A model generated the notes under the pieces. It was not told where the DNA came from and did not search any database. It worked only from the letters and a program-made list of their open reading frames with translations. From NCBI GenBank assembly GCA_029204225.1, contig CM055108.1:17641779-17705778 (forward strand): a stretch of DNA of 64,000 nt, read 5' to 3'. Both the position numbers and the translations under genes were made by a program. Shown here piece after piece: positions 1 through 64,000 of the stretch (the stretch's first letter is position 1; the number at the start of each line of letters is the position of its first letter). This DNA comes from Diphasiastrum complanatum (Eukaryota > Streptophyta > Lycopodiopsida > Lycopodiales > Lycopodiaceae).

Positions 1-486
1 GTCAAGTAGATCTTGAAGATGGACTAGTGCAACCTACTTGGTTTATGGAGTCATGAAGATGGAGATGGAGGCTCATTCATGGAGTTTTTTGGTGGAGACA
101 TATCAAGAATGGACAAAGTTGGAGGAGACAAGCAAGAAAATGGTCATCACTCATATTTATTGTTTGGTTGCTGTAATTTTCCAGAGAGTTCAAAGTTTGA
201 AACATGGAGAAATTATTTCATTCACATCCTATTTGGTTCTTCATGTTCTAGTTATATCTTGATGTGTAAAATTGATGTAAGAAATAGTGAAGCATCTAAT
301 TTGGACACTATTCTCTATATCAATTATGGAAACTACTTTAGAATCTTAGAAAGGAGATCTATACTTAGGATGGAGATCATTCTAAAGTTGGATCAAAGTA
401 GTATGGTCAAAACTATGCCAAAACTAGTTACTGAGGGAGTGTGAGAGATTTCAACAAGTTTAGTCATATTTTGGTAAATTGAGGAG
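1..486 (+). other. Unassigned stretch with a 121-codon ORF, possibly the 3' end of a decayed copia element
   Basis: An open frame at 79-444 shows no domain I recognise. Its end, with a GGGAGTGTGAGA-type junction near 434-445, resembles the polypurine tract/LTR junction seen at the end of Copia-3 (21794-21808). This may therefore be the 3' internal end of an old copia element running off the left edge. The resemblance is short and the call is weak. Confidence 0.2.
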
Positions 487-780
487 GTGTATGAAACTGA
501 TGGAAGATCAATATCCTATAATTCATCAAACAACTTATTTGTTGATCGAAATTACTTGGTGAGATACATTGTCACATTCTATGATATAACCTTTGAAAAG
601 GTGAACGAAAAAACAATCATAGTACCTAAGTTAGATGAGTCAGAAATTGTAAAAGGGCAAAAGATGGAGAGGGTTAGTATAACTCTCATGAATGGTGCAC
701 TATCACAAACAGAGGACCAAGAAGATTTCAGATTCAGTGTCCAATCAGAAAATGATATATGGTGGTTGGTAGTGTTTCGG

Positions 781-862
781 GTAACTAGCCTTATTATAAC
801 ATTACATTCATTGAATAGTATTAATTCTTTGTATACTAAAGTTTGATTAATTCTTTGGACAG
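781..862 (+). other. Probable spliceosomal intron I in family Q copy A
   Basis: This 82-bp segment begins GTAACT and ends GGACAG, and removing it joins a phase-0 frame (…VVFR to VLKEDHD…). Copy C has an 84-bp GT..AG segment at the same protein position (46374-46457, minus strand), also phase 0. Positional conservation between diverged copies supports a real intron. Confidence 0.65.
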
Positions 863-1680
863 GTGCTGAAGGAGGATCATGATATATTATCATGGATATT
901 CTCAAGGACATCTTATCCTCGGATCATCAAGGACCATATGGATGGAGGACTTCTCAATGTTCCTAGAGTTGGAGACTTGAATGTTGAATGGCACTTAGCA
1001 GGTGATTTGAAAACATTGAAATGCATGTATAATGTCTCTCACGGTGCTACATCTAAACACCCTTGTTTGTACTGCATGAAAATGGCAGAAGATGTTACTA
1101 GGAGTACATGAATTACTAGAGAATATGCATATCCAAATTGGAAGCCTGTGCTGCCTATCCCCTTGTGAAATGCGCATGTTTGCACTCTTCATGCAGAAGT
1201 TAGATTACTAGAAAAGATCATTTATCTTCATATAGATTTTGCTTGGAATAGTAAGCCAGCATCATCCGCAAAGGAAGCTATCTCTCGATTAGAAGATGTG
1301 TCCTCAAATGCAGGACTTCATAAGGGACATGTCAAAATTCAAAAAGATGAAAAGCTTTCAGGAAAGACTGGAAATATGCCAACTAAGCCAAGCATAGGGG
1401 GAGCAAAAGCACGTCAATCCTATCAAATCATACTGGTAAGGCTTCTAATATTCAACACTCAATCTAGACAGATATCATTGCCGCCACTCAGGACTTCGAA
1501 AAGAGCGACAAAACTAGAGTACTAAAAGTTGATGTATGGAAGAAGCTTGATAGTATGATTGCTATTCTAAGAAAAGATAAATTCTCGAATATTGATAAGA
1601 AAGTTGCTCAAAGGACTTGTGTCAAGTTTGTTGATGCAGTATCAAAAGCATGGGGAGAAGATCACATCACTCATTACATG

Positions 1681-1769
1681 GTCAGTATAAATTCTTCAAG
1701 ATGCTTTCAATTTTCCATATATATTTAGATCCAAACATAAGATTGACATTATGGTTTTGACATTTGTAG
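1681..1769 (+). other. Probable spliceosomal intron II in family Q copy A
   Basis: This 89-bp segment begins GTCAGT and ends TTGTAG. It separates the exon ending ITHYM from the exon starting HILRDHT. Copy B has an 86-bp GTAAGA..TTGCAG segment at exactly the same place (45145-45230), between THYM and HILRHHT. Confidence 0.65.
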
Positions 1770-2439
1770 CACATACTAAGAGATCATACAACATTTTTTG
1801 CAAACACATATGGAAGCCTGAGTGTTTGGCCATCACGGGATGGAGAAGCCACATTGGCAAGCACGGGCAACATTTCATCGAAATACACAACATGGAGGAA
1901 CCAATGAAAAACGAAACTACATTTGTCAATTGTTTTTGCGGTTCTACCGCAAAGTTCAGATTCGACATATAACAAAGTCCACACAATACAACAAGTTTAG
2001 AAAAGCATGCAAGTTTATACAGGAAGAAAAAATTAGATGATTGGTGAGTAGAAGATAACAAAGACATTCAGTCATCATTGTCATCAAATCATGACATGTT
2101 CAAAATTGCTTGCAAATTCATGGAACAAGAGAGAAGAGAAATACCCAATGTAAATGTATTGATTGTATTACTACAAAATACAAAGTGTTCACTATTCATC
2201 ATCAGCTTTTGTGTCAGCTTCTATGGCTGTATTGTCATGAAGATATGTATGCATCTAATAGATGTGCATTATCCTTATTTCCACTAAGTTCCATATAAGT
2301 AGAGTACAATGAATAATGGGAGCTCCTTAAAGTAACATTCCCTTCAGTAAAACCTAGAATGTTCAAAACAAGATCTTTTGACGAAAATGATCTTATTTGT
2401 CTTAATAATTTACGTCCTCCTAGATAAAATGATAAAGCT

Positions 2440-2914
2440 TTAACTACCATTCTCCCCAACTAGGCTCAGCTTCGAATGAGCAATATAGATCTCATTTTTT
2501 AGAAAATGCCTAAGATAGTGGCCAAGTCCACTATCCCTCTGGATCGAGGATGCATGTTGTCTGTAACCACCTCGTCTCGCAACAAAGTCATCAATTATGA
2601 GAGCATCTTGCAATAAAAAAAAATAAGTTGAAAAAAAAATACATTCGACAATTAAGAACAGTCTAATGCAAGGACGTTTAAACACTTACACATTCTAGAT
2701 CAGGATGATCAATATTATGACCACCTATTGAAGAAGAATCATTTGTGAAATGCATTAATAATGGACGAGGGAAGCCCATCTGGGATTAAAATGCCATGAA
2801 TTCTTTATCAGATGGTATGCCTCGTCCATGCTCAGCAATATTTGATAAAGCCCTCATCAAGCATTCTTCACCTGCCATCTTCACCATCATAATCAATTCC
2901 AACAAATCAGCCAT
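2440..2914 (-). pseudogene. Family Q copy A': N-terminal-type fragment, inverted
   Basis: Read on the minus strand, an ATG at 2914 opens MADLLELIMMVKMAGEE…, with a TAA stop after about 44 codons. Read through, it continues to SIGGHNIDHPDLE, then a probable intron, then DDFVARRGGYRQ and GHYLRHFLKNE, ending near 2440. The plus-strand copy at 44.5 kb matches (VGHNLDAASM, then ASRHGGLRERQ and AHYLKHFLNNK), with a clean intron there at 44666-44758. In copy B this block lies directly upstream of the C-terminal block in the same orientation; here it faces copy A tail to tail. It is either a separate ORF of the same unit or an inverted N-terminus. The exact splice junction in this copy is unclear. 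Confidence 0.45.
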
Positions 2915-3060
2915 TTTCACTCATTTTTGTACAAAAAAATCACTTACAAGAACTCACTGACCCTCAGAATAATGCCTCAAAATATGCAAACCTCACTGAG
3001 AAATTGTGGACACTGAGGACGATTACTGGGTGAAGTTACGAATTCATGCTCAAAAAAGTC

Positions 3061-3068
3061 TATATATA
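3061..3068 (+). promoter_or_regulatory. TATA-box-like element
   Basis: TATATATA lies 60 bp upstream of the ATG at 3121 and about 108 bp upstream of a second ATG at 3169. The spacing suits a plant core promoter driving the small ORF that follows. No independent support. Confidence 0.3.
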
Positions 3069-3120
3069 GGCCTCACCCATTCCCTCCACGAGTTCATTCT
3101 AGATTTCTGCAAGAGAGTTC

Positions 3121-3402
3121 ATGCTGAAAATTTTCAGAATTTTCAACCTCTCCAGAATTATTGCCATCATGACTTCCAAAGACTCATCACTCTCACTGCA
3201 TCGCCGAAAGGTCCCCAAACCCTTTTCGGATGATTTATCACTGATCCATATCAAGAACTATTCCGATGTGCTGATACTAGCTAAAGATCTTTTAACAAAC
3301 ATCAGTTTTGATCTCAGCCGCTTCACTGATCAGCAGAGTGAGAGTTTGGTCCAAGCGGCCTATTCCACATACTCAGATGAGTTTACAATTTTGGTTCAAT
3401 AA
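3121..3402 (+). CDS. Small hypothetical ORF downstream of a TATA-like box
   Basis: This 93-codon frame has a second possible start at 3169 giving MTSKDSSLSLHRRK and a 77-residue product. The N-terminus is rich in Ser and basic residues, followed by an amphipathic stretch. I recognise no domain. It lies between family Q copy A' and the Copia-1 LTR and may be exon 1 of a gene destroyed by retrotransposon insertion, or chance. A region on the other strand near 49.0-49.3 kb has a similar arrangement: a TATA-like box, then a short ORF beginning MASSSSEDSSTKK. Confidence 0.25.
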   Translation: MLKIFRIFNLSRIIAIMTSKDSSLSLHRRKVPKPFSDDLSLIHIKNYSDVLILAKDLLTNISFDLSRFTDQQSESLVQAAYSTYSDEFTILVQ

Positions 3403-3741
3403 GCATGATCCCATCCACCCAAATCACTTCCACCATTCCAGTATCATTACCTACTAACACCAATCCCCTTCCACCACTACCCCCTGTTGGAAAATGAACT
3501 TTACTTTCCTTCATCCCTGGATAACTCCATGTGGGACGAATCAGATTTTGCAAAGGCGACTGCAAGTGCAATCCGCAAGTACAATAGAATCAAATAATCG
3601 TAACTAATCAGGTGCTAAAACACGACTATTAGTTTTACAAGAAAAGCTTAGAAGAAGATGTAAAGATAGAATATAAGTTGGTGCAAATGTAGCGCAGAGA
3701 AGGAGAGAGTGAGATAGAAGAGAAGCTGATATAGCTATACA
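3403..3741. other. No gene seen
   Basis: Short non-coding sequence between the small ORF and the first recognisable Copia-1 LTR sequence. Only short chance frames are present. Confidence 0.5.
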
Positions 3742-4509
3742 ATAGATCTTGATCTAGATTCACTACACTTAGATTTAAGCAAGAGCAATGGATCGAAACT
3801 TCATAAACTAGTGATAGCGGCCTCACATGTGTGGAGTACTGTCCATTGTACGGCCTGCACCTGAAACAACAAGTACTTTGGTTCTTGATAGCAATCATTC
3901 AATAAAATCACAATTCTATTGACTAGAAATCTCACAAAAGTGTAGAATGCAAAAGTCTCATCAATCTCATTAGCAAAATGATGATCCTTTTATGGATCAA
4001 GTACATCCACAAGTCTGGTATAGTCCAGCAGGTCTTCACATGTGTGAAGAGTGCCACATCACTCAGATCTATCCATTTGATCCATCCTTGATCCTTATCC
4101 AAAGTTGACCTTCTAGAATATGGCCAAAATTCAAAGAGCTAGTCTCCTAGAATATAGGAATATTATTTACAAAATAGGATCTAAGAAAAATAGTAAACTC
4201 TTATCTTCTAGAACTCTATCCACACGTATGAACATCCACTTGCCATGTGGGAGCATTTACTCATGCACATGTAAGGATAAGGTAATTTCTAGGTGACTAG
4301 TCAACTTGACTAAAAATAGTCATATCATGTTCACACTTAACTTGATTGATACAAAATCAAAATAGATATTTACAAGTATGAAAAGTACTTTCTTTCACAT
4401 GTGGAAATAGGCTCCACACGTGTGAAATCAGATCATGAACATTATTGTACTCATCATTGATCTTTTTTTACAATAAAAAATGACAAGTGAGAAGTGACAA
4501 TTTTCAACA
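3742..4509 (-). repeat. Copia-1 3' LTR (truncated)
   Basis: Closely similar to the Copia-2 LTR (5817-6679) from AGATCTTGATCTAG onward and ending GACAATTTTCAACA beside a CTCCTCCTC polypurine tract complement. About 100 bp of the outer edge present in the other LTRs is missing, so the left end is truncated or rearranged. Confidence 0.75.
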
Positions 4510-4522
4510 CTCCTCCTCACTT

Positions 4523-5811
4523 CTAACTTGGCAAATCTAATGTACATCTATCTACAATTCCAAAAGCATATCTTAACTTGAAAAATGGATCTTTGGAAAA
4601 TGGCTTGTTTAAGATATTAGCTATGCTTTCGGATGATGGTACATGATGTAGTTGCACCTCCTTGGATTGTACCTTCTCCCTCACAAAGTGGTGAGCTATC
4701 TCAATACGCTTTGTTCTAGCATGGAAGATAGGATTGGAAGCAATTTGTTGAGAAGCTTGATTGTCACAATATATGTAAGGGATCTCCTCGACCTTTAGCA
4801 CATGTAGCTCCATCAAGAGTCTTCTTAGCCATAGGAGCTCTTTGGTTGTTGAAGTCAATGCCTTGTGCTCGACTTCACAAGAAGATAGTGAGATAGTATC
4901 TTGCTTTTTGGAAAGCCAAGATATTACTCCTCCACAAAGGAATGTTGCAAATGCACTAATGGACTTTCTATCCATCTTGTCACTTGCAAAATCTGAATCC
5001 GAGTAGACTCTCAAGTGCAAGTTAGATATGCCAAAAGATATAGTACTAGAAACATATCTAAGCACTCTCTTGGCACTTTTCCAATGATGCACTAAAGGAG
5101 CTTGCATACTTTGACTCAACTTGCTTACACAAAAACTTAAGTTAGTCTAGTGATGGTTAAATAGATTAGGAAGCCTATAAGCTTTCTAAAGAGGGTGATG
5201 TCCTCAAAGGATGCTTCATCACCTTCATTAGTTGCTTTCACAACATGCTCCATAGGGGTGTCAATCCCCTTACAATCTTTCATACCAAAGTTTTCAAGAA
5301 TGGAAGTAGCATACTTTGATTGACTTATGAAAGTACAATTGCTACTTCTAGACACTCTTATCCCAAGTATAAACTTTAGGAAGCCTAGATTATCCATCTT
5401 GAACTCACTAGATAAATCAACTTTTACTTTGCTTATGCCTTCATCATCATTTCCTGTCATAATGATGTCATCAACATAAAGCACCAAAATGATAATATTT
5501 TCTTCATTACATTTGAAATATAAAGAAGGTTCATAAGCACTTAGTACAAAGCCAAGGGAATAGAGAAAATCATGCAACCTAGAGTACCAAGCTCTAGGTG
5601 CTTGCTTCAAGCCATATAGGCTCTTCCTTAAGTAGCACACTTTTTGCTCCTCACCAACCTTGATGAAGCCCTCGGGTTGCATCATGTAGGTTTCCTCCTC
5701 TAAGAAGCCATTCAAGAAAGCATTTGTCACATCCATTTGGTAGAGATCCCACTTGAACAAAGTAGCAATGCAAATGATTAATCTAATAGCTACAAGCTTA
5801 GCTACAGGCAC
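4523..5811 (-). pseudogene. Copia-1 pol, reverse transcriptase and RNase H half
   Basis: Carries the copia reverse transcriptase (LYQMDVTNAFLNG, LYGLKQAPRAWYSRL, and the catalytic LYVDDIIMTGND) and then RNase H (SDSDFASDKMDRKS, SLSSCEVEHKALTS, CDNQASQQIASNP). It is very similar to residues about 890-1326 of the Copia-2 polyprotein. The frame breaks near 5120-5145, where the Copia-2 motif TITRPDLSFCVSKLSQSMQ has lost a base, leaving two ORFs. In RNase H the copy has EVEHKAL where Copia-2 has EAEYKAL. The upstream half was displaced to 12130 by the Copia-2 insertion. Confidence 0.85.
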
Positions 5812-5816
5812 AAATG

Positions 5817-6679
5817 TGATAAATTTTACAGTTTTTAGGACAATAATGATTGTACTTTACAATCATAGAGAGTTATTGGTTGCTTAATCAATGAATCTAT
5901 CAAGTTCTACACATTAGATCTTGATCTAGATTCACTACACTTGGATTTAAGCAAGAGCAATGGATCAACACATCATTTTTTAGTGAGAGCGGCTTCACAC
6001 GTGTGGAGTACTGTCCACTGTACGGACTGCACCTGAAACAACAAGTACAATGATACTAGATAGCAATCATGCATAAAAATCACAAGACAAATGACTAGAA
6101 ATCTCACAAAAGTGTAGAGTGCAAAAGTCTCATCAATTTTCTTAGCAAAATGATGATCCTTTTATGGATCAAGTACATCCATGAGTCTGGTACAGTCCAG
6201 CAGGCCTTCACACGTGTGAAGAGTGCCACATCACTCATATCTATCCATTTGATCCATCCTTGATCCTTATCCAATAGTTGACCTTCTAGAATATGACTAA
6301 AATCCAAAAAGCTAGTCTCCTAGAATATAGGAATATTCCCTACAAAATAGGATCTAAGGAAAATGGTCAACTCTTATCTTCTAGTACTCTATACACACAT
6401 GTGAACATCCACTTGCCATGTGGGAGCATTTACTCATGAACATGCAAGGAAAAGCTAATTTGTAGGTGACTAGTCAACTTGACTAAAAACTAGTCATTTC
6501 ATGTTCACACTAACTAGAATGATACAAAATCAATTTGGATATATACAAACATGAAAAGTACATCCTTTCACACATGGGAACATGCTCCACACGTGTGAAA
6601 TCATATCATCAACATATTCTAATGTTTGATCAATATTTACATGAACCAATGTCAAGTGAGAAGTGACAATTTTCAACAC
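5817..6679 (-). repeat. Copia-2 3' LTR
   Basis: Begins TGATAAATTTTACAG and ends TTTTCAACA on the plus strand, giving TG…CA termini. It contains several TCACACGTGTG palindromes (about 5998, 6210 and 6584). It is nearly identical to 11268-12129. Confidence 0.9.
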
Positions 6680-6688
6680 TCCTCCTCA
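6680..6688 (-). other. Copia-2 polypurine tract
   Basis: CTCCTCCTC on the plus strand is GAGGAGGAG on the element strand. It abuts the 3' LTR, where plus-strand DNA priming would start. Confidence 0.7.
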
Positions 6689-6691
6689 CTT

Positions 6692-9600
6692 CTAACTTGG
6701 CAAATCTAGTGTACATCTATCTACAATTCCAAGAGCATATCTTAACTTAAAAAATGGATCTTTGGACAATGGTTTGGTTAAGATATCAGCTATGCATTCG
6801 GATGATGGTACATGATGTAGTTGCACTTCCTTGGATTGTACCTTCTCCCTCACAAAGTGGTGAGCTATCTCAATATGCTTTGTTCTAGCATGGAAGATAG
6901 GATTTGAAGCAATTTGTTGAGAAGCTTGATTGTCACAAAATATGTAAGGGATCTCCTCGGCCTCTAGAACATGTAGTTCCATCAAGAGCCTTCTTAGCCA
7001 TAAGAGCTCTTTGGTTGTTGAAGTCAATGCCTTGTACTCGGCTTCACAAGAAGATAGTGAGATTGTATCTTGCTTTTTGGAAAGCCAAGATATCACTGCT
7101 CCACAAAGAAATGTTGCAAATGCACTAATGGACTTCCTATCCATCTTGTCACCTGCAAAATCTGAATCCGAGTAGGCTCTCAAGTGCAAGTTAGATCCTT
7201 CATAAAGTATACCAAAAAATCTAGTACTAGAAACATATCTAAGTACTCTCTTGGCACTTTTCCAATGATGAATTAAAGGAGCTTGCATACTTTGACTCAA
7301 CTTGCTTACACAAAAACTTAAGTCAGGTCTAGTGATGGTTAAATAGATTAGAGAGCCTATAAGCTTCCTAAAGAGAGTGATGTCCTCAAAGGATGCTTCA
7401 TCACCTTCATTAGTTGCTTTCACAACATGCTCCATAGGGGTGTCAATCCCCTTACAATCTTTCATACCAAATCTTTCAAGAATGGAAGTAGCATACTTAG
7501 ATTGACTTATGAAAGTACAATTGCTACTTCTAGACACTTCTATCCCAAGTATAAACTTTAGGAAGCCTAGATCTACCATCTTGAACTCACTAGATAAGTC
7601 AACTTTTACTTTGCCTATGCCATCATCATCATTTCCTGTCATAATGATGTCATCAACATAAAGAACCAAAATGATGATCTTTCCTTCATTACATTTGAAA
7701 TATAAAGAAGGTTCATAAGCACTTAGTACAAAGCCAAGGGAATAGAGAAAATCATGCAACCTAGAGTACCAAGCTCTAGGTGCTTGCTTCAAGCCATATA
7801 GGCTCTTCCTTAAGTAGCACACCTTTTGCTCCTCACCAATCTTGATGAAGCCCTCGGGTTGCATCATGTAGATTTCCTCTTCTAAGAAGCCATTCAAGAA
7901 GGCATTTGTCACATCCATTTGGTAGAGATCCCATTTGAACAAAGTAGCAATGCAAATGATTAATCTAATAGTTACAAGCTTAGCTACAGGTGCAAATGTT
8001 TCTTCATAATCCAATCCTTTTATTTGAAGAAATCCCTTAGCAACAAGCCTAGCTTTGTATTTACTAATAGATCCATCTTGATTGTACTTAATTCTATAAA
8101 TCCACTTACATGCAAGTGGTTTCTTTCCTCTTGGAAGATTTACAAGATTCCAAGTATGATTTTCTTCTAATGCATCATACTCTACTTGCATTGCATCTCT
8201 CCAAACTTTAGATTTACATGCTTCTTCAAAAGATGATGGTTCTTCAATCAATGTAGCTAAAAAAGAGTAAGAGGCAGAAGATGTAGAGCCTTCCTTTTGC
8301 TTTCCCTTGTCCACATAGGTAAGCCTTGAGGGCTCGGCCTTGCTCCTTGATGATCTTCTTGGCCCCTTTTGACTTGGATCCAAATCTCCATCCTCGGGTT
8401 TGTCATGATCCTCCTCGGGTTTGTCAAGATCCTCCTCGGATTTGTCAAGATCTTCAATGCACAATGGGTTAGATCCATTTGACAAGCTCTTAGCAAATTG
8501 TGACTCATCAAAAAGTACATCCTTGCTTACCTTTACTTTCTTGGATGTAGGATCATATATCCTATATCCCTTGCTATTTTCTCCATAGCCAACAAAGATT
8601 CCTTTGAAGGAGGTAGCATCTTCTTTCCTTCTAGTCTCCAAAGGAATGTGTACATAACAAGTACATCCAAAGATCTTAAAATATTTTACATTGGGTTTCT
8701 TATCAAACAAGGCTTGATAAGGTGAGATCCCATCTATAGCACTACTAGGAAGTCTATTACACAAATAATTAGCACATGTTATGGCTTCTCCCCAAAATGA
8801 GATGGGAAGTGATGCATCAAGCCTCAAGGACTTTGCACACTCACATAGACTCCTATTTTTCCTCTCGGCCACCCCATTTTGTTGAGGGGTGTAGGAACAA
8901 GTGTATTGTAACTTAATACCATTGATCTCACAAAAGTCTTTCATTTTATTGGAGGTGTACTCTCCTCCATTATCACATCTTAGTGCTTTGATAGAAGTAC
9001 TAAGTTGTTTCTCTACTAGAGACTTGAACTTAATGAAAGCTTCATAAACAAGATTTTTCTTTGATAGTAACTCAATCCATGTGAATCTAGTACAATCATC
9101 TATAAAAGTTACATACATCAAGGCACCTCCATTACTTGCATGTGAAAAACTATGTACATCAGAATGTATGAGATCCAAGGGAGAGAGAGATCTTGATGAA
9201 GATTTCTTGTAAGAAGATTTGTGTGACTTTGCAAGGCCACATGCCTCACACATTTTTCCACACTTCTTGAAAGCTCTTGGTAGGCCGAGAGCTAGTTCCT
9301 TGCTTGCCATTGACTCCATAGATTGAAGATTAGGATGGCCTAATCTCTTATGCCAAAGCTCCACTTGAGTTAGCTCCTCCCTAGCCAAGTTCACACTTTC
9401 ACTTGCAACATTAGCATCCAACTTGAAAAGTCTCCCTTGCTTAATGCCACTAGCTATGCACTTATCATTTTTCAAGATGGAACAAACTCCATTCTTGAAA
9501 TGTACATCTAGTCCATTGTCCATTAATTGTCCTACACTAAGCAAGTTTCTTGAAATGGTAGGAACATACAAAACATTATCTAGATCTATCCTTTTAGATG

Positions 9601-10672
9601 TGCCTAAACAAAGAGGTATAGATCCTATGCCATATATCTTGCATGCTTGATCACTAGCAGTGTATATTGACTTCTTAGAGTCATTACAAGATAGAAGAGT
9701 AGAAAAATAATGCTTGTTAAAGGACATGTGGGAACTAGCCCCACTATCTATCCACCATGTGTCTTGACTTGAAGTTGGTGTAGATGCAACCATTAAGGAT
9801 GTGTTGAATCCATCCTCATATTCTTCCTCTTGAGCAATGTTCCCTTGATCTCCTTTGGCTTGTTGATTCTTCTTCAAGTAGCATTCTGAGGCAAAGTGTC
9901 CTTTCTTTCCACAAAAGAAACACTTTAGTTTTGCCTTGTTCTTCACTTTGCCTTTGGAGGTAGATCCTCCATTCTTCATCTCGGCCTCCTTGCCTTGATT
10001 TTTCTTGAATGGATTTTGCTTTTTCTTGCCTTTAGATGTAAAGTTAGCTTTCTCCTCTCCTCCATTAAGTGACATGCTATCCATTCTTGTCTTGAGGTGT
10101 AGAAGCCTACTCTCCTCGGCCACAAGAACATTGTGCAACTTTTCAATGGATGGAAGAGAGTCTTGAATGGCAAATGATTGGACTAAGTTGGTAAACTCAT
10201 CACTTAGACCATTCAAAATGATTTGTACTAGTTCTTGATCTTGGATCTTCTCTCCTATTGCACTTAACTCCTTGTTAAGAGATTTGATCCTAAGAACATA
10301 CTCTTGTCCACTCTCTCCACTTCCTTTCATGCTTTGGAAAACTTGATTTCTTAGCATGAGGATTCTTGAAGTATTGTTGGATTCATAAATGCTCTTTAAT
10401 GAATCCCAAGCCTCTTTGGATGAGGTACAAGAAGACACCTCTTTCAAGAGGTCATTGCATACATTTAACTTTATGCAATGTAGAGCTAATCTTGCTCTCT
10501 TCTTGTATTTGGCTTGTTCTTGGGGAGTTTGAGGCTCTTCCTCTACTCCTTGAACTATGTCATATAGATCATGGATCACTAGGAGTGATTCCATTCTCAC
10601 TTTCCAAATGGAATAATTTGTGGAAGTGAGTCTCTCACTTGGTTCCATCAAATATCCACCCATGGATGACAT
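6692..10672 (-). CDS. Copia-2 gag-pol polyprotein (1326 aa)
   Basis: One uninterrupted frame. The order is gag with the copia N-terminus (STNYSIWKVRMESLL, about residues 17-31), a CCHC zinc knuckle CFFCGKKGHFASEC (about 251-264), aspartic protease WWIDSGASSHM (about 306), an integrase zinc motif starting LWHKRLGHPN (about 440) and ending CEACGLAKSH, the integrase core with HSDVHSF, DNGGEYTS and PQQNGVAERKNR (about 500-600), reverse transcriptase from about 895 with LYVDDIIMTG (about 1009), and RNase H with SCEAEYKALTS (about 1214). Integrase before reverse transcriptase defines Ty1/copia. Length and motif set match an intact element. The ATG at 10672 is the first in frame and precedes the conserved gag N-terminus. 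The stop lies just inside the polypurine tract. The polyprotein would be cleaved by its own protease in cytoplasmic particles. Confidence 0.92.
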   Translation of the reverse strand: MSSMGGYLMEPSERLTSTNYSIWKVRMESLLVIHDLYDIVQGVEEEPQTPQEQAKYKKRARLALHCIKLNVCNDLLKEVSSCTSSKEAWDSLKSIYESNNTSRILMLRNQVFQSMKGSGESGQEYVLRIKSLNKELSAIGEKIQDQELVQIILNGLSDEFTNLVQSFAIQDSLPSIEKLHNVLVAEESRLLHLKTRMDSMSLNGGEEKANFTSKGKKKQNPFKKNQGKEAEMKNGGSTSKGKVKNKAKLKCFFCGKKGHFASECYLKKNQQAKGDQGNIAQEEEYEDGFNTSLMVASTPTSSQDTWWIDSGASSHMSFNKHYFSTLLSCNDSKKSIYTASDQACKIYGIGSIPLCLGTSKRIDLDNVLYVPTISRNLLSVGQLMDNGLDVHFKNGVCSILKNDKCIASGIKQGRLFKLDANVASESVNLAREELTQVELWHKRLGHPNLQSMESMASKELALGLPRAFKKCGKMCEACGLAKSHKSSYKKSSSRSLSPLDLIHSDVHSFSHASNGGALMYVTFIDDCTRFTWIELLSKKNLVYEAFIKFKSLVEKQLSTSIKALRCDNGGEYTSNKMKDFCEINGIKLQYTCSYTPQQNGVAERKNRSLCECAKSLRLDASLPISFWGEAITCANYLCNRLPSSAIDGISPYQALFDKKPNVKYFKIFGCTCYVHIPLETRRKEDATSFKGIFVGYGENSKGYRIYDPTSKKVKVSKDVLFDESQFAKSLSNGSNPLCIEDLDKSEEDLDKPEEDHDKPEDGDLDPSQKGPRRSSRSKAEPSRLTYVDKGKQKEGSTSSASYSFLATLIEEPSSFEEACKSKVWRDAMQVEYDALEENHTWNLVNLPRGKKPLACKWIYRIKYNQDGSISKYKARLVAKGFLQIKGLDYEETFAPVAKLVTIRLIICIATLFKWDLYQMDVTNAFLNGFLEEEIYMMQPEGFIKIGEEQKVCYLRKSLYGLKQAPRAWYSRLHDFLYSLGFVLSAYEPSLYFKCNEGKIIILVLYVDDIIMTGNDDDGIGKVKVDLSSEFKMVDLGFLKFILGIEVSRSSNCTFISQSKYATSILERFGMKDCKGIDTPMEHVVKATNEGDEASFEDITLFRKLIGSLIYLTITRPDLSFCVSKLSQSMQAPLIHHWKSAKRVLRYVSSTRFFGILYEGSNLHLRAYSDSDFAGDKMDRKSISAFATFLCGAVISWLSKKQDTISLSSCEAEYKALTSTTKELLWLRRLLMELHVLEAEEIPYIFCDNQASQQIASNPIFHARTKHIEIAHHFVREKVQSKEVQLHHVPSSECIADILTKPLSKDPFFKLRYALGIVDRCTLDLPS

Positions 10673-11255
10673 TTTAGAATGAATGCTCTTTTAAAAATCA
10701 CAAAGATTTTTGAATTTTAAAAGATCTATGAAGTGGCCTAAAGCTTACTAGAATGCCTATAGGCTTGTCTCTATCAAACTAACACACAAGCTTGAATGAT
10801 ACTCAAAGATCTTACCAAAAATTTCTAGCTTTCACTCTCACAAAAAAAATTGCTTTACACTTTTCTTAGAGATTTCACTTCAACTAAGGATCTGAACAAA
10901 TCAGCCTCTTAGATCTGATCTTAGACTCTAAAAAGAAATGCTTCAATGATCCAAAACACTATTTGGTCATAGGCATTAGTTAGAATGAATCTAGATCAAT
11001 ACTATGCTTCAAAAAGCACCAAAAATGAACTAGTATTGTGATTTTGGGACCAAAAAACACAAAGTAACTTGAATTGAAAGTTGCTGTACGGTTTCACACG
11101 TGTGAAAAGTACATACACAGCCTCCAAGTCGTTTTGATCCAAATGATTACAAGCTATCACTCTAGAAGAACTCGCCCTCACTAGTATTGGCCAAAAAACA
11201 AATTTTGCCAATGATCTTTACAAGATTTATGATTCAATGATCACTCTCTTACTTA
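10673..11255 (-). other. Copia-2 untranslated leader
   Basis: About 580 bp between the PBS and the gag ATG, with no convincing ORF. It contains a perfect TTCACACGTGTGAA palindrome near 11092-11105, like those in the LTRs. The homologous leader of Copia-1 lies at 15608-16027 plus 22464-22622, split by Copia-3. Confidence 0.7.
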
Positions 11256-11267
11256 GCTCTGATACCA
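11256..11267 (-). other. Copia-2 primer-binding site (initiator tRNA-Met type)
   Basis: GCTCTGATACCA on the plus strand reads TGGTATCAGAGC on the element strand. This is the usual copia PBS complementary to the 3' end of initiator tRNA-Met. It abuts the 5' LTR directly. Confidence 0.9.
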
Positions 11268-12129
11268 TGATAAATTTTACAGTTTTTAGGACAATAATGA
11301 TTGTACTTTACAATCATAGAGAGTTATTGGTTGCTTAATCAATGAATCTATCAAGTTCTACACATTAGATCTTGATCTAGATTCACTACACTTGGATTTA
11401 AGCAAGAGCAATGGATCAACACATCATTTTTTAGTGAGAGCGGCTTCACACGTGTGGAGTACTGTCCACTGTACGGACTGCACCTGAAACAACAAGTACA
11501 ATGATACTAGATAGCAATCATGCATAAAAATCACAAGACAAATGACTAGAAATCTCACAAAAGTGTAGAGTGCAAAAGTCTCATCAATTTTCTTAGCAAA
11601 ATGATGATCCTTTTATGGATCAAGTACATCCATGAGTCTGGTACAGTCCAGCAGGCCTTCACACGTGTGAAGAGTGCCACATCACTCATATCTATCCATT
11701 TGATCCATCCTTGATCCTTATCCAATAGTTGACCTTCTAGAATATGACTAAAATCCAAAAAGCTAGTCTCCTAGAATATAGGAATATTCCCTACAAAATA
11801 GGATCTAAGGAAAATGGTCAACTCTTATCTTCTAGTACTCTATACACACATGTGAACATCCACTTGCCATGTGGGAGCATTTACTCATGCACATGCAAGG
11901 AAAAGCTAATTTGTAGGTGACTAGTCAACTTGACTAAAAACTAGTCATTTCATGTTCACACTAACTAGAATGATACAAAATCAATTTGGATATATACAAA
12001 CATGAAAAGTACATCCTTTCACACATGGGAACATGCTCCACACGTGTGAAATCATATCATCAACATATTCTAATGTTTGATCAATATTTACATGAACCAA
12101 TGTCAAGTGAGAAGTGACAATTTTCAACA
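11268..12129 (-). repeat. Copia-2 5' LTR
   Basis: Partner of the LTR at 5817-6679, starting TGATAAATTTTACAG and ending TTTTCAACA. It is followed at 12130 by resumed Copia-1 pol sequence. Confidence 0.9.
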
Positions 12130-13880
12130 ATGTTTCTTCATAATCCAATCCTTTTACTTGAAGAAATCTTTTAGAAACAAGCCTAGCCTTGTACTTACTA
12201 ATAGATCCATCTTGCTTGTACTTTATTCTATGAATCCACTTACATGCAGGTGGCTTCTTCCCTCTTGGAAGATTTACAAGATTCCAAGTATGATTTTCTT
12301 CTAATGCATCATACTCTACTTGCATTGCATCTCTCCAAACTTTAGATCTATATGCTTCTTCAAAAGATGACGGTTCTTCAATCAATGTAGCTAAGAAGGA
12401 GTAAGAGGTAGAAGATATAGAGTCTTCCTTTTGCTTTTCCTTGTACAAATAGGTGAGCCTTGAGGGCTCGGCCTTGTTTCTTGTTAATCTTCTTGGCGGC
12501 TTTGTCAAGATCCTCCTCAGGTTTGTCAAGATCTTCAATGCACAATGGGTTAGATCCATTAGACAAGCTTTTAGAAAATTGTGACTCATCAAAAAGTACA
12601 TCCTTGCTTACCTTTACTTTTTTGGATATAGGATCGTATATCCTATAGCCCTTGCTATTTTTTCCATAGCTAACAAAAATCCCTTTGAAGGAGGTAGCAT
12701 CTTCCTTCCTTCTTGTCTTCAAAGGGATGTGGACATAACAAATACATTCAAAGATTTTAAAATCTTTTACATTGGGTTTCTTACCAAACAAAGCTTGATA
12801 AGGTGAGATCTCATCAATGGCACTACTAGGAAGTCTATTACACAAGTAATTAGCACAAGTTATAGCTTCTCCCCAAAATGAGATGGGAAGTGATGCATCA
12901 AGTCTTAAAGACTTTGCACATTCACATAGACTCATATTTTTCCTCTCGGACACCCCATTTTGTTGGGGGGTGTAGGAACAAGTGTTGCAATTTAATGCCA
13001 TTGATCTCACAAAAGTCTTTCATTTTATTGGAGGTGTACTCTCCTCCGTTATCACATCTTAGTGTCTTTATGGAAGTACTAATTTGCTTCTCAACTAGAG
13101 ACTTGAACTTAATGAAAGCTTCATATACAAGACTTTTCTTTGATAGTAACTCAATCCATGTGAATCTAGTACAATCATTTATAAAAGTTACATACATCAA
13201 GGCACCTCCATTACTTGCATGTGAAAAACTATGTACATCAGAATGTATGAGATCCAAGGGAGAGGGAGATCTTGATGAAGATCTCTTGTAAGAAGATTTG
13301 TGTGACTTTGCAAGGCCACATGCCTCACACATCTTTCCACACTTTTTGAAAGCTTTTGGTAGGCCGAGAGCTAGTTCCTTGCTTGCCTTTGACTCCATGG
13401 ATTGAAGATTAGGATGGTCTAATCTCTTATGCTAAAGCTCTACTTGAGATAGCTCCTCCCTAGCCAAGTTCACACTTTCATTTGCAACATTAGCATCTAA
13501 CTTGTAAAGTCTACCTTGCTTAATGCCACTAGCTATGCACTTATCATTTTTCAAGATGGAACAAACTCCATTCTTGAAATGTACATCTAGTCCATTGTTC
13601 ATTCATTGTCCTAAACTAAGCAAGTTTCTTGAAATGGTAGGAACATACAAAACATTATCTAGATCTATCCTTTTAGATGTGCCTAAGCAAAGAGGAATAG
13701 ATCCTATACCATCTATCTTGCATTCTTCATCACTAATAGTGTATATTGACTTCTTAGAGTCATTACAAGAGAGAAGAGTAGCCCCACTATCTATCCACCA
13801 TGTGTCTTGACTTGAAGTTGGTGTAGATGCAACCATTAAGGATGTGTTAAATCCATCCTCACCTTCTTCCTCTTGAGCAA
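12130..13880 (-). pseudogene. Copia-1 pol, protease to integrase and start of reverse transcriptase
   Basis: Continues Copia-1 upstream of the Copia-2 insertion. Read on the minus strand it has protease (WWIDSGA, truncated), an integrase zinc motif (CEACGLAKSHKSSYKRS), integrase core (HSDVHSFSHASNGGALMYV, DNGGEYTSNKMKDF, PQQNGVSERKN), then the reverse transcriptase start (KPPACKWIHRIKYKQDGSIS). Frameshifts break it near 12.5, 12.95 and 13.4 kb, and the protease has lost residues after WWIDSGA compared with Copia-2. Clearly decayed. Confidence 0.85.
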
Positions 13881-14780
13881 TTGTAGCGCAAGCATCCCAA
13901 AGGGAGCCAGGAACCACGACTTAGCTTCCCAGCCTTAAACAGGTAACATCCACCCAAGCAAGCCATCCAACTCAGCCGACAGGTTAGAGCCCGTTCCCCA
14001 AGAGCTTAACCCATTCACGTTCATGCAAGGAACACTCAGAAACAGAAGCCGTGACAGATATGGAAACTACCAATTACTGGACCAAATGGTCCTGACAGCA
14101 TACCGCTGGCGCCACGGACCGAATGGTCCCTACGGCATACCGCTGGCGTCCCGGAATACGACCCTCAGCTATGTGCCAAGTTAAAAATTTTGAAAGCGGC
14201 CTTACAACTGGCGCTTTTACCGAACACTGAGACCCAGAAGGTAATCAGAGTCAGTTTGAGGAAAATCCCACTTTATTGATAAATCTGAGAAGGTTACATT
14301 TCAAATGTGTGACCGACCCTAGTCTCCGGGGCGCTAGCATGGCAAGGCGAGAGCCATGACAACATTCCAGCAAGGGAGGCTGAGACTTGGTTGGAGCTCG
14401 TCCTGAGTCGCAACCCACACTCCCCTATAGTATTGGTGTGATTCGGCACCCCCACTCATACCAAGCACTCTACCCAAGCTGGTACAGCACATTTTTCTCT
14501 CTCTAGGATTTTCTCTTTCTAGAAAGTCATTTTCTCTCTCTAGATTTTATTGATCCCCAGGCTTCCTTTAATCATGCCTAGATCGTGTGAGGTGATTGCA
14601 CATCGATCTGAGCTCTCTGGACTCCGCTAGAACCGATCAAAGATTTTCAGCCATAGGAACTTGGCGCCGGCTGGATTCTAGTCACTGTGGCACCGGGAGC
14701 AATAGGGGCACTGCTGGCGCCGGAGACATAGCTGGCGCCGATGGCGCCGGAAGTAAAGCTTGTAAAGGTAGCTTTACAAC
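13881..14780. mobile_element. Unclassified 900-bp insertion with 5-bp target duplication
   Basis: It interrupts Copia-1 gag between …TCTTGAGCAA and TGTTCCCTTG, which are contiguous in Copia-2 near 9833. The five bases AGCAA occur on both sides (13876-13880 and 14781-14785). The insert begins TTGTAGCGC and ends GCTTTACAAC, giving short imperfect inverted ends (TTGTA/TACAA). It is more GC-rich than its surroundings and holds a 2 x 37-bp repeat at 14079-14152, but no convincing ORF. A solo LTR or a non-autonomous DNA element are both possible; the 5-bp duplication favours an LTR-type integrase. Confidence 0.7.
14079..14152. repeat. Two-copy 37-bp tandem repeat with internal palindromes
   Basis: Each unit starts with a dyad (GGACCAAATGGTCC, then GGACCGAATGGTCC) and continues through GCATACCGCTGGCG. 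The two units at 14079-14115 and 14116-14152 differ at only a few bases. Confidence 0.75.
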
Positions 14781-14785
14781 AGCAA

Positions 14786-15607
14786 TGTTCCCTTGATCTC
14801 CATTTGCTTGTTGATTCTTCTTCAAGTAACATTCTGAGGCAAAGTGTCCTTTCTTCCCACAAAAGAAACACTTGACACTTGAACTTCTTCCTTACTTTGC
14901 CTTTGGAAATTGAACCTCCATTCTTCATCTCGGCCTCCTTTCCTTGATTCTTCTTGAATGGATGTTGTTTCTTCTTGCCTTTGGATGTAAAGTTTTCTTT
15001 CTGCTCTCCTCCATTAAGTGACATTCCTTCCATTCTTGTCTTGAGGTGTAGGAGTCTACTCTCCTCGGCCACAAAAACATATAATGGATGGAAGAGTGTC
15101 TTGAATAGCAAATGATTGGACCAAGTTGTTGAACTCATCACCTAGACCATTCAATATGATTTGTACTAGCTCTTGATCTTGGATCTTTTCTCCTATAGCA
15201 CTCAATTCCTTGTTAAGAGATTTGATCCTAAGGACATACTCTTGTCCACTCTCTCTACTTCCTTTCATGCTTTGAAAGACTTGATTCCTTAGCATGAGTA
15301 TTCTTGAAGTGTTATTGGATTCATAGATACTCTTGAATGAATCCCAAGCCTCTTTTGACGAGGCACAAAAAGACACCTCCTTCAAGAGGTCATTGCATAC
15401 ATTCAACTTTATGCAATGTAGAGCTAATCTTGCTCTCTTCTTGTATTTGGTTTGTTCATGGGCAGCTTGAGGCTCTTCCTCAACTCCTAGAACTATGTCA
15501 AAGAGGTCATGGATCACTAGGAGTGATTCCATCACTTTCCAAATGGAATAATTTGTGGAAGTGAGTCTCTCACTTGACTCCAACAAATAACCACCCATGG
15601 ATGACAT
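14786..15607 (-). pseudogene. Copia-1 gag
   Basis: Starts MSSMGGYLLESSERLTSTNY at 15607 and follows Copia-2 gag closely through the ILMLRNQVFQSMKGS region. It then loses frame near 15060-15140, where a segment is missing compared with Copia-2, and continues in another frame to the basic linker and a damaged zinc knuckle (near 14830-14880). The 900-bp insert follows. Capsid/nucleocapsid role by homology; not functional. Confidence 0.85.
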
Positions 15608-16027
15608 TGTAGAATGAATGCTCTTCTAAAATCACAAAGATTTTTGAATTTTAAAGATCTATGAAAGGCCTAAAGCTCACAAGATTGCCTATAGCCTTGT
15701 CTTTATCAAACTAGCACACAAGCTTGAATGATACACAATTAGATTTTGACAAAAATTCCGCTTTCACTCTCACAAAAATTTTTGCTTTACACTTTTCTTA
15801 GAGGTTTCACTTCAACCAAGGATATGAACAAATCAGCCTCTTAGATTTGATCTTAAACTCCAAAAAAAAATGCTTCAATGATCCAAACTCTATTTGGTCA
15901 TAGGCATTAGCTAGATTGAATCTAGATCAATACTATGCTTCAAAAAGCACTAAAAATGAACTAGAATTGAGATTATAGGACCAAAAAACACAAAGTAACT
16001 TGAAATGAAAGTGGTTGTATGGCTTCA
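15608..16027 (-). other. Copia-1 leader, proximal part
   Basis: Aligns with the Copia-2 leader from the gag ATG to …GTTGTATGGCTTCA. Here Copia-3 inserted, and the leader resumes at 22464 with CACATGTGAAAAGTACATACAC. Confidence 0.75.
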
Positions 16028-16682
16028 TGTGAAAATTGTCAACATTTCCTAGCTAGTTTGAGGCCTAAATTGGCTAAAATTGTAAATAGTTTTGGTTCTG
16101 GAGTTTCACACGTGTGAACCAGGCCACAATGTTTTTATTTACTGTATTTTTTCAGTATGATGAAGTGTCAAACTTCATACCCTTCAAAATGAGACCATTT
16201 TGATGTATTTTGGTCATATAAGCCATTTTTAGCTATTTTTCCTATATAGGGAATATCTAGGGTCAAGTACCTTCTAGAGAGAGGAGAGAGAGTCATCTTC
16301 CTCATCCATAAATAGTAGGGAAGTCGTGGAGAACAGGTTGGAGAAACCTTTTGTATGCTTCATTGAGATCAATAGATCATTGTCATTGTTTCTTCCTCCA
16401 TTGAGAGCATTGTTGTGTGTATTGTCTTCAAGCTATTGTGTATGATCTTAGGTGCTTTCCAAAAGTGGTAGGCTGATGTATTATGGACTGTATAATGCTA
16501 TTTTGGGCCGCACTTGATGTTTATGGAAGTTTCCATTTGTGATAAATGCTTTTTGATCAAGTTCTTTGCATTCTAGGTAGCATAGAATGTGTTGCCAATT
16601 CCTAGCTTATGTAGTTTGGAGTGCAAGCATTCAAGCCAATGATCTTGGAGTTTAGATCCACTTAGGATCTGTATTTTTCACA
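16028..16682 (+). repeat. Copia-3 5' LTR
   Basis: TG…CA ends with 8-bp inverted termini TGTGAAAA/TTTTCACA. Contains TTCACACGTGTGAA near 16106, a possible TATA-like CCTATATAGGG near 16249-16259, and a CTAGAGAGAGGAGAGAGAG stretch downstream that may lie near the transcript start. Confidence 0.92.
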
Positions 16683-16694
16683 TGGTATCAGAGC
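16683..16694 (+). other. Copia-3 primer-binding site
   Basis: TGGTATCAGAGC, complementary to the initiator tRNA-Met 3' end, immediately after the 5' LTR. Confidence 0.92.
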
Positions 16695-17854
16695 TGGTTG
16701 GCTTCTATTTACAGTAAGTATTCCATTTTTGGTGATATTTGGATGTTTGATCAAGTTCTAGCATGATTTTGCATTGCTTTGTTGATCAAATCTTACTAAC
16801 CTTTGTTTTGTGAGTTGAACTTGTGGATCAAAAGCATATTTCAGGTCTATTGAAGATCAGAGGCTGAAAAGAAACTATTTTGGATCAGATCATAACACCT
16901 AATCATTTGTGATTGTGAGGCTTGTGCATATTCAATACTAACAATGTTCTTTTCAATCCTATTGTTGACAATCTCCATTCTTGGATGAACACTCTCCTTA
17001 AGTGGATGAAACTTCTCCTTAAGTGGATGACAAATGCTCTTTTGAGTGAGTTGTAATTCTCCTAAAGGCTGAGCAAAGCTCCCATTTGGATGAAAGATCC
17101 CCTTTTTTGGGTGAACATATTGTAAGCTCCATTGTGAAGAGCATATTGTAAAGATTGTCATCAATTTTGGCATAAATTTTGGTGTACTTTGTTGAGCATG
17201 TAAGTAACTCTCCTTATGTAATTTGATTGGAGCATTTGCTGGAAGGTGTTAACCATTATGCAAGTGTGTTTTCAGGTTCTTAACAGGTTGAGGAACATTC
17301 TCATGTGAAGTGATCTTAGATCTACATCTAAACACCAAGATTTGACAAGATAGTGAAGCTAGTCTTGTGATTCACTAAGTGTGCTCATTCATTCACCTCT
17401 AAATCTTGTATTTATCACTTGCTGGAGTTTATAAACTTTTAGAAGTGTGGTTTACATGTGGTTTTACAGGTTGAATCAATATCTTAGTGTGTTGATCATA
17501 TGTTGATCAAGTTTGTTCATTACTAGGTAATCTTGGCATCCTAGTTTTGGGTATTTTCTAAGAATGCAAGTAACTCTTCACACCATAACTTGATTTGGTC
17601 ACTTGCTGGAAAGTTTGAGAGCTTAAGCAAGAGTGTGTTCAGGTTGGTTTGATTTTGTAATCCATTCTTAGTGTGTGCAAAGTGTTGCATGTGTTTCAAT
17701 CTTCCTTTCTATGCTTGGAAACCATCTAGGTTCAAGATAGAAGTGTTTTAGGGTCCTAAATCTTCATAGATCTCTTTATCTATCATTTGTTGAGAGAAAA
17801 GTGAGTGCTAAGTGCTTTAGGACAAAACCTAAAAGTTGAAGAAACATTAGAATC
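16695..17854 (+). other. Copia-3 leader with three imperfect repeats
   Basis: No long ORF. Three related blocks at about 17195-17290, 17388-17480 and 17560-17655 each contain a TTGCTGGA core followed some 35-50 bp later by a TTTTCAG-GTT or TTTACAG-GTT type motif. Earlier, 16985-17110 carries repeated CTTAAGTGGATGA-type words. Whether these are packaging, translation or splice-like signals is unknown. Confidence 0.6.
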
Positions 17855-20800
17855 ATGGCTTCCAATGGTGGGATCATGCTAGAGTCTAGTGAAAGGTTGA
17901 GTTCATCAAACTACTCTACTTGGAAAGTGAGGATGGAGTCCTTACTTGAGTTGAATGAACTCATGGACATAGTTGCAGAAATTGAAGAGAGACCTCTCAC
18001 ACTTCAAGAGCAACAAAGGTTTGATAAGAAGGCCAAAAGGGCTCTTCATATCATTAAAATGAATGTTACAAATGAACTTCTCAAGGAAGTTGGAAAGTGT
18101 CAAAGTGCAAGTGAGGCATGGAATGCCTTAAAGAAGCTCTTTGAATCAAAGTCCACATCTAGGGTATTGACCCTAAGGAGACAAATATTTTCTAGTAGGC
18201 AAAGAGAGGGTGAAAGTGCTCATGCATTTATTTTGAGAGTTAAGTCCCTAAGTGATGATTTAGCATGCATTGATGAGAACATAAAAGATGGTGAAATAGT
18301 CCAAGTTATGTTGAATGGTTTGCTAAATGAACATGCTAACCTTGTGCAAAGTTTTGCCATTCAAAGAGTCTTGCCAAGTGTGGTTGACTTGCAAGAAATC
18401 TTATTGGCTGAAGAACATAGGTTGCAATCAAAGCTTGATGGTGCATCCTTGCAAGGTGGAGGTGAAGAGGCTTTCTTCACAAAAGGCAAATTCAAGGGCA
18501 GAGGTAAAGGCAAAGGGAAATGGTCCAAAGGTGGTAACTTTGATCATGATGATCACTCTTCCTCTTCCTCTTCTACTAAGAACAATAAGTCAAAGTTCAA
18601 GTGCTTTTATTGTGGGATAAAAGGTCATTTTGCAAATGAATGTTATAAGAAGAAAAGAGAGCAAGGAGAGAGGCAAGGAAATCTTACAATAGATGAGGAA
18701 GAACATAACACATGTGAATCACTTGTTATGACTTCAAGTTTGTTAGCCAACATAGATGATAATGATCCTTGGTGGATTGATAGTGGAGCCTCATCTCACA
18801 TGACAAGACATAAGGAATACTTTACATCCTTATTGTCTTATGAGGGAGAAGGTAACATCATCTACACTGCAAATGATGGTCAATGTGACATCAAAGGCAT
18901 AGGCACTATTCCTATTTCCCTTTCAACAAATAGGAAAGCAAATCTTGAAAATGTTTTGTACATTCCTTCAATCACTAAGAATTTGCTTAGTGTAAGTCAA
19001 ATGATTGACAAAGGACTTGATGTGGAGTTCATTGGAGATGCATGTTTGATAAGTAAATGTGGATCCTTGATTGCTCAAGGTAGGAGGCATGGTAAACTTT
19101 TCAAGCTTGATGCATGTGTGATCTCTAATCATGAAGGATGTATGGCTAGGGAGCAATTGACAAACCAAGAAGTTTGGCACAAGAGGTTGGGCCATCCCAA
19201 CTTCAAATCTTTGGAGGTAATGGCAAAGAAAGAGCTTGTTCTTGGTCTCCCTAAAAGTCTTGTTGCAAACAATAGTGTTTGTGAACATTGTGCCTTGTCC
19301 AAATCTCATAGACTTGCTTATTCTAGATCTACTTCTAGATCTAAAGAAGCTTTTCAACTTGTGCATTCTGATATTCATTCTTCTAGTACAACTAGCAATG
19401 GTGGGGCAAAGATGTATGCAACTTTCATTGATGACTTTAGTAGGTATACTTGGATCTATCTTCTTAAAAGTAAGGATGAAGTGTTTGCTGCATTTGTCAA
19501 GTTCAAGAATGAAATGGAAAACCAATTCAATACAAAGATCAAATGCTTAAGATCTGATAATGGAGGGGAATACACCTCAAATAGGTTCAAAGACTTTTGT
19601 ATAGCACATGGGATTAAGAGGGAGATGTCTAGTCCTAGGACTCCACAACAGAATGGAGTGGCCGAGAGGAAGAATAGAACCCTTTGTGAATGTGCCAAGG
19701 CAATGAGACTACATGCTAATCTTGCTAAGTCTTTTTGGGGGGAAGCTTTAGCATGTGCTAACTATCTATGTAATAGATGGACAAGTGCTTCCTTGGATGG
19801 TAAAACTCCTCATGAGGTTCTTTATGGTAGAAGGCCGAGTGTCAAGCATTGTAGGATCTTTGGATGTACATGTTTTGTCAATATCACACTTGATGATAGA
19901 ACTAAAGAAGATCCTTCATCAAAGAAGGGTGTGTTTGTTGGCTATAGTGAAGTAAGCAAGGCTTACAAAGTGTACATTCCTTCTACAAAGAAAGTTGTCA
20001 TAAGTAGGGATGTCATCTTTCATGAAGAGAATGTTTCCAATGTTGTTGATGTTGATGTTGATGTGCCTACTAATCATCATGATGTGCAAGATGTCTTGGA
20101 TGAAGATGGAGATGCCACTCCAAAGCAAACTTCAAGGAAGACTCAAAGGCAAAGGGCTAAGCCATCAAGGCTAACCTATGATGAAAAAGGAAAGCAAGTG
20201 GTGGACAACTCTAACTTTGCTTTTCTTACCTCTTTTGATGAACCAACTTGTGTAGGTGAAGCAATTCAAAAGAAGGAATGGATCCAAGCCATGGATCATG
20301 AGCATCAAGCACTCATCAAAAGCAACACATGGAGGTTGGTAAAGCTTCCAAAGGACAAGAAGGCAATTGGTTGTAAGTGGATCTTCAAGATCAAGACAAA
20401 TCAAGATGGATCAATCAACAAGTACAAGGCAAGGTTGGTGGCAAAGGGGTATGCTCAAGAATATGGTATTGACTATGATGAGACCTTTGCACCCGTGGCA
20501 AAGATGGTAACTATTCGAATCCTAATCTCTCTTGCAACTCTTTATGATTGGGATATGTGGCAAATGGATGTTACTAATGCCTTCTTGAATGGTGATCTTG
20601 AAGAAGATATTTACATGGAGCAACCCGAGGGCTATGTTTCACATGATGAGCCTAATCATGTGTGCTATCTCCAAAAGAGTTTGTATGGGCTAAAGCAAGC
20701 ACCAAGGAGTTGGTATGCTAAGCTCAATTCCTTCTTACTTTCTCAAAACTTTGTTATGAGTGAGTATGATCATTCTCTCTACTTTAGATTGAATGAAAAT

Positions 20801-21808
20801 GATATCACTTTACTTTTGATCTATGTTGATGACATTATCTTAAGTGGTGGTAACAATCTAGATATAGATGAAATCAAGATGGCACTCAAAAGAGAGTTTG
20901 AAATTCAAGATCTTGGTAAACTTCATTATATCTTAGGAATAGAGATTATTAGAACTTCTAAATCTACATTCATATGTCAAGAAAAGTATGTTAACTCTAT
21001 TCTAAATAGGTTTCATATGGAAGATTGTAAAGTTGTTTCTACTCCTATGGAATCAAATGTAAAGCTAACTACAAGAAGTAATGAAAGATCCTTCAAGGAC
21101 ATTACTCTCTATAGAAAGCTAATAGGATCTCTTATATGGTTAACCATCACAAGACCTGATCTAAGCTTTGTGGTTGGTAAACTAAGTCAATTTATGCAAG
21201 ATCCTAGTGAGGCTCATTGGAAGCTAGGAAAGAGAGTACTTAGATACATCTCGGGATCTAGAGATTTTGGCATCTTGTATGGAGGTACTACACCTAACCT
21301 TTGTGGATTTTCAGATTCAGATTTTGCAGGTGATCAAATGGATAGGAAGTCAACAAGTGCCTTTGCAATCTATCTTGGAGATGGAGTGGTCTCATGGCTA
21401 TCAAAGAAGCAACCAACTATCTCTCTATCTTCCACCGAAGCCGAGTACAAGGCATTAACAACATGCACCAAGGAGATTCTTTGGATCAAGAGGATGTTAT
21501 TGGATCTTCACTTGCTGGAACCAGAGAAGACTCCAATCATACTTTGTGATAACCTTTCAGCCCAAAGCTTGGCAAGCAATCCTGTTTTTCATGCAAGGAG
21601 CAAGCACATTGAGATTGCTCACCATTTTGTGAGAGATCAAGTCATTGCCAAAGAGGTGGAGCTTCAACATGTCTCTTCAAAGGAGTGTGTGGCTGATATC
21701 TTCACCAAACCATTGGGAAAGGACCTATATTTAATGCATAGATCTAATCTTGGAATGTGCTCAAAGACTATGTTGAAACTAGCATCCAATGTTGAAGAGG
21801 GAGTGTGA
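17855..21808 (+). CDS. Copia-3 gag-pol polyprotein (1317 aa)
   Basis: Intact frame. Gag begins with SSNYSTWKVRMESLL. A CCHC knuckle CFYCGIKGHFANEC sits at about residues 249-262, after a basic Gly/Lys-rich linker. The protease has WWIDSGASSHM (about 305). Integrase has WHKRLGHPN (about 440), CEHCALSKSH, HSDIHSS, DNGGEYTS (about 568) and PQQNGVAERKNR (about 598). Reverse transcriptase has FAPVAK (about 878) and LLIYVDDIILSGG (about 990). RNase H has SDSDFAGDQMDRKS and SSTEAEYKALTT (about 1194). The stop TGA at 21806-21808 lies inside the 3' LTR: the last codons run through the polypurine tract and the LTR's TGTGA supplies the stop. It is related to Copia-2 but clearly diverged in gag and the pre-RT region. 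All catalytic motifs look intact, so it may be active. Confidence 0.95.
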   Translation: MASNGGIMLESSERLSSSNYSTWKVRMESLLELNELMDIVAEIEERPLTLQEQQRFDKKAKRALHIIKMNVTNELLKEVGKCQSASEAWNALKKLFESKSTSRVLTLRRQIFSSRQREGESAHAFILRVKSLSDDLACIDENIKDGEIVQVMLNGLLNEHANLVQSFAIQRVLPSVVDLQEILLAEEHRLQSKLDGASLQGGGEEAFFTKGKFKGRGKGKGKWSKGGNFDHDDHSSSSSSTKNNKSKFKCFYCGIKGHFANECYKKKREQGERQGNLTIDEEEHNTCESLVMTSSLLANIDDNDPWWIDSGASSHMTRHKEYFTSLLSYEGEGNIIYTANDGQCDIKGIGTIPISLSTNRKANLENVLYIPSITKNLLSVSQMIDKGLDVEFIGDACLISKCGSLIAQGRRHGKLFKLDACVISNHEGCMAREQLTNQEVWHKRLGHPNFKSLEVMAKKELVLGLPKSLVANNSVCEHCALSKSHRLAYSRSTSRSKEAFQLVHSDIHSSSTTSNGGAKMYATFIDDFSRYTWIYLLKSKDEVFAAFVKFKNEMENQFNTKIKCLRSDNGGEYTSNRFKDFCIAHGIKREMSSPRTPQQNGVAERKNRTLCECAKAMRLHANLAKSFWGEALACANYLCNRWTSASLDGKTPHEVLYGRRPSVKHCRIFGCTCFVNITLDDRTKEDPSSKKGVFVGYSEVSKAYKVYIPSTKKVVISRDVIFHEENVSNVVDVDVDVPTNHHDVQDVLDEDGDATPKQTSRKTQRQRAKPSRLTYDEKGKQVVDNSNFAFLTSFDEPTCVGEAIQKKEWIQAMDHEHQALIKSNTWRLVKLPKDKKAIGCKWIFKIKTNQDGSINKYKARLVAKGYAQEYGIDYDETFAPVAKMVTIRILISLATLYDWDMWQMDVTNAFLNGDLEEDIYMEQPEGYVSHDEPNHVCYLQKSLYGLKQAPRSWYAKLNSFLLSQNFVMSEYDHSLYFRLNENDITLLLIYVDDIILSGGNNLDIDEIKMALKREFEIQDLGKLHYILGIEIIRTSKSTFICQEKYVNSILNRFHMEDCKVVSTPMESNVKLTTRSNERSFKDITLYRKLIGSLIWLTITRPDLSFVVGKLSQFMQDPSEAHWKLGKRVLRYISGSRDFGILYGGTTPNLCGFSDSDFAGDQMDRKSTSAFAIYLGDGVVSWLSKKQPTISLSSTEAEYKALTTCTKEILWIKRMLLDLHLLEPEKTPIILCDNLSAQSLASNPVFHARSKHIEIAHHFVRDQVIAKEVELQHVSSKECVADIFTKPLGKDLYLMHRSNLGMCSKTMLKLASNVEEGV
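21794..21803 (+). other. Copia-3 polypurine tract
   Basis: GAAGAGGGAG directly precedes the 3' LTR and is also coding (end of gag-pol). Confidence 0.8.
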
Positions 21809-22458
21809 AAATTGTCAACATTTCCTAGCTAGTTTGAGGCCTAAATTGGCTAAAATTGTAAATAGTTTTGGTTCTGGAGTTTCACACGTGTGAACCAGGC
21901 CACAATGTTTTTATTTACTGTATTTTTTCAGTATGATGAAGTGTCAAACTTCATACCCTTCAAAATGAGACCATTTTGATGTATTTTGGTCATATAAGCC
22001 ATTTTTAGCTATTTTTCCTATATAGGGAATATCTAGGGTCAAGTACCTTCTAGAGAGAGGAGAGAGAGTCATCTTCCTCATCCATAAATAGTAGGGAAGT
22101 CGTGGAGAACAGGTTGGAGAAACCTTTTGTATGCTTCATTGAGATCAATAGATCATTGTCATTGTTTCTTCCTCCATTGAGAGCATTGTTGTGTGTATTG
22201 TCTTCAAGCTATTGTGTATGATCTTAGGTGCTTTCCAAAAGTGGTAGGCTGATGTATTATGGACTGTATAATGCTATTTTGGGCCGCACTTGATGTTTAT
22301 GGAAGTTTCCATTTGTGATAAATGCTTTTTGATCAAGTTCTTTGCATTCTAGGTAGCATAGAATGTGTTGCCAATTCCTAGCTTATGTAGTTTGGAGTGC
22401 AAGCATTCAAGCCAATGATCTTGGAGTTTAGATCCACTTAGGATCTGTATTTTTCACA
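21804..22458 (+). repeat. Copia-3 3' LTR
   Basis: Same length and, on reading, the same sequence as 16028-16682. Followed by the CTTCA target duplication. Confidence 0.92.
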
Positions 22459-22622
22459 CTTCACACATGTGAAAAGTACATACACATCCTCCAAGTCGAT
22501 TTGATCCAGATAGAAACAAGCTATCACTCTAGATGAACTTGCCCTCACTAGTATTGGCCAAAAACAAATTTTGCCAATGATCTTTGCAAGTTTTATGAAT
22601 CAAATGATCACTCTCTTACTTA

Positions 22623-22634
22623 GCTCTGATACCA
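22623..22634 (-). other. Copia-1 primer-binding site
   Basis: GCTCTGATACCA on the plus strand (TGGTATCAGAGC on the element strand) abuts the Copia-1 5' LTR at 22635. This confirms that the leader split by Copia-3 belongs to a minus-strand element. Confidence 0.85.
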
Positions 22635-23401
22635 TGATACAATTTTAGTTTAAAGGACATTAATGATTGTACTTAACAATCATAGAGAGCTATTGGTTGC
22701 TTAATCAATGTATCTATCAAGTTCTACACTTTAGATCTTGATCTAGATTCACTACACTTAGATTTAAGCAAGAGCAATGGATCAAAACTTCATAAACTAG
22801 TGAGAGCGAACTCACACGTGTGGAGTACTATCCACTGTATGGCTTGCAACTGAAACAACAAGTACTTTGGTTCTTGATAGCAATCATTCGATAAAATCAC
22901 AATTCTATTGACTAGAAATCTCACAAAAGTGTAGAATGTCATCAATCTCATTAGCAAAATGATGATCTTTTATGGATCAAGTACATCCACAAGTTTGGTA
23001 CAGTCCAGAAGGTCTTCACACGTGTGAAGAGTGCCACATCACTCAGATCTATCCATTTGATCCATCCTTGATCCTTATCCAAAGTTGACCTTCTAGAATA
23101 TGGCTAAAATCCAAAGAGCTAGTCTCCTAGAATATAGGAATATTCTCTACAAAATAGGATCTAAGGAAAATGGTCAACTCTTATCTTTTAGAACTCTATA
23201 CACACGTGTGAACATCCACCTGCCATGTGGGAGCATTTACTCATGCACATGCAAGGATAAGCTAATTTCTAGGTGACTAGTTAGCTTGACTAAAAACTAG
23301 TCATATCATGTTCACACTTAACTTGATTGATACAAAATCAAAATAGATATTTACAAGTATGAAAAGTACTTTCTTTCACACATGGGAACTCCACACGTGT
23401 G
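22635..23401 (-). repeat. Copia-1 5' LTR (truncated)
   Basis: Starts TGATACAATTTTAG and follows the other copia LTRs to TCCACACGTGTG, where it stops abruptly at the LTR-L start (23402). The final 100 bp or so (…GACAATTTTCA) are absent, and the missing piece does not reappear after LTR-L, so this is a deletion or recombination junction and not a clean insertion. Confidence 0.8.
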
Positions 23402-24566
23402 TGTTGGCTGATTCTGACGAATCCCCAAGATACTCGTACAGAGCAACTCAAGAGCACCTCTCACCTTAGATCGAGGAGGTCTTTGAGAAGACGAGACTAA
23501 TGAAGACTGAGAGCTGAGTATGAGAGCCGAGAAATACTAGCTAGGAAAGACATGCAAGAACTGTGTAAGCCTCATGGTGAATCCCGGAAGATGGAATGAC
23601 CATGTGGGAACTAGTATTTCTAAGCACATGTAATAAATGCAAGTAGACCCCTCATAAAGAAAGTAGAGTGAGCCACCTTTTGATGGTGACCTCTAGTGGA
23701 GAGCAATATTCCACTTGTAATTTGTGAAATGTGGAAATTCTACTAGGATGCCACCTTAGGAGCTCTCTTGCTTATTTAAGAGACTCCTTCTTTGTGAAGA
23801 GGAGCTTTTTGCATTGTATCTACTCCATGCTTAATAAGAAGATTTTCCATGAGTTTGATGCTACACTAAGCTCCTTGATCATGATGGTTTTCTTGAGTGA
23901 TGCCCCTATGATCATGCCCTTCCATTCATATTGTGTGTGGTTGTGGATTTAGAGTGGATTAGTTTTCTTGCTTTCCTCGTTGTGGATTAGATTTCTTGTT
24001 TTCTTGTGGATTAATGTAGGAGCCAGCATTCAAGTAAACTAAATAGGCTGGATCTGTGGTGTGATTCTTGCATATCTCTATACAATCCAGTTCTTGATAT
24101 TCTTGGGATGTCCAAGAATCAAAAGGCTAGTTGGTTTCTTGATTCTTGGACTTCTAACATGTTGTAGATTAGTTTCTTGTTTCTTGTTTTGTCAATTTAT
24201 GCAAGGTAGTTCAGTGTTAATGTAGTGTAGGCTCTGATTTCAGTCCGTTTTAAGTGTAGGTAGCTGTAGAATCTGTAGAACGTTCATTGGTTTGTATGAT
24301 GATTTGTGAATGAGCGTTCTTGGCCTGCATCCATGTAGAATGTAAGTGCGTTCAAGAGTGATGTCTCTGAGTTGTCCTCTGACAGGCAGGACATAAAAAA
24401 AATACTACAACAAAACTTTGTTCCTTCTACCTGGGTTGGCATCGTAAAATCAATCAAGAAACTATCTAACGATTGCCATGAAGCCTGATAACAGGCAGAA
24501 ATGATTCTGTAAGCAAGAAGCAGAAAAGTAAACAATAGGTCCTATGGAGCAGGGGATCTGTCAACA
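23402..24566 (+). repeat. LTR-L copy 1 (1165 bp)
   Basis: Begins TGTTGGCTGATTC and ends GGGGATCTGTCAACA, with inverted termini TGTTG/CAACA. A second copy at 47718-48532 has the same ends and a perfect target duplication, which fixes these boundaries. A TTATTTAAGAGACTCC element near 23772 could be the LTR promoter. No target duplication is seen here, and no PBS follows at 24567. Whether it belongs with the gypsy gag starting at 25772 is unclear. Confidence 0.75.
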
Positions 24567-25771
24567 TTTGACCCATTTCTCACATAATGAAACGACATAT
24601 GCTGCAAGACTATCTTTGATCGGACCCATGAACGCAATCTGAAATGTCTCTAGATCTGTTCATAGCTCAGAACGACCTGCACACACCATTCCCATGCCCT
24701 GCATACATCCTTAGCTCCTTCTACATCATCCTCTACCCGTAGCTTACCCATCGTCTCCACCTCCCTCTGTCACCATCTCAGCCGAGCACCCTGTCTCACG
24801 TCTCAACCGAACACCCTCTCTTCCATCTCAATCGAGCACCCTGTCTCACGTCTCAACCGAATACCCTCTCTTCTATCTCACCCGAGCCTCTCTCTCTTAC
24901 CATCTTGACCGACGCAACGCAGGTGCATCAAAAAAAAAAAATTATCTCAACCAGAGCTCACGCTCACATTTCAACCGGAGTGCTCAGTTAAATCTCAACC
25001 GACACAGTGCATCCCATCTCAACCGAAGCCTTCCTTTGAAATCTCAACCGAAGCACTTCTTTGGAATCTCGACTGGAGCCTTCCTTTGAAATCTTGACCG
25101 AAGCACTTCTTTGAAATCTCGATCGAAGCGCTCATTGGAATCTCAGCCAAAGTGTTCGCTGGAATCTCAGTCGAAGTGTTCGCTGAAATCTTGACCGAAG
25201 CGTTCATTGGAATCTTAGCCGAAGTGTTCGCTAGAATCTCATCCGAAGTGTCCGTTGAAGTCTCAGCCGAAGTGCCTGCTCAGATCTTGAAGCCGAAGTG
25301 CCGGCTCAAATCTCGACCAAAGCCAAAGTGCCCGTTCAGATCTCGACCGAAGCTGAAGTGATGTCGATTGGAGCTGAAGCGCCCACTCAAATCTCAACCG
25401 GAGCCGAAGGAGCGATCAAATCTCGACCGGAGGGATTCAATCAGTTCTCAACAGAAGCAATCAGGCCAAAGCTCGATCGGAGCAAGTAACACCCATCTCG
25501 ACCGGACCATAACTTTTGATCAACACCTCTGATTGCCATTTCGACCGAACCACCATCTTCACAACACCTTCGAGACTGAAAAAAAAAAAGGCATGAATAC
25601 CAATTTTTTTTCAAAAAACAACACCCATACCAATAGAATGCTCTTTTCATACTGAGTTTTCCCTTGACTTCCTAAAAAAACCCAGAAAAAATCGAAAAAC
25701 ACCAAAAACCCTAAAAAATCCAAAAACACCATAAACACATACCCAACACAAAAAAGACACAACAATACCCA
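24567..25771 (+). other. Leader-like non-coding region with a degenerate minisatellite
   Basis: Between LTR-L and the Gypsy-2 gag. From about 24770 to 25520 it consists of degenerate tandem units of about 30 bp built on AATCTCAACCGAAGC. Some of it stays open on both strands and gives low-complexity peptides, which is a by-product of the repeat. After that comes an A-rich stretch (25640-25770) just before the gag ATG. Confidence 0.6.
24770..25520. repeat. Degenerate ~30-bp minisatellite (ATCTCAACCGAAGC core)
   Basis: At least a dozen imperfect units are visible, clearest at 25010-25300, each with TCTCRACCGAAG followed by a variable GCNTTCNTTGGAA spacer. Unit length drifts between about 27 and 33 bp. 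Confidence 0.7.
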
Positions 25772-27250
25772 ATGGCCGACAATACAGATCCTGACATCCT
25801 AGAAAACTATCCATACGAGATCAGGTCCCCTATCAGACATCCTAGATTCTACCGAATGTGGTCCCAACCCTACGAGCCATCCACAAATCCATTCGAAAGA
25901 CAAGAACATGATAGAGCCAAGTCCTCGCGATCCAAAACCCATGTTCATGGTGTGGAAACATCCCATGCCAGAACCAACCTTAATGGAGTCTCTGCTACCC
26001 ACAATGCTCATCATGAGAGACGTACACCCAAACTAGATCTACCAAAGTTTGACGGTAGTTCGGACCCTCAAAGATTTTTGCAAATCTTTGAGAATGCATG
26101 TGATGTATATGGCGAGACATCACCCGACGCCATGATTCAACTCTTCTCGATGACCATGATCGATCGAACACGAGAATGGTTTTTTAACCTTGATCGTGAA
26201 GATAAACGTGACTGGTCACTCTTGAAGATGCCTTTATCAAACACTTCAAGCCATTTTGCAAAATAGAAAGCCCTTTTGTCAAGCTAAGTAATATCAAAAT
26301 GACAAAAGATGAACGAGTACGAGACTATATTGAGTGTTTCAAACATCTCAAAAGTCAAGTACAAGAATAGCCCTCTGAACATATGCACATCATCTGGTCC
26401 TTAGTCGGCCTTCCAAGATGGATTAGACGCGAGCTTAAATCCAGTGATGAATATGTGAGCCTAAAGATAGCTATGTCTGATGCCATCAAGGAAGAAGACG
26501 AAGGATCAGATATTGATGAATCTAGGGAAAGGCAAGCACCACATGCTCCTGACCATGCGTCGAAACCGATCGAGGTCACCCGATCGAGGACATCAACTTT
26601 GGAAATCACAGCTGGCGTTGCTTAATAAGCAACACCAACTTCAAATGGAGAAACTCACCAATGAGTTTCAAACTACCCTGAAGTCTATCCAAAGCAGTAT
26701 GCTTGGTCAGTCAAACCCTGCACAGGTACCTTATAGACAAAAAACAATATGCTGCCCACACTATCGGGCTATGCATCTTGTTGATGCTTGTCCTTCATAT
26801 CGACCTATCCAAGCACATATAGTTCAACAAGATGAAGAACACCCATCACAATCTGGAAATGCCTTGCCTTATCATGAATATCCACCAGCAAGTCCAGAAC
26901 CACTAGCCATACAAGATGGCTACACCATTGTACAAGGGCCACTGCACACCAGATGTTTCATCTGTGGTGAAACCAACCACTTCATGGGGGATTGTCCAGT
27001 TAAGACCCAGTACCATGCTGAGTGTCCCGAATGTATCTGAAAACACAGTTTCAAAGACTGTCCAAAACAACCAATTAAGATCCTACCTACCCGTCACGTC
27101 AGCTATAATCACAATAGGATCTTCACGACAACAACACAAGCACCATAACAACCAACAGTTAAACCTGCTGCTCAATCGAGAAGTTTCTTGTAGACTTCTA
27201 CATCACCATCCAATACACCAGCTCCATAGTACAAAAAGACACTAATATGA
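25772..27250 (+). pseudogene. Gypsy-2 gag (Ty3/gypsy)
   Basis: The ATG at 25772 opens MADNTDPDILENYPYEIRSP. The gag core LPKFDGSSDPQRFLQIFENA and EWFFNLDREDKRDWSLLK parallels Gypsy-1 (SSDPIRFLQIYEQACEIYGE, DWFFNLSEEEK). The frame shifts near 26225, runs through a TAG near 26369, shifts again near 26600, and ends with a zinc knuckle CFICGETNHFMGDC near 26957-26998 followed by a broken second knuckle. It is a dead nucleocapsid/capsid gene. The matching minus-strand pol pieces at 28.7 and 31.8-34.5 kb may come from the same or a sister element. Confidence 0.8.
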
Positions 27251-28654
27251 AATGAGTCCTTGTCGAAAGAAAGTAAAACCGATATTCCGTCATCTGCTAC
27301 AATGTCCAACCAAGAGCAATCTCCACAAGGAATTGACAGTTTTTCTCCCCTTCTACAACCTCAAATCTATTTGTATTTCCACATGCAAATAAGATTTCCA
27401 ATGTGCCAATACACAATATTTCTTGGATTCGGAAATCCAGATAGAGATTCGGTTCTGAATCTCTTGTTCACAGAGGTCCTCAAGACATAGTACCTCAATG
27501 ATACCTGCATCTCAAGCTATATCTTACAATATCTGCTATCAATGATGGTAGATTTTAGTGTCACCAACCCTGTCTTGTTTTGACAAGGGCATGTCAGAGT
27601 AAGTCACATTACTCTAAAATATTGCAACTATCAAGGTACATTATCAATGTTGATGAATGCAAGTTTTGTTCGACAAGTGCTATATAGTTCTCACTATCTA
27701 TAATGTTTGTATATTTCCTTGTTTCTCTTCACCTATTTTGTGTGACTGATTTTTGCATGAGGAATAGCTACTACACGAGAGTCTTCTATAGAGCATCTTC
27801 AAAACACATTTTCATTCATCTATCCATCTTCAGATTACCATGTACAATAGTTTCAAATTTTTGAAAACTATGAGAAATCCATGACAAGTTAGAGTTGATT
27901 CCTGCACCTCATTGCCATATTATTCTTTGAGTCAACTACAACAAGATCGAAACAAATTTAGTTAAAATTTGTTCAATCTTTAGTCCAGTCACATGTTCAA
28001 CGAGTTTCAACTACGCGTTTCACACGCCGATCCAATCCTGAGCATGAACAATCACCAGCAACAACATCTCTACCAACAGATTTTTTTTGGGGGGGAGAGA
28101 CTGGATTTGCTTGGATCCACTGGAGCAGTTACGCTGCCAGCAACAACACCAGCAAGATCGACAGCCAAGGTCACAAACCCAAAGTCGACAATGACAAGGC
28201 TAAGAAGACAGATGGGAAATTCAAAGCGACTCGATCAGAAGAAGTAGCCCAGTCATGACGAAGATCCTTCAGAAAGGAAAACACAAGCATTAGAACCATG
28301 TCTATTGTCCACACCATCTATCGTTGTCACCACCACCCTCCCTTCCATCTGTTTGTTTATCATCAGTTTACTGTTCTTTTGAGAAATTTCCAGTTTTTGA
28401 TAGTCTTACCGAAGCAGCTGATATATCATTGCAAGTGTCTTGTGGAGATCAACTACCACCTATATTGGTTGTTCAGCCGAAAAAGACCTACAAAAGCAGG
28501 TGAAGCAGATAGAAGAAATAAAAAGAAAGATCCAGGAAGCTGAGGAGGAAAGGACAAAACTTAAGCAACATATGAGTCAGATCGATCTAGATCAAAAGAA
28601 ACTCTCTGGAGTGATGATAGTTGAATCCCCTCTTATGAAGCCCAAAGAATTCCA
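27251..28654 (+). other. Decayed gypsy internal sequence
   Basis: Only short frames. A run of T then G (TTTTTTTTGGGGGGG near 28081-28096) and a lysine/glutamate-rich coiled-coil-like frame at about 28470-28661 (KQIEEIKRKIQEAEEERTKL) are visible. No recognisable pol domain. Probably the decayed gag-pol spacer of Gypsy-2. Confidence 0.35.
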
Positions 28655-28930
28655 AAAGTAACTTTGGCAACTGGTTCCACTTTGGATGAATGCTGCAGAA
28701 AGGCCTTGAGTGGAAGGGCCTCCATGTAGTTGAGGATCTGAATGTCAAAAATGTATGGTCTATTTTGAAGAAACATTTTGTTTCCAATGCCAAAGCTTTG
28801 CTAGCTTTCAATTTTGAACCTTTGACAAAAGCCGACATGACACGACAAAACATGAAATTAGTCGTGCTCCTCAATAGCCAAGAAGATCAACCAAGTACCA
28901 TGGGGTACAGATATCTGATCTGATATCATG
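28655..28930 (-). pseudogene. Gypsy pol fragment (gag-pol linker region)
   Basis: From about 28665 to 28760 the sequence matches 34446-34540 closely in the same orientation, coding on the minus strand for a peptide like DIQILNYMEALPLKAF. It stops matching after …GGTCTATTTT, which is also exactly where duplicated segment X2 begins in the other copy. Confidence 0.6.
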
Positions 28931-29914
28931 GCATCAACAAGAGTATTCTAGATCGTGGCTAATTTGCCACTCTTGTAATTCATGATTAGTTGTAGATGTT
29001 TAATTGCTCTAATCTAGAAGTTACATGACACAACTATATACTTTCTGTTTGATGCATAATAAAGTAAGTCTAATGCTAGTAAGCAAGACAAGAAACATGA
29101 AGAAATTCAGAATACACGTCCGCTTGCGTGCGAGACAATTCTGCATAGGATCTATAGATCCACAAGTCCGCTAGTAAGTGAGACACGAATTCGTGAGAAA
29201 TATTTTTCTCACGCCAACGCACTGCGTGGATCTGCATGCAGTGCTTGAAGAATCAAAAAAATCAATAGATGATTTTGTAGCTGTTGTGCACATTATTAAG
29301 CTAGATGATTGTATGATCTTGAATGTAAATTTGTTTGCGGCTATTTGTGTGTCTGATTCACTTGCTCATTTAATTCCACACTTGAATGCTACAAAATTGT
29401 TAACGTAGACCAACAGTGTCTGACTATTCTTTGAAGGATTGTAGGAGTGATACAGCTGGCAGTGACCAACGATCACATCTGAATTTCTGACGAACTGATC
29501 TTGTTTGCGAATCCTTTCGCTTTGTGCTTTGCTTTGCTTCACGATCACTTAGCTATAAGGGTAAATCAATTACAGAGCTCACCCAAGTTTCGTTTTGTTT
29601 CATCATGTTTCGTCTCGTCTCGTTACAGAGTGATTGATCTTGTCACGAACTCTTTCGCTTCATTTCGTTTCGTGTTGTTTCGTGATCTGTGCTTCTAGCA
29701 TGAATCAATGTCAATGCAAGTTTCGCTTCATTTCGTTTTTGTTTAGAATTTGTCTCGTTTCGTTTGGTTGTGTTACTGAGCCTGCTTGATCCAACTTGAA
29801 CAGAAATAATTCGAGTGTCATGAATCGTTCATGATTTAATTTCATCAGTTTGTCACCAGAGTCTTGGCTAGAATTTTGCATTTTTTGAGTGCATTATATT
29901 AGTCATCATATTTG
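28931..29914. other. No gene seen; TTTCGT-rich stretch
   Basis: No supported ORF. 29515-29770 is enriched in TTTCGT and TCTCGT words (for example TTTCGTCTCGTCTCGTTACAG), a degenerate simple repeat. Confidence 0.5.
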
Positions 29915-30256
29915 TTATCTTTTGTTCTTTTTAAGATAGATATAAAGGATGTCTTTATCTCATTCTTGTTTACCTTTGATTGAGAAGTTTGGCGCATGAA
30001 AATAGGAGATCAACCATAGGTTATGCCTTTAATATTGGAAAGGGTTATTTCTCATTGGGTACTAAGAAATAGAAGATGTCTCTCTCAACTACATAAATTG
30101 AGTATATCCACCAAATGACAAAATTGACAAAAATGTAAAAAAAATTGCACTAGAAATGCGAAAAAAAAAATAGCGGAAAAAGTTTGAAATAAAGAATAAT
30201 AATCCACGGTGTGTATTTCAAATAAATGCATCCACTGGACACATTAACCGGAGTCT

Positions 30257-30393
<137 letters not shown>

Positions 30394-30826
30394 TGGAGTC
30401 TGGACGGAGAGATGAGATACACATCCTATTTGTTATGATTATTATTATTCACATTTGATCGATCAATGGAGAGAGAGAATTAGTAATCATGAGTGTCCAA
30501 TTTTTTCATCTACTCTCCATAATCTTCACTCTCCTTTCCATCTCTCTAGCACCCATCTCTCTCTCATACTACTCGCATGGCGGAAATTAGCTGGAGAAGT
30601 AGCGCTCATGCATGAATATCAAGCTTAATCCATTAGTTGAGCCATATTCGATCAATCATATTCAGCCATTGGATTTTGCTTCTCGCAGGTCCTACCCTAA
30701 TTACGTAGTCGGAGGAGAACTTCATCACCAGGTAGACTCATTGATCGATCTCTACAATATCATAAGAGTATGCCATATTTTTGCAAATGAGGTTTCACCA
30801 TTGCTTCCGATTTTTTCATCAGTCTA

Positions 30827-31045
<219 letters not shown>

Positions 31046-31400
31046 TGGTTAGGACCGAATAGTTTGGGGAAGGTAATCACCAAAAGTCTCTCCAGTGGAA
31101 TTCATCTTCCAGAATGCACTCATAAGATTGATGTATAATTTATAGCTCTTTCGTTAGCGCTATGCTAGAGTAGGGTGGAAGGAAAGGCACTAATTATTTT
31201 CTTTTGACATGCATTTAGAAAAAGTCCTCGATCATCTCGCTCTCTCCCATCCTCATCATGCTCCATGTAGCACTCATGGGTAATTGAGAGTCCAGCACTC
31301 CAGCACATGAATGACACTTGGGCCTCTCAAAAAAATGAAAAGAGAATTATGTGTACAAACTCACCTGATGGAGATTTTGAACGAGAGAAATGGATGAATC

Positions 31401-31598
<198 letters not shown>

Positions 31599-31811
31599 AA
31601 ACTTAAACTAGTGTTTTCCTTCAAACTTAAAGGCAAGGTGATTGATACATGGGCAGGCGTTTAGACATGATCAATCTTTGTTGAAGCTGCCAACGATCTA
31701 CAACTACGTAATGGATACCCGAGTGCATATTCCGCCCATTTGTGAACATATTAAAAAGAAAAATATGTTGTTGTTGCCCATCCGCGCTTCCATCGTGCCA
31801 GCCGTGGAACT

Positions 31812-34544
31812 TTAGCGATGTACCACAAAAAATTTAAAAAGTAGATTTGCTGTGATAGAGTTAAGAAAATGTGTACCCCTATCACTGATAAGTTCTAGAA
31901 GACAGCCAAAAAGAACAATAACATGTTCATAGAAAAATTCTGTGGTAGAACAAGCGTCAGCATTGCGAACAACTCTTGCTTCAACCCATTTAGTACAATA
32001 GTCTGTAGCTATTATGATATAGTGAGATTGGGTGTGTCTAGCAGCGGGACTAATGGGTCCAACATAATCAATTTTATATTTCTGAAAAGCTTGATCAGTT
32101 GTGACAGGATGTAAAGGCATGTAGTTGGTCTTTTGAAATCGTTTGGTTCTTTGACAAACATCACAGGCCTTAGTGTAGGTGTGCGTATCTTTAAAGAGGG
32201 TTGGCCACCAAAATCCTGCCAACAGGATTTTCTTAGCAGTCATTTCGGAAGAAAAGTGAGCTCCTCCAAACCTTCATGAGTGAGGGATATAATAGAGTGT
32301 ACTTTGCCTTCAGTAAGACAATGTCGAATAATTCCATCTAACCCTTGCTTGTAAAGTTGGCCTGCAATTAACGTATAGGGTTTGGTTTTGAGGACCACCA
32401 CACGTTGTTCAGGTTTAGAGATGGATCCATCTGCCCTGAAGTTAAATATTCTATGATTTCCTTGGCCCAAATGGGTGTAGAGTCAACTTGAAATAAGATG
32501 GCATCGGGTAAATCATCGTTGACGCCTTGATCTGGGGTGGGTAGGTTAGAGATTCGAGATAGATGGTCTACTAAAAAATGTTGAACGTCCTTTTGAACCA
32601 CGATCCTAAACTCATATTCGTGTAGTAATAGGATCCATTGAGTAATACGACTGATCGTGCAAGTCTTGTTAATGAGATATAGGAGTGCTTGATGATCAGT
32701 GAAGAAGGCAAAAACTTTTTCCAGTAGATAATGATGAAACTTCTGAACCGCATATACCATTGCCAAAGCTTCATGTTCAGTAGTGATATAGTTGACTTCA
32801 GCAGGTATCAATTGTCTACTAGGAAATCAGATTGGATAATCTTTTTTGAATTCTCCCGATTGGGTGAGCACTTCTCCAATGGCATACTTAGATGCATCAG
32901 TATGCACATGGAATTCCTTGGAATAATCAGGAGCCTAGAGGATAGGTGCATTGGTAAGGGCTTCTTTGAGCTGATTGCCATGCGACATGTAATTCATCAG
33001 TCCATTTGAGGACAACAGCTACTTTGTGGATTAAGCGTGCTTTATTAGCAAGGTCAAAAATAAAGCAACGATAATAGTTGGTGTGGCCAAGGAAAGAATA
33101 CACTTCGCGGATGATATGTGGTTCCGGTAGATTTTGAATGATTAGGATCTTTTCGGGGTCAGTTGTGATGCCATTTTTTGAAATGATATGTCCTAACACA
33201 TTACCGTGTGTTACCCAGATTTGGCATTTTTTAGGATTCAAGAAGATGTCGAGGTGTTGACATTGGATAAAAATTTCCTCAAGCATAGACAGGTGTCATG
33301 TTTCTTCTAAATGTGCACCTAAATCATCCAAGTAAACTTCTACGGTATAGCCCATCTGTTGAGAAAAGACAGCTTGCAGAACACGCTGGAAAGTGCTAGG
33401 AGCATTACAGAGACCAAAAGGCATGACTTTCCAACAGAAGGTTTCCCATTTTGTGGCAAAAGATATTTTACGTTGATCTTCTTCAGCAATTTGGATCATA
33501 TTGTATCCGCTAAAGCCATCTAAAAAGGAATAGGCCTCATCTCCTGCTAGATTTTCTAAGATGGATTCTCCGAAAGGTAATGGAAAATGATCACGTTCTG
33601 TGACGACATTAAGTTTCTTAAAATTGACACAGATCCGGAGTTTTCCATTTTTCTTAGGAACGATGACAATTGGGGAGACCCACTCAGTATGTTCGATTTC
33701 GTAGATGATTTATGCATCTAACAAGCATTGTAGTTTTTCTTTGACTTTGGCCTTGTAGATCAGATTACATCTGTAGGGACGGCTAGCAGTTGGTCTCACA
33801 CTCCGGTTTAAGGGAAATATGATGCACAACTCCCTGGGGTGAGACTCCTTTCATGTATTTATAAGACCACGCGAAGACATGTCGATATTTGCGCACAAGC
33901 TTTCAAGCATTCTTCGTTGTTCCCGATTGAGATGAGCCCCGATGTGGACGATGTGTTCGTTACTTTCATGTGTCTCACTCAAGGAGAGAGTGATGGTTCG
34001 GGCAGGGCCTTCATAGGGTGAATTATCGTTTGGCTCACGTTGAGCTTGGGGTAATTGGATTCTTACATACTCAATCGTATAGCCCTTAAAATATGCAGGC
34101 ACATCATGGGCTGGGGATTCGATGGGGTCCTTTCCTTTCAAGTGTCTGGATGGTGATTTGAGAGGTTCGGGGATTGGTGTCGGATGCGATCTCATGAACT
34201 TCCCTAGGAGTGGTAAGGTCTCCAGGTGGTTGAATTTGAAGGGGTTTCTTCATCCTTTCTTTCATGGTATGGCCACGAGTTGTGGCTTCGCTGGACATGA
34301 GGTGTGCGGATGAGAAAGTGGTGGCACATCATGGAGGATTTCATCATCGATTTGAAAATTTGTTTCCCCCTCACAGAGGTCCCATGGATAGTTTGGTCGT
34401 TTGACTTGGTATAGCTTGGTATCATGTTTTTCAACGGTAACTTCGGCAACTAGTTCCACTTTGGATGACTGTTGCGGAAAGGCCTTGAGTGGAAGGGCCT
34501 CCATGTAGTTGAGGATCTGAATGTCAGAAATGTATGGTCTATTT
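31812..34544 (-). pseudogene. Gypsy-2-type pol: reverse transcriptase, RNase H, integrase (truncated)
   Basis: On the minus strand: linker (NYMEALPLKAF near 34480), reverse transcriptase with AYSFLDGFSGYN (near 33520), KVMPFGLCNAPSTFQR and VEVYLDDLGAH (near 33330), FLNPKKCQIWVTHG, then RNase H (TTEHEALAMVYAVQKFHHYL, FTDHQALLYL, DHLSRIS near 32560), then integrase with CDVCQRTKRF and core aspartates in KIDYVGPISP and LISDRGTHFL. Reverse transcriptase before integrase marks Ty3/gypsy. Frameshifts occur near 33290, 32920 and 32240. The sequence ends at 31812 before the third catalytic residue (Glu) of integrase. No LTRs of its own flank it; segments X1 and X2 do. Confidence 0.85.
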
Positions 34545-34897
34545 TTATCTTTTGTTCTTTTCAAGATAGATATTAAGAATGACTTTATCTCATTCTTGTC
34601 TAGCTTTGATTGAGAAGTTTGGCACATGAAAATAGGAGATCAACCATAGGTTATGCCTTTAATATTGGAAATGGTTATTTCTCATTGGGTACTAAGAAAT
34701 AGAAGATGTCTCTCTCAACTACATGAATTGAGTATATCCACCAAATGACAAAATCGACAAAAATGTAAAAATGATTGCACTAGAAATGGGGAAAAAAAAA
34801 TAGCAAAAAAAATTTGAAATAAAGAATAATAATCCACGATGTGTATTTCAAATAAATGCGTCCACCGGGCACATTAACCAGCTTCATCATGCTTGGA

Positions 34898-34899
<2 letters not shown>

Positions 34900-34950
<51 letters not shown>

Positions 34951-34974
34951 ATATATATATATGTATGTATATAT
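34900..34974. repeat. (TA)n microsatellite, interrupted
   Basis: TA dinucleotides broken twice by GTATGTATGTAT-type blocks; counterpart of 30259-30391. Confidence 0.9.
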
Positions 34975-35404
34975 GGATTGGAGTCTGGATGGAGAGATGA
35001 GATACACATCCTATCTGTTATGATTATTATTATTCACATTTGATCGATCAATGGAGAGAGAGAGTTAGTAATCATGAGTGTCCAATTTTTTCATCTACTC
35101 TCCTTAATCTTCACTCTCCTTTCCATCTCTCTAGCACCCATCTCTCTCTCGTACTACTCGCATGGCGGAAATTAGCTAGAGAAGCAGCGCTCATGCATGA
35201 ATATCAAGCTCAATCCATTAGTTGAGCCATATTCGATCAACCAAATTCTACAACTGGATTTTGCTTCTCACAGATCCTACCTTAATTACGTAGCCGGAGG
35301 AGAACAACATCACCAGGTAGACTCATTGATCGATCTCTACAATATCATAAGAGTATCTCATATTTTTGCAAATGAGGTTTCACCATGGCTTCCGATTTTC
35401 TCAT

Positions 35405-35504
<100 letters not shown>

Positions 35505-35872
35505 CTTCCTTGGTTAGGACCGAATAGTTTGGGGAAGGTAATCACCAAAAGCCATTCTAGTGGACTCCATCTTCCAGAATGCACTCATAAGATTGAACAT
35601 GTGTATAATTTGTAGCTCTTTCGTTAGCGCTATGCTAGGGTAGGGTGGAAGGAAAGGCACTAATTATTTTCTTTTGACAAGCATTTAGAAAAAAGTCCTC
35701 GATCATCTCGCTCTCTCCCATCGTCATCATGCTCCATGTAGCACTCATGGGTCATTGACAGTCCGGCACTCCAGCACATGAATGACACTTGGGCCTCTCA
35801 AAAAAATGAAAAGAGGATTATGTGTACAAACTCACCTGATGGAGATTTCGAACGAGAGAAATGGATGAATCC

Positions 35873-36043
<171 letters not shown>

Positions 36044-36286
36044 AAACTTAAACTAGTGTTTTCCTTCAAACTTAAAGGCAAGGTGATTGATACATGGGCA
36101 GGCGTTTAGACATGATCAATCTTCGTTGAAGCTGCCAACGATCTACAGCTACGTAATGGATACCCGAGTGCATATTCCGCCCATTTGTGAACATATTAAA
36201 AAGCAGAATATGTCGTTGCTGCCCCTCCGTGCCACCAGTCGCCGCCCTGCCCATTCTGTCAATTTGATTCATTGACTGCGAAATGC

Positions 36287-36292
36287 CACGTG
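36287..36292 (+). promoter_or_regulatory. G-box (CACGTG) upstream of the Dof-like gene
   Basis: GCCACGTGGC, a perfect palindromic G-box about 510 bp upstream of the start codon. G-boxes bind plant bZIP/bHLH factors. Whether it regulates this gene is inference. I see no clear TATA box between it and the ATG. Confidence 0.4.
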
Positions 36293-36795
36293 GCCTTTTG
36301 AGATTGGATAAGATAAATCCAAGTGCTCATTAGAGTTCATGTGAAAAAAAGCCCCAATGGATCATGGGCCGGGCAGAAATCTCTCTGGAAATCCTTACCC
36401 GGCCCATTCCATAATACTACCGGAACGTTTTCAGAAAGACTGTTGGTGGAAGAGCGGCACGGAGCTACCTCTTATACTACTACATCCAATTAAAACTTGC
36501 AGCTTGCTGCAAACAGTACAGTACTCGCTGAATGAATTGCACCCACACATGCAGCTGCACCTAAAGCTCGAATCGCAACTCTTCCGAAGGTAAACGCCTC
36601 GCCTGCATGAGCTGACCAAGTACCAAAAACGATTTTCATCTTTCCTGTTAAGTACCAAAAACTTTGAAATTCCTGTAATACAATCAGAGCAGCAATCTGA
36701 AGGGAGAGATAGATCGAGAGGCAATCACAGAGGCTGTAATTTGACAGGAGGTGCCTGCATTCATATTTGCACAAGCAGCAGCAGCTACCTCAGAT

Positions 36796-37749
36796 ATGGA
36801 TCTTTCTCTTTCCTTGAACTGTAATTATAAGCGAGCATTGGAAGGTGAAGAATTAGTCAAGTGCCCTCATTGTGAATCTCTTAATACAAAGTTTCGCTTT
36901 TTCAACAATCATAAAGAGAATCAACCGAGATATAAGTGCAAAGATTGCGGCCTCACATTCACAAAGAATGGGAAGGTAAGAAAAAGGAGTAAGCTGCATG
37001 TGCATGAGCAAGAAGAGCAAGTGCTAGTCATGACTCAAAATATTGCACATGAAGAAACAACTGAATTTGAAGGATTATCTCCACCAAACACTTGGCAAAG
37101 AACATTGGAGTTGGACAAATTAGGAAGTAATTGCTTGCATTGTGGCTCCATGGATATCAAATTCCGCTATTTCAACAACAAAAAGCAAAGCCAAGCGAGA
37201 TACCTATGCAGAAATTGTCATAAAACATTTACACGGGGTGGAAAATTAAGGAGCGGGACTACGAAGCTGGTTAATTCAGTGCAACCAAGCCCCCGTGATT
37301 ATAACGTCAAATCCCCTATAATTGAGGAAAATTTCGACAATATTGAAGCATCACCACCAACACTTGATCAGGGTTGTTGGGATGACTACAACGTCTTTGA
37401 CATTCAAAACGAAACTTTATTGAACATATTCACGGAAGAAGATGCAAAGCTGGTTGAAGATTGGATTGGAGGATTGACAGTTGATCAGCTTATGTGCAAT
37501 ATTGAATCTGATCAAACATGTGCTATGGGAAATTCGTATATGTACGAGGATCAAAGTCGCAGCAATATGCATACTGAAAGCCTTGAAGCAACCGAGCTCC
37601 CAATTGAAGATAATTTGGACAATGACTATCTACTCAACATTGAAGATTTGCAGTTCACAATGGAAGATTTGGGCAAGCTCGACTTTCTAGAGGACATTGA
37701 AGATTTGCTGGATTCATTGGAGAGTCATAGTCCAAACAATACTACATAG
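36796..37749 (+). CDS. Protein with two tandem Dof-like zinc fingers
   Basis: Probable plant transcription factor acting in the nucleus. Numbered from an upstream in-frame ATG at 36751 (332 residues), finger 1 is C38-X2-C41-X21-C63-X2-C66 and finger 2 is C128-X2-C131-X21-C153-X2-C156. Both carry the Dof signature (NTKFRFFNNHKENQPRYKCK; IKFRYFNNKKQSQARYLC). Ordinary Dof proteins have one finger. The usual RYWT tryptophan is Phe in both (LTFT, KTFT) and the VGGG tail is absent, so these are divergent. I prefer the ATG at 36796 because it starts MDLSLSLN, an LxLxL EAR-like repression motif. The C-terminus is acidic and leucine-rich (MEDLGKLDFLEDIEDLLDSL). The frame is single-exon and undamaged. 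Divergent zinc-ribbon transposase-derived proteins are a weaker alternative. Confidence 0.85.
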   Translation: MDLSLSLNCNYKRALEGEELVKCPHCESLNTKFRFFNNHKENQPRYKCKDCGLTFTKNGKVRKRSKLHVHEQEEQVLVMTQNIAHEETTEFEGLSPPNTWQRTLELDKLGSNCLHCGSMDIKFRYFNNKKQSQARYLCRNCHKTFTRGGKLRSGTTKLVNSVQPSPRDYNVKSPIIEENFDNIEASPPTLDQGCWDDYNVFDIQNETLLNIFTEEDAKLVEDWIGGLTVDQLMCNIESDQTCAMGNSYMYEDQSRSNMHTESLEATELPIEDNLDNDYLLNIEDLQFTMEDLGKLDFLEDIEDLLDSLESHSPNNTT

Positions 37750-40700
37750 CAAACTATATATTGCTCTTCTTTCTATATCAACAGACATTCAATAATTGTA
37801 GGCTTGAGATTTCATTTTTTCTCCCATAGCTTTTTCTTGCTTTGTATCATCTCTTCTTCTACATACTCCCTTAATAATTCCCATTGAAAAACAATCTTGT
37901 GTTGCTTTGCTACATGTAATTGGGTTGATTATTCCATTGCCCATTGGTAGTAGATCCATGAGTCACGTCTTAATATCCTATCTTGAGCAAACAAAAAAAA
38001 TTTGTAAGAAGAATATTTAAAACTTCGTTGAAGACACTAATATGAAGCATCAGGGTCTTGAATATTAGTGCACCTTGTTTTCTTACATATACTAATTATG
38101 GGTCATTATGTTTAATTAAATAAAACTTTTTAAATGTTACTTCTACACTTTTGTCACAAATCACATTACCACAATACAAGCAAAAACTACTTCAAGAAGT
38201 CTTTTTGCACTCCTCTCATCATACTTATGGTCTATTGCTCACCAAAAAAATGCCTATGGGACAACGGATACCCTCATGCGACTACCTTTTTTGGGGTGCG
38301 CAGGCTTCCACACTGCCAACACTTGCCATGTAATGTAACCACAAAAAAGGACATGTATTGCATATAATTCATTTTTGCCAATACAACTATAAGGGAGTAT
38401 GTTTTGTCCTTGAGGGAGAATGTGGGAGATGTTGGAGTGTTTTAAGATACTATATTAGTATTGTGTTCTTTCTCCAACAATCTAAAGGTGTGAGTATGTA
38501 GGAAATGGTGGTTATAGTATTTTTTTCATTAATCTAGTACTACTCTTATCATTGTCTTCTATCTTTAGAAACATCAAAACAAGTTTAAACAATGAAATGA
38601 TGAATGTAAATAAACAATAACCAAGACAAATGAGCTCATCCAGAACACTTTGACACTACTTCCATCCCCTGGCATTAGTCTAACTATCCAAATATTAACA
38701 TCAATCACTGAGCAGCCCTCTCCCATGTAAGTCTTCTCAAACTATTTCAAGCCTTAACACTAGTTGCTAGTACTACTTTAGTTCTAAAAAGCACACAATA
38801 TAAAATGGTAGCCAAATGATGGGAGAACTGGTGGGTCCTCGAGATCTCCTTTCCTACAAGCACGTATTTTCATAGCAAATGTCAATGTGAGCAATAGCCG
38901 AGTATTAATATCTAGATTTTCAAGCAATCTTGAAAAGAAAAGAGCAATAAAGACACAATGGCTTGGACACAAGACTTTCTTGAAAATTAGCTTTAGAAAT
39001 AGAAAAGCTAAAAATACACATAAAAATGTCTTTCCTTCTAGGGAGTTTGGACATTATGCGAGCAAAAAGTGTGGGTTTGGCAAGTATATTTTGTCAAAAT
39101 CTATCAACTATGGTCAATGTCAAATTCAAATTTCAAAACATTGGCCCAACTCAACCTACCAAGCATGAAAATCACATGTAATTCAAGTCAAGATGATACA
39201 TAAGATTTTGACATGAGATCACAACATGACATTCATAACTTTTTTGGTCATTTATAGACAATATGAACGCGGTTGTGAATGTCAAGTTTATTTTGCTCCT
39301 AGTTCTACTCGTTGGCGAATAAAGTTGATACACAAAAGAAAAAATTGAAATCGTTTTATTTTGCTCCTAGTTCTACTCGTTGGCGAATAAAGTTGATACA
39401 CAAAAGAAAAAATCTTTGTCACTTAGGAGTTCTATTCATTAACAAGTAGATCTAGTAGAACCAAAAATGAAAAGAAAAATTCTTTTGACTTACTATCTTT
39501 GTTCACTAGTGAGAGTTAGTAAGGCAAAATAAATAGTTCAATTAAATTATTTTACAATGAATTTTTCAATCTTTTGAAAAGAAAATCAATATTCTATTTT
39601 GTTTTTCATAAAGTAAAATTCAAATCAAATAAACTCTACTCAAGTAGAGTTGGCGACTCTCTTTTTTTTTTTTTGTCATTTGAAATTCTATAAACAACCC
39701 TTTGCTATATAAAGACCTAGAGGTTTGGTTGTCTTTATTAATAAATATTATGATTTTGGAGTTTGATATTTGTACATTGAGTTCACATGTATTGAGTTCC
39801 ATTTTATCTTAAGACTGTAAAAAAACAAGAATAAAAAACTCACAATACTTATAGACATCTATTCACAATTTGTCGATCTTCCCTTATTGGGAAAGGAAGG
39901 AGATGATTTGTGATTGGAACACAGCACTTGAACTGAAAGTCCAATCAAGTTTAACTACTTGGATTAACTATTTTTAAGATTTTAAACTCAACTTTACAAT
40001 TTCTTTAGTACTAAGCTATAAAATGGCCATTTAATTAAAGATTGCTTGTGCTTCTATGCTAATCAGCTACATTACTGTCAAGCTAGACTTATATTAAAAG
40101 AAAAGATAATCTTGGGCATACTCCTATTTATCTATACATATGGTTTACAAATCATTTTTTATGTTTACAATTTGGCCTATGTCCAAACTTAGCATTGTCT
40201 TAGAATCGACCACACTTAGTGCACTAGTAGCATTTATGTTGAGATTGGGGTAAGTGGTGGAGGAGAGAGGAGCATAAGGGGAGCATAATGAAGAGGTATG
40301 GTGCTGGATAGAGGGAATATGGAGGTGTCGGAGGTGAAGTAGGCCTTTCAAATTCTTAAGCTAGGAATGAGAAACATGGCTAGGGGGAATTCCATAACTA
40401 GTTATTGGAATCCGGTAAGCATACTTGAACGCCTCCAAAATTTTCGTTTCAAATCGCTATGCTTCAAAACTTGGTACTCCTTTATCTGGATGTACTCTAG
40501 CGCGCATACATGAAGGTTGAGCCTATGTACAGTTCAACTGACTTGAATGGCAAAACTTTAAATTTTCCTTGGATTATGGGCCAACATAGACATCTCTTTT
40601 CCTCTATGCCAAGTTGGTCCCATAACCAGAGAAAACCTTCTTTTTCCCACATTGACTGCCAGTTCTCGAATGCCATGCCTATTGAGCTTGGTAGCATCAA

Positions 40701-40878
40701 ATAATCGACATGCCATTGCAATTCGATGTTAAGATGGCAAGGACTCCACTTCCAAAATCATTCAGAAGAAACTTGAAAATGTTCTGCACATATGTACCTT
40801 CGTCTGATTTCTCCTTGGTCGTTTTGCCTTAGGCTATGCTTCTGCAACGTCCTGGCTGTGGATGTCTACAGCGAGCTT
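37750..40878. other. Intergenic, AT-rich, no gene seen
   Basis: Only short chance frames. Just after the Dof-like stop, ATTCAATAATTG (about 37786) may serve as a poly(A) signal. A 68-bp tandem duplication lies at 39290-39414. A 74-codon minus-strand frame near 40497-40721 is rich in Trp but matches nothing I know. Confidence 0.5.
39290..39414. repeat. 68-bp-period tandem duplication
   Basis: TTTTGCTCCTAGTTCTACTC through GAATAAAGTTGATACACAA and an A-rich tail occurs at 39290-39346 and again at 39358-39414. The two copies are identical over about 57 bp. Confidence 0.85.
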
Positions 40879-41866
40879 CTAGTCTTTGAGATATTGTTTT
40901 AGATCTGCTACTTCCTTTTGAAGGTCAAAGATTTTGATGCAGGCTTCAACATACTCTAAGTGATCAGCAACTCCCGAACATTTGTGAGTTGCCTGAAATT
41001 GCTTCGCCAATTCTTCAATCTTCTCTAGGGCTTGCAAATATTCCTCGTGTGCATCTGGCCCAGAAGGAATTGTTGTCTCGGCGGATAGTTCATTCAGCTC
41101 GGTGAGTTCTTCTTCGACTAACACTTTGTTGTTTTCGAGCGGAAGAAGAAACTTGACTCAAAATTTTTTGAGCATCTGGTCCTGAAGACAGTGCAGCTTC
41201 AAGAGATCAATCTGAATTGATCCAAAGTTGTTGCATAATTCTAAGGCAGTTTCTATCTTTATTCTCCTAGTAGTCTTGAAGAGTGGTCTGTAGAGTGGTC
41301 TTTTGTGCGTTGACCTTATTAAGCTCAGTTGTCAAAGAATCAAAATTTGTCTGCAATTCTGCAGACTTGGTCGTTAGTGTCTTATTGCTGTCCTTGTATG
41401 ATTGGGCTTTGTCAATTGATTGTTGGAGAATTCCGCCCAAAGAGCGATTTCGCTCAGTCAACAACTTGTTGTCTGGCTCTAGAAATGTAATCTTCTCAGC
41501 CAACATTATAATGTTGCTGGTCATCTCATCCGTATGTTGGAATAATTGCATCATGCTATCTTGGATGTGCAGATCATAGACATGGATTTTACCAACAATA
41601 TCCTTGGCACCCAAGAAAAATTGACGATTCCATCTGTATAAATTCTCTTTGTCGTCCTCATCCACGTTCATTGCCTCCTCATCAACCCCTTTGTCTTTGT
41701 CTTGCATCTGCGTGTCGGAGATGGTGTCCTCGCCATCCGTGGATGCAGAGCTCTTTGGCTTCTCAGAAGACCCGTCTGTAGCTAGGACGATGGCCAAAGT
41801 ATCGGCTGTAGTAGAGGGCTCAGGTATATTCTGTGCAGCAACATTTGACTCTGTTTCCTCATTCAT
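40879..41866 (-). pseudogene. Coiled-coil protein, unrecognised, broken
   Basis: The ATG at 41866 opens an acidic Ser/Thr-rich N-terminus (about residues 1-75), then a long heptad-type stretch (MAEKITFLEPDN…, ELQTNFDSLTTELNKVNAQK), stopping at 41267. A shift of frame there allows continuation through one more stop into a second coiled coil (EEEYLQALEKIEELAKQF-like, FDLQKEVADLKQYLKD) ending at 40879. The two ORFs probably once formed a single gene. No catalytic motif is seen. A retroelement-associated coiled-coil ORF or a host structural protein are both possible. Confidence 0.4.
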
Positions 41867-42431
41867 TGAAAATGCTCAACATTTATACTGCAAATCCAAA
41901 AGAACCGAGTCAATTGACTTATCAAAAACCAAATCGAAAACAACTTAGTTAGGCCATTCACTAGTCTATTTGCCTTTCGTATATCTGGAGCCCCGGATTG
42001 CATGATGTACCACTCTAAAAAGTCCTATACATTGCGGATGGAGAACCATCCACAACTATGTCCATCCTCTTGTTGAGTTGCCTTCAATCACAAAACGTAT
42101 AATAGGTTAGCTATGCACTCTGAAAAAAACAGATCATATTACCTATCAAATACTTGATGAGAAATACTTACTTCTACATCAACAATCTCCAGGTGTCTAT
42201 TTACAATGGCCCCATCCGGCCTTGGCAAAAATGGCAACATTCTGTTGTACATCACGTCCATTTCGGCATGGGTAGACTTTAAGGAGTTCATCTTTAAACA
42301 AAAATCCCATCTGAATCTTCCCTAAGGGTTATTATATGCATACTCCAATGCTTACTGCAAACAAGAGATAATTAGTTAAACTAAAGGAATTACAATACCT
42401 ATTAAAAATATCACTAGAATATTCTATGTAA

Positions 42432-42833
42432 TCATTTACTTTTGGCAGTATGGAATAATAAAGACTTTGGTCTTCGAGGTTGTATGGAGAAGATACTTCG
42501 TCGCATTAGTTGGACTATGAAGGCTGTGTGAGAAAAAGGATAGCACAACACCAACGTCCTTAGTATCATCGCATGACATCTATTTACAAAATACATCAAA
42601 CCAGCCTCCACAACTGGATCTGATATATCTAAGGTCTTCTCCTTCAGGGCATCACAAAAGTCTTTATTTATGTAATTTATATAATTAACTGAACTTAGAA
42701 AAAAAGAAAATTGACCACCTAGCTTGTCAATTTCTTTGGCAACATACTCATCAAAAATTATATACCTCTCAGAATCCAAAAATGAATCTTTGGGATCAAC
42801 AGGAAATCTTACACAGATCCTTATAAAAATCAC
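42432..42833 (-). CDS. Unrecognised ORF (133 aa)
   Basis: No known motif. A block RFPVDPKDSFLDSERY then NKDFCDALKEKTLD loosely parallels FPVDAEVSDRQAHF then YKDFYDCLQQGTLL in the ORF at 44128-44460 on the same strand, which suggests two decayed copies of one family. It could be an exon of the coiled-coil locus downstream. Low confidence that it is expressed. Confidence 0.25.
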   Translation of the reverse strand: MIFIRICVRFPVDPKDSFLDSERYIIFDEYVAKEIDKLGGQFSFFLSSVNYINYINKDFCDALKEKTLDISDPVVEAGLMYFVNRCHAMILRTLVLCYPFSHTAFIVQLMRRSIFSIQPRRPKSLLFHTAKSK

Positions 42834-43148
42834 CTATTAAATTTAAATCTAGATTCGATGTTATTTTATCTACAGTTGAGTTCATATCCTCGTTATTGTG
42901 AGATGGAATGGAGGGAATGGAAGAGGAACTACTTGAATAGTTAGGGGTGGTGGGAGGAGAAGAAAGCACTACAGACTAGTGTGATGGTCCAACCAAAGGA
43001 CGAGAGATGTGAGGGGGGGGGATGGTGACTCGTTGAGTACCACGCTTTGCTTGGCAGGCCTGGTGGGCTTGGTCTGCTTTCTTCTTCGTTGAGGAACAAG
43101 ACCTCTCTCTGTAGGTGGTGACCTAGAAGTGAAGCCACTCTTAAAGAC

Positions 43149-43442
43149 TTAATCGTATGTATTCCTCAGCCTCATGACAAGATGCATGTCCTGAGGCATG
43201 AGGGTAACCCTCTTAGCGTGCATTGTACAAAGCGTGGAGTCCTCAAAGAGTTTGACTTGGAAGTCCTCATAGGTAATATGGAGGGCTTCCAGGACTGTTA
43301 TGTTCCAACGAACATCATGTGAGAGGGACCTTGTTACCAGTCTCACAGACCTGTAGAAAGGAGCACGGGGAATCAGAAGATTCGTGGTCCTCTGAAGTCT
43401 CCTGATATCCCTTAACCATGGTCTTCTAGGCCGACTACTCTC
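43149..43442 (-). pseudogene. CENH3-like histone-fold fragment
   Basis: Minus-strand frame of 97 residues covering the histone H3 core from the αN helix to the C-terminus. TNLLIPRAPFYRSVRLVT followed by a VRW after the loop is typical of centromeric H3 (CENH3 LLIP… and RW), not canonical H3 (LLIRKLPFQRLV). The end KLFEDSTLCTMHAKRVTLMP keeps the strongly conserved H3 block LFED.NLCAIHAKRVT.M. Positions conserved in H3 are lost: the ALQEA core reads EALHITYED, and ARRIRG reads VMRLRN. The N-terminal tail is missing, with an in-frame TAG at 43443-43445. In the same frame beyond the TAA stop is a basic Pro/Arg/Lys stretch. Probably a CENH3 pseudogene or one exon of a highly diverged paralogue. 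Confidence 0.6.
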
Positions 43443-43762
43443 CTACCAGTTCCCACTGCCCTTTGTAGAGGAGGGCGAGGAGGCGGGGCAAATGTGGTAA
43501 GGCGGGCCATTGCAAGGTAGGGTATCGATATGACATGCCAACGAGCAGGGAAAGCGATATGAGCGATGGCGTATCGCCACGACGCGTGGGCAGGCCAGCT
43601 GTACTAGTACGTGGGTCCTTTGGCGCGCGGTAGTGATATGCGTCTAACGGGGAGTGGAAGTGGACGAAGGAAACTAAGGAGAGCCAGAGAACGAAGAATT
43701 AAGAAAGTGAAATAAGACCCAAAAATGTCCTTTTATACCTGTAGAACATCCCATCATATTCG

Positions 43763-44018
43763 CACGTGTGATGTGACAGCTCCACTCCCCGCACGTGTGG
43801 TCACACGCATCCCTCACGTGTCATGATATCAGCGGTTTGTATGATCAGACGGCTAGCATGCACGTGCGAGGACACGTGGCGACATTTGGACCGCACATGC
43901 GTCAGAAGACGACTGGGACGTATGATAGTACAGTTGTCATGCACATGCAAGGACGCATGTCAGGATCCGATGTGTACACGTGTCATTCAGAATGATTTTG
44001 TCGTCGTTTCCACACGTG
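43763..44018. promoter_or_regulatory. Cluster of seven CACGTG motifs
   Basis: CACGTG cores start at 43763, 43792, 43815, 43861, 43873, 43977 and 44013. CACATG variants at 43894 and 43942 occupy matching positions in an imperfect tandem repeat of about 80 bp (43815-43893 and 43894-43976). The change CACGTG to CACATG is what methyl-CpG decay would give. A TATA-like run follows at 44079. Confidence 0.6.
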
Positions 44019-44078
44019 TGGCAATTTTGACCACACATTTTGAGACACATGTATGATTCAGATGCTCTGTATTAGACT

Positions 44079-44086
44079 ATATATAT
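44079..44086 (+). promoter_or_regulatory. TATA-like element after the CACGTG cluster
   Basis: TATATATA follows the last CACGTG core by about 60 bp. It could serve transcription toward family Q copy B on the plus strand, whose first recognisable coding starts near 44517. Confidence 0.3.
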
Positions 44087-44127
44087 GAGTGTCATTTCTG
44101 TAATTCAGTTTCGCATATTGAGTCCAA

Positions 44128-44460
44128 TTAACCGGCCCGCTCCAAATCTGTTTGTACAATATCGCTACCACGCGCCCAGCAAAGACATCCATAGTTGCAC
44201 TGATTCCCTGGCACGTGAGCCAAATCTGTGAAATGCACAAATCTCAAGCCGTCTTTCAGAAGGGTACCTTGTTGCAAGCAATCATAAAAATCCTTGTACA
44301 GTTTAGAAAAAATTTTCTTGTGCTCAATAACAAATCTCTCTATGTCAAACTGAAAATTAAAATAGGACAAAAAATGGGCCTGTCTATCGCTAACCTCAGC
44401 ATCAACTGGGAAAGAACTAAGAGCTTTATCATAGATCACACGAGCATACGAGGAGGACAT
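44128..44460 (-). CDS. Unrecognised ORF (110 aa)
   Basis: Starts MSSSYARVIYDKALSSFPVD and contains FDIERFVIEHKKIFSKLYKD. No known domain. Possible relative of the ORF at 42432-42833. It lies opposite the upstream region of family Q copy B. Confidence 0.25.
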   Translation of the reverse strand: MSSSYARVIYDKALSSFPVDAEVSDRQAHFLSYFNFQFDIERFVIEHKKIFSKLYKDFYDCLQQGTLLKDGLRFVHFTDLAHVPGNQCNYGCLCWARGSDIVQTDLERAG

Positions 44461-44665
44461 ATCAATATGACACGCCGGTTAGCAAGGGGACATAAATGAG
44501 GTAAGTGTGAGGCTAATATGCCCAGTGATGAGGAGTTTTTGGCTTTTCAGAAAAAAGTATCCGCCACCTCCCACATATACTATTCCAGCTGACCAGCAAT
44601 CCACCATTATTGTTGGTCACAATTTAGATGCTGCTAGTATGATCCAAGCTGACGAGGAGGATTTG

Positions 44666-44758
44666 GTAAGTACACCTTCTCACGAAAATCATTCATTATT
44701 TAACGTGTAATTGATGACTGATCTGCTAGTTTGACTAACACTTGATTATGTGTTGTAG
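44666..44758 (+). other. Probable spliceosomal intron in family Q copy B, N-terminal block
   Basis: 93 bp, GTAAGT…TTGTAG, phase 0 between EEDL and DIIE. The inverted copy A' has a similar interruption at the same place. Confidence 0.6.
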
Positions 44759-45144
44759 GATATCATTGAAGTTGATGCCTTTGCTAGCAGGCATGGAGGA
44801 TTGAGAGAGAGACAAGGCGGGAGACAGAAGGATGCCTCATTGGCTCATTATTTGAAACATTTTTTAAATAACAAAATTTGTGTTCTTCATGAAAGGTTTT
44901 TTGTAAATGTAGAAACTTTATCGTCGATTTTTATCAAATCATTCTAAAGAGTCATCTAAGATCCAATATTCGGTTTGGAAAGATGTTATTTCTGCGACAG
45001 AAGACTTTGAAGATAAAGGAACAACAAGGGTAAAGAAGGTTGAAGTTTGGAAAAAGCTCGATAATATGATTGAAGTGCACAACAATAGAGTTTGTAGATG
45101 CAGTTCGGGTGGCTTGGGGCTCATATCACGTCACCCACTACATG

Positions 45145-45230
45145 GTAAGATACATTTGAACAGTGTCTTACAATTTTAGTATAACTTGCTTGATAGATTC
45201 TAACCAATGCATAAATCTTTGATATTGCAG
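45145..45230 (+). other. Probable spliceosomal intron II in family Q copy B
   Basis: 86 bp, GTAAGA…TTGCAG, at the same protein position as 1681-1769 in copy A. Confidence 0.65.
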
Positions 45231-46373
45231 CACATACTAAGGCATCATACATCATTTTTTGCAAAAAAGTATGGCAGTTTGAGTATATGGTCTTCACAAG
45301 GAATGGAGAAATCACATTGGCAGGCAAGAGCAGTATGCAACATGGTGGAACATCCTCAAAAAATAGTTACATCATTCAGCTATTCCAATGGTTTTATAGA
45401 CGAGCTCAAGTTTGATACACAACAAGATCAACTGAATATCAAAGATTCAAAAAAGCATGTAAATTAATAGCCAAAATTAGATTGATGGCATTCAATAAAG
45501 ATCAAACACGTGTGATAAAAAACTCTCAAATTTCACATACATTAAATGAAAAAGAGTACAATCATTTTTTTTCATTGTCTCTAAGGACAATTTTTGTTGT
45601 GTGGTCATGAAGGAATTTTTTCTTATCATACGGATCCAAAAATCGAGTGGATCGCCTTTTGCTCAAATCTATATATCCTGATAGAATCGCCAGAGCAGAG
45701 GATCTCATAGGAACATTTTTTGCACGTAATTAAACACTTTAAGAGAAACATCTCTTTTGACAAAAAATGATTCTATATGTATTTTTTGGGTATTTATGCC
45801 CTTGGGCAAAATAAGATAGGGCTTGATGGCCATGATTTTGACTCCTCCTATGCTAGGTTTATTGGGTATGTTTCCTGTTTTTCCCGAAAGCTTTTCATCT
45901 TTTTGTATTTTAACATGGCCTTTATGGAGGCCTGCTTTTGACAACACGTCCTCTAATTGAGCAATTGCTTGTTTTGATGCTGACTCTGGGTTAGTATTCC
46001 ATGCAAACAAGATATGAAGATATATTAATTTCTCTATGATCCTCACCTCTCCATGAAGTGTGCAAATATGCACATTTTGTAAAGGGATTGGTAGTACTGG
46101 TTTCTAGTTGGGATCTCTTAAAACTCTTGTGTTCCTTGAAATGTCATTTGATGATTTCATACAATATAGACATGGATGTTTCGAATTTGCTCCATGAGAT
46201 ACATTGAACATACATTTCAATGACTTCAAGTCTCTAGCTAAATGTCATTCCACCAAAAATTCACACCTTTCAGGAACACTAAGTACTTTGCCATTCATAT
46301 AATCCTTTATGATATCTAGATAACTTGTTCTGCTAAAAATCCAGGAAAGAACATCGTGATCCTCCTTGATAAC

Positions 46374-46457
46374 CTATTCAACATATGGATCACAAGTTCT
46401 TATGTATTCAAAACAATTACCAAAAGAAATTGCACATGAATAACAGCCATTTTTTAC
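46374..46457 (-). other. Probable spliceosomal intron I in family Q copy C
   Basis: 84 bp, GTAAAA…GAATAG on the minus strand, phase 0 between ACFQ and VIKEDHD. Same position as 781-862 in copy A. Confidence 0.65.
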
Positions 46458-47124
46458 CTGAAAACATGCTAGCCACCATATGTTGTTTTTTGATTGCACA
46501 CTGAAGTTGAGATCCCTTGAGTTTGTTGCATTGCTCAATGCTTCATTCATGAGAGTAATACTTACTCTTTCCAAGTTTTGTCCTTTTATAACTTCCGATT
46601 CATCTAGCTTGACCACCAGAATAAGTTTGCTCATACTAACACTTGTAATATTATAGAATTTCACTATAAATCTCAATAAATGATTCAAATCCACAAATAA
46701 GTTGTTGGTAGAATTATATGACAAATTGCCAAACTTTGAATTGTGAATCTCATTGATGTGAAAAGGGATTCCAATGACATTTTGCATACCCTTATTCAAT
46801 ACATCTCTCTCCAATCTTATCTGAAAAGGGCAAGGAATGGGAAATTTTCTTACATGCAATTGTCCAAAAGCCTCTTTAATAATTTTAAATATACTGGCAT
46901 ATGCCTCCCTACTAATACCTGAGAAATCACATGCTCCCTGAATTAACGTTCGGTCGATTACCTTACTAACCTCGTTCATCAAATCCTCAGTGACCTTGAA
47001 CTTGATTCGAGAATACCGATTATTGTCCAATAAAGACTTTGTGGACTTGGTTGTCAATACCGAACTTAGTGATTTTCCGATCATGTCATTGTCCTTCAGA
47101 TACTCATTTGCAACCAATGCTGAT

Positions 47125-47226
47125 CTGCAAATGATTATGAAAATTAAAAAACCCAAATAGGACACGTAATAAATGTCATGCTACTTCACAAAACTAGAAT
47201 AAAACTAATTCAAATCAAATCCTTAC
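47125..47226 (-). other. Probable spliceosomal intron in family Q copy C, after the coiled-coil block
   Basis: 102 bp, GTAAGG…TTGCAG on the minus strand, joining IQAF-K and SALVANE in phase 2. No second copy of this region is present in the window for comparison. Confidence 0.5.
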
Positions 47227-47717
47227 TTGAATGCTTGAATCCTTTTTCTCCGTTGGCCTCCATTTAGCGAAAGCTCATCAATGTCCTTTAGAATTCTTTT
47301 TCGCTTGTTTCTTTTTAATTTCTTATCTAGTATGTGAGTTTCTTCTTTTAACTAGTCATTTGATATACGTAATGTCTGAACAACTTGTCGGAATTGATCA
47401 TTACTTGCATTCAAATTTAACATAATATTATGTAAATGTGCATTATCTTCTTTTGTTTGTAATAATGCGGTCTCTTTTTCTCTATAGTCAGCAAGCAAAC
47501 CAATTAACATACATTCTAAACTCTGTATTTTCTGAACCGAGTTTTCAACACCATAAGTCGTCAATCTTTCACAATAACCCAATAAACCGTCATCTCCGTC
47601 ACACAAAAACTTTATTAATTGTGTAATGGATTGGAATTGTGGAGCTTGCATCGAGCTCGGATCCAATAGATACAAACTTCCATCAATCCACAAATCGTAA
47701 TTCTTTCTTTGGTTGAT

Positions 47718-48532
47718 TGTTGGCTAATTCTTACGAAGGATATTCCACTAGGATGCCACCTAAGGAGCTCTCTTGCTTATTTAAGAGACTCCCTCTTTGT
47801 GAAGAGGAGCTTTTTGCATTGTATCTACTCCATGCTTAATAAGAAGATTTTTCATGAGTTTGATGCTACACTAAGCTCCTTGATCATGATGGTTTTCTTG
47901 AGTGATGCCCCTATGATCATGCCCTTCCATTCATATTGTGTGTGGTTGGGGATTTAGAGTGGATTAGTTTTCTTGCTTTCCTAGTTGTGGATTAGATTTC
48001 TTGTTTCCTTGTGGATTAATGTAGGAGCCAGCATTCAAGTAAACTAAATAGGCTGGATCTGTGGTGTGATTCTTGCATATCTCTGTACAATCCAGTTCTT
48101 GATGTTCTTGGGATGTCCAAGAATCAAAAGGCTAGTTGGTATCTTGATTCTTGGACTTCTAACATGCTGTAGATTAGTTTCTTGTTTTTTGTTTTGTCAA
48201 TTTATGCAAGGTAGTTCATTGTTAATGTAGTGTAGGCTCTGATTTCAATTCGTTTTAAGTGTAGGTAGCTGTAGAATCTGTAGAACGTTCATTGGTTTGT
48301 ATGTTGATCTGTGAATGAGCGTTCTTGGCTTGCATCCATGTAGAATGTAAGTGCGTTCAAGAGTGATGTCTCTGAGTTGTCCTCTTACAGGCAGGACATA
48401 AAGAAAATACTACAACAAAACTTTGTTTTCTTCTACCTGGGTTGGCATCGTAAAATCAATCCAGAAATAGTTCTGTAAGCAAGAAGCAAAAAAGTAAACA
48501 ATAGGTCCTCTGGAGCAGGGGATCTGTAAACA
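47718..48532 (+). repeat. Solo LTR-L (815 bp) with TTGAT target duplication
   Basis: Starts TGTTGGCTAATTC and ends GGGGATCTGTAAACA. The 5 bp TTGAT precedes it (47713-47717) and follows it (48533-48537). Relative to copy 1 at 23402-24566 it lacks about 330 bp near its start. No internal retroelement sequence remains, so it is a solo LTR. It interrupts family Q copy C. Confidence 0.9.
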
Positions 48533-48690
48533 TTGATTCTATGAGCAATCATATCAAGTGGAGAAATTGTGGATTCTTTCACTACTCCTCTTTTAGCTAT
48601 CGGAGCATTATCGACAAGGAGAACAATGTGTAGATGAAACTGAGACATCTTCGCAAACATCAGATGACAGACCAAAAAGAAAATAGACAC

Positions 48691-50181
48691 TATTATTCAT
48701 CCATGAGATTCTATGTTTATTCTCTCGCTAGTTAAAATGAGGGACACAATCTCATTTTCAAATTTGAAAAAGTTAGTTAATGAGCGTCATAGGTTCTTGA
48801 AGTCACAGTTGCATACGTCATAATCGTGTCATGTTAACTACACATTACTAGTAAGGTTAAGCTAAACTGGACCTAAAAGTCCGTCGGAGTCTTAAGATTC
48901 GGCATTTTTTTTGTCCTACGTGGCATTTCTTAGATGGCCCTTTTGATGTTTGTAACTCCTCTAATGTTCACACTGGATCACCTTCTTGGTGCTAGAGTCT
49001 TCAGAAGATGAGGAGGCCATGTTAGTAGTGAAAGTTAAAGTGCGAAAAACTAAGAAAAACGGTGGAAAAGATAAAAAGAGGTGGAAATGACAAAAAACTG
49101 TGAATAACGAGTGTCGAATGGTACGAAGTAAAGTTCAGAGCGCAGATCTTGACTTAGGATGTGCAAATGAAGTTTGATTGCAAACAGAGAACTTGGAAAT
49201 TTTAGTAAAAATTTGAACAGAGCTTCGCCATCAAAGGTGACAAATGACTTGAATTCAGCCCTTATATAGCAAAATTTAGAGTGTGTACTAGGTGAAATCC
49301 ACTTTCCCTTGCTCAATTCCTCCCAAATTTTGGCAAGGACCTTCTTCACAAAATTTTAAGACCTCAGAGAAGTCTGCGAGAGTTCAGAAGGTGATTTGAC
49401 TGCCCTACGAAGGTTCTACGAGAGTTCAGACTTTCTGCGGAGGGTTCAACTCTCGCAGGAGGTGATCTCTCGCACAACATGTTCCTGTGATTGGATTTTC
49501 AAGTTCAGACCATGTAGGCAGGCTAATTTCACTGCTCTTATTTCATTTATGCCCTTGCGAATGTTGGTAGGATGATCTTGATGCTCTGCGAAGGTTCTAA
49601 AGATTCAGCCTCTGGGTACCTTCGCACACACTAAAAAATGATGATTTCTCCATCAGGAACTCTCGCAAAGATTTTTATGGATCCATCTGGATCTAGTGAC
49701 TGTCCAAGTTTCAAGAGCTATCTCCCAGGGGATCTCCAAAACTCATGAAAAAAGTGCTCTTTTTAGAGTGTTTTTTTAACGAGATCTTGAGATTTTCTGA
49801 TTTTTAACTTTTGCTAATTGGTAATCAGCTTCATCCATGCTTGATCTGACTGTTGGTAGTTCTCTGGAAGTTTTGACGGACATCTAGTAACAAATCCATC
49901 AGTTTTGGGTGAATTTTGCCCTTAATTTGTCATAGTTACTGAGATCGAGGTCTCTAATCTGCAAATTTAGGAGACTTATTGGCATAATCTGATGACCTGC
50001 TTCCTTCTTGATCCCATCTGGATCTGGATCCCTCTTGGATCCTGATGGATTCCCCAGATCTTGCCAGATCTAGCCGAATCTTGATGGATCTAGCTTGATT
50101 TGGGTTGATCTTCCTAGATCTAGTTGTGATGCCCTAGCAGAATAGCTTTTCATAACGTGCCACCTCCAATCTGGATCTATC
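48691..50181. other. No clear gene; TATA-like promoter on the minus strand and gypsy 3' sequence
   Basis: On the minus strand, CTATATAAGG (about 49261-49270) is followed by an untranslated-leader-like stretch and a short ORF MASSSSEDSSTKK that stops after 19 codons near 48966. Between 49370 and 49700, words like CTCTCGCA and TGCGAAGG recur. 49970-50150 has repeated AGATCTAG/GATCTGG words and is probably the 3' untranslated end of Gypsy-1. No LTR could be paired. Confidence 0.35.
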
Positions 50182-50682
50182 TCACTGCAGTGGCCAGTAC
50201 TTGTGCAACTGGCTACCACTGATGGGTGTGTCGCACGATGTCCCATCTAGCTTCTCTAGATTCACGGCTCCATGATTAAGAATTTTTTTGATCCGATAAG
50301 GACCTTTGCCTGTGAATTTTGATTTTTTCTTGATCGCCTTGGTTTTATATATCAGGACCAGATCTCCGGAACGAAGATCCTTCTTTTGTAACCTGCGATC
50401 GTGCCATACTTTGCGTCTTTTCTTTTAGCTGCCAATGCATGCACAACTAGTAAGTGTGTTTCACAGAGTTTACGCAGAGCTTCATGGCGTAGTTGTAGAG
50501 ATTTGGATTCATTAAGTCATTGTGTTGTGGCGATCCTTAATGAAGGGACTAAAAACTTTACTGGCATTATAGCATCCTGACCATATACCAATTGAACAGG
50601 TGTTTGATCAGTGCCTCCCTTATATGCTATCCTGGTGAATGCCCACAGAGCAGCATGCAACTTATGTTCCTAATTTGATCTG
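50182..50682 (-). pseudogene. Gypsy-1 integrase C-terminal region
   Basis: Read on the minus strand: HKLHAALWAFTRIAYKGG, TPVQLVYGQDAIMPVKF, a stop, then after a frameshift DLVLIYKTKAIKKKSKF and TGKGPYRIKKILNHGAV, ending HKYWPLQ at 50182. These belong to the region after the integrase catalytic core. The core itself, with its aspartates, is missing between this segment and the zinc motif at about 50690. Confidence 0.75.
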
Positions 50683-52695
50683 CTAGCACACATCGCACTT
50701 TCTCAGGTATTCCTCCGTATCCTTATGAATCGTTGGCCACCAACATTCTGATTGCAAAGTCTTGCGAACTGTAATGTCGGATGCAAAATGGCCTCCACCC
50801 GTGCCTTCATGTGAGAGCAAAATGATTTGGGTGGCCTCTTGTGGAAGAATACACCGCCAAAGAATCCCATCTGGTCCTCTTCGATACAATTGGCCGACAA
50901 TCAGCTGATAAGGTCTAGCTTTCAAGATCAATTTTCGCTGATCTGCCTTTGGTAGTGATTTGTCTGGTTGGCCCCGCATTAGATATTCAACAATATCGGC
51001 AGCCCATTCTGGTACCGTGTCCACATAAAGTAAGGCAGCCTTGGCCAGCTCATCGTCAGGTTGGGTTGCAACCCCCTTCCCCTTGATTCGTGACACATGA
51101 TCTGCCATGTAGTGTTGTTTGTACTTACAGACTACTATCCGAAAATCAAACTCCAACAACAGAAGCAACCATCTAGTGATTCTCCCGGTGTTGCAAGTTT
51201 TGTTAACGAGATAGAGCAAGGGTTGATGGTCCATATAAAAACAAAATGTGTGGCCATCAGGTAGTGCCAAAATTTCTTAGCCGCATAGATCATCGCCAGT
51301 GATTCCCGCTCAGTGGTTGAATGATTCATTTCTGTATCATTGAGCTGTCGACTTGCAAATCGGATTGGAAAATCATTTTTGTGTTCACCTGGCTGGGTTA
51401 AGACTGCTCCAACTGCATACTTCGATGCGTCCGTACGCACATGAAACGCAATTGACCAATTGGGTGGGTGTAAGATTGTTGTTGAATCCAATGCATCCTT
51501 AAGCTTTTGGAAAGCCTTTAAGGCTTCCTCGTTCCAATGTGGATCCGTTTTGAGTTTGTAGATTGGTCGGGCTAACTCCGCAAAATCTAGAATGAAGATC
51601 CTATAATAGTTAACATGAACCATGAAGATGTAGACTGCACGGATCGTCCCCGGTGGTGGTAGATCAACAATGATCCTGATCTTTGATAGGTCTGTGGCGA
51701 TCCCGTGTCTTGACACTATATGGCCGAGAATCAAGCCATGTGTAACCCAAAATTGACATTTTTTTGGATTCAAGGAGATTTGAAGATTGCGACATTTTTG
51801 TAGCACTTTCTCTAAATTGGATAAGTATTCTGAGATTGGTCCATGCACACACAGATCGTCCAAGAAAATTTCCAGAAATTTTTGCAAAAATTCTTTGAAT
51901 GCCGCCTGCATGACACGCTGGAAAGTGCTTGGGGCATTGCAAAGTCCGAATGGCATCACTTTATAGACATAGGTTTCCCATTCCATGGTGCTGGTCTTAG
52001 AGGGCTATCTTCACCTGGTTGTAGCCACTGAAGCTGTCTAAAAAACTGTAGGCTTCGACACCAGCTACTCTTTCGAGGACACTTTCAATAAATGGTAAGA
52101 AAAAATGATCCTTTTTGGTGACTGCATTGAGCGTCTTCAGATTCACACAGATTCGCATTTTGTCATTCTTCTTGGGTACTATAACTATCGGCAATACCCA
52201 TTCTGTGTGCTCAATTTCATAAATGAAATCTGCATCTAATAGCTTCTACAACTTTTGCTTGATTAGCTCTGTGTAGTTCAGGTTGCAGCGGTAGTAACGA
52301 CTCACCTTGGGGACTGCCCCATCCACCAAGGGTATGGTGTGTTGGACTGCAGTTGGTGGAATGCCCTTCAGATCACTATAACTCCAGGAAAATCAGTCTT
52401 TATACTCCACCAACAATAATCGTAGTCTCTTGAACTGCGTGGGTGTTAACTGCTCTCCCACATGCACTATCTTTTCTTCTTCACCTGGCTCGGCAAGGTC
52501 CATCGGCTGTGTTCGCGCAGGTCCCTCAAAGACTTGTTCCGCTGGTGCCTGACTTTGATCAGGTTCTCGCTGGGCTTGCGGCATCATAATTACCACGTCA
52601 TCCAAGGTATAATTCTTGAAAGTCTCAAGCATCTCATGAACTGGAGCTCGTCGAGATTTCTCTTTCAGCACATTGATCTTAGTCCGACTGGTCAT
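50683..52695 (-). pseudogene. Gypsy-1 reverse transcriptase, RNase H and integrase zinc domain
   Basis: Minus strand: PIVIVPKKNDKMRICVNLKT, YSFLDSFSGYNQVKIAL, frameshift near 52000, KVMPFGLCNAPSTFQR, EIFLDDLCVHGP, NPKKCQFWVTHG, LARPIYKLKTD, RNase H FHVRTDASKYAVGAVL and TTERESLAMIYAAKKFWHYL, frameshift near 51270, YMDHQPLLYLVNKT, DHVSRIKG, then the integrase zinc motif HEGTGGGHF…EYLRKCDVC. Gene order (RT, RNase H, integrase) is Ty3/gypsy. At least two frameshifts make it inactive. It is related to the copy at 31.8-34.5 kb (same PFGLCNAPSTFQR and LDDL context) but well diverged. Confidence 0.85.
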
Positions 52696-53061
52696 CTTTG
52701 ATTTTTTGTCATCTGAGTAGAGGATGACGCTGTACCTGAGTCCATCTTGATTGACTTCAAGGAATCCAACACCTTCTTTTTGCCCTTTTTTGTCATTTTG
52801 GTAGACTCGTCCTTGTTGTCTTCATTGAAACTGACAAAATTCGTCTCATGGTTGCGAATATCAACATCCACTGTAGCTATAGCCTCCTTGGGTAGATCAC
52901 TCCATCAGATTACCTAGTTGTAGCATTTTCAACTGATTCTTCTTATTCACATGTACTTTTGGTGGATCTATCCTCGAGACCTTTGCCATAGCAAACTTTT
53001 GCGGTGGTTGAGCTGATACTTTCTTGATTCCGTAATGATCAAGGTCCATGTGGTGTAGGAC

Positions 53062-54390
53062 CTACTCATCAGTCAGCTCAATTTCCTTATTATAAGTTAG
53101 AGCATGTTGCCAAGGGACTAAATCATCGTCCACTGGGTTCTCAATAGGTTTTGCTGACAACCATGTTACGTTTATCATATTCACCCCAAATGTGATTGTT
53201 GTGTCCATAGTGTAACATTTGGGTGAAGATGTGTTGGGTTTAGGATCTGATTTATATTGACATATTTGACAGTCAGTAGTTGCTAATGCATCCGTCCATC
53301 TCACGACATATGTTTCTGAATCATAGTGACCACCCTTGGCTGGCCTTGGGCGATCAATCGTGTGATCTGTCGTGGATGATCCGTCATCAGCTTTGGGTGC
53401 AATAGGTTTCATCGCCCATGTGGTTGGATCAACCTTTATAGCCTGCTCTCTGTTCTCAAAGGTGAGTTTCCCTATACCCCAGTTGTGTACTACTTGCGCA
53501 ATCCTCACCCATGGTCTTCCCAGTAAAACACGATATGCAGTTGGGAATTCAGGTATATCCATGATCACAAACTGCATGTCTGTTATTTTTACAGGGATAT
53601 CGACAACTACACCCTTTGGTTTTACATAGGATTGATCTGCTAGCTTGATGGTGAATCTTGTTGGCTTCAACCCTTGTAGACCCCATTTTTTCATATAAAG
53701 TAGTAGAGATCAAATTGACACTTGATCTTCCATCTACTACTGCTACCTCGTCCTCGTATCTCTTGTGTTTGATTGGCAAAGTGATGTTGTGTTCCTCAAT
53801 TTCCCATGCTGCCCCAATGTGGAGAACGTTACTTGTTTCTTCATAGCCCATACAATATATGGGCTCAGGTGCTACTAGCTCCTCAGCCGCTTTGGCCCAT
53901 TCAGCTAAAAGGCTTTTCGCTTGTGGTGCAATCCGTAGTAGTTCCCCAAGTGGTAAACTAACACGGCTTGCCAGTAAAATTGTGAGCCTTTCAGTGCATG
54001 GTTTCTCGGGCTCCACCATGTGACAAGGTGGTTCATGACGATGCAACCGATCATTCTGATCAGTGCACAATGGCAAGCCCGCTTGCGGTTCCCGTTCGCC
54101 GTCAGCTGGAGGTTCCATAGGACTATCCCTTTCTTGTTCTTTTTCCTCTGCTTGTGCTCTCTATACCCAATGTCGTATTTTCTGGTACTATCTTCTTTCT
54201 TCCCTCACATTCGGATATGGCGCTGAAGTTGAGGGTTGGTCATCATCAATGACCGATGGTGCTGGTGAGGGAGCCACTTCCTTCCTCTTCTGTGCTCGCG
54301 TAACAGCTAACACATGAGCATGGAGTTGTTGCCCTTCCGATGGCATCCCCGCTGGAACTGCTGGTTGTTGTATTGCAATGAAGTTTAGCA
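53062..54390 (-). pseudogene. Gypsy-1 gag-pol linker and aspartic protease
   Basis: Minus strand: VAVVDGRSSVNLISTTLYEK carries the retropepsin active-site type DGxS, followed by IKLADQSYVKPKGVVVDIPV and FPTAYRVLLGRPWVRIAQ, the usual protease end seen in gypsy elements. A frameshift near 53690 splits it. The upstream part (54397 to 54118) contains the linker cut by LTR-N at 54391; its other side resumes at 61200. Confidence 0.75.
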
Positions 54391-54615
54391 TGTGCACTGA
54401 TATTGAAATAAAATATTTTTAACTTAGCTTTTGCAAGTTCCTAAGTTAAGAAACACAACTTGCACCAAAGAAACACAAAGTGATTCGGACGGTCAAGATT
54501 GTGATCTTGATGGAACTTCAGTAGCCAATGGGTGATGAGGAGGTTCCACTCTCACTCTTATAAAAAGAGACCATTTTCTTTGTATTTTCATCATTCGAAG
54601 GTTAATATAACTCTA

Positions 54616-54660
<45 letters not shown>

Positions 54661-54880
54661 TGCTTTCTCTCTTTCCCTCCCTCATAATCTCTCTTCCTCT
54701 CTCTCCATGGTAATGTGATTGTGAGATATGTTTAGTTTTTAGAATGCAGTTTTATGATCGGATCTTAAAATAGTTGGTGAAAGGCAACATTTCCAAGGCT
54801 CCTAGTTGGACCGATCCCACTTCCCATACTACACATGACCGAGAAAGAGATGGAAAACCCATCTTTTTCTTGGCTTAACA
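54391..54880 (+). repeat. LTR-N 5' LTR (490 bp)
   Basis: Contains a TATA-like CTTATAAAAAGAG near 54557 and a 38-bp CT tract (54620-54657). Nearly the same as the right LTR apart from CT tract length and scattered substitutions. Confidence 0.88.
54620..54657. repeat. (CT)n microsatellite, 38 bp, in the left LTR-N LTR
   Basis: Counterpart of the 131-bp tract at 60847-60977. Two tracts that started identical at insertion now differ more than threefold. Confidence 0.95.
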
Positions 54881-54881
54881 T

Positions 54882-54899
54882 TGGCGCCATCGTTGGAGA
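54882..54899 (+). other. LTR-N primer-binding site (tRNA-Asp-like)
   Basis: TGGCGCCATCGTTGGAGA, two bases after the left LTR. The TGGCGCC start resembles PBSs of plant LTR elements primed by tRNA-Asp; the rest matches only in part. Confidence 0.5.
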
Positions 54900-55059
54900 G
54901 CCAAATGTTAACCTTTCATCAGCATAGTATTTTTTGGTTGTGTTTTTGTTGATCTGCATTCAGTCTGTTTTTCAAATGTTTTGTTTATTACATGATTTAT
55001 GTTGGTTTTTTGGTTTTATTCCCTGAATTAAGAAAAGAAAAGAAAAAAAAAGAAAATAA

Positions 55060-55860
55060 AAAAGTTCTTCTCCTCCAACACTGATCTTCTTCTCCATCCA
55101 TCACTTCTCTTTGCTCCACACCACTCCACTCCACCTCCATTGCTGCTCCTTGATCCATCATACTCCACCTCCATCACAGCTTTCCTACAAGTGCTCCCTG
55201 CCCTTTGTTCCATCTTTGCTCCAACACTCCCCTCTCCTCACCTGCTGCACCTTCCTTCCTGCTGCTCTACCTTCGCTTCCTCCCTCACCTGTCTACGATC
55301 CCTCCCTGCTTTCACCTCTCCCTGCCTACTCCCTGTCCGCTCCCACCGGCCTATGCTTCCTTCCCCTCGCTCCTTACCCTGCTCCCCCTGGCTGCCTACC
55401 CCTCGCTCACCTGCCTACCTGCGGTTGTTGGCCTACTCCCTCACCTACCTATGCTTCCTGCCCCGCTCTCCTTGCCCTGCTCCTCCTGTCTGCCTGCCCC
55501 TCACTCCCCTATTGTTTGCCTTGACCTTCTCATCTTTTCCGCACCCTCGCTGCCCTCCGCTTCCACTCCCCTCACCTCTATCTGTGCTCTCCTCCTGTTG
55601 CCTTGCCTACCTCTCTTCCCCCACTGACCTCCACAAGCCCCCTCTCAGCTGCCTACTCCAGGCCCTCCTCGCTGTCTCCTTCTCTCTCTCCTCACTGCCT
55701 GCTCCTCGATAGCTATTGTTCCACTGTCCTGGTCCACCCCCTTGCCTACAGCTTCGTGCCCTACCCTCGGTCCCTTCCCGCCCTTGTCTTCTCCTAGCCT
55801 GCGTCCACCTCACTCCCCTTTCTCGCTCTGACCTTCCCAATCATCTAGTAGCCTGTCCTA
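55060..55860 (+). other. Pyrimidine-rich LTR-N leader
   Basis: About 800 bp of almost pure C/T with words such as CTCCCTGCC and CACCTGCC. All three forward frames stay open for 100-190 codons, giving Ser/Pro/Leu-rich peptides with no domain. That is a composition effect, and I do not call a gene. Confidence 0.6.
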
Positions 55861-56039
55861 TTCAGAGAGATAACTTAAGATGTTTTATTTTATTTTATTT
55901 TATTATTATTTTTTATTTTGCCCTTTCTTCATGGAGATTTAGACACCTATGAATGTTTTTTCTTGGTTTTATTTGTTAAGTTTTTTGGTACTCATACTCA
56001 TATTAGCTTATTTTTAGACTTTTTAGAGGTGCTCGATGT

Positions 56040-56600
56040 ATTTTTTATTTTTCAAATCCATATTCCCAAATTCCGAATTCCAAAATCTTGAATTCCCATA
56101 GTTTTTTACTTTCTCATATTTGATTCCCACTTTTTCTAACTCCCCAAATTCCCACGTTTTCTTGAATCCCAAAATTTTTAAGTTTTTTGAATCCCCAAAT
56201 CCCTTAGTTCTGTTGACTCCTAGTTTTTTTTAATCCCAAAATTCTCACATTTTCTAACTCCCCAAATTCCCACATTATCTGACTCCCCAAATTCCTACAT
56301 TATCTGACTCCCCAAATTCCCATATTTTCTTGAATCCCAAACCCCCACGTTTTCTGACTTCCCAACACCCCTAGTTTGTTTTACTCCCAGTTTTTTTGAA
56401 TCCCAAAATTTTCAGATTTTTTGACTCCCCAAATTTTCATATTTTCTTGACTCCCCAAAACCCCCAGTTTTTTGACTCCCAGTCTTCTTGAATCCCCAAA
56501 ATCCCCAGTTTTTTGAATCTCCAAAACCCCTAGACTTTTTGTGATTCCCCAATTGCTAGACTTTTTGTGATTCCCCAGTTTTTTGAATCTTAAAAAAAAA
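56040..56600. repeat. Degenerate ~25-bp minisatellite (CTCCCCAAATTCCCA core)
   Basis: More than a dozen imperfect units of the form TTTTCTGACTCCCCAAATTCC or TTTTTTGAATCCCCAAAACC. Lies in the LTR-N leader just upstream of the gag-like ORF. Confidence 0.75.
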
Positions 56601-56712
56601 ACAGAGAAGCAAAACCAAACAAAACCACTATTTGAAACATTGTGCATCATTAGTCATCTCTTGAAGAGCAATCTTACATAGAAATTCATTTATTTATCCA
56701 TCCACAAACAAC

Positions 56713-57132
56713 ATGTCGACTACTCAGCTATCAAGCATTAGCATGCAACGTCAGGAGACAGTTTGTGCATATCTGCATCGGATCTATCACATAGCAAAGG
56801 ACTGTCATCCACCAATCCCAACATCGCTGATTATCAAGAACTTTATCCAAGGTCTAAGGAGCGACATTCACTATCAAATGAAGAACCTCACCTCTTACAC
56901 TACATTGAAACAAGTTCTTGTTGATGCCATGAAGATTGAATCGACATTGTTGGCCTTTCGAGATACTGACTCAGAATCTGAGTTGGATGAAATATCTGGA
57001 TTACCATCAATAAGAGGTTCAAGAATTTTGACAACGCTAATGCAAAATAATGGAGAGACAAGAGAAGAACAAGCTTCACCAAGAAAGGATGATGACCAAA
57101 ATGATTTAACGACTCAAGACCAAGATGTGTAA
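56713..57132 (+). CDS. LTR-N gag-like ORF (139 aa, short)
   Basis: Contains RQETVCAYLHRIYHIAKDCH, PTSLIIKNFIQGLRSDIHYQ and LKQVLVDAMKIES, resembling the C-terminal capsid part of retrotransposon gag (a VxxYxxRF-like start and a FxxGL motif). No zinc knuckle. It is much shorter than a full gag, so it is either truncated or a non-autonomous remnant. It ends at 57132, just before the copia remnant begins. Confidence 0.45.
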   Translation: MSTTQLSSISMQRQETVCAYLHRIYHIAKDCHPPIPTSLIIKNFIQGLRSDIHYQMKNLTSYTTLKQVLVDAMKIESTLLAFRDTDSESELDEISGLPSIRGSRILTTLMQNNGETREEQASPRKDDDQNDLTTQDQDV

Positions 57133-57134
57133 CA

Positions 57135-59955
57135 TGATCCAAAGGCATGTGTCGTTTCTTGTAATGTAATGTTTGTGCAAAAAGTACAAAAAGGACCAAG
57201 AGTGGATCCTAATCTGATCCTCAAGAGGGATTGGTTGTCAGATTACTTGATCTATCAATCTACTTGAGATTAATATCAATCTAGATCAATTCTAGACACA
57301 AAATCCTAACAAGAACAATCATTAATTGAAGGTAGGTGTACTTTCTGGTTTCACACATGTGAAACATTGTCTGAGTACGGACTCCAACCTGAAAATCAAG
57401 TACACATTGATAGAACCTCAAAACAATCAAAACAAATATAGACAAATGGAGAGAATCACTCAAAATTGCTTCCAAAACCAAGATTGGTGTCTCACCATGA
57501 TTATGGCCAACTGTGGCTCTATATATACAATAAGTGAGAGCTCGTGGTACTGATCTTCCCTCTGATCCCAAATGTGTGAAGGTGCTTTGTCATATGATGA
57601 TTCATCATGCAAAACTGACACTTGGACAAAACCTTCTATTTTGAGCACTTTTGGTCCATTTTCCTTCTATATGGAGATCTACTTGGAAATGTTCTAGAAG
57701 TCAAAATTCTCCTACTTCGGCTTTTTCCACACATGTGAGCTGTCCTATACACATGTGATATGACACCTAACCAAAGGATGTGGCTCATGCAATCAATAGA
57801 TTGATGCCATGTGTCATATGTCTAGAAAACTAGTTTTTGGCCTTTTTAGCCACTAGAACTTGAATTAAATCATATGTACAACCTATATGATTATGGTACA
57901 TGACAAGTACACTATTTTAACATGTGGGAACAGGCTCCACACATGTGTGTTTATCTATATACAATATTTTTGGCCTCTACCAAGCTTATTTTTGCATTTT
58001 TCACACTCCTCAACTAGCTTGGTAAATTTAGCTTGATGGAAAACATGATGATCTTGAACTTGACTCCATGGGCTGAATTGGTCTTTGCTGGTTCAAAAGG
58101 TGTGAAGGTCAGCCAATGAGCTTGATGTTGATCTGAAATCACCATATCCATGATAGTGCTTCTTTGATATTGACATCTTTGATGAGCTCGAGAGCTTTGC
58201 ACCTAGCACCTCCAAAATTGATTCCTTCCAATTTTCATGTAGATGCTTGACCTTGAGGCTTGCTCCTTCTTCATGTGCATGCTCCTTCATGAGAAAATAA
58301 AGATTTCTTCTTGATTTATTAGGATCACAAAGATCTAACATCATGTTACCACGATCTAGAGAATTAGACTCATCCAAATTGGCAAGACTATGCATGCTAT
58401 AATAACAAAGTGTTTGCATCATATCTTCATGCTTGTTTACCATGCTAATCTCAGATCCAATGAGGCTAAATACTTCATTATGGAGATAAGTGTCGTTAGA
58501 AGATGATTCACTTACTCTCATAAAGAGTTTACAATTTTTCTCAATACAAATTTTCAAACTATGAGTGACAAATCACTTTTGCTTTGCTCTTACATGACTT
58601 AAGAGCATACATTTGATGAAATAACCATTTGCTTTCTAATTGATTTAAAATCAATTTCAACCTTTTAAGAACATCATCTATGTTCTCAAGAGAGACTTCA
58701 TACTCAACTAGTATGGCTTTATTCCAATTTTGAGATGCAATGGTCTCACTAAAGCAAACTGATTTATCAAATGACATAAGAGAAGTAAGTATGTGATGTA
58801 TACCACATGAGATATGCTTCTCTTTCCCTTGAAATGTGAGCCACATGGACTCAACCATATTTCTTGAGTTTCTTTTTGGAATCACAATTTGAGAAGGTCT
58901 CTTCTCCTCAATCCTTGGCACACTTGAACCTTGAGAAGGATTCTCCTCCTCAATCCTTGGCACATTTAAACCTTGAGATGACTCCTTAAGATCCTCTTCA
59001 TGGTGCTCCTTTTTGATGGAAATCCGAGACCTCCATGTTCATAATGATCACAACAAGTATGACCATTCAATATGCACTTCCTATGATTATCAAGATTACT
59101 TATGCTAGAACCATAAGTCCAAAAATCACCACAACTTGGCATGATTTCTCCAATATTGAAATCAAAAGGTATTTCCATCTCAATAAGGCTAACTACTTGC
59201 TTATGGATATAAGTGTTCACTTTGGATGCTTCACTTATTCTCATAAGAAGTTTACAACTTGCCTTTAAGATTGAAAACTTACAATTTTCATCTTTATGAA
59301 TGAACACATCATTCATGATCTTATTGAAACCAAAAGATCCTACATTATGAAGATATTTCCATTTTCTTGACTTAAAAACTAATGTAAGCTTACAAGGAAA
59401 ACATATTTTGCTATCTTTTGAGGCATCACACTCAACTAGTATTGCCTTAATCCACCTTTGAGATACAAAAATCTCTTCAAAGCAAAATGGTTCTTCATAA
59501 GTTGACATGATAGCATAAATGACACTATTTTCATTTTGTGATTGCTGCTCCTTATTCTTGATTGATTTCTCTTGGATCATAGCAATAAGTTTGAACTTAT
59601 CTAAAGTTACAAGCAAAATACTTTCCAAGGACATAAAATAAATCCAAGTTACTTTCATGAAAGTGACATCTATCTTTGCATCTTAAACCAAACAATGCAC
59701 TTCCAAATGAAAAATTTCAAAAGATTTGACATGTGTTGTAATGGACTCTTGAAGACAAATCTTGCAAGTCCTTGTGAGACTCCAAGTCTCATTCACCTTT
59801 CCACAGAGGAAATACCTTTCCTTGGACTTGTTCTTGTATTTGCATTTCGAACTTGAAGCTTCATCCTTCTCTTCGGCCCCCTTGATTTGGTTCTTCTTGG
59901 ATGGATTGGTCTTCTTTTTGTAGCATCTTGAGAAAAAATATCCTTCACCTTGTAC
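57135..59955 (-). pseudogene. Copia remnant inside LTR-N
   Basis: The left part (about 57135-58005) is a diverged copia LTR (CTGAAAATCAAGTAC, TTCACACATGTGAA, ending TTTTTCACA) followed by CTCCTCAACTAGCTTGG, like the Copia-1/2 PPT side. Minus-strand frames then carry NWNKAILVEYEVSLENIDD and EEPFCFEEIFVSQRWIKAIL, matching the pre-RT segment of the copia polyprotein (EPSSFEEACKSKVWRDAMQV), and near 59820 a damaged zinc-knuckle linker. Reverse transcriptase and integrase are not recognisable, and no second LTR is seen at the right end. A short sequence family appears twice in it (KLLMRISEASKVNTYIHKQV and KLFMRVSESSSNDTYLHNEV). It looks like a rearranged, non-autonomous copia derivative. Confidence 0.55.
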
Positions 59956-59968
59956 TCAAGCGGTACTC

Positions 59969-60502
59969 TTGACTGCCGAAGAAAGTCTTCAAGTTCAGGC
60001 ATATCATGAACACGTGGATCGATTAGGCAGTCAATCAACCCTATCCTATCTGTTGTACCAATTGAACGAACTTTCGACAATACCACCGATAACAATTGCA
60101 CCATTCTATGAAGATCCATGCCAACAAGTGTTATCTTGGGACCTGGTTTTCAATGACGACAACTATCCAATTGTCGAGGAACAAGATTATCAAGAATGGC
60201 CACCAGAATTTTATTGAAAATCGGGCAAGTCCGGGTTCTTGCGACACCATCCATCAATAAAGCATCAGGTTTTACGTAAGCGAACACTTATCTATGATTT
60301 TTTTGAGGCAAAACAAAAATATATATCTATGCTCTCTACAATTGTGACAATGCCATGGACTCATCAACAACAAAACGCTACCATCCCAGAGATCCGCCAC
60401 AGGCAGTGCCATGGGACTGGTACCTATTTGGTCGTGGGAGAATGTTGCCCGATTCTAGGAATGACATGGAATATTCTAAAAGTCAGCAAAAGGCTCCTAT
60501 AG
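59969..60502 (+). other. Unrecognised LTR-N 3' internal ORFs
   Basis: Two consecutive open frames in the same LTR-N orientation (59969-60217 and 60239-60502) with YHEHVDRLGSQSTLSYLLYQ and VLRKRTLIYDFFEAKQKY. No domain recognised. They may be the remains of LTR-N pol or captured sequence. Confidence 0.25.
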
Positions 60503-60616
60503 TAAACCCAAACGCTACACGAATGTGGTAGAGAGTCAAAAATATTAGGATCAGGCAACCAGTTGGCATTCTGCGCATATAAGTCCAACATTGGGCCTTT
60601 AGGCTAGAAAGTGCCA

Positions 60617-61199
<583 letters not shown>

Positions 61200-62536
61200 G
61201 CCATAGTTCCTAGCGCCTTGATGCTGAGTTTGAGATACATAGGCTGCAAAATATTCATTTATGGCAGGATCCATAAATGGTTTGTCCGGTCCATACCATT
61301 GTTGTTGCTCAGGTGGAGGTGGTACTTGCATCTCTGGTTCCGCTGCTATCAGGTTTACATGGGCCACTGTTAATTGGCCGGCCCAGATGGTGCATGAAAA
61401 GCCATATATTGTTGTTGATTCGGTGCGGCTTACCTCGGTGCTGCATTTGGTGCCCCTTGATGATAAGAATAAGAAGTCTGATAAAGACTTCTCTTCTGTT
61501 GAACACTCCGGAGGTTAAACGGGCAAAATGCTGTATCGTGCGATGTTGCATTGCACAGATGGCAAAATCTATGTATTAGTCTCAGATTTTGCTTTAGGAT
61601 TGGACACTCGTTCGTTGTATGGTTTTGTGTGCACACTAAACACCATACATTCTCTCGTCGTGGATATTGACGTAGCTGGTTTGGTTTCGGTTGATGTGGC
61701 GTTGCTGCTACAACTCCTTGTAAGGCCTTCAGTTTTTGATCGAACTGCGTCGTAAGTTTCTCCATCTGTTGTTTGTGTGATTTTGTCATTTGATCCAACA
61801 ACAGTTCTATGGATAGAGCGGATGCATTTGATGATGATGATGTGATCGTGGGAGTAGGAGTATGGGTGGACGGATATTCGTCGTCAGATCCCTCATCCTC
61901 TTTCCTAATGGCATCTTCCATAGCTTCTTGTAGAGTAGCATATTGCTCCCGTCGTTTCAGTTTTATTTTGATGTTTTGTGGTAGTTTGGCTAGGAACCAC
62001 ATGATCACCACATGATCGGGAGTTAGGGCTGCATTGCACTCGGATCGTAGATGTTTGACCCATTCAATATAGCCCCTGACCCTTTCTCGTTTTCCCATCT
62101 TGACTTTGCTCAGTAAGAGAAATGGGTCTTCCAGGAACTTCCTTGGTTTAAAGCGCGTAATGGCAGCCGCTTTAACCGCTTTCCAGATAGATTTTTCTTC
62201 CTCTGATAGGTTGAAAAACCAATCTTGAGCCACTTCCAATAAGGACATGGAGAACAACATCGACTTTTCCGTAGGTGTCCGTTCGCCGTAGATTTCACAA
62301 GCTTGCTCGTAGATCTGGAGGAATCGGATGGGATCTGATGATCTGTAGTATTTTGGTATTTCCATCCATGGTGCTCTTCAGACTACTTGCAAGGGATCGA
62401 CAGGTACGGGTTGGCCCATTGGTTCCATTGGCGCTGGTTCCGCTTCTGTCTCTTGTTGTCCGGCTGCTAATCTGAGAAGGTGTGGTGCTTAATTTGCTAT
62501 CCTTCTTGCTACCAATCGTCCAGATCTCAGATTCAT
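61200..62536 (-). pseudogene. Gypsy-1 gag
   Basis: The minus-strand ATG at 62536 opens MNLRSGRLVARRIAN, an MxLRSG-type gag start common in plant gypsy elements, but a TAA follows at about codon 16 and a TGA near codon 50. The main open part (62365 to 61430) has PKYYRSSDPIRFLQIYEQAC, DWFFNLSEEEKSIWKAV, a RFKPRKFLEDPF-type capsid motif and two zinc knuckles, CLVCTQNHTTNEC and CHLCNATSHDTAFC. Beyond 61430 it continues with stops into a Gln/Pro-rich linker (APNQQQYMAFHAPS) cut by LTR-N at 61200. Confidence 0.85.
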
Positions 62537-64000
62537 CCGATGGTGGGTTCCAAAGTAGTTGGATCTTGCTTGTATAGTGGGATGCAGTCTGGATCTTAAG
62601 GATCTAATCAATCTGATCGGTTGGAAGTGAATTCTAGGCCTTTTATGGTGATTTTTCTTTGATAACTTCTATTCCTTGCACTGATTGATCTGAGATTTTG
62701 ATAGTAGCTAGATCTAATGCAGATTTTTCCACTGATCTAGTCTGCGAGGGTCTCTTGTGCGAGGTGTTTTTAGCCATTTTTGTAGATAAAAAACTTGATA
62801 TCTCTCATATCCTTAAGAAGTAACTCTTGCAAGGATCACAGTAGCTGAATCTGGGTTAGATCTCACTATGGAAATCTCTACAAGACTCTCGCACTAAGTG
62901 AAAATTTCATTGTAAGATTGTTGGTGAAAGGGAAGGGTAGAATAGAAGAGAAAGAAGGAGAAGAGAGAAAGAGAGAGATAGAGTTGAGGGGGAGGTTAGC
63001 TCAAAAGCTCAAGATGCATGCTAATGGAGAAACCATAACTACTAAAACAAGAACATAGAAATGGAAACAATTAGAAACACACAACAAAAAGCAATAGCAT
63101 GAGTGCTTAGCAAATGAGGACGCTTGGCTCTCCAAATTGGTAGAGTTTCCTACTTCTCATTAAGCATAGAAATAGAGTACAAATGGTGCCTTTTTATAAA
63201 ATGGGGAATGCCCTTGCCCCAAAGTCCTATTGGCCAATATTTACATTGATCCTATCCATTCATCTTGGACCCAACTTGATCCAAGGGTCCACAAAAAGTA
63301 CATTGAAATTCACAAGATTCATGTGAGTCCCAAATTGGACCCAACTCTAAAAAAGTAGTCTCTAAGTTTAAAACTGACATTGGGCCTCAAGTTTTATTTT
63401 ACTTACAAAGGTCCCAAGCCTATTATTTTATTTACAACTTAAGCTTGCATGCTCATTGGGCCAAGGGCTTATACGCGCAGGATGCCATGCCCTCGCAGCA
63501 CATTTTATTGGTTGATTTTATTTATTTACAGTTCGTCGGAAATACCCCCAACAATGAAAATGGCTGATAGTACAAAAATGGATCTGATCAGAATTCGCGG
63601 ATATGATAGAGAAATTGTGGAGGTGATTTTAAGGCTCAGCAAATTCTCTACAAATTCTGTCAGTGAGGATCTGATGTAAAAAATTAATTTTTTGCTATTT
63701 CTGAAAAAGTGTCTCTGAGATAGAATTCGCGGAGGTGATAAATGAATTGTGCATACTAAAAAAGGGGGTGAGCGAATTCTATTTGATGTGGTTGTGAGAC
63801 AAAATTTTGGGAAAGGAATGATTCTTGTGGTTGTAGAGAAAAAGATTGATTGTATGCCTGATCTGATGATATCCTGATGTTCTGAAACAAGAAAACATAC
63901 TAAAAAAATTGTTGAAATGGCAAGCAGACAGTAAACAGAATTAAAGAACAAAATTTACAAAATAAAACAACTAATATATATCAAGATAAAACAAGACTCA
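62537..64000. other. Gypsy-1 leader and unassigned sequence, no gene seen
   Basis: No supported ORF. 62929-62995 is purine-rich (GAAGAGAAAGAAGGAGAAGA). AGAATTCGCGGA occurs at about 63591 and 63723, each followed by a GTGATA/ATGATA word. I could not identify the Gypsy-1 5' LTR or its PBS here. Confidence 0.4.

Follow-up and report, generated by a model that had tools for sequence, protein, structure and literature searches.

The closest described counterpart of the locus reported here is a hAT element of Pyrenophora tritici-repentis carrying a histone H3-like gene (H3L) (Manning et al. 2013, PMC3538342), the only precedent that we found in the open-access literature. In the available portion of that paper, the element is a multicopy DNA transposon of about 5.6 kb with inverted repeats, its own transposase (of the hAT type), an unknown central gene and a divergent H3 between its ends. 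Its 26 H3L genes are all very similar and come from one species, and therefore give no test of long-term conservation. Anti-silencing genes of transposons are already known (VANC, TET/JBP). According to the excerpts at hand, several transposon lineages have members with a gene directed at host epigenetic marks, an enzyme acting on DNA methylation, with a proposed role in the escape from silencing; VANC of the Arabidopsis VANDAL elements (PMC10398659, PMC5735166) are sequence-specific proteins serving as transposon-encoded anti-silencing factors in a plant. For transposases, the EnSpm/CACTA, Chapaev, Transib and RAG1 group (CMCT, PMC12730594) is characterized, in the text available to us, by the residue order D, D, C(2)C, H(3-4)H, E, by CAC...GTG ends, and by target duplications of 3 bp (EnSpm) or TA (ESTA).

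The window (the whole 64,000-nucleotide stretch of Diphasiastrum complanatum DNA that was analysed) contains what is, in our judgement, probably best explained overall as a rearranged copy of a DNA transposon that has four genes, among them a transposase-like and a histone H3 gene. With the fungal element it shares the inverted repeats, a transposase of its own, an unknown central gene, a divergent H3 between the ends and multiple copies. However, the transposase is of another type, no target duplication is found, H3 occurs in four deeply diverged families, and it is fused to extra regions, whereas the available part of the fungal report describes no fusion. The likeness to the transposons encoding DNA methylation enzymes and to VANDAL is one of principle: the candidate factor here is a histone variant, and its role is a proposed one.

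An earlier note had recorded related protein-coding blocks at four places of the window, all of which are borne out by DNA and protein matches. It had treated two of them, blocks B and C, as separate copies. A comparison with a less rearranged copy (L039) corrects this. The window segments follow the order of L039 collinearly (element positions 1 to 6962, position 1 being window 48966), except for two inversions (44921-45837 and 44216-44505) and one insertion. By this alignment, blocks B and C are thus a single DNA transposon copy, extending from 48966 down to about 41858, with the following features.

48934..48966, minus strand: left terminal inverted repeat, CATTAGAGGAGTTACAAACATCAAAAGGGCC..., its start base common to several copies with unrelated flanks
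48532..48700, minus strand: transposase block 1, first part (tblastn of tp1, 82% identity)
47719..48532, no strand assigned: insert that splits transposase block 1 (92% identity to window 23733-24568)
47226..47718, minus strand: remainder of transposase block 1, coiled-coil-like region (tblastn and mapping onto L039)
46458..47123, minus strand: transposase block (putative exon) 2, with the first candidate catalytic Asp (KLDESE) and NIWW (92% identity to the L033 copy)
45837..46373, minus strand: transposase block 3, with the second Asp motif (HLA.DLK), CLYC and HxCTLH (90% identity to the L038 copy)
44921..45837, plus strand: inverted segment, element 2234-3215 in reverse orientation (tblastn)
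44922-45144, plus strand: end of transposase block 3, inside the inverted segment (tblastn)
45231-45475, plus strand: transposase block 4 (QGMEKSHWQAR; candidate catalytic Glu), inside the inverted segment (tblastn)
45565-45825, minus strand: end of gene 2, inside the inverted segment 44921..45837 (tblastn)
44508..44920, plus strand: gene 2, block containing HYLKHFLNN, the transposase being on the opposite strand, element 3626-3215 (tblastn of ORF2)
44212..44460, minus strand: start of gene 2, in the second inverted segment, 44216-44505 (tblastn and L039 mapping)
42439..43507, minus strand: histone H3 fusion gene, frameshifted in this copy (Pfam, PDB, tblastn in two frames)
43149-43442, minus strand: H3 fold within the fusion gene, the C-terminal extension running to 42439
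41858..44217, minus strand: rightmost recognisable element segment, element 4552-6962

The right end and gene 4 of this copy were not found within the window. The motifs listed earlier (NIWW, KEDHD, (G/R)DLK, CLYC, CTLH, KDEKLSGKTGN, THYM and GMEK(S/P)HWQAR) are present. HYL(R/K)HFL(K/N)N, previously taken as the N-terminal block of the same protein, instead belongs to a second gene, which in other copies lies downstream of the transposase on the opposite strand. The idea of a family of DNA transposons that apparently have introns stands, but not as a one-gene element: relatives with less damage encode four proteins, the first transposase-like, the second from gene 2, another a histone H3 to which an unknown region is fused, and a fourth.

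The remaining place, copy A, is by its sequence similarity a diverged relative of the B/C element.

478..2025, plus strand: transposase blocks of copy A, diverged family (tblastn of tp2-tp4, 54-72% identity)
2470..2875, minus strand: end of gene 2 of copy A, opposite strand (tblastn of ORF2, 32-43% identity, E-value = 8.9e-12)

Window 45825-46721 matches 514-1419 with 69% DNA identity (E-value about 1e-89), and shorter matches join 44932-45072 to 1421-1561 and 45218-45332 to 1756-1869. The proteins of B/C and A exhibit 66% identity over about 380 residues, after joining the blocks by hand. The right end of A-type elements was not found in the copies compared, which are alike throughout the compared length, through GA-rich repeats. 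The suggestion of a multicopy family proved right. The 268-aa middle block of the transposase gave 144 genome matches in 143 scored candidates, a lower bound ("at least 144") given that 143 of 11,753 first-look candidates were scored, and the H3 gene gave 150 genome matches. The matches, more than 100, are spread over many contigs.

These less damaged relatives, which lie in the same genome (1.74 Gb), are 8.4-9.1 kb long (three measured) and end in imperfect inverted repeats, CATTA...TAATG. L031-L035, L038, L039 and the window copy have the first base of the left end in common, their flanks being unrelated, and the 15-mer of this end is exactly conserved in 26 of the 36 first loci; the right ends are the reverse complement CATTACAGGAGTTCTCAAACTTAGAAGGGCCGT, with small differences. 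Independent copies bear these repeats at both ends (left CATTAGAGGAGTT..., right reverse complement CATTACAGGAGTT...). Left ends read CATTAG and right ends mostly TAATG, L034 and L054 being damaged at the last bases; none of the ends compared exhibits CAC...GTG. One element was found inside another. An empty site was identified for insertion C10, the joined flanks of which align in 40 places among the matches listed; in the three places read, all 109 bases are aligned gap-free with 97% identity. The flanking inverted repeats expected of a transposon are thus present together with an empty site. The target duplications also predicted were seen neither at this empty site nor at any of eight paired ends (C1254 and C5 counted once as one duplicated insertion, and the ends of the C8 pair lying 18 kb apart). 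Two further pairs (C7:41.7 Mb and C14:43.4 Mb) were dropped, the left end being absent at the guessed place. Bases are shared at the paired ends as chance would give: two (CA) at C23, one each at C7 and C1254/C5, and none at the others.

The arrangement D, D, CxxC, H, E (D...CxxC...H...E in the earlier note, which suggested a transposase) is invariant in all four aligned families (D174, D270, C290-C293, H327-H332, E521), in an alignment with 43-65% identity to the first row and a fourth row covering the catalytic part only. This motif set (D, D, C(2)C, H(4)H, E) is the one published for the EnSpm/Chapaev/Transib/RAG1 group, and we infer that the invariant residues are catalytic. The transposase would be expected to adopt an RNase H fold and to move the element by cut and paste. 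The searches of Pfam and PDB with the transposase gave no significant match. Pfam RAG1 matched weakly (E-value = 0.058) in one of four members, over residues 316-376 including the candidate Glu 370, and the PDB profile search returned only an unrelated chain (E-value = 0.71). No hAT transposase or hAT dimerisation domain was matched in Pfam by the members scanned. Pfam matches to DUF1815, BLYB, DUF5569 and CCDC113 (E-values 0.02-0.2) were judged due to chance. With CMCT, as far as the available text describes it, the element shares the residue order and the outer bases CA...TG; its RAG1 match around the candidate Glu is a weak one. It differs in its ends (CATTA...TAATG versus CAC...GTG), in lacking the 3-bp or TA target duplication, and in having no significant profile match.

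The element H3 is a divergent histone H3 (Pfam PF00125, Histone, E-value = 5.9e-23; PDB H3.3, E-value = 1.1e-21). The copy at 42439-43507 (minus strand) belongs to the same element as blocks B and C and had been missed in the earlier note. In C-type elements, 47 of 143 transposase places have H3 downstream on the same strand at 500 to 12,000 bases (median 3,990), versus about 0.07 expected, with one opposite and one upstream. In PP-type elements, 53 of 139 have a convergent H3 (median 3,324; about 0.06 expected), with one pair of another kind. All four diverged families that we examined carry the gene (C, A, D and PP; one A-type locus, with stops, one D locus and one PP context were read), and it lies at the same place in C and A. 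The transposase led to C and A alone; since D and PP came from the H3 search, the presence of H3 in every family is partly a matter of ascertainment, and families lacking H3 could have been missed.

The ratio dN/dS (Nei-Gojobori), from single, partly broken copies whose synonymous sites are saturated or nearly so (dS 1.4-2.8), is 0.15 for H3 between C and D and 0.13 for the H3 fold between C and A; the same method gives 0.11 (block 3) and 0.13 (block 4) for the transposase between C and A. For other pairs, synonymous sites are saturated with a third-position excess; between the PP and PP2 H3 folds, likewise saturated, the differences by codon position number 21, 8 and 58. Judged from these substitution patterns, H3 is conserved as a protein between families. 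The H3 copies were chosen by protein score, with a bias toward open frames. Within the C-type, the codon positions give a weak signal, with 13, 15 and 28 shared changes in the H3 fold (p = 0.03) and p = 0.15 for tail plus fold, and the C-terminal extension exhibits no codon-position signal.

Among the C-type copies covering both positions (27 of 28), 26 have a lysine at position 4 of the H3 tail, and none has one at position 9; elsewhere this tail is variable, R2 being lost in several copies. K4 is likewise present, and K9 absent, in the one A-type and the one D-type copy. In three of the four families, the H3 tail thus has K4 but neither K9 nor the K27 region. In the PP family an ARTK tail is missing, the tail being replaced altogether; the tail argument therefore does not extend to PP, whose H3 may be a separate capture. 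A longer loop 1 is a feature of CENH3. None of the rows for C, A, D and PP exhibits such an insertion relative to host-type H3. In a nine-row tree of about 90 residues, the A, C and D types join a hand-entered Arabidopsis CENH3, and PP stands apart; we do not take this tree to establish a CENH3 origin of the element H3.

With less confidence, we infer that the H3 protein is made and enters or competes for nucleosomes. Where the tail is kept, it could be marked at K4 and not at K9 or K27, and it would thus counteract host silencing or steer the transposition complex on chromatin. Our proposal, which we hold tentatively and below an even chance, is that of a deep plant transposon lineage with H3 as a core gene. 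The H3 of three families would have shed the silencing lysines (K9 and the K27 region), so that its nucleosomes would resist heterochromatin, as a weapon against silencing. This H3 was possibly acquired twice, since PP elements have a different H3 orientation and a different fusion. Integration is a possible, somewhat unlikely, alternative function: H3 would belong to the integration machinery, in targeting or architecture, for instance through H4 or H3 chaperones. An H3 fold that lacks the loop insertion of CENH3 and is fused to other regions might indeed be a tether, and the wholly replaced PP tail fits this role, yet the eight paired insertion sites exhibit no obvious common sequence. That H3 is a mere passenger, captured by transduplication and useless to the element, we consider unlikely. 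Host-gene capture by plant DNA transposons is well documented in rice and Arabidopsis, and the fungal hAT element with its H3-like gene is described without a demonstrated function (PMC3538342, available portion). The weak selection signal within the C-type and the fact that H3 itself led to two of the four families also point that way. However, C and A, found through their transposase, carry H3 at the same place, and the protein is kept between families whose synonymous divergence is saturated or nearly so; a useless passenger should decay or vanish.

Readings that dispense with a transposon are very improbable. A dispersed host gene family, the alternative raised earlier, would agree with the many copies having long open frames, but is contradicted by the terminal inverted repeats between unrelated flanks, the empty site, the nested element and a copy number above 100 over many contigs. 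Some DNA viruses encode histones (PMC9145170, in the part available), which would suit an integrated virus or virus-derived element; this too is most improbable, as two scans found no relative of the transposase in viral contigs and the ORFs scanned against Pfam included no viral gene.

Under the preferred reading of a transposon with its own H3, a histone as a conserved element gene across several deep families would be new, as judged by our open-access literature search. The element H3s are natural variants for exploring which residues of tail and core are required for silencing. The transposase would represent a lineage with the RAG1/Transib-type motif set yet without target duplications. 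It may also be noted that an ORF at window 41267-41875 adjoins the element.

The four places that the earlier note described as related are indeed mutually related by blastn and tblastn. Two of its copies (B and C) had been taken as separate. Their segments lie in order along L039, a less rearranged copy from the same genome (numbered from its first base), apart from inversions, which makes B and C a single copy:

Segments of the window element (window coordinates, strand, L039 coordinates)
48533-48966 (-), L039 443-1
46461-47718 (-), L039 1697-438
45837-46361 (-), L039 2231-1698
44921-45837 (+), L039 2234-3215, inverted
44508-44920 (-), L039 3626-3215
44216-44505 (+), L039 4211-4500, inverted
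41858-44217 (-), L039 6962-4552

This copy exhibits two internal inversions and an insert at 47719-48532. The insert splits block 1 of the transposase and recurs, at 92% identity over about 837 bases, at 23733-24568. No right end of the element is recognisable within the window. Copy A (478-2875) is a member of a diverged family. Coiled-coil-like ORFs at 40879-41875 (-) start where the last recognisable element segment ends; compared by blastn with loci L037-L041, they show no match of more than 120 bases, and they are perhaps a subfamily-specific extra part of the element. A protein at 36745-37749 (+) matches Pfam Zn_ribbon_Dof in two stretches (7.1e-32), giving it two zinc ribbons of the Dof type. 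Dof proteins have one zinc ribbon as a rule.

Four genes were identified in the element:

Genes (strand in element orientation)
Gene 1, plus: transposase-like, four blocks read as putative exons from frames and junctions
Gene 2, minus: includes the HYLKHFLNN block
Third gene, plus: histone H3 fusion, starting MARTKQTAR, then a C-terminal region without recognised type
Gene 4, minus

The HYLKHFLNN block, previously read as the N-terminal part of a single gene, belongs to gene 2 and lies on the strand opposite to the transposase-like gene. For gene 2, gene 4 (including the C-type protein) and the H3 extension, Pfam scans of the copies analysed returned nothing significant. By eye, the C-terminal end of gene 4 appears ubiquitin-like in two families, at L105, 3046-3603 (+), and at L041, 4799-5623 (-).

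The element is multicopy, as had been noticed. Searches of the genome (1.74 Gb, 5,176 contigs) returned at least 144 matches for the middle transposase block (143 candidates scored of 11,753), 150 for the C-type H3 domain (150 scored of 6,589), 139 for the transposase block of the PP-type family (139 of 10,856 candidates), and 40 each for the left and right ends (40 of 822 and 40 of 672 candidates). For 47 of the 143 places with a C-type transposase, an H3 lies downstream in the same orientation, 500 to 12,000 bases away (median 3,990; about 0.07 expected), with one opposite and one upstream. Similarly, 53 of 139 PP-type places have a convergent H3 (median 3,324; about 0.06 expected), with one pair of another kind. 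The H3 belongs to the element. The unpaired places among those listed (96 C-type, 86 PP-type) do not measure the share lacking H3, since many copies are broken or cut (e.g. L032, L034, L036) and the lists are lower bounds.

We distinguished four families. C-type (window B/C) and A-type (window A; L040 with L062) were discovered via the transposase, which is 60-74% identical between them, block by block. A-type has the same gene order and strands, a conserved gene 2, and an H3 fusion that is 36.6% identical across 382 alignment columns and interrupted by stops in the copy read. D-type (L104 with L082) and PP-type (L105) were discovered via H3, so that any family lacking H3 may have escaped detection. 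D-type identities are 33-64% for transposase blocks and 42-55% for gene 2, with H3 at the same place. The PP-type transposase is 41% identical; relatives of gene 2 (E-value = 2.4e-8) and gene 4 (26%, E-value = 6.5e-16) are present, and its H3, convergent with the transposase, is preceded by a long proline-rich region. Twenty hand-picked H3 places comprised 17 PP-type, one PP relative, one D-type and one C-like. A small C-like H3 group (L079, L063; C5:31.5-31.7 Mb), with three places inside 0.2 Mb and identities of 71-72%, is perhaps a further subfamily.

Nei-Gojobori dN/dS estimates between C-type and A-type transposases are 0.11 (block 3) and 0.13 (block 4), block 2 being saturated; those for H3 are 0.15 (C versus D) and 0.13 (fold, C versus A). 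These ratios are rough, given finite dS values of 1.4-2.8 and the use of single copies. Synonymous sites are saturated in the other H3 pairs, all of which exhibit a third-position excess. Between PP and its relative PP2, the fold has 21, 8 and 58 differences by codon position. Within 28 C-type copies selected by score, the signal is weak: changes shared between copies number 13, 15 and 28 by codon position in the fold (p 0.03), tail plus fold gives p 0.15 and the extension none. Drift of the copies once inserted would produce such a weak signal.

The element H3 fold is 42-56% identical to host-type H3 and has no CENH3-type loop insertion in the rows aligned; the host genome has 13 full-length H3 places (97-99%). 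Among the 27 of 28 C-type copies covering these tail positions, all but the frameshifted window copy (26 copies) have lysine at position 4, and none has it at position 9; residues R2 and R8 differ among copies. The tail reads ARTKSTAR-A in A-type and ARTKQIAR-P in D-type, and PP-type has no ARTK tail. The K27-K36 region is absent or replaced in the alignment. The fusion may enter chromatin and resist K9 and K27 methylation, a proposal that agrees with the tails of the A, C and D types and with known epigenetic genes borne by transposons. Alternatively, it may tether the complex to chromatin, which fits PP-type better. The nearest precedent in the open-access PMC literature is a hAT element with H3L in Pyrenophora tritici-repentis (PMC3538342), beyond which no other transposon-borne histone was found there.

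The D…CxxC…H…E arrangement proposed earlier holds: D174, D270, C290xxC293, H327xxxxH332 and E521 are invariant in a four-family alignment, the PP row of which covers the catalytic part only. The predicted protein carries the signature of EnSpm/Chapaev/Transib/RAG1 transposases (D, D, C(2)C, H, E), which does not prove membership. Beyond this signature, the sole tie to that group is a weak match to the RAG1 profile in one of four members (E-value = 0.058, residues 316-376, the glutamate being 370). Cut-and-paste by an RNase H-type transposase would be the probable mode of movement.

The exact left end, CATTAGAGGAGTTAC, is present in 26 of the 36 loci first fetched; it is the first base shared by the window, L031-L035, L038 and L039, whose flanks are unrelated. 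Right ends read ...GAGAACTCCTGTAATG or a close variant, the last bases being damaged in L034 and L054. Together the ends make up an imperfect repeat, about 33 bases long. Paired ends lie about 8.4 kb apart in L038, 9.06 kb in C10, and 8.79 kb in C1254 and C5, a single duplicated insertion. Of the inverted repeats and target duplications anticipated for a transposon, the former are present at both ends; none of the latter of three bases or more was found in eight independent pairs (overlaps of two bases in one pair and one base in two). The form of the ends and the absent 3-bp duplication rule out CACTA proper. One C-type element is inserted in an A-type transposase gene, between blocks 1 and 2, and its joined flanks align at at least 40 places. 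At the three read, which are close relatives of one another, all 109 bases align gaplessly at 97% identity; this insertion therefore made no target duplication. Two A-type derivatives without most of the transposase (L114 and L115, from position 129) start CGAAACACCG. They have different left flanks and agree with each other at 99.93% across 2,981 bases, which points to recent movement.
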